DNA of 64,000 bases from Allacma fusca. Taxonomy: Eukaryota; Arthropoda; Collembola; Symphypleona; Sminthuridae. The stretch lies in assembly GCA_947179485.1 (NCBI GenBank), contig OX359245.1, forward strand, positions 50,331,067-50,395,066, in the 5' to 3' direction. Made by a program: the position numbers and the translations under genes. Positions 1-64,000 of the stretch are shown here, piece by piece; position 1 is the first letter of the stretch, and every line of letters starts with the position of its first letter. A model generated the notes under the pieces. That model was given only the letters and a program-made list of their open reading frames with translations. It was not told the DNA's origin and ran no database searches.

Positions 1-3000
1 TACCCGGTATTCACATGAAGTTTATAGTATAAAAAACCTCACAATCAAAATAATATTTTAAAAGTACGTTGCAACATATCAAATAAGTCACTATTTCGCA
101 CGTCAATATTTAACAAAAAAATAAATTGTTATTATTTAACACGTTGCAAAGATGGAATTCTCTGGAACTTAAACCCAAAATTGTAGCTCAGAAAACTCCA
201 GTATGCTCTTTTCCTTATTAGCTCAGCAAAAGTATATTGAAAGTGCTACTTGTCTTAGCTAATTTCAGTTACTACTGTACTTTTCGCTACGATAATTAAT
301 TTAATGACTGTTACTGAATTCTCATTTAAATTCCAGTAGCTAATTGTATTACAGATGGTGTGCTGTTATTTATTTTTAATAAAGTCGATCTGAAATTTGG
401 CTTTTTAAATCGATGCATAAATGCGTAGGTTGTACATTTCTGTTAGTCTTTAAGTACTTTTAGGAACAGGAACAGGAACATCCCTGTACCTGCAGGAACA
501 GGTCCAGGAACTTTGAATTGGTACCCATTTTTATGGGAACAGGAACAGGACCATTGCTTTAGTTCCTGAAATAATGAGTACAGGAACAGGTATGGGTACC
601 AAATTTCCGTTCCCATGGACAGCACTACCCCGAATCAATTTATAGGCAAAATAAGATTTTCTTGAAAACTACATGACTCACTTATATTACAAATGCAAAT
701 ATGATTTGCTTCTTTCGATTATTAAAAAAATGCATGATGTAGTCAATTTGTTTCAATTGAAATAAATCTCGGGAAATTATCATGCTAACTGTTTATATTT
801 AGAAATCATCCTTTTATGGTATATATTAAAGAAATATTTGAGCACACGGAACAATGACGAAGCTGCAACCACGTGGCTAACATATCAAATCTCCAGATCC
901 GAAGATATCCTGTTCTTACAATAATGGAATTTTCATTATGTGCATAAGCCATTGCATCATATTTTAAAAACACAATGACAAATTTTAAGGTGTATCCGTA
1001 CCCTAAAAATGTATCAGCCTTAGCATGTCAGTGTACAGGGCAGAGATGGGCAAGCGGATCGCCTATCCTTCAGCCTTTCCAATAAAATATTGGAAAAACA
1101 GCCCTACCTTCTGGGCTATAGTTATATGCCCATTCCCTACAGGCCAAAACTAGGCAGATACATCGCCTATACCTTTTCCTTCCCTATTTTGCTCCGACCG
1201 TCAAAACATATCCCTAGTAGAAATTATGGTAACCTGAACGTCAGCGCAACGTAAAAATTTGACGTCGATTGGTCACCTCAACGTCACGTACGGACGTTCA
1301 TGTGAGGAACAAATGTCCGCTTTTTTCACGTTACGGCTACCAGTTTGAGGACCGTTTGATGAATGTTTAAAATGAACGTTGCACAGACGTAAACTCGTAA
1401 CGTATTGTCGACGGGAATTATTTAATGCTTTATGACTATTATCTATGTATGTCCATTCTTGTTTTAAATTAAAGAAATGATTAATTTTAAAGAAATAAAC
1501 GTTTATTACATACATAAATAGTTTTATTGTAATTTAATTTTTTAATTTGTATATTCACTTATGACTAATAAGTAATGAACAAAGTAGATTTGCCCACCCT
1601 GAAAAAATAGGGGTCACGTGGATAGTTCCACCAAGCCATTTTGATAATTAGGGCCAGGGTAAAAATTACATTAATAATATCCAAGTTGGAATGAATACAC
1701 AGAAGTCACATCAAAATTGCCTTCCTCAGAAACAAGTGAGTTTGGAACAGGAGTTTGGTGGGTTCCCCGCCGCTTAGTATGGTTGATCCAATTTTGAACG
1801 TAGTCTTCAATTAATTTGTCCAATTTGTACTATTTTCTCCAACCGTCTGAACACGTTCTAAAATATAATGCGCATATAAGTACAAAACATTTTCATATAA
1901 ATTTTATATTGTGTATTATAGATAATAGCTACTAAGATAAAAATAACTTAATAGAATTAAAAACAACAATTCTGGGAAATTGTTTAATTCCCATTTTGGA
2001 AACAACAAACCATTCTTGACCACTCCTTTCCTAATTTGTATGTATGTTTAACATTTTAGTTCCTACACTTACGTTAATATAGCTAATTTCAATTTTTAAT
2101 TATCGACACGTGTTTAATCAAACATTTTAGGCATTGGGATTCATAGTAATAAACCTAATTCAAATACTATTTTGCAAAAGAATATCAATTGAAATGAGAA
2201 ATTATGCACTTACCGTTTTAAAACCCGGATGAGACCAAGGAGCCTACAATTACGGGAACTGATATGATGGAAACATTTTCAAATGTGTCCAGTTTTAGTG
2301 CACGTAGTTATACATAACCACGTGGGCAATTTGTTTTAGTAAATTATGATACAGATGGTAACGTACGCGATACGTCAAATCTTAACGTAAAGTACGGACG
2401 TTTACAGAACTTTTCCGTAACCACTGCAATTCTTCGTCCAGAAAATACGCTGTTGAAACGTTGCCTCTACTGTCAGATTGTTCCTTCAACATTTAGGTTT
2501 GGTCTCGAAACGTCTATTGACGTTCGGGACCTTAATCTGACGTTTATGCTACCAAGCTCTTCTACTAGGGATGGTTAATGAACCACGGCTCCTATCACCA
2601 TGTTAACCGGGATCCCTGTTATCGGTATTAAGTGATTATAGGATTTTAAGCGGGAATGCCTTCAGGAATTTCAGATAGGACTAAATGGAGCTCTGCTTTT
2701 ATAAATTAACACGTGAATAAATATTTGCGAAAACTGAGAGGGTTTCCGTGGTGATTGGGGCTAATAAAATGTATTCACACAATATGTAATAAATTAATGT
2801 AATATATGAGCTATTATTTCACTTGCACTCCCTCTCTTGGTATTGCCTCTCACACGCTTTCACACTTGTGCTTTCCTTCACTTCTTCCCAAACCACATTT
2901 CGTGTCTAGTGTGTAAGTATATATGCGCAGACGGTTTATACAGAGGTAGGCACATAGTCTGCCCCCTCCGTATCATTCTCACAATCCAATGACATTTGCA

Positions 3001-3313
3001 TTGTAACAATTAGCTAATGATTATTATATACCGCAATATATCTCATATAGGCCATATATGTACATTAATGTTAAACTCGCACTGTTAGAACTTCACATAG
3101 TTAATTATCGGCAAACAAATAGTACAGTTTGAATTGGATGTGTCTTCTTGCAATTTCCTACATATGTATGTAAACACTACAAAGTCAATTTCGTCCCCGT
3201 TGGCGAATTACATTATTAGAGACATTTTGTTCTTCTTAAGTTACCTTTACGCAATACATAAAGTGCTTACATCAACAAGCTTTAAAAACATTTGTTTCTA
3301 TCTTGGCAAAATA
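1..3313. other. gene-free intergenic DNA with repeat fragments
   Basis: I see no supportable gene. A short GGAACAGG-type minisatellite lies at about 460-620. It ends in an inverted-repeat-like terminus (complement TAGTGCTGTCCATGGG) near 605-630, without a recognisable partner. A TAGGGATGG terminus-like sequence lies near 2566. The rest is AT-rich DNA with short ORFs of no recognisable content. Confidence 0.5.
1212..2570. mobile_element. putative TIR element with ACGT-rich ends
   Basis: CCCTAGTAGAA at 1212 is matched by TTCTACTAGGG ending at 2570, an 11-bp perfect inverted pair. Similarity continues inward (GGTAACC versus GCTACC). Both subterminal regions carry related ACGTNCGGACGTT motifs near 1290 and 2390. 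No clean target-site duplication is visible, so the boundaries and superfamily are uncertain. Confidence 0.35.
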
Positions 3314-5037
3314 TTAACCAATCAGGATCGAAGTGATGGAAATGTTAGAAACGACCTCGAAAGTTGTGAGCATTGTTGTCGGGCAAAAATAATAAACCCG
3401 ACCGATTCGGATCATCAATGGTGACATTCCCTGGAGTGCCTTCCTGATAACCAGTGTCTCTTTCGTTCCATGTGTCCAGGACTGGAGATATTGAATGGCT
3501 AGCACATTCACTCTTCCTAAAAGAGTGTACAAGACAGCTGTGCACCCCATCATGATCAACATGAATGTGGGGAACAGACCCATGACAGCAATTGGGATTT
3601 TGTCATGGAGTTTTACAATATTGAACATGCAAAAGGCGGGACAGGTGATGCCAAACATCATCAAGGCTGGAGAAATTATTGATGCAACACAAAAATTGAA
3701 ATTTGTATTGAAAACACTTAATATTCGATAATGTTTTAAGGCATCCTCAATGGTGAAGTGTGTATTCTGTTTCTTAAAGCTCGTTCTAAAAATCACAATT
3801 AGAACTCACACAGTTTGATAAAACTGCTTAAATTGAAATTATTAGAGTCATTAGTAAGGATATACCTTTTCAATTGTTTCAGCCAATAGTTGTTGACACT
3901 GACATACAATAAAAAGCATATGATAACGAAGACAAGTGTAGTGCTGCATGCCACATATAGACGTATTTCTAGAATGAACCAAATCCCACCCAGCCAGCTT
4001 CGATGGTCTTTTGGTATCCATACAAACAAGTAGCGGCTGTTGTCTACATCAATGAAAAACATTAGTAGGAGCAACAAAGGTGATGTAACAGTTGAACAAG
4101 TGAATATCCAAATCATGACGTCGCAACCATCAGTTTTTAGAATCTTTAGTTTAGACCCATGTAGTCCTGTTTTATCAAGAAAAATATTAAATACCATACA
4201 AATCACTTGTTACTGTTTGTGTATGAAGGCTGAAATCAAGGGTCGGATTTTTGTAAATCTCCCTGGAAGATCATTTCTGAATTTCCCTGCTGACTATTAT
4301 CTCCCTGCTGGTAGGTCCTCAACGATTTCAAAAATCCCTGCTGAAAAAAGGTCAACGATTTTCAAAATCCCTGTTGGCAAAAAAAATTCCATACAAGACG
4401 TTAAATCCCTGCCAAATTAGGCCAATCAAATCAAAAATCCCTGTTTGCTTAACAAATTTCCCTGAAACACGTCAACACATTTGAAAATCCCTGCCAAAAA
4501 AAGATCAACGAATTTTTTAAAATCCCTGTTCGTAAAAATAAATCCCTACCCTTTGAGATTTTCCCTGCCAGCAATACTTTTTCCCTGGGACGAGTTTTCC
4601 CGTCTTCCCACAAAAATCCGACCCCTGGCATAAATCTAAAGATAAGAGATATAAGGTGAGTAGTCAAAATGTATACCCTGCAGGCGCTGATCATATTTAA
4701 TTATATCATTCAAAATATTTACTAATTCCTTTCGCTTTAACGCCACTCCTAGTTGAAACATTCCAAAGAAAAAATAACCAAATGAGTAAAAGAAATCAAT
4801 GGTTAAATAAGCTGGACTTCGGTTCTGGTGGTTAACCCCATTCACGAAGATAAAAAGCGTGTAAGCACTTTGAAAAATGAACATTCCAAGCGTAGTTAGC
4901 CAAATGAATAAGTATAACAGATGTCTTTTAACACAAATTCTTTTAGTGGCGGTGTTCCAATTGCAAGGAAGAGTACCAGTAACGGTGGAGAGTGCAAAGA
5001 AATATCTTAGGCCTTTAAAGGTGGCTATCGTTAGCAT
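3314..5037 (-). CDS. multi-pass receptor-like protein A (gustatory-receptor-like family)
   Basis: Three exons: 4677-5037, 3866-4166 and 3314-3785 (361, 301 and 472 nt). They join in frame into about 377 residues. Donors are G|GTATAC and AG|GTATAT; acceptors are ACAG and TTTTTAG. Hydrophobic stretches are spaced like a seven-transmembrane protein, two or more per exon, and there is no signal peptide. The C-terminus carries the family signature GRVNVL...YLQSW...YYFCPTTMLTT. Length, topology and the conserved last helix resemble arthropod gustatory/odorant receptor-like proteins, although the classic TYhhhhhQF motif is absent. The gene is one of five paralogues here with identical exon sizes and looks intact. 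A MITE-like element sits in intron 1. Family membership is clear from the paralogues; the chemoreceptor function is inference. Confidence 0.7.
4240..4624. mobile_element. MITE-like element, GGGTCGGATTTTTGT ends
   Basis: This sequence lies inside intron 1 of receptor gene A. It starts GGGTCGGATTTTTGT and ends ACAAAAATCCGACCC, an inverted pair of about 15 bp. The interior is rich in short AATCCCTG-type repeats. Related copies occur at 18805-19112 and 61683-62009 in other receptor genes, with fragments near 5585 and 25836. No target-site duplication was found. Confidence 0.6.
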
Positions 5038-6797
5038 TTTGCAGTTGGGTTCTGATGAACGAATTGTATTTGTAAAATGGAATAGTTGTTATCTGGCCCT
5101 CAATAGGAATATACTATTCCTACCGTTGGATACCCCTCTCCACATGTAAATGCCATGGAATGAAATAACTTTCTTACAGTAGCCCGGAAAAAAGTAAATT
5201 AACTACATTCCGGAAGATTTTTTGCTGAAGCAATTGACGTGGTCATAATCAATTTCAGCGGACTGTTTTCACATACTGATGTCTGTATGCAAAATTAATT
5301 GTTCATACTAATCGTATACATGAAGCAACTTTCCAAAAATCACACACGCTTGCTTAATACAATAATCTTTTAGTTACAATATATTTAGGCTAGTTACGAA
5401 ACATATAGACTCACAGATGGATTAAACGTTGCGGAATATGTAATAATTATGGGGTATTTTCGGGCAGGTCGTAGCCTCAAAAAATTGCAAAATTATTCCC
5501 TTTGTAATCATTATTTAAGGAGCGTTGTAACTTTGCCATTTTTTCACAAGAAATTTTCGAATTAATTGACGACTTCCCAGCAGGGAACAAAAATCCGACC
5601 CCGTCGGGTACTTATCGGTTTTGGATAAAAACTCGAGAGATTGAGTGCATGAAAACTAAGACGACCATTTGTCAGAATTTTCAAAAGCAGATTACGCATG
5701 TCCTTGATATTCTCAATAGGCGAACCTCTAGGGTAGGCGAATATATATTAATACAAGAATGAGGTTTATGTTTTGTTGGGGGGTTAGGGTGTGCATAGGG
5801 AGAGGTAAATCGTTTGAGAATGTGAATGATACCCATAAGTTCATAACGCTTCTGAAAATGGGGGTAAAAGTACCCGTATATACACATATGTATGTTCGTT
5901 TGAGCTTTTGAGTATGGGTGCAACGGGTTTTTATTTGATTTAAATATCACACGCGAATGGTGTTGTATTTCGGTATACAAGGGTTGACAATAAATATTTT
6001 ACAATAATCCCAAACGGTGAGCATTGACTGGTAATGCTAAGTTTAATGGGGCAGTACTTTTGTTACGGGCAATTTCCAAAAGTAGTTTGTAATGGACGTG
6101 TAACGAGCCGAAAGAAGCCTTAATTTATAATTATTCTAACATGATCCAAACAGCAATTAAAAATGTTATTGAGAATCAGCAGATCTTTATTTATTCATGA
6201 CAAAAAATCAAGTTGCACTAGACCTGTTAGGTGGTATTTTTGCATGCGAATTACAGTTATTTATTTTCATAAATTTAAAGTAAAAATTTATGAAGAGCAT
6301 TTCAATTGAAAATATTTAACGACATGGTTTTCATTACTATCAGAAAAATATTTGTTCCAGAGATAGGGGCGGTATTGCTTACAAAAATCTGTAACGTTCA
6401 GCTAAACGTGGAAACATTGATTTAATGGCTATTTGTCCCTATAATTGTTGTAAGTTTATCTCGGAAAGTTTTTGTTGAATTTGAAATTTGTTATTGATCT
6501 ATTTCAATTATTTGTTGACGCGTATTGTAAATGTGGAATATTTAATTTGTAAAGGGTATAAAAAGTTGTTATAAAGGGGCATTTCATTTAAAAGAGGTAA
6601 AAGAGCATGTAAAACTTAAAATAGTAATACAAAGTAATTTAGCTATTTGTTGTTTTGTTTGGATGTGCTCTTTCGCGTATTTCACCGTTGACCGTATACC
6701 AAACAAAAAGCAAATTTTGTCCCCTTCGGTGAATGTAATTATATGAGAATTTTTATGGGTATGTTTTGTAATGGATAGGGTCTTTGCACCTACCTAC
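5038..6797. other. gene-free stretch upstream of receptor A
   Basis: No gene is seen. It should contain the promoter region of receptor A. A terminal fragment of the GGGTCGGATTTTTGT element family is visible near 5575-5605. Confidence 0.4.
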
Positions 6798-7739
6798 CAG
6801 AGCTATGCAAAATACTTGGTCTTCGATGCCAAAATACAAAATAAAATACCCGAATTAAAATATGGAAAATACAAAATACAAAGTAAAATACCTCAGGTTA
6901 CATTGCTAAAATAAAAATAAAAATACAGTAATTACTTGGTAGAAAATTTAAAATACTCAAATACAAAATACTGTATTTTAAATACAATACTTTTCTTAAA
7001 ATACCCACCTAATCCTCACTATTTTCGATTTCTAGAACAAACTTTTTAAAACAGTCACTTCAAAGACTGCATAATTATATGTAAGACATGTGTAGTAATA
7101 AATTGTTCAACGGTTGCCGAATGGGTAAGTCCATTATAACTATATTTGAAGTCGTTTTGACTGTTAATGAAGTAACATTAATATGAAATTTTTATTTATT
7201 AGTAAATAAATGTATTTTCGGAATAATTATTATAAAAAGGGGCTAGTAACTGAAAATTAAATCGAGTACGTGTTCGTCTTCGGCGTATCTTAAATATCGT
7301 TGTTGAAGAGGCAAAATGATATGTGCTGTAAAAACCATGCCCACGTAGACCATTTCGCCTCTTCAACGACGATATACAGTACTGAGAATCAGAACATGTT
7401 TGATGTAGCCAAGGGATTCATTCCAACGTACTGTATGTTATTCCAATGTGTAAAATGGAATTTTCAGACATTGCACATCGTATAAGCTACATACAGTGTC
7501 AAAATCAGAAATCATACCAGCGAAAAGTATTTTGAGCAAAATACTTTATTTGAATTACATTTCATATTTCATTGAGAGTAAGTAAATACCAAATATTTTT
7601 GTACTTCCTGGCTCTCAAAATACTAAGTACAAAATACTTGCTTACTGCTTACCAACTTTGAAATACAAAATACAAAATACTTTGTGGTCTGAAAATACGT
7701 ATTTTAAAATACTGTATTTGAAAATACTGCATAGCTCTG
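6798..7739. mobile_element. hAT-type MITE with AAAATAC minisatellite arms
   Basis: The ends are inverted: CAGAGCTATGCAAAATACTT at the left, and the complement CAGAGCTATGCAGTATTTTC at the right. A perfect 8-bp duplication CTACCTAC flanks it (6790-6797 and 7740-7747). Both arms are degenerate AAAATAC/ATACAAAAT repeats, and the centre is unique with no transposase. The 8-bp duplication and the CAGAG terminus fit the hAT superfamily (YARNG ends). Confidence 0.85.
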
Positions 7740-7780
7740 CTACCTACTATGAAAACGTTTGTTTGTGAATTGACAAAATT

Positions 7781-9913
7781 TTATCCAACCACGATCGAAG
7801 TGATGGAAACATTAGAAATGACCCCGAAAGTTGTGAGCATTGTTGTCGGGCAAAAATAATAAATCCATCCTATTCGAATCATCAATGGAGACATTCCCTG
7901 GAGTGCCTTTCTGGTAACCAGTGTTGCCTTCGTCCCACGTGTCCAGGACTGGAGGTATTCAATGGTCAGCACATTCACTCTTCCTAAAAGACTGTACAAG
8001 ACAGCTGTGCACCCCATCATGAGTAACATGAAGGTGGGGAACAAAGCTAACACAGAAATCGGGATTTTGTCATGGAGTTTTACAATATTGAACATACAAA
8101 AGGTGACGTGCGCGTCTAGGTTTCTAAAGCTTGCTCTGAAAATCACAATTAGGAGTCATCCATTTAATGCACGTAACACTAACACAAAAGTTCTGATGAC
8201 CGTAGATATATAAACTGTGTGTCATAAATTCCCAAAGAGTTGTTAGTACTGAACTACCTTTTCAAATGTTTCAGCCAGTAGTTGTTTACATTGACATAAA
8301 CTAAAAAACATATGACAACAAAGACAAATGTAGCTCCACATGCTACATGTAAGCGTATTTCTCGAATCAACCAAATAACGCTCAGCCAGTTTCGGTGGAC
8401 GTCTGGTATCCAAACAAACAGGTAGCGACTGTTGTCCACATCAATGAGAAACATTAGCAGGAGCAACAACGTAGATGAAACATGTTGACTTGTGAATAAC
8501 CAAACCAGTAAATCGCAACCATCGGTCCTAAGTCTCTTTAGTAAATAGTGCATCGCATGGGTTCAGGTCGCACCCGGGTATTTGGGTTCAGGTCCAGGTT
8601 CAGGTTCAGTATGGGTGCATGCATTTTGGACCCAATAATTTTGGGTCCTTTCTGGGTACAATATTTTATACCCGTGAAATTGGGTACAGGTTCAGGTTCA
8701 GGACCAGGTACAGAGAAAAACCCGTTTTGATTTTACCTGTCAGGACCAGGTGTAACAAATGAAAGACCTGAACCTGATCACAAAAGACCTGACATGTTTG
8801 GGTTCGTTGATTGAAAGTTAAAGGCCGGAGAATTTCAAGCTTCCAAGATGATTTCCATCGCAAAAGGAATGGCAGGGTGTCCCAGGAACCAGTGAACTTG
8901 CATTCTTATTCATTTTAAATTTATTTTATACTACAAATGCCCAATTTATACTTTTAGTACAAGATAAAATTTAAAAAAAGTTCGGATTCTCAAGTACCCA
9001 AACATGTTCAGGTCCGGTTCAAAAATACCCGGGTTCAGGTCGTCTTTTGGGTACTTTTTCGGGTTCAGGTACTAATCAGGTGCGGGTACTACAAAAATGC
9101 AATTGGGTCACGTTCAGGATCGAAAAATTTGAACCTGTTAAATGGGTTAATTTTTCAGGTACAGGTTCACACTTTTGAGGTACCCAAAGTTTGGGTCCAG
9201 GTTCAGGTACAGGTTCGACTGTTTTGAACCCAAGCGATGCACTACTCTTTAGTTTTGACCCATGTAGTCCTGTTTGACAAAGAAAGACACTACAAAACAA
9301 CAAACATCACTTGTTGGTTGTTGTATCAAGTGGTCAGGTAAAAGGTTGTAATAAGGTTGTGTTTGATTGCTTAAAAATTAGCGGGAAAGTTTTATTTAAA
9401 TAATTTCTATGTGCGACTGATGAGCTCATAAAATAGGGCTTAATAACTTTGGGGTAAACGGGGATTTTGTTGCAATAGTTTTGCTTCTGCACAAAAATAT
9501 TAAAATAAATTAACCCTCTATAGCAATACAAAATGTGTTGAAAATATATACCCTGTAGATGCTGATCATATTCAAACAAAGTATTCAAAATATTTCCCAG
9601 TTCCTTTCGTTTCAATGCCATTCCTAATTGAAACATTGCGAAGAAAAAGTAACCAATAGTGTAAATGAAATCAATGGCTAAATAAGCGGGACTTCGATTC
9701 TGGTTGATAATCCCATTCAGGAAGATCCAGAAGATGTAAGAACTTTGGAAAACGAACGTTCCGAGTGTCGAGAACCAAACGCTTAAAGAAACTAGATGAG
9801 TTTTTAACACAAATTCTTTTAGTGGTAGTTTTCCATTTATAAGGAAGAGTACCAGATACGGAGGAAATTGCAAAGAAATATCTTAGACCATTAAAAGTGG
9901 CTTTCGTTAACAT
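7781..9913 (-). pseudogene. receptor-like gene B, broken paralogue of gene A
   Basis: This is the same three-exon family as A, C, D and E, but with three lesions. Exon 1 (about 9553-9913) has an extra A in the run complementary to T 9801-9805, shifting frame after the ICVK motif. Exon 2 is split by a 703-bp transposon at 8542-9244: its 5' end is near 9247-9270 and its main part is 8254-8533. Exon 3 (about 7781-8139) lacks an in-frame 39-codon segment present in the other copies, removing one predicted transmembrane helix; the junction is near 8100. The remaining sequence is still highly similar to C and E, so the inactivation is probably recent. Confidence 0.8.
8542..9244. mobile_element. hAT-type MITE with GGTTCAGG minisatellite, in an exon
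   Basis: The element interrupts exon 2 of receptor pseudogene B. A perfect 8-bp duplication CTCTTTAG flanks it (8534-8541 and 9245-9252). The ends are inverted: TAGTGCATCGCATGGGTTCA four bases in from the left edge, and complement TAGTGCATCGCTTGGGTTCA at the right. Both arms consist of GGGTTCAGGTAC-type repeats and there is no transposase. Removing the element and one duplication restores the sequence seen in paralogue C, which confirms the boundaries. Confidence 0.88.
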
Positions 9914-11500
9914 TTTCAGGTTTTAGATCTGTTGACTCTATTGAACTTGCAGAATGGATTGGTCAGTACATACCTGCAACATAACAAGGACGTCTATGGC
10001 TCCCTACTTGTACTAAAACCCGCGGATTTAAATATGCTTAGGACTGTAATTGGAAAGTTTAGCAAACTTGCCCCAGGATTGTGGGTTGAAAGAATAAAGG
10101 TATAATAATTACGGTTGGATTGAGGGCTGGTTCGGATAATTTACTAATTATGCACAATTAATCGCCCGTAATCCTCATGAGGCAACTTTGGTAGAGTGAC
10201 CACGTAAATATCAACGGGTGTCCCGAATTATTTTTGTTGACTGGAACGTATTCGGAGTATCTGTTGAAGACAGGCTTCGGTAAATAAAAACGCCCTGGAA
10301 TATTTCAAATAAATAGTTATGAGATATTTGATGAAAGTATACTTAAGGGCTAAGTTATTATTTTCTTGGGAGAAAAAATATTTGCCAAGAAATACATGCA
10401 TATATTCATGGCTAGATATACATATAAAAGCTTAATTAATTTTAGAGGAGCGACCTACTATTAATCATGCAGTCTTTATATTATTGCCTATCATTTTTAT
10501 TACCTCTAGTAACTGATTCTTTCGAGTTGTAGTTAGTTCATTTTTCAGTTAGGGAATAAGCCTCGACAATTATGTGCTCAATCCTTTGGAGAATTGGATA
10601 TGTATATATTATTATGAAAGTTTCAAATACGAAAACATATTTAGTGGAATCGAAAAGGAGTGCCGCTGCCAAGATAATTGCGTAAAGGACAGATATTTCA
10701 TGTAATTGCTCAAATTTATTTATTGTTTTCATAATGAAATCCATATTACCTATTTTTATACTTATCTGTAGTTTCTATAATTATTGAAAATACGCTATAT
10801 CAACGTTTACAGAAGATAAAAGTATCCATCAAATTTTGTGGCCTCAAATTTAATATCAATAAGTTAATTACAGGAAACAATATTGACCTGGACTGATTTG
10901 AGTAGACTTCTTTCCTGGTCTATTTTTACGAGTGGCACAAGCTTACAAAACATTGAAGAATGATTTGTTTGGAAGCAACGATGTGGAAACATTCCTACAC
11001 CTGATTCGGAATTTGACGGGACAAATTAACTTTTGAAGGTTTAACCGTGCGCTATAATAAATTGGATTCTTGGTGTAATGTAATTTGTTTAATATTAACA
11101 AAGTTTTTTCTATTTGGTTTGCTGACAATTCCGAGATTTTCTGTGGCAATTTCCATGTGTAAGCAAATTCTGAAGATTCCTACTTTATTTTCATACTAGG
11201 AGTGCAAGTTACATGCTTTTAAATTTACTGGTTTTGAAAGCGAAAAACTTCCAGATTTGTCGTCGTTGTTAGGGAATTTTTGAATCAGGAAATCTTCAAC
11301 ATTTCATTTGAAGTAAAAAATCAGAGGAATAACGAAATTATTTATTTCCAACTTCCAACATTAAAATATAATTGCATACATATATCTGTACGCACTTGGG
11401 TTGCTCCCAGCCCTACACCAGTCTCCCAAGTTGCCACAATTACACAATTTTGCTAAAGAAAATATGTTGTTTTTATCCAGTGCGTTTATTTAGTGAAGAG
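9914..11500. other. gene-free stretch
   Basis: No supportable gene. It contains the upstream region of pseudogene B and AT-rich DNA with short unrecognisable ORFs. Confidence 0.4.
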
Positions 11501-11514
11501 AAATAAATAATTAA

Positions 11515-11937
11515 AGCAAAGCAAAAGCAAAGCAAAGCAACTTTTATTGTCTTTCAGTACACAGACTATAACAATCTTACATTCAGTTTTTACATTGCAT
11601 GTTAATATGGTTTGGGACGCAGCCCGTTAATCTTAACCTAATTTGCATAATCTATGGAGGTGAGAGAGCAAGGTAACATAGATGGAGAATATATCCCACG
11701 ACGAACTGAGGGTGCACTGTCTAGCTGTAACAGAGGCACCCATATCCCGAAGAACGGTAAGTTCACTCACACTGAAGTGAGTGTTTGGGTGCATGCTAAC
11801 TAGCAGTACATCCCACAGAACCCAACATCTATCTCTCTCTTTCTCTCACCTCCGCGACTGCAGGGGCACTGGGCTTTGAAGCCATTCCTCAACGATGGTA
11901 GTTGAGTACATTCAGTGCTGGACTACTCCTGCAGTCC
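11515..11937 (-). mobile_element. retroposon copy (SINE or truncated LINE)
   Basis: A 14-bp duplication AAATAAATAATTAA occurs at 11501-11514 and again at 11938-11951. On the minus strand the insert ends in GACAATAAAAGTTGC followed by a GCTTT-type simple tail. That layout, long duplication plus 3' simple-repeat tail, is typical of target-primed reverse transcription. There is no coding content, so it is either a SINE or the 3' end of a 5'-truncated LINE. Confidence 0.7.
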
Positions 11938-11951
11938 AAATAAATAATTAA

Positions 11952-13098
11952 CATTACAATTATATCGTTCTGCATGACTTGCTCGCTATTGCTGGTTCGG
12001 GACACTCTGCAATGATACTTTTCTGAGATTTGAGATTATGCATCTATTCATATAGAATTAAACTAGGGCTGAATCGTTGCAATTATTTTATTTTACTAAG
12101 CGGTTATTCTAACGTCGAGTCTTCACTTCCTACCAAAAATGCTCATTATGCTTTAGTTTCGGTTATTTTTGGGTACAGCCGTATACGTTTTTCTTTTTTA
12201 CGCACCCAGCAAATAGCAACATCATCATAATGAGTTATCAAATCATTGTGCCCACGAAAGCGAAACGCCCTTAGAAAAGAAACCATCGGTAAAATTCAAT
12301 TTGATCTCACCTAACATATTTAATACTATGCAGTTGTGCATCTTCCATCTCACTTCAACCTCACAGTTAGCAGAGCCATCACAAAGGACCCATAAACAGT
12401 ACACTCAGTGTTTTCCCTTTTCATTTGAAAATAATTTGTTGTTCCTAAGAATTTTGGATCACCAGTTATTAGTAACTCAGAAACCAAGGTAGAGGGTTAT
12501 TAGATGTTGTAATTACTATTTTATAATAGGATTTTTGGAGCAAAGAGATATTGAAATAGAATATTCCAACAATAGAATCACACTGGAATCACTTCAACCA
12601 ACGTGTAAGAGAAATTTATGCTCAGCGTATTGAATTTGTAATACCTCAACTTGTTTCAATGGGGTTGTATAAACGTTAATCGTGATAACACTTTTGTTCC
12701 CTATTATAATTCTGTAAAACTATCATGTCACCAGCAAAACGTATACTGACTTGCATAATGAAAATGTTTCATAAGAACACTGATTTCTGTGCACGTACAT
12801 AATTATACATCTGCATCTAACAATAAATTCAATCTTTCAAAAACGTAATCCTATAGATGAGACGCGATTCCGTCCAAGAGTTCCAAATGGGTTTCTAACT
12901 ACGAGATGGTAGAAAATAAAACCTCAAATAATCGATCAAAGTAACGATATTTGAAACATATTATTTTACACAGTCTAAGTTGTTAAATGACTGATTCTCA
13001 AAGAACAGGACGGTAATAAATACAGCGTGGCAGCGTACTCCAATTAATGTTTTTATCTACCAAAAAATCATTTTCATTCGATTTGGTGAATAACCTTA
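11952..13098. other. gene-free stretch
   Basis: AT-rich DNA with only short ORFs that show no recognisable domains. Confidence 0.4.
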
Positions 13099-13710
13099 GG
13101 GGCTGTACACATACAACGTTATCATAAACGTGGGTCGTCAATTTCGCAGAAGCTAAAAAATGTTAACGAGATACATAGGGTCATGATGGGTATTGATAAC
13201 GTTAGCGTTAGATTCACCCTAAAATCTCACTTTACCCCTGTCAAAAAACTAATTGAAAAGCTATCGCATAAAATATATGCTTACAATTAGTGTTTCTTGT
13301 CAATTGCAAGTTAACCGCAATTACTAATTGCACTTGCAAGTTCGGTTCAATTACGGTAATTTTACATCAGGGAATTGCAATTGCCGATGCAAATACAATT
13401 TCTGTGTAATTAAATTGCAATTACACAAGCATTAAATACTTGCAATTACCGGTTATGCACAACTGAAATTGATAGAAATTCAATTGCAATTGCAAGTGCT
13501 TGCACTGCAAAAAGTTGCAATTTAAAAAATGCTTATCAATTTAATTGCAACTTGCAACCGTTTCGAATTTGAGCGCGAAATTCCACAAAATGCCTCAATA
13601 AGTCATTCCGCTCTGATAACAAATGTACATAATAATAATACAGAGTAATGTCTCATTGAGTGTAATAATTACTGTACTGACAATGAGTGTACAATTCCGT
13701 TGGTGAGGAG

Positions 13711-15122
13711 TAGTGCCCCTCATGGGTACAGGTTTTACCCGGGTATTTGGGTACAGGTTCAGGTACAGGTACGTATCAGGTATATACTTTTTGTACCCAT
13801 CCAATTTGGGTACAGGTTCAGGTTCAGTCGTTAGATACCTGAAAATTCAGGTTCAGGTTCAAGTATGGGTACAGGTACAAAAACCAATGTTTTGGGTATA
13901 AACCCATCAGGTACGGGTACGCACTGGGTAAATACCTGAACCTGAATGTAAAATACCTGAACTTTCAGGTACTTCTCAGTCAATAATAATTTCCAAGTAA
14001 TGCCTGTAAGGGTGTACTCACATAAAGCATGTTTTGTCCGTAATACACGTAAAAATTTTTTCCGTTACGGAGAAACCTCTCACATAAGTTCAGACCGTAT
14101 GTAATTACTTACGAAGTGTGAATGTGAGATGTCTGTTCGTAAGCGGTTGGAATGTTGCTTCCGTTTAGTTCCTTCCGTAATGCCGACAAAAATATTTACG
14201 GTTACGGAAGGAACACGTTTTATGTGAGTACACCCTAAAGGTGTTGTCGAGCTTTAAAAACTCATCCTAATTTTTAACCCTGAAACTTAAAATTTATATG
14301 TATAAGCTCATTCATGAAAACTAATTCGACCATATAGGAACACGTGGCTAGTTACCCAGCATTACCTGGAATGACCAGAGATTTTTTAGCAGTTCCTGGA
14401 ACTGGAGTACAGATAGAGCGAGCCTTCTCCTATGACCCAGATCTTCTGACGCATAAACGATTATATAATTGTGGAGATACGGTAGGAAATGTTTTTGTCT
14501 CCAGGCTTGGCTGAAGTTAAAATCTAGGGAGTTTGAATCTAACAAAAATTTTCCCATTGCAAAAGCAATTGCAGGTTGCAAAACAAATTCTTAATCGTTT
14601 AATTTCTCGGCATTATTGAACGTTTCGAAAATTTTACAAACTGCACTTGTATTGTTGCATTGAACTTATTCATATCGTAGATTTTGCTATCTATTACCTT
14701 TTCAACTTTTATGTAACCATTTATACTACTGATAATTCCAGTACTAAGTCATGCTTTCGAAGAATAAAAAATAAAAATTACTCTAATATGATAAATACAC
14801 TTATTAAGTCAAAATGTCTTGGTCGCAGATATTTTTAATTTTTATTTCGTGTAATATCTTTGGTAATCCATTAAATTAGTACAATCGAAAATACCCGGGT
14901 AGGTTCAGGTACTTTTAAAATATACCCGGTACAGGTACTTCTTTGAGTACTTTTCAGGTACAGGTACTCCCGATTTAGTTTGAGTACGGGTACAGGTTCA
15001 GGAAAACTGAACCCAGGTATTCAGGTACAGGTACGGGTATAGGTTCAAAAAATTTATGTACTCATGATTCAGGTACAGGTTCAGGTCCACGTACAGCATT
15101 TTTGTACCCATGCGGGGCACTA
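13711..15122. mobile_element. hAT-type MITE with GGTACAGG minisatellite arms (level 3 of nest)
   Basis: The left end TAGTGCCCCTCATGGGTACA pairs with the complement of the right end, TAGTGCCCCGCATGGGTACA, one mismatch in 20. A perfect 8-bp duplication GTGAGGAG lies at 13703-13710 and 15123-15130. The arms are GGGTACAGGTTCAGG-type repeats. The middle is unique sequence and contains the small Harbinger-like element at 14010-14235. Confidence 0.88.
14010..14235. mobile_element. small PIF/Harbinger-like MITE (level 4 of nest)
   Basis: A perfect inverted pair GGGTGTACTCACATAAA / TTTATGTGAGTACACCC bounds 226 bp. TAA is duplicated on each side (14007-14009 and 14236-14238). Interior TCCGTWACGG motifs also form inverted pairs. 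No coding capacity. Confidence 0.8.
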
Positions 15123-16817
15123 GTGAGGAGGCAATTTTATCTACGTGAATTTTTGATTATATATATTATGGGTTATATAAATATGTATACATTATAGATA
15201 TACTAATATTTTAAGTGTTTCTTGTAAATATATGTTGAAGGATGAAATTTTACAATATTTTAGCCTTGGAAGGCTTAAAGACAAAGACAGGCTAGTTCAT
15301 TTGTGCACCTTTGTTTCATTATGCATGTGAAACATGAATATCATCTTGCCACGAATCAAAAATGCACAGATCATTTTGCCTCTTCGCTGACGGTTTACAC
15401 TGTATATCAGTTAACTTGCAATTACAAATTGCAATTGCACTTGCAATTGTACTTATCGGTGCAATTACTGCCAAATGTTTTTGCAATTGCCTTACCAACT
15501 GCAAGTAACTTATGAACTAATTGCAAGTTCCACTTCGGTTTTTTGCATGATTTAATTGCCGCATTTTAGCAAGTACCAGTTACGGCATTACCAGTACTTG
15601 CATTATCAATTATAATTGTAATTGCAAGTTCGGTTATTCCCAAAACTTGCACCGACAGAAACACTACTTACAATGATTACCCAAACATAATGAATATGCA
15701 TTTATTTGAAGAAATTCAACAGTAAGAAAAAAATTGAGCTTGGGTTAGTACCATTTAGGGTCAAAGCCATACATAAAAAGTATTCAATATTATTGAATCT
15801 TACCTTCGCTTTCCAAACTTCAGCCATTTTGCTATCACTTGATTACTTTGATTAAACTGCTGTAAACTACCACAAGTTAAAAACTGAAATTATCTACTAA
15901 ATTTAAATCGATGGGCAGTTCTGATTAAATACAAAGATTCCACCTCAAATTCAATTTTAAATGACCGTTGCTTTGGACTTAAACTTGAGGGGAGAGTTAA
16001 AATAACTTTTTAGGGGGGCGTCAGCCCCCTAGTAAAATGCCTTGTCCGTACATTCGTACGTCCGTGTGTCCTTCGCACGATAACTCAAAAACTACTATTT
16101 CGACTTCAGTGGAATTTTTTATGGACATTACTTGTGTCAAAACTAAGGCTGAGTTTGTATTTGGTTGAATTCGGCCAGATAGTTTTTGAGAAAAAAATTC
16201 TTGAAATTTTGGACTTGAAGTCAAATGACAGTTATCTCTAAAATTACTGAACGTATTTCAGTGATTTTTTTTTGTGCATATTGTTTATGTAAATATTATT
16301 GGTTATTGCCTATGTAGTTGAAATCGGTCCGATAGTTTTTTCGAAAAAAATTCTGAAATTACGAAACAAAACTCAAAATTCATTATACTTTGACGGCTGA
16401 AGCTGACGCCATACGCTAAGCCTCAAATTATCTCGTAGGGATGATTTTTGTAATAAAACTATAATAATATGCTTATTTTAAAGCAACCAGCAGCAGCGTT
16501 TTTTATACTCGAAAGAAAATGTTTTCAGTAAGTAATAAACTAGAAATAACTTCAAGAAAGAAAATTCGTATCGCCGTGCCTAATGAGGTGTTAGAGAATA
16601 ACGTTAGGATTGGGTGGTCAATTCTACGAAAGCTAACGAATGATAACAAGGTGGTACGTGGGTCTAGAATTTTCGGGAAAATGATAACGCTATATGTGTA
16701 CAGCCCCTTACATGAGGAATACGTTCCTTCTTCTAAAGTTACATTTATATAATGAATAGAGTGCTTATATAATTACATCAACCAGCTATAAAAAGCTTGT
16801 TTGGATCTTTGAAAATT

Positions 16818-19619
16818 TTATTCAATCAGGATCAAAGTGACGGAAATATTAGAAATGACCCCGAAAGTGGTGAGCATTGTTGTGGGGCAAAAGTAATAAA
16901 TCCATCCGATTCGGATCATAAATGGTGCCATTCCCTGGAGTGCCTTTCTGGTAACCAGTGTTGTCTTCGTCCCACGTGTCCAGGACTGGAGGTATTCAAT
17001 GGTCAGCACATTCACTCTTCCTAAAAGACTGTACAAGACAGCTGTGCACCCCATCATGAGTAACATGAAGGTGGGGAACAAAGTCAACACAGCAATCGGG
17101 ATTTTGTCATGGAGTTTTACAATATTGAACATACAAAAGGCGGGGCATATAATACTAAACAGCATCAAAGCTGGAGAAATTATTGAGGCAACACAGAAAT
17201 TGAAATTTGTATTCAAAACATTTAGTATTTGGTAATGTTTTAAGGCATCTTCAATGGTGACGTATGCATTCAATTTACTAAAGCTCGCTCTGAAAATAAA
17301 TCCCAATTAGGAGTCATCCAATTAATACACGCAACACTATGTCGAAAGCTCTGATGAACATGAATTTACAGTTTGGCATGACTAACTATGATTAAATTGA
17401 AAATAGAGTTGAAAACCATAAGACATAAATTTTAGTAATGTTAGTAATGCACTACCTTTTCAATCGTTTTAGCCAATAGTTGTTGACATTGACATAAACT
17501 AACAAGCATATAAGAACGAAGATAAATGTTGTACAGCATGCCACGTATAGACGTATTTCGAGAATGAACCAAATGGCACCCAACCAGCTTCGATGGACTT
17601 CTGGTATCCACACAAACAGGTAACGACTGTTGTCCATATCAATGAGAAACATTAGTAGTAGCAACAATGTGGATGGACCAGTTTGAAATGTGAACATCCA
17701 AATCAATAAATCACAACCATCGGTTTTTAGTCTCTTCAGTTTTGACCCGTGTAACTCTGTTTCATAAATAAAAATATTGAAGACAGTAAAATTCAAAAAA
17801 CATAGCAATATTCAAAGAAATCTAAACCATAAATATAACATGGCCAAATTTAAGTATGAAGTTTGTCAGGAGAAAGGTCTGTAAAAGTTTGTACAAAATT
17901 ACAGCCGGGGTGTTTTTGGGAAGTGCATTTCTAGGAATGGATGGCAATGGCACGCAAGAAACCAGAGCTGCGTTCAAGTTATTTTAAACAACTTAACTTA
18001 AACTTGATTTGAACTTGAAAAACTGTCTAAACGGGGTATCTGCACATGCACTTGATGAATCAAGTTTCTGAAGCAACTTGAGTATTCAAGTACACGATTT
18101 TCAAGTTCATATAATAGAATTTGAACTTGATAAAAGTTTGACGTTCAAGTTGGAAACATCACTTGATTCGAACGTAAACTTGATATTGTACATGAACTTG
18201 GTTATTCAAGTACGTTTTCATAAATTAATAAACATAAATAGAAATTTCGTCCACAACTATTATAGCTGATGATGGTTAGGCCGTAATTAAGTCACACGGA
18301 TGATTCTTGTTACTTTAAAATTGATAAAAAGTTTAAAATACTTGATCAAATAACAGTAAACATTGTAGTCTAATTTACAAATTTCCACAATTGAGAGGTT
18401 AGCAATCATATTATTGGCCTGTTCACATTAGTGTTGCACTCATCTGGTGAGTCTAACCAGCAGTCATATTCATGAGTATTTGTAGTAGTTAATTTTACGT
18501 AACCAATATTGTTTAAAAACATTTGCTGTTCATCTGCGCCATCATGCTTTTTAGCAGCAAAAATTATTTTTACAAATTTTGGGAATTGCACTTAAACTTT
18601 TTCGTAACTTCAGAACGGGAACAATAACTTCATTGTTATAATGTAACAAGAACGAGTATCGAGAACATCCTTATAAAACAATAAGTCCTGGACACAAGAA
18701 TTACTCTCGATCTCGACTCGAAGTTTCAAGTTACAAAATTGTCTGCAATTGACTTGACTTGAACTTGATAAGCACTTGAACTGTTCAAGTTATACTTGAA
18801 CCAGGGGTCGAATTTTTGTACCACTCCCTGGAAGAACATTTCTGAATTTCTCTGCTGAGTAGAATGTCCCTGCTGGGAGGTCTTTTACGTTTTAAAAAAT
18901 CCCTGCTGAAAAAAGTTCAACGATTTTCAAAATCCCTGTGGACAAAAATAATTTCCCTACAAGACGTCAAATCTCAGTCTAATAAGGTCAACCAATCTAA
19001 AAATCCCTGTTTTCCTAACAAATTTCCCGGAAACAAGCCAACAAATTAGAAAATTCCTGCCAGAAATATTTTTTCCCTGGGAAGAATCCTCCCGTTTTCC
19101 CACAAAAATCCGTTGCAGAGCTTGTACGCAGCTCTGCAAGAAACTTATTAAAATTGTGGTAACTCGGAAATTCGTTTGAATAAGTTTTGCTGCTATACAG
19201 AAAATTTGCCAATAAATATATCCTTCCATAAAGTGTTCAAATTATATACCCTGCAGATGCTGATCATATTCAATTATAGCATTCAAAATATTTCCCAGTT
19301 CCTTTCGCTTCAATGCCACTCCTAGTTGAAACATTCCAAAGAAAAAATACCCACATGCGTAAAAGAAATCAATGGTTAAATAAGCCGGACTTCTATCCTG
19401 GTTGATAATCCCATTCATGAAGACACAAAGCGTGTAAACACTTTGAAAAATGAACATTCCAAGTGTCGTTAACCAAATGCATAAATACAACAGATGTCTT
19501 TTAACACAAATAGTTTTAACAGTAGAGTTCCATTTGTAAGGAAGAGTACCAGTAACGGAGGAGAGTGCGAAGAAATACCTCAAACCATTAAAGGTAGCCT
19601 TTGTTAACATTTTGAACAA
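16818..19619 (-). CDS. multi-pass receptor-like protein C (gustatory-receptor-like family)
   Basis: Exons are 19250-19619, 17456-17756 and 16818-17289 (370, 301 and 472 nt), joining in frame into 380 residues. A second ATG three codons in matches the start used by the paralogues. Splice sites are G|GTATATAA with ACAG, and AG|GTAGTG with TTTCAG. The predicted topology has about seven hydrophobic segments. The last exon carries the GRVNVLTIEYLQSW and YYFCPTTMLTT family blocks. All three exons are open, so the gene looks functional. Intron 1 is unusually long because it holds the 1.17-kb element at 17963-19136. Chemoreceptor identity is inferred from topology, size and tandem arrangement. Confidence 0.72.
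17963..19136. mobile_element. hAT-type MITE with TTCAAGTT minisatellite, in intron 1 of gene C
   Basis: The left end CAGAGCTGCGTTCAAG pairs with the complement of the right end, CAGAGCTGCGTACAAG. A perfect 8-bp duplication CAAGAAAC lies at 17955-17962 and 19137-19144. The interior is rich in AACTTGAA/TTCAAGTT repeats. It hosts a nested GGGTCGGATTTTTGT element at 18805-19112, only about 24 bp from its right end. Confidence 0.85.
18805..19112. mobile_element. MITE-like element, GGGTCGGATTTTTGT family, nested
   Basis: It begins GGGTCGAATTTTTGT and ends ACAAAAATCCG. The inside resembles the copy at 4240-4624 (CTCCCTGGAAGA, AATCCCTGCTGAAAAAAG). The right end lacks the final ACCC, so this copy is slightly truncated. 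Confidence 0.55.
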
Positions 19620-20129
19620 TTTGGTTTTAGTGTTCGAATTGTGTTTGTAAAATGTATTACTTCTCTGTGCCCCAGTAGAGATGTACTACGTCTATAATAT
19701 AATATGACTGTCCTTATGTAGTTAATATGATGGTTAACATTGTTACCACTTCGGATGTGTTGATAAAATTGTACTTGTAAAATGAAATGATTACAACATA
19801 TCTGCAACACAATAATGATTCTATGACTCCGTCCATCTAAAGACCGTGGAGTTATACTTGCTTTTGACATTAACTGAAAATAGAATAAAATTATCTATTT
19901 ATCTACTAAAGTGTCCTGAACAATTGAGCCAATAATTACTATTATATTGAGCGAATTAGAATAATTTATAAATTATGGACACAATTAGTCTTCCTTGATT
20001 GTCATGAAGTTACCCTTCTACAATCACTAACACGTGCCACTGGTAGCAGTTGAGAAGACTGGAATAACATATATTTTTATAAATATTCGTTAAACACACT
20101 CGCGGATAAAACCGTTATTGACCATTTTA
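19620..20129. other. upstream region of receptor C
   Basis: No gene is seen. The promoter of receptor C should lie here, but no motif stands out. Confidence 0.4.
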
Positions 20130-20137
20130 AATTATGC

Positions 20138-20637
20138 TAGTGGTCGGACCAATTCAATTCAGAATTGGAAATTTTCGATTCGATTCGATTCGATTCAATT
20201 CGATTCAGTAGTATTTCGATTCGATTTGCAGCAAAGCCAAATCGAATGATTCGATTTGGGTACTGAACTGAATCGAATCATATCATGTGAATTGCAATTC
20301 AAACAATTCATCAAAACCGCTTCGGCTGCGCATGGGTACTTTTTTTCCGCATATTCAAATTCCAAATACTACGTATACCACAACGTTTGTTATTTTAGCG
20401 TAGCTTTTACTATACCCTTTATAATGTGTATACGACACTCCAGTAACATAAGGAAAATTTTGCATTTTCCCGCCTGAATCGTTCGATTTACGATTCAATT
20501 CGATTCACTGAGTGAATTGAATCGAATTGAATTGCTTTGGGGCAAATTGAATCGAAAATCGGTTTTTCGATTCAATTCAAGCTTCAAATTGAATCAAATT
20601 GAAAAATTCGAATCAAATTGAATCGATCCGACCACTA
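20138..20637. mobile_element. hAT-type MITE with GATTC minisatellite
   Basis: The ends TAGTGGTCGGACC and complement TAGTGGTCGGATC are inverted. A perfect 8-bp duplication AATTATGC lies at 20130-20137 and 20638-20645. Both arms are GATTCGATTC/AATTCAATTC repeats, and the 500-bp element has no coding capacity. Confidence 0.88.
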
Positions 20638-20645
20638 AATTATGC

Positions 20646-23529
20646 TACATTTGAAAAGGGAGTCGATTGAAATTATCCTCCTGTATTTATTATTAAAGGC
20701 ACGACCACAAACCAAACGTGCTTTCTTAATTACTGGTACTTGTAGTTATTAAAGTACAATATTTCATTCTAGCTTGGAGATAATTAATTTTTGTTTCAGG
20801 TTGGGTAACGTCTGTCATTAATTGCTCATTTTGTTATTGTATGTTGTATATAATTATACATATAATCGTGTGGAAGTTTTAAATATAGAACATATCTGAG
20901 CTGAATCAAACAAAGAGCACGCGCATCAATGAAATTCCGTAAAGTACGGATATTTCTTGCAATTATTTAATTAGATTATTTGCTATCAAAATTTCATTCA
21001 TAAGACATAATTTTAGAATATTATAGAACTACTAGAATTATTTATAGTACAATTTGCAGAAAATAATGTTGCCGTCAGTGGTAAATTTTTTTCGTTGGTT
21101 TCAAATTTCGTATCAATGAATTAATTTAAATGAGCAGTGTTGACAATGACTGATTTGAGGAGATCTCTTTCCTGGGGTATTTTTCCTGATGGCACAAACT
21201 AGCAGAAAATTTAGGGATGAGTTTGTTTGGAAACAATTGTTTAAAGACATTTTAATGTATGACATACATAAGGAAATAGAGCATATGAAGTTGTTTATTT
21301 ATAATGATTTTTTGATAATTTCGACATAATCAAAGATTTTTGGTGGCAATTGCCATGACTAACCAATTACAAATATACGGCTACAAAGATCGTTCAATTA
21401 ATTGAAACGAGTGATATGATCTTATTGACAGTATTTAAGCGAGGCGTGTACGTTAACCAGTAAAGAAGGTTTTGGAAGCTCTGCACACCACCAGCTCTGG
21501 TTCAGGCTTTTGCACTATTTTTATTTTTAATTTTTAGCACATACAATATGCGATCCTGTCACTAATACTAGTTCCTAGCTATAGAATAAGTGTGCAACAT
21601 TCCTAGATATGTATAGTCATTCATAGTCCTTTAGGTCAAACTTTCTCCTTTTATGATACTCGCTGGGATTAACGGGTTATTGGATGAGATTATCTTCACT
21701 CTAGATAGGTTTTCTTAGCAATTATATTTCCGATGTAGGCACACGTTACCGTGCTTGTATTTGTGTTCATAGTTGTAAATCCATAAAAGCAAGTTTTGTA
21801 TTTGTAGGTATCAAGTCCATACAGAGCGAAAACTTGTTGCCGGAAAAGTATAGCTCGCAATCAAATTTAGGATTTTTGTAATTTCAATCGATTAGCCCAA
21901 TTTGGGGTGAGACACATATTTTGTTAGGAATCAATTAGGTCATACCAGTTGTTCAAGTTGATGTTCGTGCATAGCAGTGAATGAACATCAGCAGTTGAAT
22001 TCTTAATGTATTTAGGGTTATAATGTAGGTCAGTTAAAAGTCTGTATTAAGATGATACAAAGCTTTGGTCCAGGGACTATTCGTTTCTACTATTTTACTT
22101 TTTTTAAAATTGGGGATTACATCCAAACACAATCCACTTGAATTATCAAGGTTTTAAAGCTTAATTCCTTGCAAATAGTGAGTTTTACGGTTTTGTTGGC
22201 CTGTAAACTTTTGATTTGATAGTTCTTTATGTTTCTAACTTTCTTTTATTTTGCTTAAGTTTCAAATAAAAAACTTAATCTTCCAGAGATATCATTTCAA
22301 GCACAACATTAGCTATTAGAATTTGTTACGTTCAGCCAGTTACGAAAATACTCGATTTAATGATGTTTAAGTCACACAAGAATGTAATTTTTGCCCTGGC
22401 CTGCCCAGGGTAAAAACTTTAGGGTCCGCGTTAAAAACAATTATTGAAGGCCATCAGATTGTAAGTGGAAATGCCCAGAAAACCATTTTGCAGCTTTGAA
22501 CCAGGTAAAAACATATTTTATTAGTCCAGCGCTAGACCAGACGATCAAGCAAGACAGTATAAGGTGTAGAGTTCAGACTTAACGAATATTTGTTTGAAGT
22601 AGTCCAAAGCAGTAAAACCAAGACGGTTTGTGCAGATATCCCAGAAAATCCTAATTTGCAACTACAAATAAGATTAAAATTTTTAAAATGAAATTTAAAA
22701 TAAATCTTCATAAATCACTAACATCAATTTTTCTAACCATACATTTGAGATTTGCTTAGAAATATTCTTATAAAAACATTACATATATAACTAATTGTGT
22801 CATATTTCTATTTTTCATTCGTATTAAAGCGTGTAAAAACTGGCCGTTCGCTGAGCATGCTATTTGCCGACATTCGACTTTATTTGATAACAAGGAGATA
22901 AAATTGAATTGAAATTTGTGACCAACATTTTGAACCTGTAATGCTCCAATAAACATTTTCAACGACGGTGTAAAAGTACAGCTTTTTAACAATTGTCATG
23001 TAATATATTTCAGAATATAATAGCACCATGTCACCCAGCAGACTTATACATTACATTGCCCATAGCCAGCAACAGCAACCAATAAAAATGTTTCCAAATT
23101 ACATTGCATTATGTGCGTATGTATATGTATGTACAGGAACTAGAACCTCAAATAATTAGTCAAAATATTTCTGTAATCTGTTTAATGCAATTTACAGCCT
23201 ATTGTTATCCGTAACTTAAGTTTGTTGGGATGATTCTCAATAACAGAATTTTTATTTTCAATAGCAATTTTCATGAATGTTCCGGGATCCCTGGTATAGT
23301 TATGCAGTTCAGGTTAGTTAGGTTTAGATCTATAAGAATATACCTTTTGTTTGATCGCGTTTCTTAGCGTATTCACATGTATGAATCTATCACAGTGTCA
23401 TTTTCGCCCCTTTTGGAAAATAAAATTATGTACGTATTTTTCTTTTCTTCTTAACTTTTCTTTATATAATGACTAGCGTGCTTACATGAATCTTTTTTTT
23501 AAACTGTTTATTTATATATTGGCAAGATA
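20646..23529. other. gene-free stretch
   Basis: AT-rich DNA without a recognisable gene or a well-bounded repeat. It lies between the GATTC-type element and the 3' end of receptor D. Confidence 0.4.
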
Positions 23530-25024
23530 TTAACCAATCAGGATCGAAGTGATGGAAACATTAGAAATGACCCCGAAAGTTGTCAGCACTGTTGTCGGGC
23601 AAAAGTAATAAACCCAGCCAATTCGAATCATCAATGATGACATTCCCTGGAATGCCATTTTGGTAACCAGTGTTGCCTTCGTTCCACGTGTCCAGGACTG
23701 GAGGTATTCAGTGGTCAGCACATTTACTCTTCCTAAAAGCCTATACAGCACAGATGTGCACGCCATCATGAGCAACATGAATGTTGGGAACATAGCCAAT
23801 ACGGCAATCGGGATTTTGTCATGGAGTTTTACAATATTGAACAAACAAAAGGCGGGGCAGATGATGCTGAAGGTCATCAAAGCTGGCGAAATTATGGAGG
23901 CAACACAGAAATTGAAATTTATATTCAAAACATTCATTATTCGATAAAATTTTAATCCGTCTTCGGCGGTGACGTGAGCATTCAGTTTTTTAAAGCTCGC
24001 TCTGAAAATCATAATTAGGAATCCTACATTTACTGCTCGTAACACCAAGGTACAAGATCTGATGATTCATGTAAACCATAAGACATAAATTTTAGTAATG
24101 TTAGTAATGCAATACCTTTTCAAATGTTTCAGCCAATAGTTGTTGACATTGACATAAACTAAAAAGCAGATGAGAACGAAGATAAATGTAGTACCGCATG
24201 CTAAATAAATGCGTATTTCTAGAATGAACCAAATGACGCCCAACCAGCTTCGATGGACTTCTGGTATCCACACAAACAGATAGCGAATGTTGTCCACATC
24301 AATAAGAAACATTAGTAAAAGGAACAAAGTGCATGGAAAAATTTGAAATGTGAACATCCAAATCATTAAATCGCAACCATCGGTCTTTAGTGTCTTTAGG
24401 TTAGACCCGTGTAGTCCTGTTTGATAAAAATGACAATTAAAATAATTTCGAAGCGGTTCTTTGAGGGTTGTATTGAATCCCACCAAAAACACAGGTGGAG
24501 ATTTTGGGAGGAACATTCCTAAGTGTGTCTGATGAGCTTATACAATTGTTCATATTAAATTTGAGGTAAACCGGAATTTTTTCCTAATGTTTGTGCTCCT
24601 ATACACAAATATTTAAATAAAAGCAGCAATGAAAGTTGCACGATCAGTATTAAAATTGTATACCTTGCAGATGCAGATCATATTCAAATATGGCATTCAC
24701 AATATTTCCCAATTCCTTTGCCTTCAGTGCCACTCCAAGTTGAAACATTGCAAAGAAAAAGTAGCCAACTGTGTAAAAGAAATCAATTGCTAAATATGCC
24801 GGACTTCTGTTTTGGCTTATGATTCCATTCAGGAAGATACAGAAGATGTAAGAGCTCTGGAGTATGAACATTCCGAGTGTGGATAACCAAAGGCATAAAG
24901 AAAATACATTCGTTTTAACACCAATTCTTTTAGTGGTAGTATTCCATTTACAAGGAAGAGTACCAGTAACGGAGGAGACTGCAAAGAAATATCTTAGACC
25001 TATAAAAGTGGCTTTCGTTAACAT
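23530..25024 (-). CDS. multi-pass receptor-like protein D (gustatory-receptor-like family)
   Basis: Exons are 24664-25024, 24116-24416 and 23530-24001 (361, 301 and 472 nt), giving 377 residues in frame. Splice signals are G|GTATAC with ACAG, and AG|GTATTG with TTTCAG. All exons are open. The protein shares the block order of A, C and E: basic KRI-VK motif in exon 1, NRSPAYLAIDFF before a helix, YLFVWIP-HRSW in exon 2, and GRVNVLTTEYLQSW in exon 3. Its introns are short (247 and 114 bp) and hold no transposon, so it is the most compact copy and a good reference for the family's ancestral structure. Confidence 0.72.
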
Positions 25025-26252
25025 TTTTAACGCTTTGATTATGTTGAATAAATTTTACTATTAAAGTGGATTTGCCACAACATACCTCACAACCTGACAC
25101 TCAATATAGACGCCTACGACTCTCTAAGTCTAAAAACCATGGAGGTAAATTTCCTGGAAAGTTGAGTAAATTCAGCTACATACCCCGCTATTGTGGGCTG
25201 AAGCAATAAAGGTATTAATAATTTGATTACAGCGGACAATGAGCGGATTGCGTTAATTTACTAATTGAAGGCATTTTGTAATTAGTCGTCCTTAATCCTC
25301 ATGAAGCAACTTACTTGGAGTGACTATGTAAATATTTCAGTGTGTCACCCATTAATTTTGCAGGCTGGAATATCTTCGCAATATCTAAAGAACACACGCG
25401 CTTGTGGATCAAAACTTGAAAGCCTTAAATAGTAGATGATGCGATATTTGATGAAAGGGCTTAAGCACTAAATTGATCTTGAAAAGCATAATATATGCAT
25501 AAGACACCTCTTAGCAGTAAAAGAATGCACTATCCATATCTAACCTAAGCTTCATTCAGCAGTAATTTACACGTATGGTAGCTATTCTTTGTTAACATAG
25601 ATATTCTTTGAATCCAAATGCATGCCGCGATAAGCATTTCTCTGTGTAATAACCCCAGTCAGCATGTTCAGCAGGGCAGGTGTTTAAACTAGCTGAGACA
25701 CAGTGCAACGGATTTGGCTCCCCGTCCGCTTCTAATAACTGCACAATGAAATTCTCCTTCAATCGATTTGCTAAAACCGTAAAAGCCAACTTGCTCCCAC
25801 CAGTAAGATATGACCAAGAGATTTATCTCATTTCAGGGGTCGGATGTTTGTAAAACTCCCTGGAAGATAATTTCGGAATTGTTTTGCGGAATTTTAAGTC
25901 AATTTAGAAAGGTTCCCAACAAATTTAAAAATCCTTGTTGGCAAAAATTATTTAATACAAACCGTCCAATACATGTCAACTAAAAATCCTTTTACATAAA
26001 AAAAATGTCCTCAAGCACGCTAAAACACAAACGAATATTATTCCATTTAATGAAATACAAATTGTGTACAAATCTACATATTCAATTAAATCCCGACGGG
26101 AAAACATTTGAACTATTTGGGTTACCAGTGATGAGATCAAATGTTTCATTCGTGTCCGAAGGTATAATCAAAAAATTCAGAAAACAGTTGCGTGTGTGAT
26201 TCGACCTTACAAATACTAGGGGATTACTACAAGGTGCTAAAGAGCCCAGCGC
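25025..26252. other. upstream region of receptor D with a repeat fragment
   Basis: No gene is seen. A GGGGTCGGATGTTTGTAA terminus at 25836 followed by CTCCCTGGAAGA marks a degraded copy of the GGGTCGGATTTTTGT family running to about 26010. Confidence 0.45.
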
Positions 26253-27104
26253 CAGAGCTGCTTTCAGGTAGCAAGAAATCAAGATCCGTACGTGAACCCG
26301 ACCCGCACCAGCAATATCAGGCTAATTTTTTTGGCCCTCCGGATCCGAGTTAATATCCGCACCTGTCAGGTATTTTTGGATCAAGTATTGCTTGGCTACC
26401 CACACCTGAAAACATACCTGAGGTGCGGATCTCAAAACAAACCCGAACCCGACTATCATTCATTTTGTAAGAAAACATAAGTTCTATTCTAAAAATTTAT
26501 CAAAGTAAATTGTAATTACAAATGGCGTTAAGTTACAAATGCAAAAATTTGTACTAATTTTAAAGGACAAGCAGCACAAAAAGAAGCTATTGAAGCTTTT
26601 CCAAGCATTCTCTGAGTGATAGTTTTAGAAAGAGACCGCAGATAATCATCATGCTTTTCAAATTTTAAGTCACAAGTATACACGAAATAGATCCCAAATC
26701 GATGGTGTCTATGTCTGCTATGGCGGCTCTCATGCATCACTAAAACCCACGTGCCCTTCAGTTATGTGAAGCTACATTAACGTTCAGTTCAGGTTTAGAG
26801 TTTCATTCACGTGAACTTAAAGTTAAATTATTGCGTTAAAAAATATTTCAAAAATACCTGAAATTGCAAGTTCGGGTTCAGGTATTTGGATTCGTCGTAC
26901 CGAACCTGTACCTGACATTGAGCTCAGGTATATTTTTTAAACCCAAACTTGATCGTAACCCGACCTGTATTATCAGGTGCGGATCCTGGATGTACCCGCG
27001 CTTGACCCGATTCTCAGGTAGTTTTTTTTAACTGACCCGAACTTGCCCCGAACCCGACCTGACGGGTATTTTTCAGGTACTACCTGATACCTGCAAGCAG
27101 CTGT
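26253..27104. mobile_element. older hAT-type MITE with GGTTCGGGT-like minisatellite
   Basis: The left end CAGAGCTGCTTTCAGGTA pairs with complement CACAGCTGCTTGCAGGTA at the right. The flanking octamers CCCAGCGC and CTCTGCGC match at 6 of 8 positions, as expected for an aged duplication. The arms are CCCGACCCG/GGTTCAGGT-type repeats around a unique centre. Confidence 0.6.
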
Positions 27105-27112
27105 GCTCTGCG

Positions 27113-27893
27113 CATTTGTCCTTTAGTTCTGATCTGACACAGACAATCCGTAACATACAAAATCCGCCTAGAAATTTTGTAACGTTGAGGTATTGACAAA
27201 AATATTGATAATTTCCTGTTTTGATAGCTACAAAAGTTCCTATAATGGTTGTATATTTTGATTTCGAACTTTGGTATTAATCCATTTCTACCCACAATTT
27301 ATTATTTACCGGCAACTTGCCCCTTGCAAAAGGTATCCTGTTTTTTATAGTGAAGGTTTATGCGGTCTCATCTAGAAACTGTACGGGGAGATGTATTGAA
27401 ATCACGGAAAAAGCTATTAAGCTACTAATTGTAAGTAGTATAAATGATGAAATTTATAAAGGATATAAGAGGCTTAATACGGGGAATGCCAGGACGATGA
27501 TGTATTTTACTAAATCAAATGTTTATTAAATAAAATTATAAACTTCATGGAAGTCTAATTCGTCCACAAATTCAAATTGTTATAAAAGAATAAAGTACGA
27601 AAAGTAATTTACAAAGCATCAACAATACCACTCATAGATTTGAGCTGGATGTACATATAAGGGTTTGATTCAAATTTATATTCTTATTTTAGCCGATCTT
27701 TATCGACCGACACTGAGCGTTTTTGAATTTGTTAATCCGTTAAGTATCCGGACCTAATGATGTATGTTTCTACGAGTTTCTTAAAATTAATGCCAGCTAT
27801 TGACATCAACAAAAATAAACGCATCGAATTTATGTTAGCAAACTTAGCACCAATTTGGGTCAATTTCGGATTAGTTGTTTTTTTAAATTATGT
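27113..27893. other. gene-free stretch
   Basis: No recognisable gene or bounded repeat. Confidence 0.4.
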
Positions 27894-27901
27894 TATGGTT
27901 C

Positions 27902-28867
27902 CATAGATGCACATTTTCATTCGCACTCGCACTCCACTCGCACTCAGTACAAATTGAATGAACTGCACTCATTCTCACACTGATATGTTTAACATTGTCA
28001 AGTCTGCACTCACACTCGTCCTCATGAGAACAGAAGACTAGAATTTGATCCTCGCACTCGCACTCATGAGTGCATATATGTATACTTGACTTATCCATTT
28101 GCAATACATTCGAATAATTTTGTTTCGTATTTATTTTTACATGTAATATTATTATGTTAATAACCAAATAAAACTACATGTATCACTTTCAAAATGCTTT
28201 TTCAAGTTGGAATATTTTTACGAACAGAAAATGATTAGTTTGAAATTAATAACACACGAGTAAATATCATGCTTGCATTGTCTACGAAGACGATAAAGGC
28301 TAAATGCAGCAAATTGTTATTTGCAAAGGTTTAGTTTAACGATGTGAAAATCAAGGGAACACAAAATATTTACAGTTGCAGACCTTTTAAGCCTCGATTG
28401 TTTTTATTTGAGCAAGTCTCCACGGTTTTAAAAATAGTTTTTCGCTTTTTTGCTTTACATTGTACTACCTCATTTTTGAAATCATAAGATTGACACAAGA
28501 TTATTATGACTGAAATATTAACGGATGCAATTCTAAATCATACTCACTTAACGATTTTTTTCGTTTCTTTTTTGCGTAATTGTACAAAATTGTATATACG
28601 ACATATACAAACCTTACATTAAATTGAATTTTTTAACACTACAGTGCAGAGTATTGCATTTTTTAAAAATGAGTAATTATATTTTTGTGTTCTCGTCCTC
28701 GCACTCATTAATAAACAAATCTGTGGTATGTACTCGCATTCATGATTATGAGTGCACGGTTGTAATAACATGCACTCGTCCTCAAAGTAAACTCGTGAGT
28801 ACACTGATTGTGAGTGTGAGGTGAGTGCGAGTGCTGCACGCTTTCCTCATGAGGATGTGCATCTATG
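27902..28867. mobile_element. hAT-type MITE with CACTCG minisatellite
   Basis: The ends CATAGATGCACATTTTCAT and complement CATAGATGCACATCCTCAT are inverted. A perfect 8-bp duplication TATGGTTC lies at 27894-27901 and 28868-28875. Both arms are GCACTCGCACTC-type repeats around a unique AT-rich centre. The terminus CATAG deviates from the YARNG hAT consensus at position 3, so hAT assignment rests on the 8-bp duplication. Confidence 0.83.
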
Positions 28868-29335
28868 TATGGTTCCTGTAAGTCGGTTGGCAAAAAATAA
28901 ATTTCAGAATTGTTTTAAAATTAATCTGCTGTTGCGAGATATAAATATTTTACTAAATAATGAAATGCTGTTGTGATAAATAATGGGTATACAGGGTGCG
29001 TTTAAAACGTAAATATTTGAATGAACGTTTTAATTCTAGGAAACGACGCATTTCAACGTCACATTTTAATTAATTGTATGTCTGACATGTGTTGATGGAC
29101 GACTTACCTAAAGCTACAATTTAATTGTGGTGCCTAATAGCCACACTATACTAAATATTCAAAGGTATACACAATAAGCAATAGGTAGTTGATTCAAATT
29201 AGTCATAACAATTCCAAGATGCAAGATAGTAACTTGTTGGTAACTTCTTGTTTAGCACTGCAGTAATTCTTTTCTCTCTGTTTTATTTTATTTTATTTTT
29301 TGTAATCTAAAATGACATTATTTTTTATTTACTCC

Positions 29336-29394
29336 ACTTGGTCAGGCTTAAGTTGTAATAACATTTGGTTACTATAACTTAAGCCTGACCAAGT
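29336..29394. repeat. perfect 19-bp inverted repeat (hairpin)
   Basis: The arms ACTTGGTCAGGCTTAAGTT (29336-29354) and its complement (29376-29394) are separated by 21 nt. There is no GC-rich stem plus T-run layout. It may be a short folded MITE or the footprint of one. Confidence 0.8.
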
Positions 29395-29444
29395 CAACAA
29401 AAACGAAATGGTAGAAAAAAGTAATATTATTGTTCATTTTTAAA

Positions 29445-29511
29445 TTTCATTCAAGCAAAAAAAATAATGCCTTGAACTAAAAATCAAAGACTTTTTTTTG
29501 CTTGAATGAAA
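29445..29511. repeat. perfect 20-bp inverted repeat (hairpin)
   Basis: TTTCATTCAAGCAAAAAAAA (29445-29464) is exactly complementary to 29492-29511, with a 27-nt loop. It lies about 50 bp from the first hairpin. Confidence 0.8.
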
Positions 29512-29998
29512 GAAAAAATGAGCCGCTATGCGTCAACATGATGAATTACAGCCCAATTCGATTGCAAAGCTCAATATTGTATAAGCATAAGTCGTATTAC
29601 AGCACAAACCATCGATTTACCCGACTAGTCACAGTTTTAGATCTTAGCAACAAATGTTTAAAAAATCCAGAATATAAATTTACGGAAACGTGAGAATCTT
29701 ACAATTAGTTTGTCATTGTATGCATATTACATACATATGTCGATAAGTGGACAAAACAATTTTGTGACACTCTTATAATGCAAGTACCTAACGAGGGATT
29801 TAATTTAAGTCGCAGTTTTAAATTTCCTATTTTAATTGACCTAGTCGTCTCTGAAGACTCAAAATGGTCAACATACTGTCGAACGAAAAACATGTCGAGC
29901 ATTTTGTCCCTTCTGGGAAGTGATCCTAAGAGTAATAATAATGTTCCAATAGGGCTAAATGTACTATTTGAAATCGTAGTAATTAGAACAGACTCCTT

Positions 29999-30948
29999 TT
30001 AAATTGCATAGACCCGCACATAATCAATGATAAATGCGCCCCTGTCCCCTTCCCATGTGGGATACCACTGGTGACGAGCCTCCATGAATCTCAAATAGGC
30101 AAAGTTTTCATCATTCCTCCACGGCTTTTTGTCCTTATTTACCCCATTTAACCATTAATCCGGGAAATAGTTGTTCATACCACCCGCAGCCAAATTCAGG
30201 ATGAGATAAAACTAAATGATTATAAAACAAACCATGAATGACCGAATGAAGGGATTTCGTAACTGAATATCCGTGCAATTATTCTTATGTGTACAAACCT
30301 TCTGATCAAAAGGGGCTATTTTTTGATTCTTTGAATATCGCCAAGGATTCGGGTCGGATTTGTCGAACCAAGCATTTGGCCAGAATCCACCCGTCCCAGG
30401 ATCCACCGCTTTTTTTGGGACGTTATCCACCAGAAAGGTCAATTTTTCTACTCCAGAAATTTTAAGTTTCAGACGCATTCATTATTAGCTTTTTAAATGT
30501 TGAGTACATTCGTTGGTACACTACCATTCATAAAGCAAAAAGTAGCAAAACTGTGTACATATAAAGACATGATTTTTGGACATACGCCTAAACATTTTTG
30601 CTCCTCTAGAGAAAATCTCTTACAATGAAAGTATATACTTAGTAGTTAGCAGCTCTGCATCATTTTCTCTATGGGAACAAAAATATTCACAGACATTCGC
30701 ATTCACCCCAAGGTAATTCTCCATCATGCGTATAATTAAAAAAACTCATCATGCAAATTGTAAACTACACATCACAATTTTGAAATTTTAAAAGGCACTT
30801 TTTAAATTGCTTGTTGACCCCACTAACCATCCGTCCATTCCAAAGAGTACAAGTGGAAGTCCTGATCAAAGCCCGTTAAATTACTGGCGGATCCCAAGTG
30901 CTGTTCGAAACCATCCTTATTAAACTTGGGTCCGAAATGAAGCGCATG
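29999..30948 (-). pseudogene. GH16 beta-1,3-glucanase, 3' half (split by Polinton)
   Basis: This is the downstream part of a GH16 gene whose upstream part is at 57936-58901. Exon pieces are 30828-30948 (continuing the interrupted exon with ALHFGPKFNKDGFEQHLG), 30299-30450 (LTFLVDNVPKKAVDPGTGGF, APFDQK) and 29999-30211 (LILNLAAGGMNNYFPD and WYPTW...FIIDYVRVYA). These are the usual C-terminal beta-strand blocks of eukaryotic laminarinase-like GH16 enzymes. The last exon has an in-frame TAA at 30155-30157, directly after FPD, yet the frame stays open for 52 more conserved codons to the normal stop. So the gene is both split and nonsense-mutated, or there is another active copy elsewhere. The family hydrolyses beta-1,3-glucans extracellularly. 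Confidence 0.85.
30943..30948. repeat. target-site duplication CGCATG, left copy
   Basis: This hexamer directly abuts the left terminus of the Polinton and is repeated at 57936-57941. A 6-bp duplication is characteristic of Maverick/Polinton integration. Confidence 0.93.
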
Positions 30949-31102
30949 AGAAGAAGGTTTTAACGGAAAACTTCGTTGCATTTGCCCTCTGGGCATGTTT
31001 GTTCGTTTCGTTGTTGGGATCGGCCGTGAAATTCCGATTAAATGGTCTATAGACCTAGTCATTAATCACGAGATGATGCTATATGCATATAATATGCATT
31101 AT
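30949..31102 (+). repeat. Polinton left terminal inverted repeat (154 bp)
   Basis: It starts AGAAGAAGGTTTTAACGG. It matches the reverse complement of 57782-57935 with 3 mismatches, all within the short stretch near 31070-31072. Similarity stops abruptly after GCATTAT. The AG start fits Polinton termini. Confidence 0.95.
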
Positions 31103-31485
31103 GGTTGTGTAAATGAGATGTTTGGTGCCTATGGGATTTAATGGGTAGGTACATAATTTAAGGGTTTATGCTTTGTTTGTAAAAAAAAATATTGACACGA
31201 AAATTTGTTATGTAAGGTATATTTTTTACCCTTGATTGTTCCATGACTAATTTATTTTGTTAGGAATAATGTTCCCCACACGCACCCATGCCTACACCCA
31301 TAATAGCTATATTTTACAAAAATATATGATAAAATCAGACTTAATTTCAGTCTCAATGTTACAGTGTGATTCTTGAATACAATGTTGATTATGCATTATT
31401 CCAGTAATTTTAGAAATACATTATTTAATGTACATACATTTGAAATTGACAGAAAATTAATTAATGGCTGTCTCCCACTGTCAAC
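31103..31485. other. left subterminal spacer of the Polinton
   Basis: AT-rich, with no gene seen. It lies between the inverted repeat and the 3' end of the JmjC gene. Confidence 0.4.
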
Positions 31486-34114
31486 TTATTTCCCCCCTTT
31501 GCAGTTTTTTTGTAAGTGTTTGTTCCTGTTGGAACTGTTGGGAAACCCCTTGCCACACTTCTCGCACAAGAACTTGGCTGTAAAAAAAACAAAATTCAAA
31601 TTTAACTCTTACGACATTTTACGTTCATTCATTTGAACAAATTACAACTGTATTTTATAAAAATGTCCTTACCAGATTTATCGTGAGTGGGCAAATGTTC
31701 TGTCAATTTGCTGGCATAATAAAAAACCTTATGACATTCTTTATATGTGCATTTGAATATTTGGACCGTTTTTTGTTGGTCCGCTGATGGAGGATTGCCA
31801 CTTTCTGCCACTGCTTCGAGCTCCAAACTTGGCCCTGCTACTTCTTCTTGTACTAGCGAGATTCTGGCTATCAATTCCTGGTCCAGTCGTTTCACCCAAT
31901 CTAATGCAAAAGGTTAAAAGAAAATGCGCGTCAAAATAATTTCATGTATGTACATATATTCAGTTCCGAAATTATTTTCATGACTGTTGAAGCTTAAATT
32001 ATGCCATAGAAATCAACAATAGATAAGCTTATAATATATAGGAATACATATGTAGTACTAGTGTGCCAGATCCTCATAGATGGCGCATGTATATCATGTA
32101 CATAACATAATCTACGATAAGTATCCGAATATGGTAATTTTAGATACCCGGGTAGTTAGACCTAATGTCCAAGTATGAATATATAGTAAATAAATACCTC
32201 ATAGTAGGACCCTTGAAGGGGAGATACTTTGGTTATGATCTAAGTGTGAAAATTGGAAATAATTAGAAGCATGTAATATAATAGTGTAAGTTCACCTAAT
32301 TTGTAACTAAGATACCCGGGTAGTATACCTAATGTCCAAGTATGAATATATAGTAAATAAGTACCTCATAATAGGACCCTTGAAGGGGAAATACTTTGGT
32401 TATGATCTAAGTGTGAAAATTGGAAATTTAATATATAAGTGTAAGTTCAACCAAATTTGTAACTGTATACCCGGGTAGTAGACCTAATGTCCAACCATGT
32501 GACTACCACTAAAATCTCTTCTTATGGATAGTAATTGATTTTAAGATACTTAAATGAAAATGTAAGTGTTAGTTTCTTAGTTAATTCAACAACACTTTTA
32601 GTTATATTGGAAAATATATGTACGTACCATGTATTTAGATACGGAATATTACATAATGTTACCATAGGCACTTCAACTCATTTGTTTAGCTGTAAAATGA
32701 ACAGTTAACATTGTAAATTGAAGCAACAATAGATTTAAGCTAAAATGATTGGATTTGTGTAATTGATGTATGATATTATATGGACAACTATGAATGGGAA
32801 AATTAGGAAGTCAGAATAACTTTTGGGTGTGAATGGGAAAGACGTGTTGAATCAACTCAAGTTCCAGAATTATTATTACAGTCGAATTTTGGCTGTTACA
32901 ATGGCTAATTGTAAGTCTTACCGATTCTATTGGGAAGATATTCGAGCCATGCTCTCTGCATAGCGTGCCGATCATACGGAATAATGTCCTCATGGTCCAG
33001 TGTCTCGCACCTGCACATCCGGATATCCACTGCTAAGTACCGGTCATCGTTGTGGTTGATTCCACGGACAATGTTGAACCCCGGGTTATGAACTTGATGG
33101 TACGTATTTCCGTTCAACAGAAGCAGGTCCCCGGGATTTTGTAGCACAACCAAATACTTGACCTGCCACTTCTCCAAAAGTCCCGGAGTAAACATTAGTT
33201 TGGCACCTGACAATTTCCGGTCGCATACCTCCGCCGTCTTCTTAAATTGGGATGGAAGACTTAATTGGACTAACTTCTGGAAGCGAAGTTTTTCTTTGGG
33301 AGCAATGGTAATCCAGACTTTTGTGGCTCCTGCTACATGAAAACTTGTCGTGGATAATCCGTAATCATCCAGATGCATAGGAGCTGTTAATAATAAAAAT
33401 GGAATTCTTCAGTTTACAGAGTTCTGGGTTACACAATGCATGCCAAAAAAAAAATCAAGCATTATAAATAATAGCTAATTTTAAAAACTTACTTGAGGAG
33501 TTCGGGCATCCATAATAATTGAAGGGAATGTTTAGTCCTTCGATGCCTTTGACAGTTTTGTCTGCAAACAATGGCGCTTCTAGATTGGCCAAAGAAAACG
33601 GGTTGAAAAAATTTGCAGTAACTTCCCCCGATAGATCAAAGTCGTTTATGTACTGACAACTAGTATCAGCACATAATTCCACGAGATCATTCACAATCTT
33701 CACTACATCCGTTTCTTTCTGGCACATATCCTCTGGGTTGTAATTGGGCCCTGTCAATTCTCCTCGGTGATACTCGGACACCAAACCGATGGGCTGGATT
33801 TTCTTCTCCTCCTTCCGGAAAACTCCAGCTTGTCGTAATGGTTTGTACGAACATTGCTGGACGTACTTGGCGACGCATTGGTCCTGTATTCTGTCCAAAT
33901 CAAAATATTTTCGCTCGGCCATTTCGACTTCTGGTGGCAGCGAAAACATTACAGCATGGTCGTTACTGGCCGAGACGGCGTGGAAAGGAACCGGTTGGGA
34001 TATGAGCCACTTGTATTCGTCAAGGTTAAATTTTTTTGGCACTAACAATTGACAATATTCATTAACTTGATGAATCTGGTTCTGTACAAATCGTCTTCCC
34101 CGCTGTTGCTGCAT
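31486..34114 (-). CDS. JmjC domain protein with two C-terminal C2H2 zinc fingers
   Basis: Four exons: 33493-34114 (coding part), 32922-33383, 31673-31900 and 31486-31577. They sum to 1404 nt, 467 residues. All three introns are phase 1 with clear signals (A|GTAAGT, G|GTAAGA, G|GTAAGG). The JmjC core lies at about residues 205-330. It has the Fe(II) ligand motif HLD (about H211 and D213), then SFHVAGATKVWITIAP, and a distal TYHQVHNPGFN block (about H303). Two C2H2 fingers follow: CTYKEC...H-x3-H at about 412-434 and CEKCGKGF...H-x4-C at about 442-462. JmjC proteins are Fe(II)/2-oxoglutarate dioxygenases, often histone lysine demethylases, and JmjC plus C-terminal fingers recalls KDM4/REF6-type enzymes. 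It sits outside the left 20-bp array but inside the inverted repeat, so it is cargo of the element. Activity and substrate are inference. The ATG follows a possible splice acceptor at 34122, so a 5' leader exon is possible. Confidence 0.82.
32143..32495. repeat. tandem repeat (about 155-168 bp unit) in a JmjC-gene intron
   Basis: Units begin ATACCCGGGTAG at about 32144, 32312 and 32466. Each continues ACCTAATGTCCAA; the first two also share the run containing AGGACCCTTGAAGGGGA. That makes two full copies plus a partial third. The array lies in intron 2, the one long intron of the gene. Confidence 0.85.
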
Positions 34115-34121
34115 CTCCACT

Positions 34122-34615
34122 CTGGAACAAAAAAAAAATACAATTATTAAATTAACAATAATTATTCTAATCAAACAAAAATAATTCCCTTATAAATAAT
34201 ATTATATAAATAAACTTTTGATGACTATATGTTGCATTATATGGAGGTGTAAGCACTTTTAAAATACAAAAAAAATAAAAATATGGTTACCCTTATTACG
34301 TATCCTTGAGAGCAATTGATGATGATGACTGTGCAGTTTCAATATTTAAGACCAAATGTAAGGAGAATATCCGTGCTCGTCTGAAGAAAAACTAGATGCA
34401 TGTAGATATTAAAATAAAGCGCGCTAGTGTGTAGCAGTGATGGGCATTTTTTTCACTTTGCAGCTCAGCATAACCCTAGTCATAAAAATTAGCTAAAATG
34501 TCATTGAAAACAAAAACATATCATTTGATTTAATAAATTCGTATACTACTATAACCTTGCCAAAATACAAATAAAAAAGTAGGGAATAAAGAACTTAAGT
34601 GTGAAATAAAGAGCT
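34122..34615. other. 5' flank of the JmjC gene, no gene seen
   Basis: An AT-rich stretch between a candidate splice acceptor (TTTGTTCCAG on the minus strand, ending at 34122) and the left tandem array. The JmjC promoter or a leader exon should be here. Confidence 0.35.
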
Positions 34616-35620
34616 GAAATAAGGACTGAAGGACTGAAATAAGGACTGAAGGACTGAAGGACTGAAATAAGGACTGAAGGACTGAAATAAGGACTGAAGG
34701 ACTGAAGGACTGAAATAAGGACTGAAGGACTGAAATAAGGACTGAAGGACTGAAGGACTGAAATAAGGACTGAAGGACTGAAATAAGGACTGAAGGACTG
34801 AAATAAGGACTAAAGGACTGAAATAAGGACTGAAGGACTGAAATAAGAACTGAAGGACTGAAATAAGAACTCAAGGACTGAAGTAAGGACTGAAGGACTG
34901 AAATAAGGACTGAAGGACTGAAATAAGGACTGAAGGACTGAAATAAGGACTGAAGGACTGAAATAAGGACTGAAGGACTGAAATAAGGACTGAAGGACTG
35001 AAATAAGGACTGAAGGACTGAAATAAGGACTGAAGGACTGAAATTAGGACTGAAGGACTGAAATAAGGACTGAAGGACTGAAATAAGGACTGAAGGACTG
35101 AAATAAGGACTGAAGGACTGAAGGACTGAAATAAGGACTGAAGGACTGAAATAAGGACTGAAGGACTGAAATAAGGACTGAAGGACTGAAATAAGGACTG
35201 AAGGACTGAAATAAGGACTGAAGGACTGAAATAAGGACTGAAATAAGGACTGAAGGACTGAAGGACTGAAATAAGGACTGAATGACTGAAATAAGGACTG
35301 AAGGACTGAAATAAGGACTGAAGGACTGAAATAAGGACTGAAGGACTGAAATAAGGACTGAAGGACTGAAATAAGGACTGAAGGACTGAAATAAGGACTG
35401 AAGGACTGAAATAAGGACTGAAGGACTGAAATAAGGACTGAAGGACTGAAATAAGGACTGAAGGACTGAAATAAGGACTGAAGGACTGAAATAAGGACTG
35501 AAGGACTGAAATAAGGACTGAAGGACTGAAATAAGGACTGAAGGACTGAAATAAGGACTGAAGGACTGAAATAAGGACTGAAGGACTGAAATAAGTACTG
35601 AAATAAATACTGAAGGACTA
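34616..35620. repeat. left minisatellite array of a 20-bp unit
   Basis: About 1 kb of AAATAAGGACTGAAGGACTG. Interspersed higher-order variants gain an extra AAGGACTG half-unit in the left part. Unit-to-unit divergence is very low. The same unit in the same orientation forms the right array at 56412-57021. The translated reading frames through it are by-products of a 20-bp period, not proteins. Confidence 0.95.
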
Positions 35621-36063
35621 AATAGCTCGAAGTATGCTTACGAATTTAAGTTTTATTTATTTTAATCGTTGTCTCTGTAATGCGGTTATGCGTCTGTATT
35701 TAAAGGCATGTACACTTACTCGAATTCTCGCACAGTCGTTTATTCCAGATATGTGTTTTACTCGCACGTGCCTAATGGGAGAAAGTTTTATCTCAAATGA
35801 CCTAGTGTTATTACTTGAAGAAGAACTGAAAGATCATGTTCACCCCAGTGCGTGTGGCAGATATTTCTGACCAAGAAAAATGATACGACAAAATATTCTG
35901 TCAAAACGTTTTGCATTGACATTTAAAACTCTAAAATCAATTTCTCATTTTCGGTTTGGCTACCGTTTGTCAAGTACGTTTTTCCTATTTCGTACAACAA
36001 AATACACGTTTTACAGACTTTGTTATTGACTAGAACCTATCAAAAATAGCTGTGGCTGGAGAC
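35621..36063. other. spacer and probable promoter of the + strand membrane-protein gene
   Basis: A short ORF at 35634-35870 has no recognisable features, and I do not support it as a gene. The rest is an AT-rich 5' flank. Confidence 0.35.
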
Positions 36064-37233
36064 ATGTCTGATTTACCAGATTTTAGTAAGTACTGCATGA
36101 CATTAATATTTCAATTGCTTTTAAACGTACCAATTTGACGTTCAGGTTGTTGGTTTATTGTATTATGTTTTGGATTGAAATTAGGCTGCTACGATACTTT
36201 GGGTGGTGGACACTGTCCGTCATGCCTCATTGATGGGGGACAGTTCTTTCGCTTGGCAAATGACTCTTTTTGCTGCGCATTTGACCTTGAAAATGTTGAC
36301 GGTGGGATTGTCAAGCTTTTTCGGGATGTGACAAGCTGCCCAGTAGTTGTTCCAGAAAACGACCCAAATCTTATTGACACTAGCGTGGCCCAGTTTGGTT
36401 TCACTCCATTGTTGGCCGCTGGAATGAGTACGTTAATTTTTTGTTGCTGTTTGGGAATGTATTCTCAACAAATAAAAACGTGAAAACCAGTGCTGGGGTG
36501 GCGTTAAAATATTCCCACATAAATATATTGTCTTCATCATAACATTTTAATTTTGCTAGGCGCTCTGGTTGTAACTGGGTTCTTTGTTACTGGATGTTTT
36601 CTTTGGAAGTGTATTTTCAACCGTCTCAGGCGAACCGATAATTTCACGGTCTCCAGCAACGCCCAGACCAGGCACGAAGACATTGAAATGGTTTCGTTGG
36701 TTGACACAGCATCCAGAGATGATGAATTGGAAAATGATCTGACAAGGCAGGCAGCTATTAGCCTAAACCCCGAATTACCTGGAAATGAAAACCCAGGAAT
36801 TGTAGTTGACCGGCCCATATCACATGAGGCTCCGCTTGACGAGACACGTTTGGTTATTACTGTGGGAAACCCGCTGTATGATCGAGTCTACGAAAATATA
36901 CACCGTGGCCATGACTGCTTTTCTGAAGTCCCACCGATTCCTCCGAGGTCTGAAAGTGGGTGTGGTAATGCTGATGCATCAATTTATCAGCGTCCAAATA
37001 ATTTCGGAGGCCGTGGGAATCGCGTGAGAACTGCTGATTTGGGTGGAATTCGAACGCAACCCTTCTTGACACTTGCTTCTAGCACCGACGTTGATGAGAC
37101 AGAGGCTGCAGAGGACGAGAAAATTCTTCAAAAGCTCCGAATGTGGACTGCTAATGGTGGCGGGAATGTGAAGTTTACAAAGAAACGGAACGAATCAACA
37201 TCCCAGACTGAGTGGGAGGCTTCCAATTTTTAA
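36064..37233 (+). CDS. Cys-rich single-pass membrane protein 1 (PSI-like ectodomain)
   Basis: Three exons: 36064-36085, 36185-36427 and 36560-37233 (939 nt, 312 residues). Both introns are phase 1 (A|GTAAGT and A|GTACGT donors, TTAG and CTAG acceptors). The short N-terminal region has no obvious signal peptide. A Cys-rich segment follows (GGGHCPSCLIDGG, then a CC pair), then one hydrophobic helix at about residues 85-110 and a long acidic tail. The tail contains NPLYDRVYENI, an NPxY-type sorting/PTB-binding motif, and PPIPPR, a proline-rich motif. The overall plan mirrors the gene at 55618-57375: tiny first exon, Cys-rich ectodomain, then helix and tail. A role as virion or envelope-type membrane protein is plausible but unproven. 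Confidence 0.65.
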
Positions 37234-37652
37234 TGGCAGTGTTTAGATGGTTTTGGGGTTTCTTTTTTGGTAACATTATTTCATTAGTTTTAGATAGGCA
37301 CAACACTTTGTTCGTGTTTTGACTCCGCAGCTAATTTTTATTAATTTTTATTTATTACCAAATATAAGTAGAATAGCATGGGTGTATACTCATTAACCCA
37401 GACCATGACTAATGTTTTTATACGGACTAAAATACAGATTTTACTCGACGCAGGAGTTTAAAACATTTGTTGTTCACTAATGTAGTGTGGTAGAGGCATA
37501 CTATTTATATTCCTATTCCTTTCAGTTGAAAAATAAAGTTTGTTGAAAAAATAGACCATTCCTCCTAGTTGTATTCAGATAGGATCTTATTTATTAACGG
37601 GCAGTTGTATTTTATGTTTTGGACTGAATACACTTTGTGGTTCACCTTGACA

Positions 37653-38946
37653 ATGTCTCTGTCACGTGTACTTTTGTGTACTGTCTGCCGCGAAGACTTA
37701 CTGCAGGACGTACAACCTGATTTTGTCCTCAAGAAGAATGTGCACGAAGCCCAATTTTCGTCACCCACGTTTTTGGACCAGTACGAGTCTAGAGATTTGC
37801 AGAGATTCACAATGGGGTACGTAGTGTCAATAGAGAATAATCCAGCAGCACCCACTAATTGTATGCACATGTTTCACATGAGCTGCATTTGCAAATATTC
37901 GCAAGAGACGTGGACAAATATATTTAAAAACGACGTGTGGTCAGAGGAAGCTCTTAATCTCTACTGCCCGGGGTTCACACAGGGAGCATACTGCAAGAGG
38001 CAGTTCAGGGGTGTGCAGGATTTGAGATTCCTCAAGTTTGATGAATTTGACACAGAGTCTCACTGGTGCAAGTACAGAGGACAAAAAGAAACCCCAGCTC
38101 AAAAATGTCTCATAAATATGGAGGTGTATCGCGACCATAAAAATCGAATGGCAGGATTTCGCCGCCGCTGGGAAGTAGGGGTATACGATAGCCCAAAAAT
38201 TGAAGACCCTAAGGAAACCATCAGTAGCTGGGAAAAACTTTGCCGTTGGGATGAATTTAGGAAGTAAACTGGCCCGCCAAAAAAGAAGCCCAAGGAATTC
38301 GTGGCTTCAACTACGTCAAACGACCCCACTCCAGGACCATCGAACCGTGTAACAGGCAAGAAACCCGAAAAATACCGTGACGTATACCAAATGCTCAAGA
38401 AAATGTCAGATGATCACAAGAAAAAGCAAGGTAAAATATTATTTTTTAAATGGGTATAAAGGTGCATTGCATGGAATGTTAAGCTATATGTGGTAATTAT
38501 TTGCAATCAAATTGTAATTAAATGCTGGGCAATTTATTGCAGGTGAAACTTCTTCAATTTCAAATTTCCCATTGTCTGGTCATGAGCTCGACCACTCACA
38601 AAAGCGGATGGGGGAAGTTGCAGTAATCCTAGATGAGGTGGTTAGGGATTCATCCAAGAATAAGGCAGAAATTTCGATAGTAGACCTTGTTGATGATAGC
38701 GGTGATGTACAAGCTGGCTACTCTCAAATGTCGTCACCAAAATCACAATTATCGCATCCGCTCAGAACAAACCAAAGCTGCCTGGACATTTCCGGAGGCG
38801 TTGGTGTAGATGATGACGATGACTTTAACGGGGTTGGAGCAAACTTTGGTATGCCCGACGACGAGGAAACAAGGTCTGAAGGACTGGTGATCCGCGAGTC
38901 TCCAGAATCCCCGGATGACAGGTCTGAATTTGATGGCGATCTGTAG
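37653..38946 (+). pseudogene. RING-type ubiquitin-ligase-like gene with premature TAA
   Basis: Exon 1 is 37653-38430 and exon 2 is 38543-38946. The phase 1 intron has donor G|GTAAAA and acceptor TTGCAG. The N-terminal part has CTVC, then CMHMFHMSC (a RING-H2 core C-x-H-x2-H-x2-C), then CP-x7-C, consistent with a variant RING. An in-frame TAA at 38265-38267 follows RWDEFRK. The same frame stays open for 54 more codons with a basic PPKKKPK motif, then continues through exon 2 for 135 codons. The tail has ISIVDLVDDSGD, which fits a SUMO-interacting motif, and an acidic DDDDD stretch. Either the long form was inactivated by nonsense mutation, or the truncated 204-residue RING product is what is made. 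RING proteins recruit E2 enzymes for ubiquitin transfer. Confidence 0.62.
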
Positions 38947-39531
38947 ATGTCTTTTGTTTGGGAGTGGAATATTTTATTACATAATTATTTTGGATAATGA
39001 GCTGCATTTTCTTCTTTGCGTGTAAAATGGTAATTATGGTGGCATGTAATTTAATGATTGTTTTTCAAACATTTTTTGGTGAAATAAAAAATGGTAATGG
39101 GATAAAATCCAATTTTATGTATGCCGGTGGATTTATTGAGTTCATAAATTGTACATGCTAAAATAAAATGTTTAGAAACTAAAGTTTTTAACATGACGAC
39201 AATGCTTTATTTGGCGGTTTTTAAAATCCAACGCTATTGCTCATATCATTTTGTGTTTGAAATTAAAGTTACAAATAGTTTTATAAATAATAATAAAGAT
39301 GAATAAATGTGTTCAAAAAGTAATAAACCCACAACCAACTACGAATCATAATATTATGAAATAAAACCCAACACCACTGTATTATGAAATGATAAATGAT
39401 AAGAATAAAAAAAAAGTGTGGCTATCTCACACATGTCCCAAACCCCGTCATATAAAACAAAGTTCATCCCAAATGATCCCCTGCAGCATCTCAATAGTTG
39501 GTAGCAGCTGCAACAGTACGGCCAATTCTCT
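38947..39531. other. convergent intergenic spacer
   Basis: An AT-rich stretch between the 3' ends of the + strand RING gene and the - strand tail-anchored gene. AATAAAA-type polyadenylation signals occur near 39084 (AAATAAAA) and on the other strand. No gene is seen. Confidence 0.4.
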
Positions 39532-40570
39532 TTAGACGGGCATAGGCTCGTCAATGAAAGTCAGCAAAGCAATCATGAGTGGCACTGAGAAGAACAAACA
39601 TGGCCCCTAATACAAATACATAGACATGATATTAGTGGATTTAAAGTAACATTATTTCATTCATTAGCCATTAATATTCATAGAACTTAAACAAACTTAC
39701 GGCCCAATTGGAGAAACGATCTGCGACATCGTCTGGCACCGGGTTCAAGAGTCCAAACTCAAAGATCCCCGAACGCTGGTTGAAATGAATGCGAATTTTC
39801 AAATTGCAAGTTTCCAAGTCTGCTTCTTCCTTCCAAAATTCGCGGACCTTCTTGGGGTCGTATGAAAAGGCCCTTCCTGGGTTCTCTTTAAAAACGTCCA
39901 GTGGATCCGACTCGTTTTTTCCAGATCTCTCGTGGCGGTCAATCTGCTCCAGGACCTTTTCCATCAACGGGCGAAGTTTCTGTCCTTCGTACTGCGTGAA
40001 GCGGATGCGCTGAATTGATTTTGGGTTCTGTTTCCCAATGTGCAGAAACATGCAACGACTTGCTTCGTTGTACACCTTCTTGGCAAAGTATTGTTGTTCA
40101 TCGTCCAACTATTGAAAATTATAAAAATGTATTTTTATTCGGGAATAATAATGACCAGTCATTTGTTCTAAACTGCAAGTTACGTACGACACCACTTACA
40201 ATAAACACATCTGGTGTAGTCCAGAATTCTGGGTCGTTTGGAGACAGCTTGGACTTTGCTTCCGCCAGTTTTGGTGCCTTGGGTGGCTTGTTGGGGTCAA
40301 AGCGTGCAAGCTGGACCTTTCTGATATGCTTGGGCTGAGACCCATGATCCGGCTCCAAACTCCCCCATGCGGCTTGAAAAATAAAATAAGTTGTATGCAT
40401 TGAATCTTGTACACAAAAAATGGTTCAATGCAAAAACGTCAAAACAATAAAAGACGTTTTGAATAAAATAAAATTGTTCGTGTTTTAAAACCTTGTGAAG
40501 CTCCTGGACTTGGATCGTCACCTCCTTCCTTGCTGACAGACAAATTAGTTGATTGTTGGGGTTTGTCCAT
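39532..40570 (-). CDS. tail-anchored protein of unknown function
   Basis: Four exons: 40492-40570, 40200-40372, 39701-40108 and 39532-39606 (735 nt, 244 residues). Introns are phase 1, 0 and 0, with donors G|GTTTTA, T|GTAAGT and C|GTAAGT. The body is hydrophilic (ARFDPNKPPKAPKLAEAKSK, then a charged helical region). The last exon encodes a hydrophobic stretch FFSVPLMIALLTFI followed by a short tail, which suggests a C-terminal membrane anchor. I do not recognise the family. If the last intron is not spliced, the protein ends instead after SLFKFYEY without an anchor. Confidence 0.6.
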
Positions 40571-40924
40571 TTTGGAGAAAATCAAAAATTGTAATAAAAT
40601 CAAAAGAATGTATGAAGCAGTAATTGACAGCTGAACGAGTTGAATTGTAAAATGTGAGTAAATTTTAATAAGCTCGTGCTTTTATAGTCAGCAGAAGCAA
40701 CCATGAGGGACTATCACTCCACTTTACTTATTTCGGAAGGGCTGTTTATTTTCCTACAATCTAATTTCACCCATAATATTCCCCCTGTTCGGGTACAACC
40801 ACTAAAGATAAAATTCTTTGCTGTCTCTGGATTGGTCCTCTGATTTGGTTAAAGTGGCCAGATTTTCAGAGTCGTTAAAACAGAGTACAATTCCAACTGC
40901 CAGTGACAGCATTACAGAGCTATA

Positions 40925-42704
40925 ATGGGGGATATACATTTAAACAAGAGCCTGGTTGAAAAATGGAAGCAAAGTTTCAAACAGAGTAATTTGCTCAAAG
41001 AAGTTCCAAGACCCGAAATAGCTTTTGAACATTTGACGGGAGAGCAACAAGAACTTGTCGTGTTAGTACGGGAGCGACTTGAAACGTCTATGCTGGACAA
41101 TCCGTTGCGAATAATACTTCATTCACCTGCTGGGTTTGGGAAGTCCTGTGTTTTAAATCACATTAAGTACATGCTAGAGTGCAAGAAGCGTAACAATCCA
41201 GATTTCGACTACCGCTTTGCCGTCCTTACTGGCATGTGTGCCTCTCACCTCAAGATAACAACAATTCATTCGGCGTTCAAATTACCCACAAATTTTGGTG
41301 GCAACTTTTTGAAAAATATTCAAAATCGATCCTATTTTAAACCCGATCAGCTGGAAGAATTTAAACGAATTAAGATAATTATTTTGGATGAAATGTCTTT
41401 AGTGTCACTGAAACTTTTACACGCAATTGATTTGATAATGAGATCGTCAGATTGTGATTATCAGCATTTGCCATTTGCTTCGCGTTCGTTGATTATCTGT
41501 GGGGACCCCCTCCAAGTAAAATAATAAAATAAATGCACTTCTCCATTACCAAGTTATATTTTATTGAGAGTATAAGGTGTCAAAAATTAAAACAGGTTTA
41601 ATTAACTATGCGTTTTTATGCAACTTTAGCCATTAACCATCGAAGAGAGTCCAATATTTTTCCCAGCTTACCAGAAGCCAGGACACACATTTCACCAGAC
41701 GTCCCTGGCCTACTACGAAATAAAAAACGTGTTTCGATTAACCAAACCCATGCGCCAATTTGGTAACGAACCCGAACAGCTAAAATTCCGAGCATTTCTC
41801 ATGCGACTACGCTATAACCGGGCACTACCAGAAGACGTCGATTTTGTTCGTTCGCGATTGCAATCAAATCTACCCGAAACCGAACAGAGGGAATTTAACG
41901 AGGCTCTGCACGTGTTTTCGCTCAAATGTGAAGTCAAAATGCACAACATGTACGCTCTTATTCTTTTTTAATGTGTCACCGTCGAAATAATTACCGACAC
42001 GTAAATAATTTCACTCCTACAGTACCTAGTTCAAAGTGTGTAATGATTCACTACAGTATTATATTTTCAGGAAGATGCTTATGAAAATGTTTAGCGATGA
42101 TGAGATAATCGCTACTTCCAACGGTATTCAGACTTTGCATATTGCCATTTCAGCCCCCGTCTTTATAACACGAAATCTAGCAACTGATCTGGCTGTTGTA
42201 AATGGATCCAGAGGTCACGTAGTTGACGTGATTTTTGACGCTAAGCGTGACCAGCCAGACGTTTTCCTTCGTCACATTAAATGCATCATCGTTGATATTG
42301 AGGGGTATTTAGGTCCAAGGTATGCTTCGGGTCGAGGTTCCGGATTCCCGGTTTTCCGCTACTCGGAAAGTGGTTACTGTCATGCATTGCGTGACTTCGC
42401 TCGAGCAAACCCATTTCCGTTGCAGCTTGGGTGAACAACGACAAAGCACAAAGTTCAAGGACTTTCACTGAACCGCTTAGCTGTGAATCTCGGAGCCAAG
42501 GAGATTTGGGCCAAGGTTGACTACTTGTGTATGTCCAGGGTGAAAAGGTGGGACCATATAATGTTTACGGACGAACACGTTGCCCCCGAACGTTTTACAG
42601 ACAAGTCAAACGATATTATTGATGCTACAGAGCTACAACAGTACGAAATTCGTCGGCTCCACAGGTTTTGGAAAAGAAGATGCAACGCAGTTTGTAATAA
42701 GTAA
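40925..42704 (+). pseudogene. PIF1-type superfamily 1 helicase with in-frame TGA
   Basis: Exons are 40925-41515, 41630-41949 and 42071-42704 (1545 nt, 515 codons in one frame). Visible motifs, in order: Walker A HSPAGFGKS, TTIHSAFKL (motif Ia), IIILDEMSLVS (DE-box), ICGDPLQ (motif III), LTKPMRQF (motif IV region), NLATDLAVVNGSRGHVV (motif V), and KHKVQGLSLNRLAVN followed by YLCMSRV (motif VI). An in-frame TGA at 42432-42434 falls between motifs V and VI, at a position where PIF1 proteins commonly have Trp, so TGG to TGA is the simplest explanation. The truncated product would lack motif VI. PIF1 helicases unwind DNA 5' to 3'. In this element it could have served replication together with the polymerase that converges on it. 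Such a helicase is not a standard Polinton gene. Confidence 0.85.
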
Positions 42705-42814
42705 TGCCTTTGAGTTAGTTTCAAAAATACTTTCATTTAGTTTTTATTTCATTATTAACAATTAATTTACAATGTACACATTTTTATTTGTTAATAAAAT
42801 TATAACAACATAAA

Positions 42815-45800
42815 TTACTTGGGAGAGAAACCATGCGGAACACTATAGTTTGATTTAATTGTGTCCGGAAATGCCCTAGCTAAATTTATATAATTAAAAC
42901 CTAAACGCTCAAATGTCACCAAACACAATTTATTTCCAACAACCCGCGATTTTTCAAACTCGAATTTAATTGTTTCATTATTCACACTTGCATTTTTATA
43001 CATGGTATGAGTAAACATACAAGAAACATTTTTCGGGATTGATTTGCACTGCGAGGTTTGGTTTCCGGAATATGTCAATACCGAAAACTCCTTGGCTCTT
43101 AATGCCACGATTTCACCAGTCGAAAGCGACTCAATTTTAATTTTACCCGGTAATTGGCGACGCCCTTGCCTTAAATTTGGGTATGTTGACCCATATAATT
43201 TGAAGATCAAGTGAGACTCTGGCAGCTTAGACAAGTCAAATGTGCTATGATTCTTTGCAATTGTTTCCAAAAACTTTTCTTCTGCGTCACAAAATATTTC
43301 TAGATAGAACCCATCACAATCGACATACAGTAACCTCGAGTCAAATATTGTTTTAATATTCTGATAATATGAATTATAAAGAATTATTTTGCTCTGCTCA
43401 AGAATCGAGAAACCTATAATTTGTGCGTTACAGGAATTTACTTTCTTTGGGGCTAAAGTAAAGACGCTGCAATTTGGGGTTAGGGAATCAAAATCTTTAC
43501 AAAGGGGAGAGGAAATCAGTTTGTGACAACTATCTCTACTACAACAGAACGTGGTTGTGTTGCAGAACGCGTTCCCAGAAAGAAATTTTCCAGACAGATT
43601 ATTTGAATAGCTTTTTGCTTGATTACTTTCGATTTCACTGGTAGCTTCTATTCTTTGCGAGAGTACGAAATCAATATACGTTTTAAATAAACATGTTTGG
43701 TGGAATTTAATTCCTCTGTGTATCTGCCCTATGCGCATACCAAATGCCACAAAATATCTCAAGAGTCGACCATGTATGACATATTTTGTCTTATTGTAAC
43801 ACGTACCCATAAGCTTTCTCTCGCTCTGCCAAACGGACTTAGTTTCTTTCTTCCCCGAGGATCCCAAAAACGATAATATCAAATGTTCAAAAGCTAGAGG
43901 TAAATCAGATGTGTCCCTGTGTAAATCCGTACTATATGTCAAGTCTAACTCGAGAATGTAATCACAGTCTCGGGGTTTCTCCACGATTGAAATGTGTCTC
44001 CAATCCTGTTTTGGAGGAAACTTCAAGGCATTCAGCTCCTCTCTGCTCATCCACTCGAAATTACTTGTAGGAAAATAAAAATATTGCATTGTATATGCAT
44101 ACATTGAATTTATATCAAAATGTGTTATAAATGATTTTCTACTGCTTGGATTGTAGCCCCCGCAAGCACCATTCCAGACATTATTGGCTCTGGTAACTTT
44201 TGTGCTGCTGTAACATATGCCGCCCCTGAGATTAGAACTTATTAATTTTGTTATACTGGGCTCACTACATATGCCTATTTCTCTTTTACTGTAGAATAAA
44301 AACGCCTGAAAAGTAAATGCAGACACTGTGGACACGCCTGTTGGATCTAATCGAAATGAGTTGTAGGCTCTTTGTCGGTATCCTTCCCAAACCGCAGCCA
44401 ACTGTGACGACTCAATACACCTATATAGGTTTGCTATACAGGATACACTCTGCAGAGAATAAATCTGGGATATTTTGTTGAATGCTTTAATTTGTTCGAC
44501 CGTAAATAATTCGTGGTCATTAACCGATACAAAAATGTTTCCTTTGTCTTCTGGTAATTGCTCAAGATGCCGCAGAGACGCACACCGCATTAAAATATCA
44601 ATTGGTGGCAACTGAATTATTAACAAAATAATCGTTTTCATGCCACATTTAGGTGGGCTGTTTGGGAAAAATGAACTAAAACACTGCTCTAAAATACATA
44701 GAAATCCGGACGTGTAATCCATCGATGCCAAAATTTTTGATAGTGGCTCGTTAATAAAATTCATAGTGTTTGTGAACCGTATTCTTGCCTTCTGTGATCG
44801 TTTTGTAAAATGTGGGTTTTGCATATTGGACTTGTCTTTATCCCAATCTAAACCTGATTTTGGGCATATTTTCGGAATAAAAAGTATATCCGAAGCTATT
44901 TCTATCTGAATAATATCCTTTGGAGATTTCGCTAAGACACGAATCCCAGAGGCACTGTACAAACTTGTGCCAAGCCCGGTAATAATTAGTCGAAAATCTA
45001 AGCCTTTGGGGGAGTGGATTAAAATCGGTAAATAAGTTTTTGATAAAATTCTTAAATTACAATATTGACAGATCACTGCCTCAATTCTTCCCCCAGCAAC
45101 ACTGCTTCCAAAATGATTATGGTGCATTGTTTTAAGAATCGGTTTTGATTCCGAGTTTTGAACGCACATATCCTCATAAATTTCCTCGTCTGCTGTACTT
45201 ACTACACCAATCATATTTTCGTCCCAAGATTGGTAATCCCAGGGTACACGATGGCTAAACCTTCTTGTAGTGTTGCCACTATTTGTGAACTCGGCATTAC
45301 AATATTCGCAATTAGTGATACTTTCAAATTCAATCATCTGCTCTACAGTTGGCAGTAAAATGTTGTTGGTGTTTCTAATAATAGTCAAAAGTTCTTTGGC
45401 CCAGTAGAATGCGCGGGTAAAAAAATGCTCAATCGCTCCCTGCTTAGCGGAATACGTTTCTGCAGCTACTATATGGGAATTCGTCATTTTTGTCTCCGCT
45501 GACATAGTGTCTTTACGAACAATAACAAAGGAGTACCCAGCCAAATGATACACTAACTGCTGCTTATTTCCCGATGCTGCTGCCTGACCATCTCTTTCGA
45601 CACCCTCTTGGTCTAGTGAAAAAGACAGGTACATGACATAGGGGAAATGAAGTGTTAAATCAAGACGATTAAACTTTATCTTTGTTCCTTCTGGAACAGC
45701 GCGTTCAGCCGGTTTGTCAATTCTGCAGCGCGTATTTACAAAGGCGTCAATTCCTAGGGTTACATGCTTTGCTAAATCTGCATTACATTGCTCAATGTGG

Positions 45801-47101
45801 TTCTGATACGGCATTTTGGTAGAAACAAATAGGACGCAATTCTTGCATACATAACACTTACTTTTCTGGGAGCTCAAACGACTTAAAAACTTGTCTAAAT
45901 TGTGGATGAGTACAACGTGAAATTTATTAGACTCTATAGTCCCTGTAGACCTTTTCTGAATTAAAAAAAGACTGATTTTAGTGGAAAATGAGAAAGAGCT
46001 CCTTCGCGCCAAGTAGATACGTTTATTTTCGTGTGACAATACATTTACACACACACGATTATTTTTTTCAAAATTGCAAATACTTTCATAAATGCCTACA
46101 ATGCCGTCACAATCTGCACACGCACCATTAAAATCCAACTTTGAATAATATCGGCGCCAAGTGCTACAATTTTTTAGGTTCATCCGTTTACGCTTTGGTA
46201 ACAACTTATTAACCTTAATTGCGTCATCCCAATAAATACTAGCTGTTACAGCTACCTTAAAACAGTCGCGAGTTGTTTTAAAATTCACGATGCCACAAGA
46301 TTTAAATTGCATTTTTAAATATTGCCTAATACGCGCAGTTGCTAGCGGTCTATACTCTCCAACCTTAATTTCCAGGGATTTAAGTTTAAGAATACGGAAA
46401 TTGCTACCATTTTCAATGAACACCGATTTTTTAGTCCCAATTTCATCTACACAACTAATTACTAAATTCGAAATATTTTCTTCTGTAAATAAAATGTGAT
46501 GTTCACTTTGAAAGAAGTATAAAATTACTTTTTGCTGCACAACCTCATCGTTTTGAATGATTAACTGTTCCATATCTACTCCCAACTTAAAAGCTATTCT
46601 AATAGACCCGTGAATTACGATTAGTTGCTCCAACAATTTCTTAATTGCAGCATACATACCACTAAAAGCTTGGTCAATTTCTAAAACTACATCGTTAAAA
46701 TAATAAATGTATGTAACAATAGCCCCTAGATGGCTTCTTGAAAATTCCCGAAACGTGGACAAGTCCAAGGGATTTCTCCTTTCGGATCCTCCAACTTGGT
46801 TGCTGGGGTGAACACATTCGTGTTCGTCGATGTCGATAAAATACATCTCACACGGTGCACATAGATGTCGCGCGTTAACATGGTTGCGATATTCAATGTA
46901 ACGTCGAGTTTGAAATGGGCACCCTGGGACGGGGCAATGTAAAAACTATAAAATATTCATTACACAATTACACAAAGTCCATAGCCACAAAATAAAGAGA
47001 ACGAAATATTCAAATTTGTTGGCGCTTACTGAATTCGACGTGCCCGATTTTGTAGGATCAGGATAAATGTTTGTTGGGTAACAAGGTGACTCGTCGTCCA
47101 T
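42815..47101 (-). CDS. POLB: protein-primed-type family B DNA polymerase
   Basis: Two exons, 47030-47101 (24 codons) and 42815-46945, with a phase 0 intron (A|GTAAGC donor, TATAG acceptor). Total is about 1400 residues. The start of exon 2 encodes a C2H2 finger, CPVPGC...H-x4-H. Palm motifs are clear: motif A HFDINSMYAYTM (about residue 967), motif B NNLSGKFLSG (about 1139) and motif C LLYVDCDGFYLEIF (about 1231), plus a KEFSVL block like the KxY motif. In the N-terminal half, LIHNLDKFLSRL resembles Exo II, and CYVCKNC begins a second Cys/His cluster. Exo I and III are not obvious by eye. The enzyme would replicate the element from its inverted-repeat ends using a terminal protein. The reading frame is fully open, the best-preserved large gene here. 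Confidence 0.93.
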
Positions 47102-47285
47102 GTTTGTCTGCTGAGACGGGCAGATAATTTAAACGACTTCTTTCAACACACGCAAAAATTTCGGCTTCTTGCATATGAGGGTTTGCAAATACTTTGACCC
47201 CTTGAGAACGACGTGAGTGGACAGCAGACCACACAAAACATATAAAACTGAAATGTAATAAACAAACGTATTTAAAGAACATCAC
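47061..47285 (-). CDS. possible small secreted-type ORF overlapping polB leader
   Basis: The ORF starts with a hydrophobic, signal-peptide-like stretch (FFKYVCLLHFSFICFVW). It ends inside the first coding exon of the polymerase in another frame. It has no recognisable domain, and an internal TTTCAG could equally be a polymerase leader splice acceptor. Weakly supported. Confidence 0.25.
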
Positions 47286-47345
47286 CAAAAAATTTTTTTA
47301 AAGAAAATCGCGTTCAAATTTGCATTCAAATTAACTAATTAATTA

Positions 47346-47816
47346 TCAAGTTAAATAATTATTACGTTTATTCGTAAATTTAATACACTCATCCAAGCCG
47401 CCTAGACCTGGGTAGTAGGAATTCTCCCCCGTGTACAGTCCATTGAGTAAGGAATCAATGTTCCTATCATCAGAAATATTTACTGATTTCGTCACTGCCG
47501 CCGTCGCGTTACCGTGTGCCAAGTTGTGAAGCAAATTGTGCAAAACTTTCACCAGAGTTTTCTCACTGTCTAAAATTTCAAACACAACTTGATTGGCGGC
47601 ACTTGTCACTACTTTGGTCAAAAGCCGTTTCACAGTAATTTCTTGAGGCGAAAAATTTATGTTACCTGTACAGTTTTTCCCGAAAATAATTGAGCTTTCA
47701 TTTTTCTGAGAGTCAGGAATGTGTACAGGGGCAGATGAAACGTATTGACCAACTGCCAAAATCACACAGCACATATATGATAATTTAAACATTTTGCCAC
47801 AAAACGAGGTTCGCAT
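47346..47816 (-). CDS. small secreted glycoprotein, unknown function
   Basis: One exon of up to 156 residues. The likely start is the second ATG (about 47792), which places a signal peptide MFKLSYMCCVILAVGQYVSS directly at the N-terminus with cleavage before APVH. The mature part has N-glycosylation sequons NES, NCT, NAT and NIS, an amphipathic middle region and a conserved-looking GLGGLDECIKF tail. No transmembrane segment follows. I do not recognise the family. It lies between the polymerase and the morphogenesis block and could be a host-interaction or virion-associated protein, but that is inference. Confidence 0.55.
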   Translation of the reverse strand: MRTSFCGKMFKLSYMCCVILAVGQYVSSAPVHIPDSQKNESSIIFGKNCTGNINFSPQEITVKRLLTKVVTSAANQVVFEILDSEKTLVKVLHNLLHNLAHGNATAAVTKSVNISDDRNIDSLLNGLYTGENSYYPGLGGLDECIKFTNKRNNYLT

Positions 47817-47875
47817 TGGTCAAAGTTCTTTAAAAGACTGGCCATTTTTAATCCGGTGATCTGGTATTGTTTTTG

Positions 47876-48415
47876 CTAATATTTGTTTCGCTTCTTAGTC
47901 CGAATGCGGCGGATTTTGACCCCCTTCGAGGAAGTTGAATGTACTTTACACCTTCGTTCTGTTCGGGCTTGTTTCTTGCTTTGGATGGTTCTACGCACGG
48001 CTTGTAGTTGTAGTTGTGTGGATTCGATGGGGATCCATTCTGAGGAAGAATTGCTTTTTGCTGCTTCTTGTGCTCTTGTATTTGTATCATTCACAGTCCC
48101 CTCCCCGCTGGTTAAAACATTATCCTGTGTTTGCGTGCCTTGGCTTCGACCACCCCCTTGTATTTCTAGGCTTGTGTTATCCGTCTCAGGTTCTGTGACT
48201 TGCTCCATAGTTTGGGCGGTAGATTTCTCAGGGTCATTACTCAAGACGGTGGTAGAGGTGTCGTCTTCTTTTACGCGTTCTGTATGTTTTTCTGGATTAT
48301 CTTTTACATGTTGTTTTTTAATGTGTTCAGAGTTGTATAACTGCATTAGCTTGAAATAAAGTTCAGGTGGCATAACCTTGTAAACGATTAAATCTGACGA
48401 CCTATTCATTTCCAC
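47876..48415 (-). CDS. 179-residue protein with basic C-terminus
   Basis: One exon. The N-terminus is LIVYKVMPPELYFKLMQLYN, a possible structured or peptide-binding segment. A Ser/Thr/Glu-rich disordered middle follows, then a strongly basic tail (KGVKIRRIRTKKRNKY). Its 5' end overlaps the stop of the next upstream gene by 14 nt, consistent with the tight packing of this leftward block. The layout (ordered head, acidic linker, basic end) suits a minor virion protein touching DNA, but I do not recognise a family. Confidence 0.55.
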   Translation of the reverse strand: MEMNRSSDLIVYKVMPPELYFKLMQLYNSEHIKKQHVKDNPEKHTERVKEDDTSTTVLSNDPEKSTAQTMEQVTEPETDNTSLEIQGGGRSQGTQTQDNVLTSGEGTVNDTNTRAQEAAKSNSSSEWIPIESTQLQLQAVRRTIQSKKQARTERRCKVHSTSSKGVKIRRIRTKKRNKY

Positions 48416-48779
48416 TGTCAGGACAATTAATTATTACGCACTCAGTATTTATAATGTTTTGAAATACATTGGCTAAAATAAACTTTACAACTCTCTGTTC
48501 GCCTTCAAGAACCTTTTGCACATTTATATTGACATTATAACACCCCAAAACACTTTTACATCTACAAATCTTATTCAACACAGATTTTATACGCGTGCGT
48601 AATGTACGACTCACGGGTTTCGTAGTTGAGAATATATCAAAATTACAAAAAAGATCACACAAAGCCAACAGCGTGTCACGGGATGATTCGTTAATTAATT
48701 GTTTATAATGCTTCTGCGTATCAGCAAGTAATATTGTGTACAGGTTTTCACACTCTGACTCTAACCTTGTTACTGGCAT
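48402..48779 (-). CDS. 125-residue protein of unknown function
   Basis: One exon starting MPVTRLESECENLY, mostly alpha-helical in appearance, with a Cys/basic stretch RIKSVLNKICRCKSVLG. The upstream frame is open to 48809 but without another ATG. It starts 27 bp after the packaging ATPase stop and overlaps the following gene by 14 nt, so it belongs to the morphogenesis block. No recognised domain. Confidence 0.5.
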   Translation of the reverse strand: MPVTRLESECENLYTILLADTQKHYKQLINESSRDTLLALCDLFCNFDIFSTTKPVSRTLRTRIKSVLNKICRCKSVLGCYNVNINVQKVLEGEQRVVKFILANVFQNIINTECVIINCPDSGNE

Positions 48780-48805
48780 CGCAATAGCGCCTGCGCGGTG
48801 GGTAT

Positions 48806-49457
48806 TCACTTTGGCCCGTAAACCTCCGTTTCGGACGATAAAAATAATTCGTTACGCGCAAATAGCCGGAAGCGGCGATGGAGGGGGTGAAAACTTAAAA
48901 ACAGGAATCCAAATTCCCTACTATTCAAAGCTCGTGCATAGGCAGCTTTTATAAATGCGCTATTATCCGGGCATACTTGACTCGCAATACAGCGAATAAT
49001 TCTTTTATCTCTCGAAAACGGAAACAGCAGTAATATCTGGGTATTTACGATAGCTTCTCTTATGCAGGGGACAAAAGGATTTTGTAGAATAACAGCCACA
49101 CACTTTCAAATGATGGCTTATTTTTGTGAATAGATTATTTACAAGGTCGGTTAGTTCACAGCGTTTTTTCAAAACCGACAGCTGGTCGTCAATCACGACG
49201 AACGAATTGGGAACAATTTGTGACTCTGTAAGGGAAGTTACAAATGAGACGTCAGGGTCATTTAATTGGAAATCTGTAAAATCTTCTTGGATATAATCAC
49301 AGAGATAAATTACTTTTTCGATTTTTTTTGAAAAAATTTCGTCCCTTCTTCTAATGAGCTCCAATACACACTGGGTCTTTCCTGTAAAGGATTGTCCCAG
49401 AATTTGGATCGTGCTGGGAACCGGTATTTCCTTTGGAATAGTATTTTCAAAATCCAT
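48806..49457 (-). pseudogene. ATP: A32/FtsK-HerA-type packaging ATPase with 1-nt frameshift
   Basis: The first part (from 49457) begins MDFENTIPKEIPVPSTIQIL and has Walker A GQSFTGKTQ (about residue 22) and Walker B SFVVIDDQ. It then has NNLFTKISHHLKV, which is followed in Polinton ATPases by a sensor strand with Gln-Asn. That continuation is present in the +1 frame, starting around 49096: ILQNPFVPC, then RDKRIIRCIASQVCP, to the stop at 48806-48808. So the frame is broken at the GTGTGTGG run (complement 49096-49103), with one base too many. The whole is 652 nt, about 216 residues if one base is removed, a normal length for the family. These enzymes pump DNA into capsids. Programmed frameshifting is an alternative I consider less likely. 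Confidence 0.9.
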
Positions 49458-49563
49458 CGATATGTGACTCCAATATGCTGTGACGCGTGCAAAGACAAAT
49501 GAACACTATTTACATTTTACAAAATCCAATCAGTTTTTATTCTTTTATTTTACAACATAAAGG

Positions 49564-50221
49564 TTAAAATATATTTCTATTAATACAGAAACATTTTGCC
49601 CTATTTATCTGATATTTTTTTGCCGTGTTATATAAGCCTAAAGGGTTGAACCCATTTATAGTATTTACAAATTTGGTAACCATGTAATCGTTACGCATTT
49701 TATAATGTCTACTAAATTTACTCAAAAACTGTTCAAACGATTGTCCAATTCCCATACAATACAAAAATGTGACACAATAATAACCACATGAATAGCTTGA
49801 ACTGCTTTGCAAGGCCATGCAATTTTCTTTGACGATTTTTAATTGCTTGGGAATTTTAACTTGCTTGTAGTTGTAAATGGGCTGGCGAAATGAGTCCAAA
49901 TAGTAACACCTTGCTGCAGATACGATATATATTGCTATCCAGTGTTCACCTATAATATACATAATGCGGTTATAACGAATGTACATCACGACAATAACTA
50001 TATGAGAAAACTACTTTAGTGCTTCAAAAAGTGTTTATCTAATAGACATTTAAATTACCTGGTTCGTTGCTCCTTGCCGTGTTTATAACTAAAGCTTGGG
50101 GGAATTTTTCAAATGACAGCGATTGTTGTACGTTGTCAGCCGAGCAGACCACGACTGGGATAGAGAGTCCTTTAGCATTATACAGGGTAGTTAGACCGCG
50201 TTCGATGCTCGACGTATTCAT
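49564..50221 (-). CDS. PRO: adenovirus-type cysteine protease (maturation protease)
   Basis: Exons are 50059-50221 and 49564-49949, with a phase 1 intron (G|GTAATT donor, TTATAG acceptor); 549 nt, 182 residues. The catalytic His is in HWIAIYIV at the start of exon 2, followed by the acidic partner in YYLDSF. The oxyanion Gln and nucleophile are in LQSSSSYSCGYYCVTFL (Q, then the first Cys after SYS). This order H-D-Q-C matches the Ulp1/adenain clan. In adenoviruses and Polintons the enzyme cleaves virion precursor proteins. It lies between the ATPase and the major capsid gene as in other Polintons and appears intact. Confidence 0.92.
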
Positions 50222-50235
50222 TTTGTAAAATTGAA

Positions 50236-51670
50236 TTAGTCCACCGTGACAAACTTGTTTTTATCCACCTCTATACATTGCTGTCCCAAAATATACATTA
50301 TAATTGACGTATTTTGTTTGAGGGCCTCTCCAAATCTCAGGGATATTTTCATCTGCCCACTTTTATTGACAGAGAGGCTGTTTGAGGACAGTGGAAGCAA
50401 TTCTATGCATGTAAATGCATAACCTATCAGGATAATAAAGCACAAACATTTATTTCCACACACTTACAAAAATATATAATGTGTATTGCAACAAATGCAG
50501 GGGTAAATTACCTCGCTTCCAGTTTCTGATAGTCACCCCGTTCCCGACTATCTGTGAGGCTGCAAGCCGCCTTAAAGACCTCAAGGCAAGTGTCACATCA
50601 AAAACACCTGCTTCACCGTTTTGAAACTCGTAAGTAAACTCCCGGGACTCTTGCGTGTCGTTGCTCCATTGGAATGAAACATTGGAAATACTGTGTGGCT
50701 CAAAGTTGAAAGCACTCGACGATAGCTTTCCCAAGTATGCCTCAGTGGAAACGAACCCCAAGACTATGCACTTTGGTATTCTCGACAGAATGATAGAATC
50801 TGATTGGTAGGACGAGAGGCCCTTGGCTATATTAATACATTTGAGTTCGGTTGATGGGCATGGGAATTTCAAGGTTTTTCCTTCATTGAGTAATCTTCGA
50901 TGCAATTGAAGGACCCCGGTAGAGGCCACCTTTCGACTCATGTAGAGCGTTGCCTCGTTAAGAACCACACTATATGGGCAACCGGATATAGATGCTTTAA
51001 CATCTGTCTTGCAATCGAGGCAAAACTCTGGGTTGGAGCGTCGTAAAATTATTTTTAGTTCGGCAAGTGCCGGGATATAGCGCTGTTGCATAAACAAATT
51101 TGCAACAATGCTTCCACTACATACAAACTGTTGCGAATTTTTAGCGATGTTGTATCGTTCTGTAAACCCATTGTTATTGGTGGAATAGTCGTTAAAGTTG
51201 TCATCAGGGTAATAGAAGCAGTCCTTAAGTTTCCCAGCCTTTTCTTCTGGGCTAGTAGATAACACTTTGTGGAAGTAGGCCAAGTGCGGGTAATTCCCGT
51301 AACTATCATAAATCGGCACATTGTTTAGAAATATTTGCACATTTGAAAAAAACGAGTCGAAAAACAAGTTTGAGGGGCAAACCAAATCCGTCGAATCACA
51401 CACGTTTCCATCACTCCTCACAATTTTTGCCTTAATTTTCAAGAAACTATCCGCCAAGTCAAAGTAACTGCTTGAATCCCCCGACACCATAAAATGCAGT
51501 GGCTGATAATTGTCTGAAAACGACTCTACAGGGTAGTAGGGGAGATAATCAACACTGTTTAACGTGCTGACGTCAGTGGGAAAGTTTTGAAATGGTAGTA
51601 GTTCACTTCTAATCGATTCTTGAGACCCACTAAACACTGTTGGGTCATCCTGAAAAACTGACGACTCCAT
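50236..51670 (-). CDS. major capsid protein, F54H12.2-type double jelly-roll
   Basis: Exons are 50512-51670 and 50236-50423, with a phase 1 intron (G|GTAATT donor, TGATAG acceptor); 1347 nt, 448 residues. The protein follows the F54H12.2-like family: an N-terminal YLPYYPV segment, YFDLADSFLKIKAKIV, SNLFFDSFFSNVQIFLNNV, YPHLAYFHKVLSTSPEEKAG, a central RYIPALAELKIILRRS, and a C-terminal end GQMKISLRFGEAL...IEVDKNKFVTVD. Members are the Polinton/adintovirus hexon-like major capsid proteins that build the icosahedral shell. The second exon encodes the last beta-strands, so splicing is needed for a complete fold. It is flanked by the protease and the core protein, the expected neighbours. No break is seen. 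Confidence 0.88.
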
Positions 51671-51696
51671 ATCTGCAGCGAATTGTGAGAGGAAAC

Positions 51697-52086
51697 CTAA
51701 TGTCGTGTTCCACAGTTTCTTTTAATAGTTGATTTTCTTCTGCGTCTTGCTCCACCACTCTGCAATGGCTTTGGATTTACCCTTCCTTTCCTCACCCTCC
51801 TGGTAACCCTTCTGCCACCAGTTTTGGAATTGCGTTTGCGTATTCGCCCACCTGTCTGCCTCCTTCGACGTCTGTGGCCGGAAGAAGATTGCTTGTGTGA
51901 TTGAGTTAAGGGCACAAGATAGGATGAAGAATCGGTGGAGAGTCCGGTACCCCCGCCCAGTCCAGTAATGCGGGTGTCTATACGACCACCCACCTGATAA
52001 TTAATCATGTCTCCGCCTTCGTCGTTGTGGTGAGGGGGTTCTAATGTACATGCGTCCTGGTCGTCTTTGCAAACAATATCCCTCAT
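51697..52086 (-). CDS. arginine-rich core/DNA-condensing protein
   Basis: One exon, 129 residues. The N-terminal part is acidic to neutral. From about residue 70 there are dense basic runs (GHRRRRRQTGGRIRKR, GGRRVTRRVRKGR, GGARRRRKSTIKR) separated by GG. Such a composition resembles adenovirus core proteins and would neutralise packaged DNA. The TGG repeats could include protease sites. It sits between the two capsid genes, 1 bp from the minor capsid stop. Confidence 0.72.
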   Translation of the reverse strand: MRDIVCKDDQDACTLEPPHHNDEGGDMINYQVGGRIDTRITGLGGGTGLSTDSSSYLVPLTQSHKQSSSGHRRRRRQTGGRIRKRNSKTGGRRVTRRVRKGRVNPKPLQSGGARRRRKSTIKRNCGTRH

Positions 52087-52087
52087 C

Positions 52088-53647
52088 TTAATATTTTGGT
52101 CTTAAATGAAGGCTGATCACTGTCTCCGAGTCCGGAACAAATTCACTATTTCTCAGGAATTCGTCTAAAAATTTCACGCGCAGTTTTGACACTATGTCGC
52201 TTGTCAGTCCCAGGTAAACAACTGGTTCGAAATTAATAGTTGTTGGGGTATTATAGTTTCCACTTGCCAAATCCGTGTCACGCAAAAGGGGGAGGGTAAA
52301 ATTAGAGTAGTAATTATTTTGAACACAATCTGCTAGAATTAAAAGCCGTTTGGCCTCACCAGCTTCTTTTGGTGGGAAGTAAATGTGTTGGTTGTCATCT
52401 ATAAAGTTTTCTTGGTTTTCCTTTGCAATAATATCTGGAGACACGGTAAAGCGTACCCCTTGTTTAAAAATGGCACTTGCAGCGATTCCAAAAAAACCGT
52501 TTAGTGTGGATGAAAGCAAAATTGCTGCATGTGCGGGTAGGCCACAAACAAAGATTTCTCCGCTTTTAATTTCGAATTTAATGTCATATTCTCGAAATTT
52601 TTGAGTGTTGAATGTTGTATTTATTCCTGTAATAACGTCGTCTGCATCCCTACTCTTAGGCTCTTTCATATAGTAAAGCTGTCTACTGTACAGTCCAAAT
52701 GTAAAATAAATTCTCTCTCGCTTCTCAATTTTTTTAAGTTGTTCCTCGCTGGCATCAAGTTCACTAACAAATGTGCCCACTGTAAACCGGTTTGAAACAA
52801 AGCCAAAAGCGTCGGCCACTTTTGGTGGAATTAAAACAAACTGCCCAGGTTTTGAGGTAAATGATTTAAATTCCAGCGTTGTTTTCCCATTATCCAACCG
52901 ATTAAATTCCAAGTCAAAGCCATTATCTTCCAAACTTTTATTAATAGCATCCACAAACGAGGTTAGATTTGCATGACCTTTATTGACGTGTGCATATAGC
53001 GATTCGTATATATTGTCCACAAATATTATGTTCTCTGCTGCGGCCTTATCACTGGAAAATTTGACCAACTCCACATCAAGAGACTCCCCCTTAGTAAACG
53101 ATTGGCTAAAAGCGCTTTCTTTGCACGTCTCACTGGCTGAATGTGTGCCTAAATAAAAATGCAGGCGCTGAAACCCAAACAAAGTGGCTAACTTACTGGG
53201 AATTCGCAAGTGCTCATCTTCCGCCAATTCTCCAACCTTTATTTCCACCAAAAACTCTGGTTCTGGGTTACTTGTTATTATAGTTGTTTTAAACCAAACT
53301 GGTATTTTTTCGTTTTTAAAAGAGTCGTTGAGCCGACCAATAAAACCAATCAGGTCATCACCGGAAATGTTTTGAGTGAATTTCCTTACGACGGGGGGTT
53401 GGATGTTAGGGAAAAGTGGTTGCTCGGGGGTAATTGGTTCGACAGGAGTTGGGTCTGGAACTATTTGGCTAGGGTCTCTTAATGTAAATCTCAAGCTGAC
53501 TACACCAATTTCATACGCACTCTGTGTACACACGATTGGTGTCTTAAATGTGGCAACCAAATTGTTAGGTGTCGAGCTGGCGTTCATGTTGCTGCTCAAC
53601 GTCATCCATATGGGTTTGTGTTCCGTTAGATGATTTACGATCGACAT
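52088..53647 (-). CDS. minor capsid (penton-like) protein
   Basis: One open exon, 519 residues. The N-terminal half has the arrangement typical of Polinton minor capsid proteins: MTLSSNMNASSTPNNLVATF, then a strand set including YEIGVVSLRFTLRD. Duplicated-looking blocks follow, in which a FV/D--N-SL or FI-RLNDSF helix precedes a LATLFGF or VADAFGF motif. The C-terminal part ends VVYLGLTSDIVSKLRVKF and ETVISLHLRPKY, resembling the terminal jelly-roll strands. Its start overlaps the last exon of the integrase gene by 83 nt in a different frame. Role assignment (vertex capsomer) is by resemblance and gene position. Confidence 0.7.
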   Translation of the reverse strand: MSIVNHLTEHKPIWMTLSSNMNASSTPNNLVATFKTPIVCTQSAYEIGVVSLRFTLRDPSQIVPDPTPVEPITPEQPLFPNIQPPVVRKFTQNISGDDLIGFIGRLNDSFKNEKIPVWFKTTIITSNPEPEFLVEIKVGELAEDEHLRIPSKLATLFGFQRLHFYLGTHSASETCKESAFSQSFTKGESLDVELVKFSSDKAAAENIIFVDNIYESLYAHVNKGHANLTSFVDAINKSLEDNGFDLEFNRLDNGKTTLEFKSFTSKPGQFVLIPPKVADAFGFVSNRFTVGTFVSELDASEEQLKKIEKRERIYFTFGLYSRQLYYMKEPKSRDADDVITGINTTFNTQKFREYDIKFEIKSGEIFVCGLPAHAAILLSSTLNGFFGIAASAIFKQGVRFTVSPDIIAKENQENFIDDNQHIYFPPKEAGEAKRLLILADCVQNNYYSNFTLPLLRDTDLASGNYNTPTTINFEPVVYLGLTSDIVSKLRVKFLDEFLRNSEFVPDSETVISLHLRPKY

Positions 53648-54794
53648 CTTCAGGTTTTAAAACGTTTTGGTCTCGTCCCTGCTCCACCAATGACAACTCT
53701 TGCAAATAAAATTTTCCCTCGAGTGGCTCGTATGTGCCCAAGGTTACGAGGCTATATGTGTAAGGATGAGTATTGTGTACACCTCCCACTTCAAATATCT
53801 CGCGGGAAAAGTTCTCGCTGTAACCTATTTCAAAAATAATTTAATTTCTAAACGTTTCGAATAAAATTGATACGTTTTAATGCAATTATGCAAATATATT
53901 GTTTACCATACCCTTTTCAAAAAGGATCTTATGACGTCCTATACGGACCTGGTCACCGATAGCAAGCACAGAAGGCCTTCTGGGTAACGACTTCTGGTGT
54001 ATGTACTTTTTATATACTTGCCACCACACATCAAAGCTGTCTTCAGGTTTTATAGAGGCAGGACTCCTCTTAGTTGAGCTATGCACTGTGTGATTGTAGC
54101 TTGTAACAAAGTCTTGGAGTTTATCGTCAAATTTAAAGGTATTATGATGTGTTAAGTACCTCTGAATCCTAGTGAACAATGTTTTGATTAACACCTCGGC
54201 TGCAGCACTCTTAATGGGCGAGGAAGTAGAATAAGGCACAATGTGGTGTTCATCTAAGAGGCCAAGAAAAGCCCGTGACCGAAATTCAGTCCCTGTACAA
54301 ATAAGTATGCCAATTTTATTTTATAAGCGCTATAATTTACATCTCCGGATCTAACACAAGCCAACTTGCTTACCTTCGTCTGTCCACAAGTAGTCGGGTT
54401 TTCCAGGGCTGGCTTCCTTAAGGATGGATTTAAACGCCTTAATTACGTGTTCTGAACTTTTTGATTTTAGCATTCGACAGTATGCATACTTACTAAGAAA
54501 ATCAATGCATACAAACACACACTTGTTACAGTTGTTATACGGGACCCACTTTTCCGATAATATTTTCAAATCTGCACACCAGGTAGAATTCACCAATCCC
54601 ACTTGTACTTTTCGCCTCGTAAATTTCCGCTTTATGGGCTTGTGTAGGCTGTAACTTCGAATGGTTTGAAGTTCAGCCTCAACTGCCTTCTTATCCGTCC
54701 ACTTTTTCCTCTGTCTCAAAAACCCATCAAGGCCAGAAAACGACCCCGACAGTCTTTGATTTGCGTAGCTCCTCCTTATTTCTCCAGAGCCCAT
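53565..54794 (-). CDS. INT: retroviral-type DDE integrase
   Basis: Exons are 54374-54794, 53912-54292 and 53565-53824 (1062 nt, 353 residues). Both introns are phase 1 (G|GTAAGC and G|GTATGG donors; GTACAG and AAATAG acceptors). Catalytic acids are visible: D in STWCADLKIL, D in YLWTDE, and E in IKSAAAEVLIKTL. Upstream is an N-terminal GSFSGLDGFLRQRKKW helix. After the core come YNHTVHSSTKRSPASI and a C-terminal SH3/chromo-like part: RIGRHKILFEKG, then REIFEV and LEGKFYLQELSLV. This enzyme inserts the element and makes the 6-bp duplication. No disabling change is seen. The 3' exon runs into the start of the minor capsid gene. Confidence 0.92.
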
Positions 54795-55288
54795 TTTACA
54801 GATGTGAGCACCTTTATAAATTTAGTGAGCACATCTTCGTGGCAATTGGGATTAAGAACGAATGTGTTGAAGCAAATTTCACACAACTGAATCGTTTCCA
54901 ACAAAGCAAACTCATACACAATGATACCCTTACAAAGTTCCTGGTAATCAAAACATGTCTCTAGATGGAACTGCTGCTCCGTATAATCCTCTTCTAATGA
55001 GTCACTTTTACAATACTGGCATTTAGAGTTCCAAAATGATTTGTATGCCTTGACCCAATACGAAGTATCGAAAATTTTGTCCGGGTTTAAAATTCCATTG
55101 TTAGACCTCGAGATTTCCCGAGCAGCAGCGTCGATTTGACGAATAGTTTTTTTCGTCAAATAAATTGTTGCGCAGCGTTTACAGTACTGCTTGAAATCGT
55201 GCACTTGTAACTTTACTATATGGCCTGCTTTTAGCCTATGCAAATAACTAAACCGGCAAGAACAACATTTCAAGTCTTTTACTTTCAT
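54776..55288 (-). CDS. zinc-ribbon-like protein overlapping integrase start
   Basis: One exon, 170 residues. There are four Cys pairs: KCCSCRF, YCKRCATI, KCQYCKS and LCEICFN, with further single Cys and His. This suggests two or more zinc-binding sites. The last 19 nt overlap the ATG region of the integrase in another frame. It may be an independent DNA- or RNA-binding regulator, or an N-terminal extension of integrase fused by splicing. I see no good splice pair for the latter. No family recognised. Confidence 0.55.
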   Translation of the reverse strand: MKVKDLKCCSCRFSYLHRLKAGHIVKLQVHDFKQYCKRCATIYLTKKTIRQIDAAAREISRSNNGILNPDKIFDTSYWVKAYKSFWNSKCQYCKSDSLEEDYTEQQFHLETCFDYQELCKGIIVYEFALLETIQLCEICFNTFVLNPNCHEDVLTKFIKVLTSVKWALEK

Positions 55289-55617
55289 TTTTACTTTCCG
55301 AGTTTTTGAACCGGAATTTAACTAGACTACTCTAAATGCTTGGAGTGACTGGTGTGGCTCATGTCGATTTACTGTGGTATATATGCCATCAAAAACAAGT
55401 GTTAGATGCAAACAATGTTTATTACAACGATTACAAAACGAACAATGAAATTACAAAAAGAAACGGTTGGATATTATAGTACGATGTGGCAACCACGACT
55501 ACAACGACAAAGGTATGCGCATATAAACATGTGTACACACTCAATTATAGTTCATTAGCATTAATATAATCTGGCACCAAATACATTTTCCTAAATAATG
55601 GTTAACAAAAACGAGTA
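55289..55617. other. spacer between zinc protein and membrane protein 2
   Basis: AT-rich, no gene seen. It should hold the promoter of the leftward integrase/zinc-protein unit and the 3' end signals of membrane protein 2. Confidence 0.35.
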
Positions 55618-57375
55618 TTAACGACGGAACATTTGACGAAGTTTGGCGATTGCAGTATCTTTGGCCATACGGGGGAGCGGGGCTCGTCCAGGATGTGGAT
55701 TAGCTCCACCACGCCCTTGATCATCTGCAGCTGGCTCAGCTTCATCCACTTCTACAAGATCTGGGGCAAATTGGTTCATTTCCACTTCAACGACGTGGTG
55801 GTCAGGTCTATCATTATTAAAGTTTAAAATTGCTGGCTGGTCACCAAAGTCGTCGGGGTCGATCTCATTGGCCGGGTCCAACAGAGGATTTCCACCGGCT
55901 TCGATAAAGGCGGGAAGCAGTTGGTCATCGTAACGCTCAGCCCGCACCTGCTGGCGTTGGAGTTGATCTATTATGTCGTTTGCACGGTCTGCCGGGCCAT
56001 CCACAGCTCGCAACTGGTCTAACACTGTGAAACAAATTAATACGCCGTAAAACACCCATTGTAATAGTTAACGAGTTATACGGTCGGTTTTCATATTACT
56101 GGACTTTAAACTCACCCTCACACCTAAGTGCTATGTCCTCGGGATCAGCTTCGTGTCTCAACAGGTCTTGTAGCCAAGCACGTATGTTGTTCCGTCGAGC
56201 ATATCGATTGATAGCCGGAACAAATCCATGGATATTAGCAGCGTCCACGGGATTCACCTGTGGCCTGTATTCTCTGGGACGTCTTTGCATCAACCAGAAC
56301 GCAACGTACCCAAAAGCACCCAAGATAACGGCACCAGCAACACTTAGCAGCCCTGGAAAATTAACTGCAATAAATTAGTCAAGAACCGGTTGTAATGTCT
56401 GCAGGAAGAGTTGAAACAAGGACTGAAGGACTGAAATAAGGACTGAAGGACTGAAATAAGGACTGAAGGACTGAAATAAGGACTGAAGGACTGAAATAAG
56501 GACTGAAGGACTGAAATAAGGACTGAAGGACTGAAATAAGGACTGAAGGACTGAAATAAGGACTGAAGGACTGAAATTAGGACTGAAGGACTGAAATAAG
56601 GACTGAAGGACTGAAATAAGGACTGAAGGACTGAAATAAGGACTGAAGGACTGAAATAAGGACTGAAGGACTGAAATAAGGACTGAAGGACTGAAATAAG
56701 GACTGAAGGACTGAAATAAGGACTGAAGGACTGAAATAAGGACTGAAGGACTGAAATAAGGACTGAAGGACTGAAATAAGGACTGAAGGACTGAAATAAG
56801 GACTGAAGGACTGAAATAAGGACTGAAGGACTGAAATAAGGACTGAAGGACTGAAATAAGGACTGAAGGACTGAAATAAGGACTGAAGGACTGAAATAAG
56901 GACTGAAAGACTGAAATAAGGACTGAAGGACTGAAATAAGGACTGAAGGACTGAAATAAGGACTGAAGGACTGAAATAAGGACCGAAGGACTGAAATAAG
57001 GACTGAAGGACTGGAATATGGAATAAAGTTATCAAAACTCACCCGTGACGGACCAATCAATCGTAGCCACAGCCCGTACAACTGTTTCAGCACAATCAGG
57101 TTCACTACAATCTGCTGGCGACCTTGCAAACCCAATGACTCCTTCCCCCAATTGCGCAATGTCACGCACACATTGACCTGCTTGCTGGAACAAAATTCCC
57201 CAGTTGCAATCTGGACTACTGGTACAGGCGTGGCACGACTTCAATAAATTACAAACTAAAAACGAAAAAGTTTACCATTGTCACCTCAACCTTTAATCGA
57301 CAAATTGAAATAAATTTTAATTATTATTATAAAGCTAATTGTAATAAAAACCCACAGCTACTTACAATTATCCAT
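55618..57375 (-). CDS. Cys-rich single-pass membrane protein 2 (PSI-like ectodomain)
   Basis: Four exons: 57366-57375, 57043-57255, 56116-56352 and 55618-56024 (867 nt, 288 residues). All introns are phase 1 (T|GTAAGT, G|GTGAGT and G|GTGAGT donors; TTTTAG, TCCAG and CACAG acceptors). The ectodomain has SCHACTSSPDCNWG followed by QQAGQC, spaced like a PSI domain core (C-x2-C-x5-C-x-W). One hydrophobic helix follows (LSVAGAVILGAFGYVAFWLM), then a basic stop-transfer QRRPREYRP and an acidic cytoplasmic tail ending in KLRQMFRR. Intron 2 contains the whole right 20-bp array, so expression requires splicing across about 690 bp. The exon plan parallels the gene at 36064-37233. Function unknown; a surface protein of a virion or infected cell is a guess. 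Confidence 0.65.
56412..57021. repeat. right minisatellite array of the 20-bp unit, inside an intron
   Basis: About 30 copies of AAATAAGGACTGAAGGACTG in the same orientation as the left array, with only a few substituted units (for example near 56577, 56907 and 56984). It lies between the splice donor at 57042 and the acceptor at 56353 of membrane protein 2. The long open frame through it is an artefact of the repeat period. Confidence 0.95.
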
Positions 57376-57781
57376 GGCAACAAAACAATAAATTAAAACC
57401 GAAACTATCCTAATTACTAAATCAATTTTAAGTACAGCCAAAGGTGGGTGTTCGCGACAACGGCAAGATTCCCAAAAAAAACTTCAGATACAAAACATTA
57501 GAAGGCCAAAATGTCAACAAGTAACTAATTACGTTTACCTTACGACGTTCCACAGTGCGTTAGCCAATCACCACGCGTGAGGGTCCTTCAGGTCTTTTTT
57601 GCCGAAGGCAGCCCAATCACAACACAACTCCTTCCCCACCACCATTTTAACATCCATCTGTAATAACTATTACTCAAACCCTATGCATAGAGTCTTAAGC
57701 GTTTAATTAATAATAATCAACCAAATAACACGCAATACCGACAGGTCACGCAAAGTATGTAAACATCGAATTTACATACCT
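57376..57781. other. right subterminal spacer of the Polinton
   Basis: No gene is seen. It should hold the promoter of membrane protein 2, which points away from the terminus. Confidence 0.4.
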
Positions 57782-57935
57782 ATAATGCATATTATATGCA
57801 TATAGCATCATTCTGTGATTAATGACTAGGTCTATAGACCATTTAATCGGAATTTCACGGCCGATCCCAACAACGAAACGAACAAACATGCCCAGAGGGC
57901 AAATGCAACGAAGTTTTCCGTTAAAACCTTCTTCT
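57782..57935 (-). repeat. Polinton right terminal inverted repeat (154 bp)
   Basis: This is the reverse complement of 30949-31102 with 3 mismatches, ending CCTTCTTCT at the element edge. Confidence 0.95.
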
Positions 57936-57941
57936 CGCATG
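57936..57941. repeat. target-site duplication CGCATG, right copy
   Basis: Identical to 30943-30948. One copy belongs to the original GH16 exon and the other was made on insertion. Confidence 0.93.
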
Positions 57942-58901
57942 CCCCACCCTAGTACACCCATGAATGTTGCCAAACTCATCCATTAGAATTTTATTCCCAC
58001 GGGATTCCATTATATCGATTTCCCCCGAAGCGGGCCACCTTCCATACTGATTGAATCTCGGCATCATCCAAATTGCTGGCCACAACCAATCCCCAGAAGG
58101 TAATTTAGCTCGGACATCCACTCGGCCATATTGGAAATAGAAAGAATTAACCGTTCGAATTTTGGCGGATATTATTGGGTTTAGGATTTGTGGGAAGTAT
58201 CCCAACCTCTCGCATCCCAGGTAATCTTTATACGTGCATCTATTGTTTCGAAAATTTTATTTAGAGTATGTTAAAATATTCCTATTTAAAGACATCATTT
58301 CAGGTTGGGCTCGCTCTCCTTGTCGAGATGCTCTGATGACACAGTCTACTTCAGTAAATCCTACCTGTCAACTGGTGAGCTCCCTTCAATTGACAAGGGA
58401 ATAATATCATGGGCCCAATTGTAGACCAAGACCCAGCCGTAATAATCCACTGAGAGAATTGGTTTAATATGCAAATGCCCATCCTTCACAAACGATACAT
58501 TCCTGGTGTTAATGTACATTTGGAACTCCCAATTCTATTTTGAAGCAAATGGATTCAAAACTCGATCAAATTAAATTATTCCCAGAGCTCAAGGTAGTAC
58601 AAATCTTTGAAAGTACCGAGTTCCCTGAGAAAGTTAGTTCATGATCCCATGTCTCGAGGTCAAAGGAATCAAACTCATCCTGGAAGATTAAGTCCCCAGA
58701 TTGGTACACCTTGTCCTTATTTGTTTTTATTATGGAGACCTTTCCTGAAAAATACAAAACATATAACTAGCATTGTTTCACCACACTATGCATGTAATGC
58801 TACAAAATGTTTTCAATCATTGGTCTTATTCCATTACCTGTTACTATACTAATACTAGTTGGGGCCAGGAATATTGCAACAAATAATATAAAATTATTCA
58901 T
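57936..58901 (-). pseudogene. GH16 beta-1,3-glucanase, 5' half (split by Polinton)
   Basis: Exon 1 (58838-58901) encodes a signal peptide, MNNFILFVAIFLAPTSISIV. Exon 2 (58617-58744) has YQSGDLIFQDEFDSFDLETW. Exon 3 (58365-58534) has NWEFQMYINTRNVSFVKDGH. The exon starting at 58225 has LGCERLGYFPQILNPIISAK, RTVNSFYFQYGRVDVRAKLP, WLWPAIWMMP and the catalytic motif GEIDIMES (nucleophile and acid/base Glu both present). This exon is cut at 57936-57941 by the Polinton and resumes at 30948. The join between 58365 and 58225 is unresolved; a short exon may be missing. The retained E-x-D-x-x-E means a real hydrolase ancestor rather than a non-catalytic glucan-binding protein. The enzyme would be secreted for digestion or defence. 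Confidence 0.87.
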
Positions 58902-61126
58902 TTCCGATAGAAATTCTGTATTTGGCGGAAGATTGTAAAATTGAATTAATTTATGGTTGACGTGATTCAATGTTACAACGAAATCGTAAGATTGACTTAA
59001 TTTTCGTGATTCTCTTTTCGGTGACAGTGTATTCTCGGTCAGAATATGCTGATATATATCACTGGCGAAAAGTTATTTTAATCCTTTGCACCTGTACTTC
59101 AATAATTATGTCAATCATTCAGTGCTCCGCAAACACTGAACGTATTTGCTAAGAGTGATTAAGAATTTTTGTGGTAAGGACTTCAGAGCATATACTTTTA
59201 ATTTATTCATCTTTGCACAATGTCAGTACGGCTTATGTACCAGGACTCAGTTTTGAACTTTTGGCAGAGGGAAGCTAATTGTAAGTTCACCGAGTTGATA
59301 CACATCAGACATCGCTACGGAATCATTTGAGACTGCGCGGAAGGCGTACTGTTTCTACTCGAGTTCGGGTAACTCGAGGTTTCGGGAACGAGTCGGGTTC
59401 GAGTCGAGTTCGAGTTTTTTGGTATCGTTTGGTTTCGAGCCGGTTTCAGGTATCAAGTTTTCGACCCAAAAAAATTGGATCGAGTTTGAAAAATTTATCG
59501 GTCCGTACTAAAACTCGAAAGTAGACTTATTTTTGAATTATCAATTGTCGATTCATGTTACTTTAATAATATAAATTGACCCTTTATAAATTAACTCTTT
59601 ACCCTGCAAGTACACCGCATAACACTCCTCATACCTAAATTTTATTAGCACACGAATCTAGGTACCCTAAAGTGACCATAATGGAAAAGCTTTGAGCATT
59701 CCTGTGACTAGGGCCCTCATTGAGCTTTTTGGGTTGGCTCCGGCGTCTTAACACCGAAATGTACGGCAACTCAAGGAGATACGATAAAGAAGTGACTGCA
59801 TTTAAAATCGTAGTTAATAAAGTCGGTATCTAGCAAGTTTATCGAAGAAAAAATTAAAAGTATCGTATGAGAAGATGGCCTGAGTTATCCAATTATAATG
59901 ACAGTAAAAACTGACCCAGTGAGTTTACACCAAAAATCCTGGTTTGTTTTGGTACTGTGTGACGTTGTGTTTTACACACATTTTTCGTTTGGTTTCGGTT
60001 CGAGTAGAACATTTTTTAACCGTTAACTATCTAAAAAACTTTTCCGACTAGAATGTCCCGAGTTCGAGTTCATTTGATGGAACCTTTTAAAACTGCCACA
60101 CACTCTAGGAATACTTTTACACTATTACTGGGCAAGGTTAACCAACTTACCACAAATGCAAAAATACCATTTCACATTGTAAACATTCTTTACCAGTGAG
60201 AAGTAATACTAACACGGATAGATTATGAATCTGCAGAGTATGAAATTCTGGTACCCTCAATATTCCTCTTTCGAGTACAAAAAACTATCCTTACTCGAAT
60301 GTCCCGAGTTCGAGTTTGGGACAAAATATGGAATTTACACCGGGTTTTTGTTTCGAGCCCAATTTGTTGTTACCGATAGAAATACTAGTGAGGTGGCATG
60401 TGCTACGGGCGACATTTAGTGCGAGGTCCGTATGTTATTAGTTATAGCGACTGGTCATAGAGTGCGTAAACATCCTACTGAGTCCTGTCGTTTAATCTGG
60501 ATTTCCAAATTTCAAAATCATGTCACAAAAACTATCCTCCGGATTTCAGCCAAACACGGCATCAGCTTGTGCACAATGTCCACCAGAAGTGTCATCCAAA
60601 TCAGTGCGGGCATACCAACAAAGGTATTTTACTATTGATCTGACGGCAGTCTCAAAACAAGGGGAGAATATCGTTGGTGTTGATGTCACCTGGACTTGCA
60701 AGTTTTGTACGCAAGAGAAAAAGCAGCTGAAGCATGATTAACAGTCGTCACATCGTAAAATCCAGCATTTTCGCAACTATGTATTTAGTGGATTGGCTTT
60801 GAATATTATTTCTTGTGATAATTCAAATTATACCTATTGTTAGGTATAATTAACGTAGCAATTTTGAAGTTAAATAATTTTAAAGTAAATTGTTTTAAGA
60901 ACCGACGAATATTTATTCTGTGAAGATAATCCTAAACTTTTATTGTGAGTGACTCACAAGTCAAAAAATATAAGTGAATCTTTTTAAAATTACAGTAGTA
61001 TAAAGGACCCCCTTTAGTGAATGACATTACATGAGACAATGTCTTCTTCTTAGGTTACCTCATGCAATAAATAGTGTGCTTACATACATTTGATATAAAA
61101 ACGTTTGTTCTCGTCTTGGCAAAAAT
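58902..61126. other. gene-free stretch upstream of the GH16 gene
   Basis: No supportable gene. It contains the degraded minisatellite element at 59347-60387. A short + strand ORF at 60520-60741 has two CxxC pairs (CAQC and CKFC) but nothing else recognisable. Confidence 0.4.
59347..60387. mobile_element. probable old MITE with CGAGTTCGGGT minisatellite
   Basis: The left end TACTGTTTCTACTCGAG resembles the complement of the right end, TAGTATTTCTATCGG, and both resemble the TAGTGTTTCT terminus of the element at 13288. The arms are GAGTTCGGGT/GTTTCGAG-type repeats. Flanking octamers GGAAGGCG and GTGAGGTG match at only 5 of 8 positions, so the boundaries are tentative. Confidence 0.4.
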
Positions 61127-62917
61127 TTAACCAATAAGGATCGTAGTGATGGAAACATTAGAAATGACCCCGAAAGTTGTGAGCACTGTTGTCGGGCAAA
61201 AGTAATAAACCCAGCCGATTCGAATCATCAATAATGACATTCCCTGGAGTGCCTTTCTGGTAGCCAGTGTCGCTTTCGTTCCACGTGTCCAGGACTGGAG
61301 GTATTCAATAGTCAGCACATTTACTCTTCCTAAAAGAGTATACAACACTGCTGTGCACCCCATCATGAGGAACATGAATGTTGGGAACATAGACAACACG
61401 GCAATTGGGATTTTGTCATGAAGTTTTACAATATTGAACATACAAAAGGCGGGGCAGATAATGCTGAATGACATCAAAGCTGGCGAAATTACCCAGGCAA
61501 CACAGAAATTGAAATTTGTATTCAAAACGCTTAGTATTTGATAATGCTTTAAGGCGTCTTCAATGGTGAAATATGCATTTAGTTGTTTTAAGTTTGATCT
61601 GAAAATCGTAATTAGGATTTCGTTTAATAAACCTACCACTAAAACGAAAGATCCAATGACACTATACAAATCGTTTGACAATGGGTCGGATTTTTGTAAG
61701 AAAACGGGAAGATTCTTCTATGGGAAAACTATTTCTGGCGGGGAAAATACCAACGGGAAGGGATCCTCCTTTGTAAAAAGGGAAATTTAATTTTTGTAAA
61801 CCGTTTTTGGCAAGAATTTTCAAAATAATTAACGATTTAGGGAGCATTTGTTACATTTGTTGAGTTAACAGGGATTTGTAAATTGGATGATACTATTTGG
61901 CTTGGATTTGACATTAGATTGTTTGCTAATACGGATATTTAAAAATCGTTTTTTAAGACTCCGCAGGAATATTCAGAAACCAATTTTTCGGGAAGCAAAA
62001 ATCCTACCCGTGCATTTGACATCACAAACTATAAATTCAAACTACTAGAAATTGTAATAATGCACTACCTTTTCAAATGCTTCAGCCAATAATTGTTGAC
62101 ATTCACATAAACTAGAAAGCATATGAGAACGAAGATGAATGTAGTACCGCATGCCATATATGTGCGTATTTCTAGAATGAACCAAATGACGCCCAACCAG
62201 CTTCGATGGACATCGGGTATCCACGCGAAGAGATAACGAATATTGTCCACATCAATGAGAAACATAAGTAGTAACAACAAATTGGAAGGACCATTTTGAA
62301 ATGTGAACAACCAAATCATGAAATCGCAACCATCGGTCTTTAGTCTCTTCAGGTTCGACCCGTGTAGTCCTGTTTCATAAATAAAATATTACATATCATA
62401 TAAATAATTTATTGGTGGTTGTATGATGCTAGTAAAAACATTAGGGTCAGCTGGCATTTCATCGTCATACACATTATATTACAAATATTAAAATCAATTA
62501 ACTCCTTATAGTAATACACATATATAAGATACACGATAAGTGTTCAAGTTGTATACCCTGCAGATGCTGATCGTATTCAAATATAGCGTTTAAAATATTT
62601 CCAAGTTCCTTTCGCTTTAGTACCACTCCTAATTGAAATATTGCCAGGAAAAAGTAGCCCACAGTGTAAAAGAAATCAACGGCTAAATAAGCAGGACTTC
62701 TATTCTGGTTGAGAAACCCATTCAGGAAGATACAGAACGTGTAGCAACTTTGGAAACTGAGCGTACCGACTGTCGTTAACCAAACGCATAAATAAGGCAG
62801 ATGTCTTTTAGCACAAATTCTTTTACTGGTAGAGTTCCATTTGTAAGGAAGAGTAGCAGTAACGGAGGAGAGTGCGAAGAAACATTTTAGTCCTTTAAAA
62901 GTGGCTTTTGTTAGCAT
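61127..62917 (-). CDS. multi-pass receptor-like protein E (gustatory-receptor-like family)
   Basis: Exons are 62557-62917, 62069-62369 and 61127-61598 (361, 301 and 472 nt), joining into 377 residues. Splice sites match the paralogues (G|GTATAC with ACAG, AG|GTAGTG with TTTCAG). All exons are open, with the same blocks as A, C and D, including NRSPAYLAVDFF, HRSWLGVIWFILEI, GRVNVLTIEYLQSW and YYFCPTTVLTTFGV. The hydrophobicity pattern suits a seven-helix receptor. Intron 2 holds a MITE-like element at 61683-62009. It lies on the far side of the GH16/Polinton block but in the same orientation, showing the array spans the window. Confidence 0.72.
61683..62009. mobile_element. MITE-like element, GGGTCGGATTTTTGT ends, in intron 2 of gene E
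   Basis: It begins GGGTCGGATTTTTGTAAG and ends GCAAAAATCCTACCC, an inverted pair. The left arm has GGGAAGATTC and GGGAAAA blocks like the complement of the right arm of the 4240-4624 copy. No clean target-site duplication was found. Confidence 0.55.
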
Positions 62918-64000
62918 TTTTAACAGTGAGTCGTTGACTAAATTGAAATTGTAAAATGGATTTGGTGCAAACCGTGGAGAAGGTTAGACAGAGAAAAATT
63001 AAGTATACTGACCATGATTGCTACCTGAAGCAATGGAGGTGACGCTTACAATTTGGTTAAGCGTATTAGGTTAATTTAGAAAATATAGACACAACTACTG
63101 ACTCTTAATCGTCATGAAGCAACCTTCCAACAGTGACTACTAGGGATGGTCAGACCGAGGAAAGCACACGATATTATTGTATTTGAAACGCTATAACATT
63201 CGTTTGAAATATCAGGTTCGATTCCTCGAACCGACAACAGCTTTCTGGAGATTATCATATCATATATATATATCACAAAACGGAATGTACTCTCTTCAAA
63301 ACAAACGCTTTATGCGAAATGAACTAACGGTCTTGCTTGTACTCCTTTCACAATTATGAGTGTTCCTGCTAAAAATGCTAACAATCAAATGCATTTACTT
63401 AGTTCCTAGTATCAGTAATTTACACTGAAAACCCTTTACTGCATTTACAAACAGTTAAGAAATTGATTGGAATGGAAAACAAATGCATTCAAATGTTAAG
63501 GAAACATTTTGTATTGAGAGAAAGTATGAGATATTCAACAAAACCGTCTACTAATAGAACACACTTCTGACTGTGCATCAAAAGTGTCGCAATAATCTGT
63601 AAACTATGTTAACGAAAGTCCACATCCAGTACTCATTCTGACAAAAGATCGCAACACAAGTGATGTTGTTACCCATGTGTTTGTAAACAATCAGTGTTGT
63701 GTCTTTAGGAAACCTGAGCACAGTTGATGTAACTGGAACATCATGCTAGGGTATGTTTGTTGTCGGTGTTCATTTCGCCATTAAAATGAATTGCTTCGAG
63801 AATAAATATCAAAATTTTAAAGTCACTATAATAAATTTCAAAAACAAATGCGTTGCACAGAATGAATCAAAATTATAATTAATAATAAGCGTAATAACTA
63901 ATGGGATTAACAGCTATATTTTGAAGAATTTAATGTCAACATCTGGATCTGTTATGAATTAGTTTTCATTATACAAACTTTTTGCTGCTGTCGTTATTCT
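62918..64000. other. gene-free right edge
   Basis: It contains the 5' flank of receptor E. A TAGGGATGGTCAGACCGAG sequence near 63142 looks like a hAT-type terminus, but its partner is not in view. No gene is seen. Confidence 0.4.

Follow-up and report, generated by a model that had tools for sequence, protein, structure and literature searches.

The DNA analysed here, referred to as the window, is a stretch of 64,000 nucleotides from the springtail Allacma fusca (contig OX359245.1 of assembly GCA_947179485.1, positions 50,331,067 to 50,395,066). It contains a Polinton of 26,987 bp, at window positions 30949-57935, which carries close to its left end a spliced gene for a protein with a JmjC domain and two C2H2-type zinc fingers (Table 1). 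Terminal inverted repeats (TIRs) starting with AG and target site duplications of 6 bp are hallmarks of Polintons. Besides both of these features, the element shares with Polintons/Mavericks a length of 27 kb, a family B DNA polymerase (PolB) and an rve-type integrase, and a protease-like frame and a possible packaging ATPase are candidates for two further common genes. It differs from them in carrying the JmjC/C2H2 gene and two arrays of a 20-bp unit, and in that its capsid genes are without profile support.

Table 1. Features of the Polinton and of its JmjC/C2H2 gene, in window coordinates
Feature	Position	Strand	Remarks
Target site duplication, left copy	30943..30948	.	CGCATG, identical to right copy
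Left TIR	30949..31123	+	begins AGAAGAAGG; outer 121 bp identical to right TIR
JmjC/C2H2 exon 4	31486..31577	-	second finger (C2HC), stop; Pfam zf-C2H2 at aa 440-460
JmjC/C2H2 exon 3	31673..31900	-	linker region and first finger
JmjC/C2H2 exon 2	32922..33383	-	JmjC core: HLD, K229, distal H303, CRC
JmjC/C2H2 exon 1	33493..34114	-	ATG, N-terminal region; homologous in A. fusca models
20-bp tandem array, ~49 copies	34614..35602	+	upstream of JmjC gene
Possible membrane protein, two open frames	36139..37233	+	by eye; no Pfam match above cut-off
RING-like protein frame	37569..38267	+	Pfam matches sub-threshold only
PIF1-like helicase, in pieces, probably spliced	40907..42704	+	PIF1 E 1.3e-13 (40907-41521); Pif1_2B E 0.0023, sub-threshold (42030-42431)
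DNA polymerase B, uninterrupted 1376-aa frame	42815..46945	-	PF03175 E 3.1e-16
Possible packaging ATPase	49005..49505	-	P-loop-like GQSFTGKT by eye; no profile match
Adenovirus/Ulp1-type cysteine protease-like frame	49564..50010	-	PF02902 E 0.0042, PF00770 E 0.11 (sub-threshold)
Pair of long frames (423 and 522 aa)	50450..53656	-	where capsid genes are expected; by place only
Integrase (rve), three frames	53886..55321	-	rve E 1.3e-6, 29.1 bits against cut-off 32.6, one frame
Right array of the 20-bp unit, ~30 copies	56412..57022	+	near right end, same orientation
Right TIR	57761..57935	-	pairs with left TIR
Target site duplication, right copy	57936..57941	.	CGCATG, perfect 6-bp match

The two TIRs differ at eight of 175 positions, all of them at TIR position 122 or deeper. 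The identity of the outer 121 bases points to a recent insertion, although gene conversion could also account for it. The polymerase is of the organellar/viral type of family B, as indicated by its PF03175 match. The rve score comes from a single integrase frame cut by an intron, and a GT/AG intron would link the DEG and TEF parts of the gene. Since the integrase apparently bears an intron too, introns are not foreign to this Polinton. The protease-like frame had no match in the PDB, and the frames of 423 and 522 aa had no significant match in Pfam, NCBIfam, PHROGs or the PDB. NCBIfam matches of other frames were at chance level, and the three of them that name a toxin subunit (E 0.027-0.094) were dismissed as noise. 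On the plus strand, positions 36139-38946 hold cargo-like frames without firm matches, including the possible membrane protein and the RING-like protein. Taken together, we read the element as a complete, young-looking Polinton in which the capsid genes are putative.

The Polinton sits in an apparent tandem cluster of chemosensory receptor genes, visible as related minus-strand frames at 3314-24537 and 61127-62983. Two of the eight frames tested had a Pfam 7tm_7 match (E 4.3e-5 and 0.003, both below cut-off), and the other six had none.

The JmjC/C2H2 gene lies on the minus strand, with the left TIR on one side and the left 20-bp array on the other; 537 bases separate it from the left end of the Polinton. 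The preliminary description, made from the letters of this region, had proposed a four-exon gene with an HLD motif and a distal histidine in a JmjC core, together with two C2H2 fingers, and enclosed by inverted repeats. The gene begins and ends exactly where it had been placed, and its four predicted exons splice into a single open frame of 467 amino acids plus a stop codon. All three introns, of 109, 1021 and 95 bases, have GT/AG borders, and the enclosure is borne out by TIRs on both sides together with the perfect 6-bp target duplication. GC content by codon position is 0.52/0.34/0.49 in the coding sequence, against 0.23-0.31 in the introns. An AG splice acceptor stands immediately 5' of the ATG, which suggests a further, non-coding 5' exon upstream. 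The second intron holds a tandem duplication (32142..32494, offset by about 168 bp, 87% identical).

Profile searches with the spliced protein, which the same description had recommended, placed both domains above their cut-offs. Pfam JmjC matched amino acids 200-313 with 62.4 bits (cut-off 24, E 6.9e-17), and zf-C2H2 scored 28 bits (cut-off 25.2) over two stretches. Both fingers have canonical spacing, the second closing with Cys instead of His (C2HC). Splicing of exon 3 to exon 4 yields the finger linker H-DKSAK-FLC, which has the length usual between neighbouring fingers. By these features, the gene is real and well supported, far beyond chance.

Support for the two halves of the gene comes from different sources. 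Gene models of A. fusca agree with exons 1 and 2 and with the junction between them. Exons 3 and 4 are covered by none of the nine models, so that the fingers are supported by this window alone, through the finger profile match, a linker of the usual length and clean splice sites. Five of the nine models stop or jump at one common point (DDR), possibly an alternative donor, whether predicted or real. In the window, the frame continues beyond DDR and takes in a CRC motif aligned with CTC of KDM4C, and the longer exon is preferred for this reason.

Among solved structures, the nearest JmjC domains are those of KDM4 demethylases. Up to E 1, the JmjC profile matched 41 distinct sequences, 36 of which are KDM4A-D or yeast Rph1. 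The remaining five are rice Os05g0196500, JMJ14, JMJ13, a 2-oxoglutarate oxygenase entry and KDM5A (E 0.63), and none of the 41 is by name a KDM2, 3, 6 or 7. In alignment with KDM4C, H211 and D213 of the HLD motif and the distal H303 fall on the iron-ligand positions, as the early identification of the core had implied. K229, G193, Y200 and N317 are identical to KDM4C at the aligned positions. From KDM4, we take H211, D213 and H303 to be iron ligands, K229 to be the lysine that binds 2-oxoglutarate (2OG), and G193, Y200 and N317 to form the methyl-lysine pocket.

Other positions have changed. Relative to KDM4C, N198 is replaced by S221, S288 by G315 and the Glu ligand E190 by Asp, and the zinc site beside the JmjC core keeps three of its four positions, with a Gly (G267) where the His would be; the roles of these residues in KDM4 are assumed here. 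PHD and Tudor domains are a feature of the animal KDM4A-C. JmjN, PHD and Tudor were all absent among the five Pfam families that the protein matched up to E 1. Thus, the protein shares with KDM4 (JMJD2) the HxD/E...H motif, the 2OG lysine and three pocket positions, but it differs in lacking these three domains, in having Asp for Glu and an incomplete zinc site, and in its added C2H2-type fingers. Given the absent domains and the changed positions, we class it as a KDM4-like JmjC protein rather than a KDM4. NCBIfam returned no family for it, and structure predictions were too poor to use, with a mean pLDDT of 35.9 for the relative P0001 alone and 32.6 for an alignment of six A. fusca models.

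Relatives were found within the same species. Searching 3318 candidates with the protein gave three with E of 1e-3 or less, and searching 4862 with the alignment gave nine with E of 10 or less, all nine being A. fusca gene models. Because only proteins of comparable length with short words in common can be reached in this way, the result does not confine the family to A. fusca. The closest relative covers 57% of the protein with 95% identity. HLD is kept in eight of the nine models, the exception being P0008, which drops out of the alignment ahead of the motif. Of the five that extend to the distal His, four retain it and P0003 has Tyr there. P0006 changes frame within the core. With these two changes and the motifs kept elsewhere, the family includes members that look intact as well as decayed ones. 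P0002 (89.7 vs 71.5%), P0004 (87.8 vs 79.3%) and P0003 (85.0 vs 81.5%) are more similar to the window in exon 2 than in exon 1, whereas in the closest model, P0001, exon 2 is not the better conserved (93.1 vs 94.1%).

Two models, P0008 and P0009, run into a protein repeat resembling HSVADRVA, as would arise from a minisatellite of about 24 bp close to the gene. These tails are possibly copy-specific arrays or gene-model errors, and no relation to the window was found for them. Scans of IMG/VR viral contigs, which reach close relatives only, gave 28 and 24 pattern-matching stretches for the JmjC protein and two for PolB, none of them a confirmed relative, and no matching stretch for the 423-aa frame.

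The reading we favour, which we regard as about evenly balanced between right and wrong, is that a young, apparently intact Polinton carries a spliced and intact gene for a KDM4-like dioxygenase with fingers that keeps the element transcribable against host silencing. Such a gene would derive, introns included, from a KDM4-type gene of the host, and its product would be expressed in the nucleus. The fingers would hold the predicted enzyme on chromatin, where it would demethylate histone lysines, most likely H3K9me2/3 and/or H3K36me. Removal of these marks would leave the genes of the element transcribable despite host silencing. The open frame, the coding-like composition, the strength of the JmjC match, the KDM4-type structure matches and the kept catalytic positions argue for this proposal, as do the higher conservation of exon 2 in three relatives and the identical outer TIR bases. 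Counting against it are the want of a second Polinton known to bear the gene, the missing KDM4 features, the core damage in P0003 and P0006, and the lack of homologue support for the fingers.

The strongest competitor is that the gene is a passenger, a member of a springtail JmjC/C2H2 family of host genes and pseudogenes that this Polinton copy caught once and without benefit to itself. We consider this possible, if on the unlikely side. It bears directly on the earlier designation of the gene as Polinton cargo. In the physical sense the designation stands, since the gene lies within the TIRs and the target duplication of this copy; membership in the lineage of the element is another matter, and the PolB comparison leans against it. 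A search with a 740-aa piece of PolB, at E up to 1e-10, returned four proteins; the two that come from A. fusca are 43% and 34% identical to it, so that more than one Polinton lineage may be present. These two are encoded on contigs of 3,692 and 7,589 bases, and none of the nine JmjC models is on a contig of either size. Linkage to a Polinton was shown for none of the nine. As it stands, the comparison of nine JmjC relatives, up to 95% identical, with two distant polymerases leans against a shared history, and both this and the decay seen in several of the relatives are what a captured family member would predict.

These observations are not one-sided. Decayed multicopy relatives are also expected of a gene borne by an element, and PolB genes may be missing from the protein set owing to repeat masking. 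The gene itself is fully open, with all of its junctions and catalytic positions kept, and the element around it looks young, all of which speaks against a passenger.

A different enzymatic role is improbable by our assessment. The protein could act on a target other than histone methyl-lysine, such as a protein of the element, either as a hydroxylase of the JmjC type or as a DNA-binding protein without catalytic activity. The replacements of N198 and E190 by Ser and Asp, the incomplete zinc site and the absence of histone-reading domains would fit this, but HxD...H, the 2OG lysine and the three pocket positions are all kept, and the PDB matches are to KDM4-type enzymes. Least probable, and in our view quite doubtful, is that the gene belongs to some other mobile element, nested in the Polinton or amplified beside it: its place at the Polinton edge, between TIR and array, and the nine JmjC models against two of PolB found in A. 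fusca would suit such an origin, but its introns are kept, which argues against retrocopying, and positions 30800-36000 contain just seven short inverted pairs (14-18 nt). A nested element around the gene was rejected, as there are no convincing terminal repeats, and the sole pair that brackets the whole gene (18 nt, 89%) has its right arm inside the 20-bp array and is therefore taken for chance.

The favoured reading, an anti-silencing role, has precedents. How Polintons and other large selfish elements keep being expressed in the face of host silencing has, to our knowledge, no settled answer. The preliminary description had suggested that the encoded enzyme could open heterochromatin or block silencing of the element's own copies, and the opening of heterochromatin remains plausible by analogy, fitting the KDM4-like pocket and two published systems. 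The first is that of the giant viruses endogenised in Amoebidium. In that study, the KDM4-like JmjC genes of the giant-virus insertions are reported to have retained several exons, JmjC genes are present in 39% of the insertions, and it is proposed that they could help to avoid silencing by host chromatin (PMC11244446). The general idea of a KDM4-like anti-silencing cargo is thus already in print. Both cases involve multi-exon genes of KDM4 type without PHD or Tudor domains, yet in Amoebidium, a protist related to animals, the genes belong to a giant virus and not to a Polinton, and they encode the JmjC domain only (PMC11244446).

The second system is that of the VANC proteins of Arabidopsis VANDAL transposons, described in two papers as anti-silencing factors that recognise repeats in their own elements (PMC5735166, PMC10398659). 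The likeness lies in a silencing-lifting protein encoded by a transposon, which is a predicted role in the present case, and in tandem repeats located in non-coding parts of the element that encodes it. VANC is nevertheless a separate protein family, and array binding by the fingers described here is hypothetical. We know of no JmjC domain in VANC. TET/JBP genes, which according to Iyer et al. are reportedly carried by fungal transposons, offer a looser parallel: they too are Fe/2OG dioxygenases on a DNA transposon, but they act on DNA bases and belong to another dioxygenase family.

In one open-access literature collection, the Amoebidium study was the only one found for Polintons together with JmjC or jumonji, none was found for Polintons together with Collembola, and no description was found of the animal Polinton setting, the C2H2 fusion or the paired arrays. 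The words demethylase, JmjC and dioxygenase are absent from the text of a paper found for Polinton cargo genes (PMC6431247). If the proposal is true, a Polinton with its own targeted histone demethylase would give a direct answer, in an animal, to the question of continued expression, and would be a natural fusion of DNA-binding fingers with a chromatin eraser. Together with the Amoebidium case (PMC11244446), it would suggest repeated capture of KDM4-type enzymes by DNA viruses and virus-like elements.

What the fingers might bind is a narrower matter, on which the arrays offer a candidate. Both arrays consist of the unit CTGAAATAAGGACTGAAGGA and lie 21 kb apart. They run in the same direction, which rules them out as part of the TIRs. 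All 66 occurrences in the window of a 16-mer taken from the unit fall within the two arrays. Counted on both strands, TGAAATAAGGAC occurs 43 times in the left array and 28 times in the right, and is found nowhere in the other 25,387 bases of the element or in the 37,001 flanking bases. The rest of the element contains GGACTGAA twice and TGAAGGAC four times, and neither is present in the flanks. Since VANC proteins recognise the repeats of their own elements, it can be conjectured that the two fingers tether the KDM4-like demethylase to the 20-bp arrays, such that marks would be removed from the element and not from the host, in convergence with VANC/VANDAL; we think this unlikely, though worth stating. 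As a lead only, and not as evidence, finger-code rules that we presume to apply suggest that the second finger may prefer GAA, a triplet present in the 20-bp unit.
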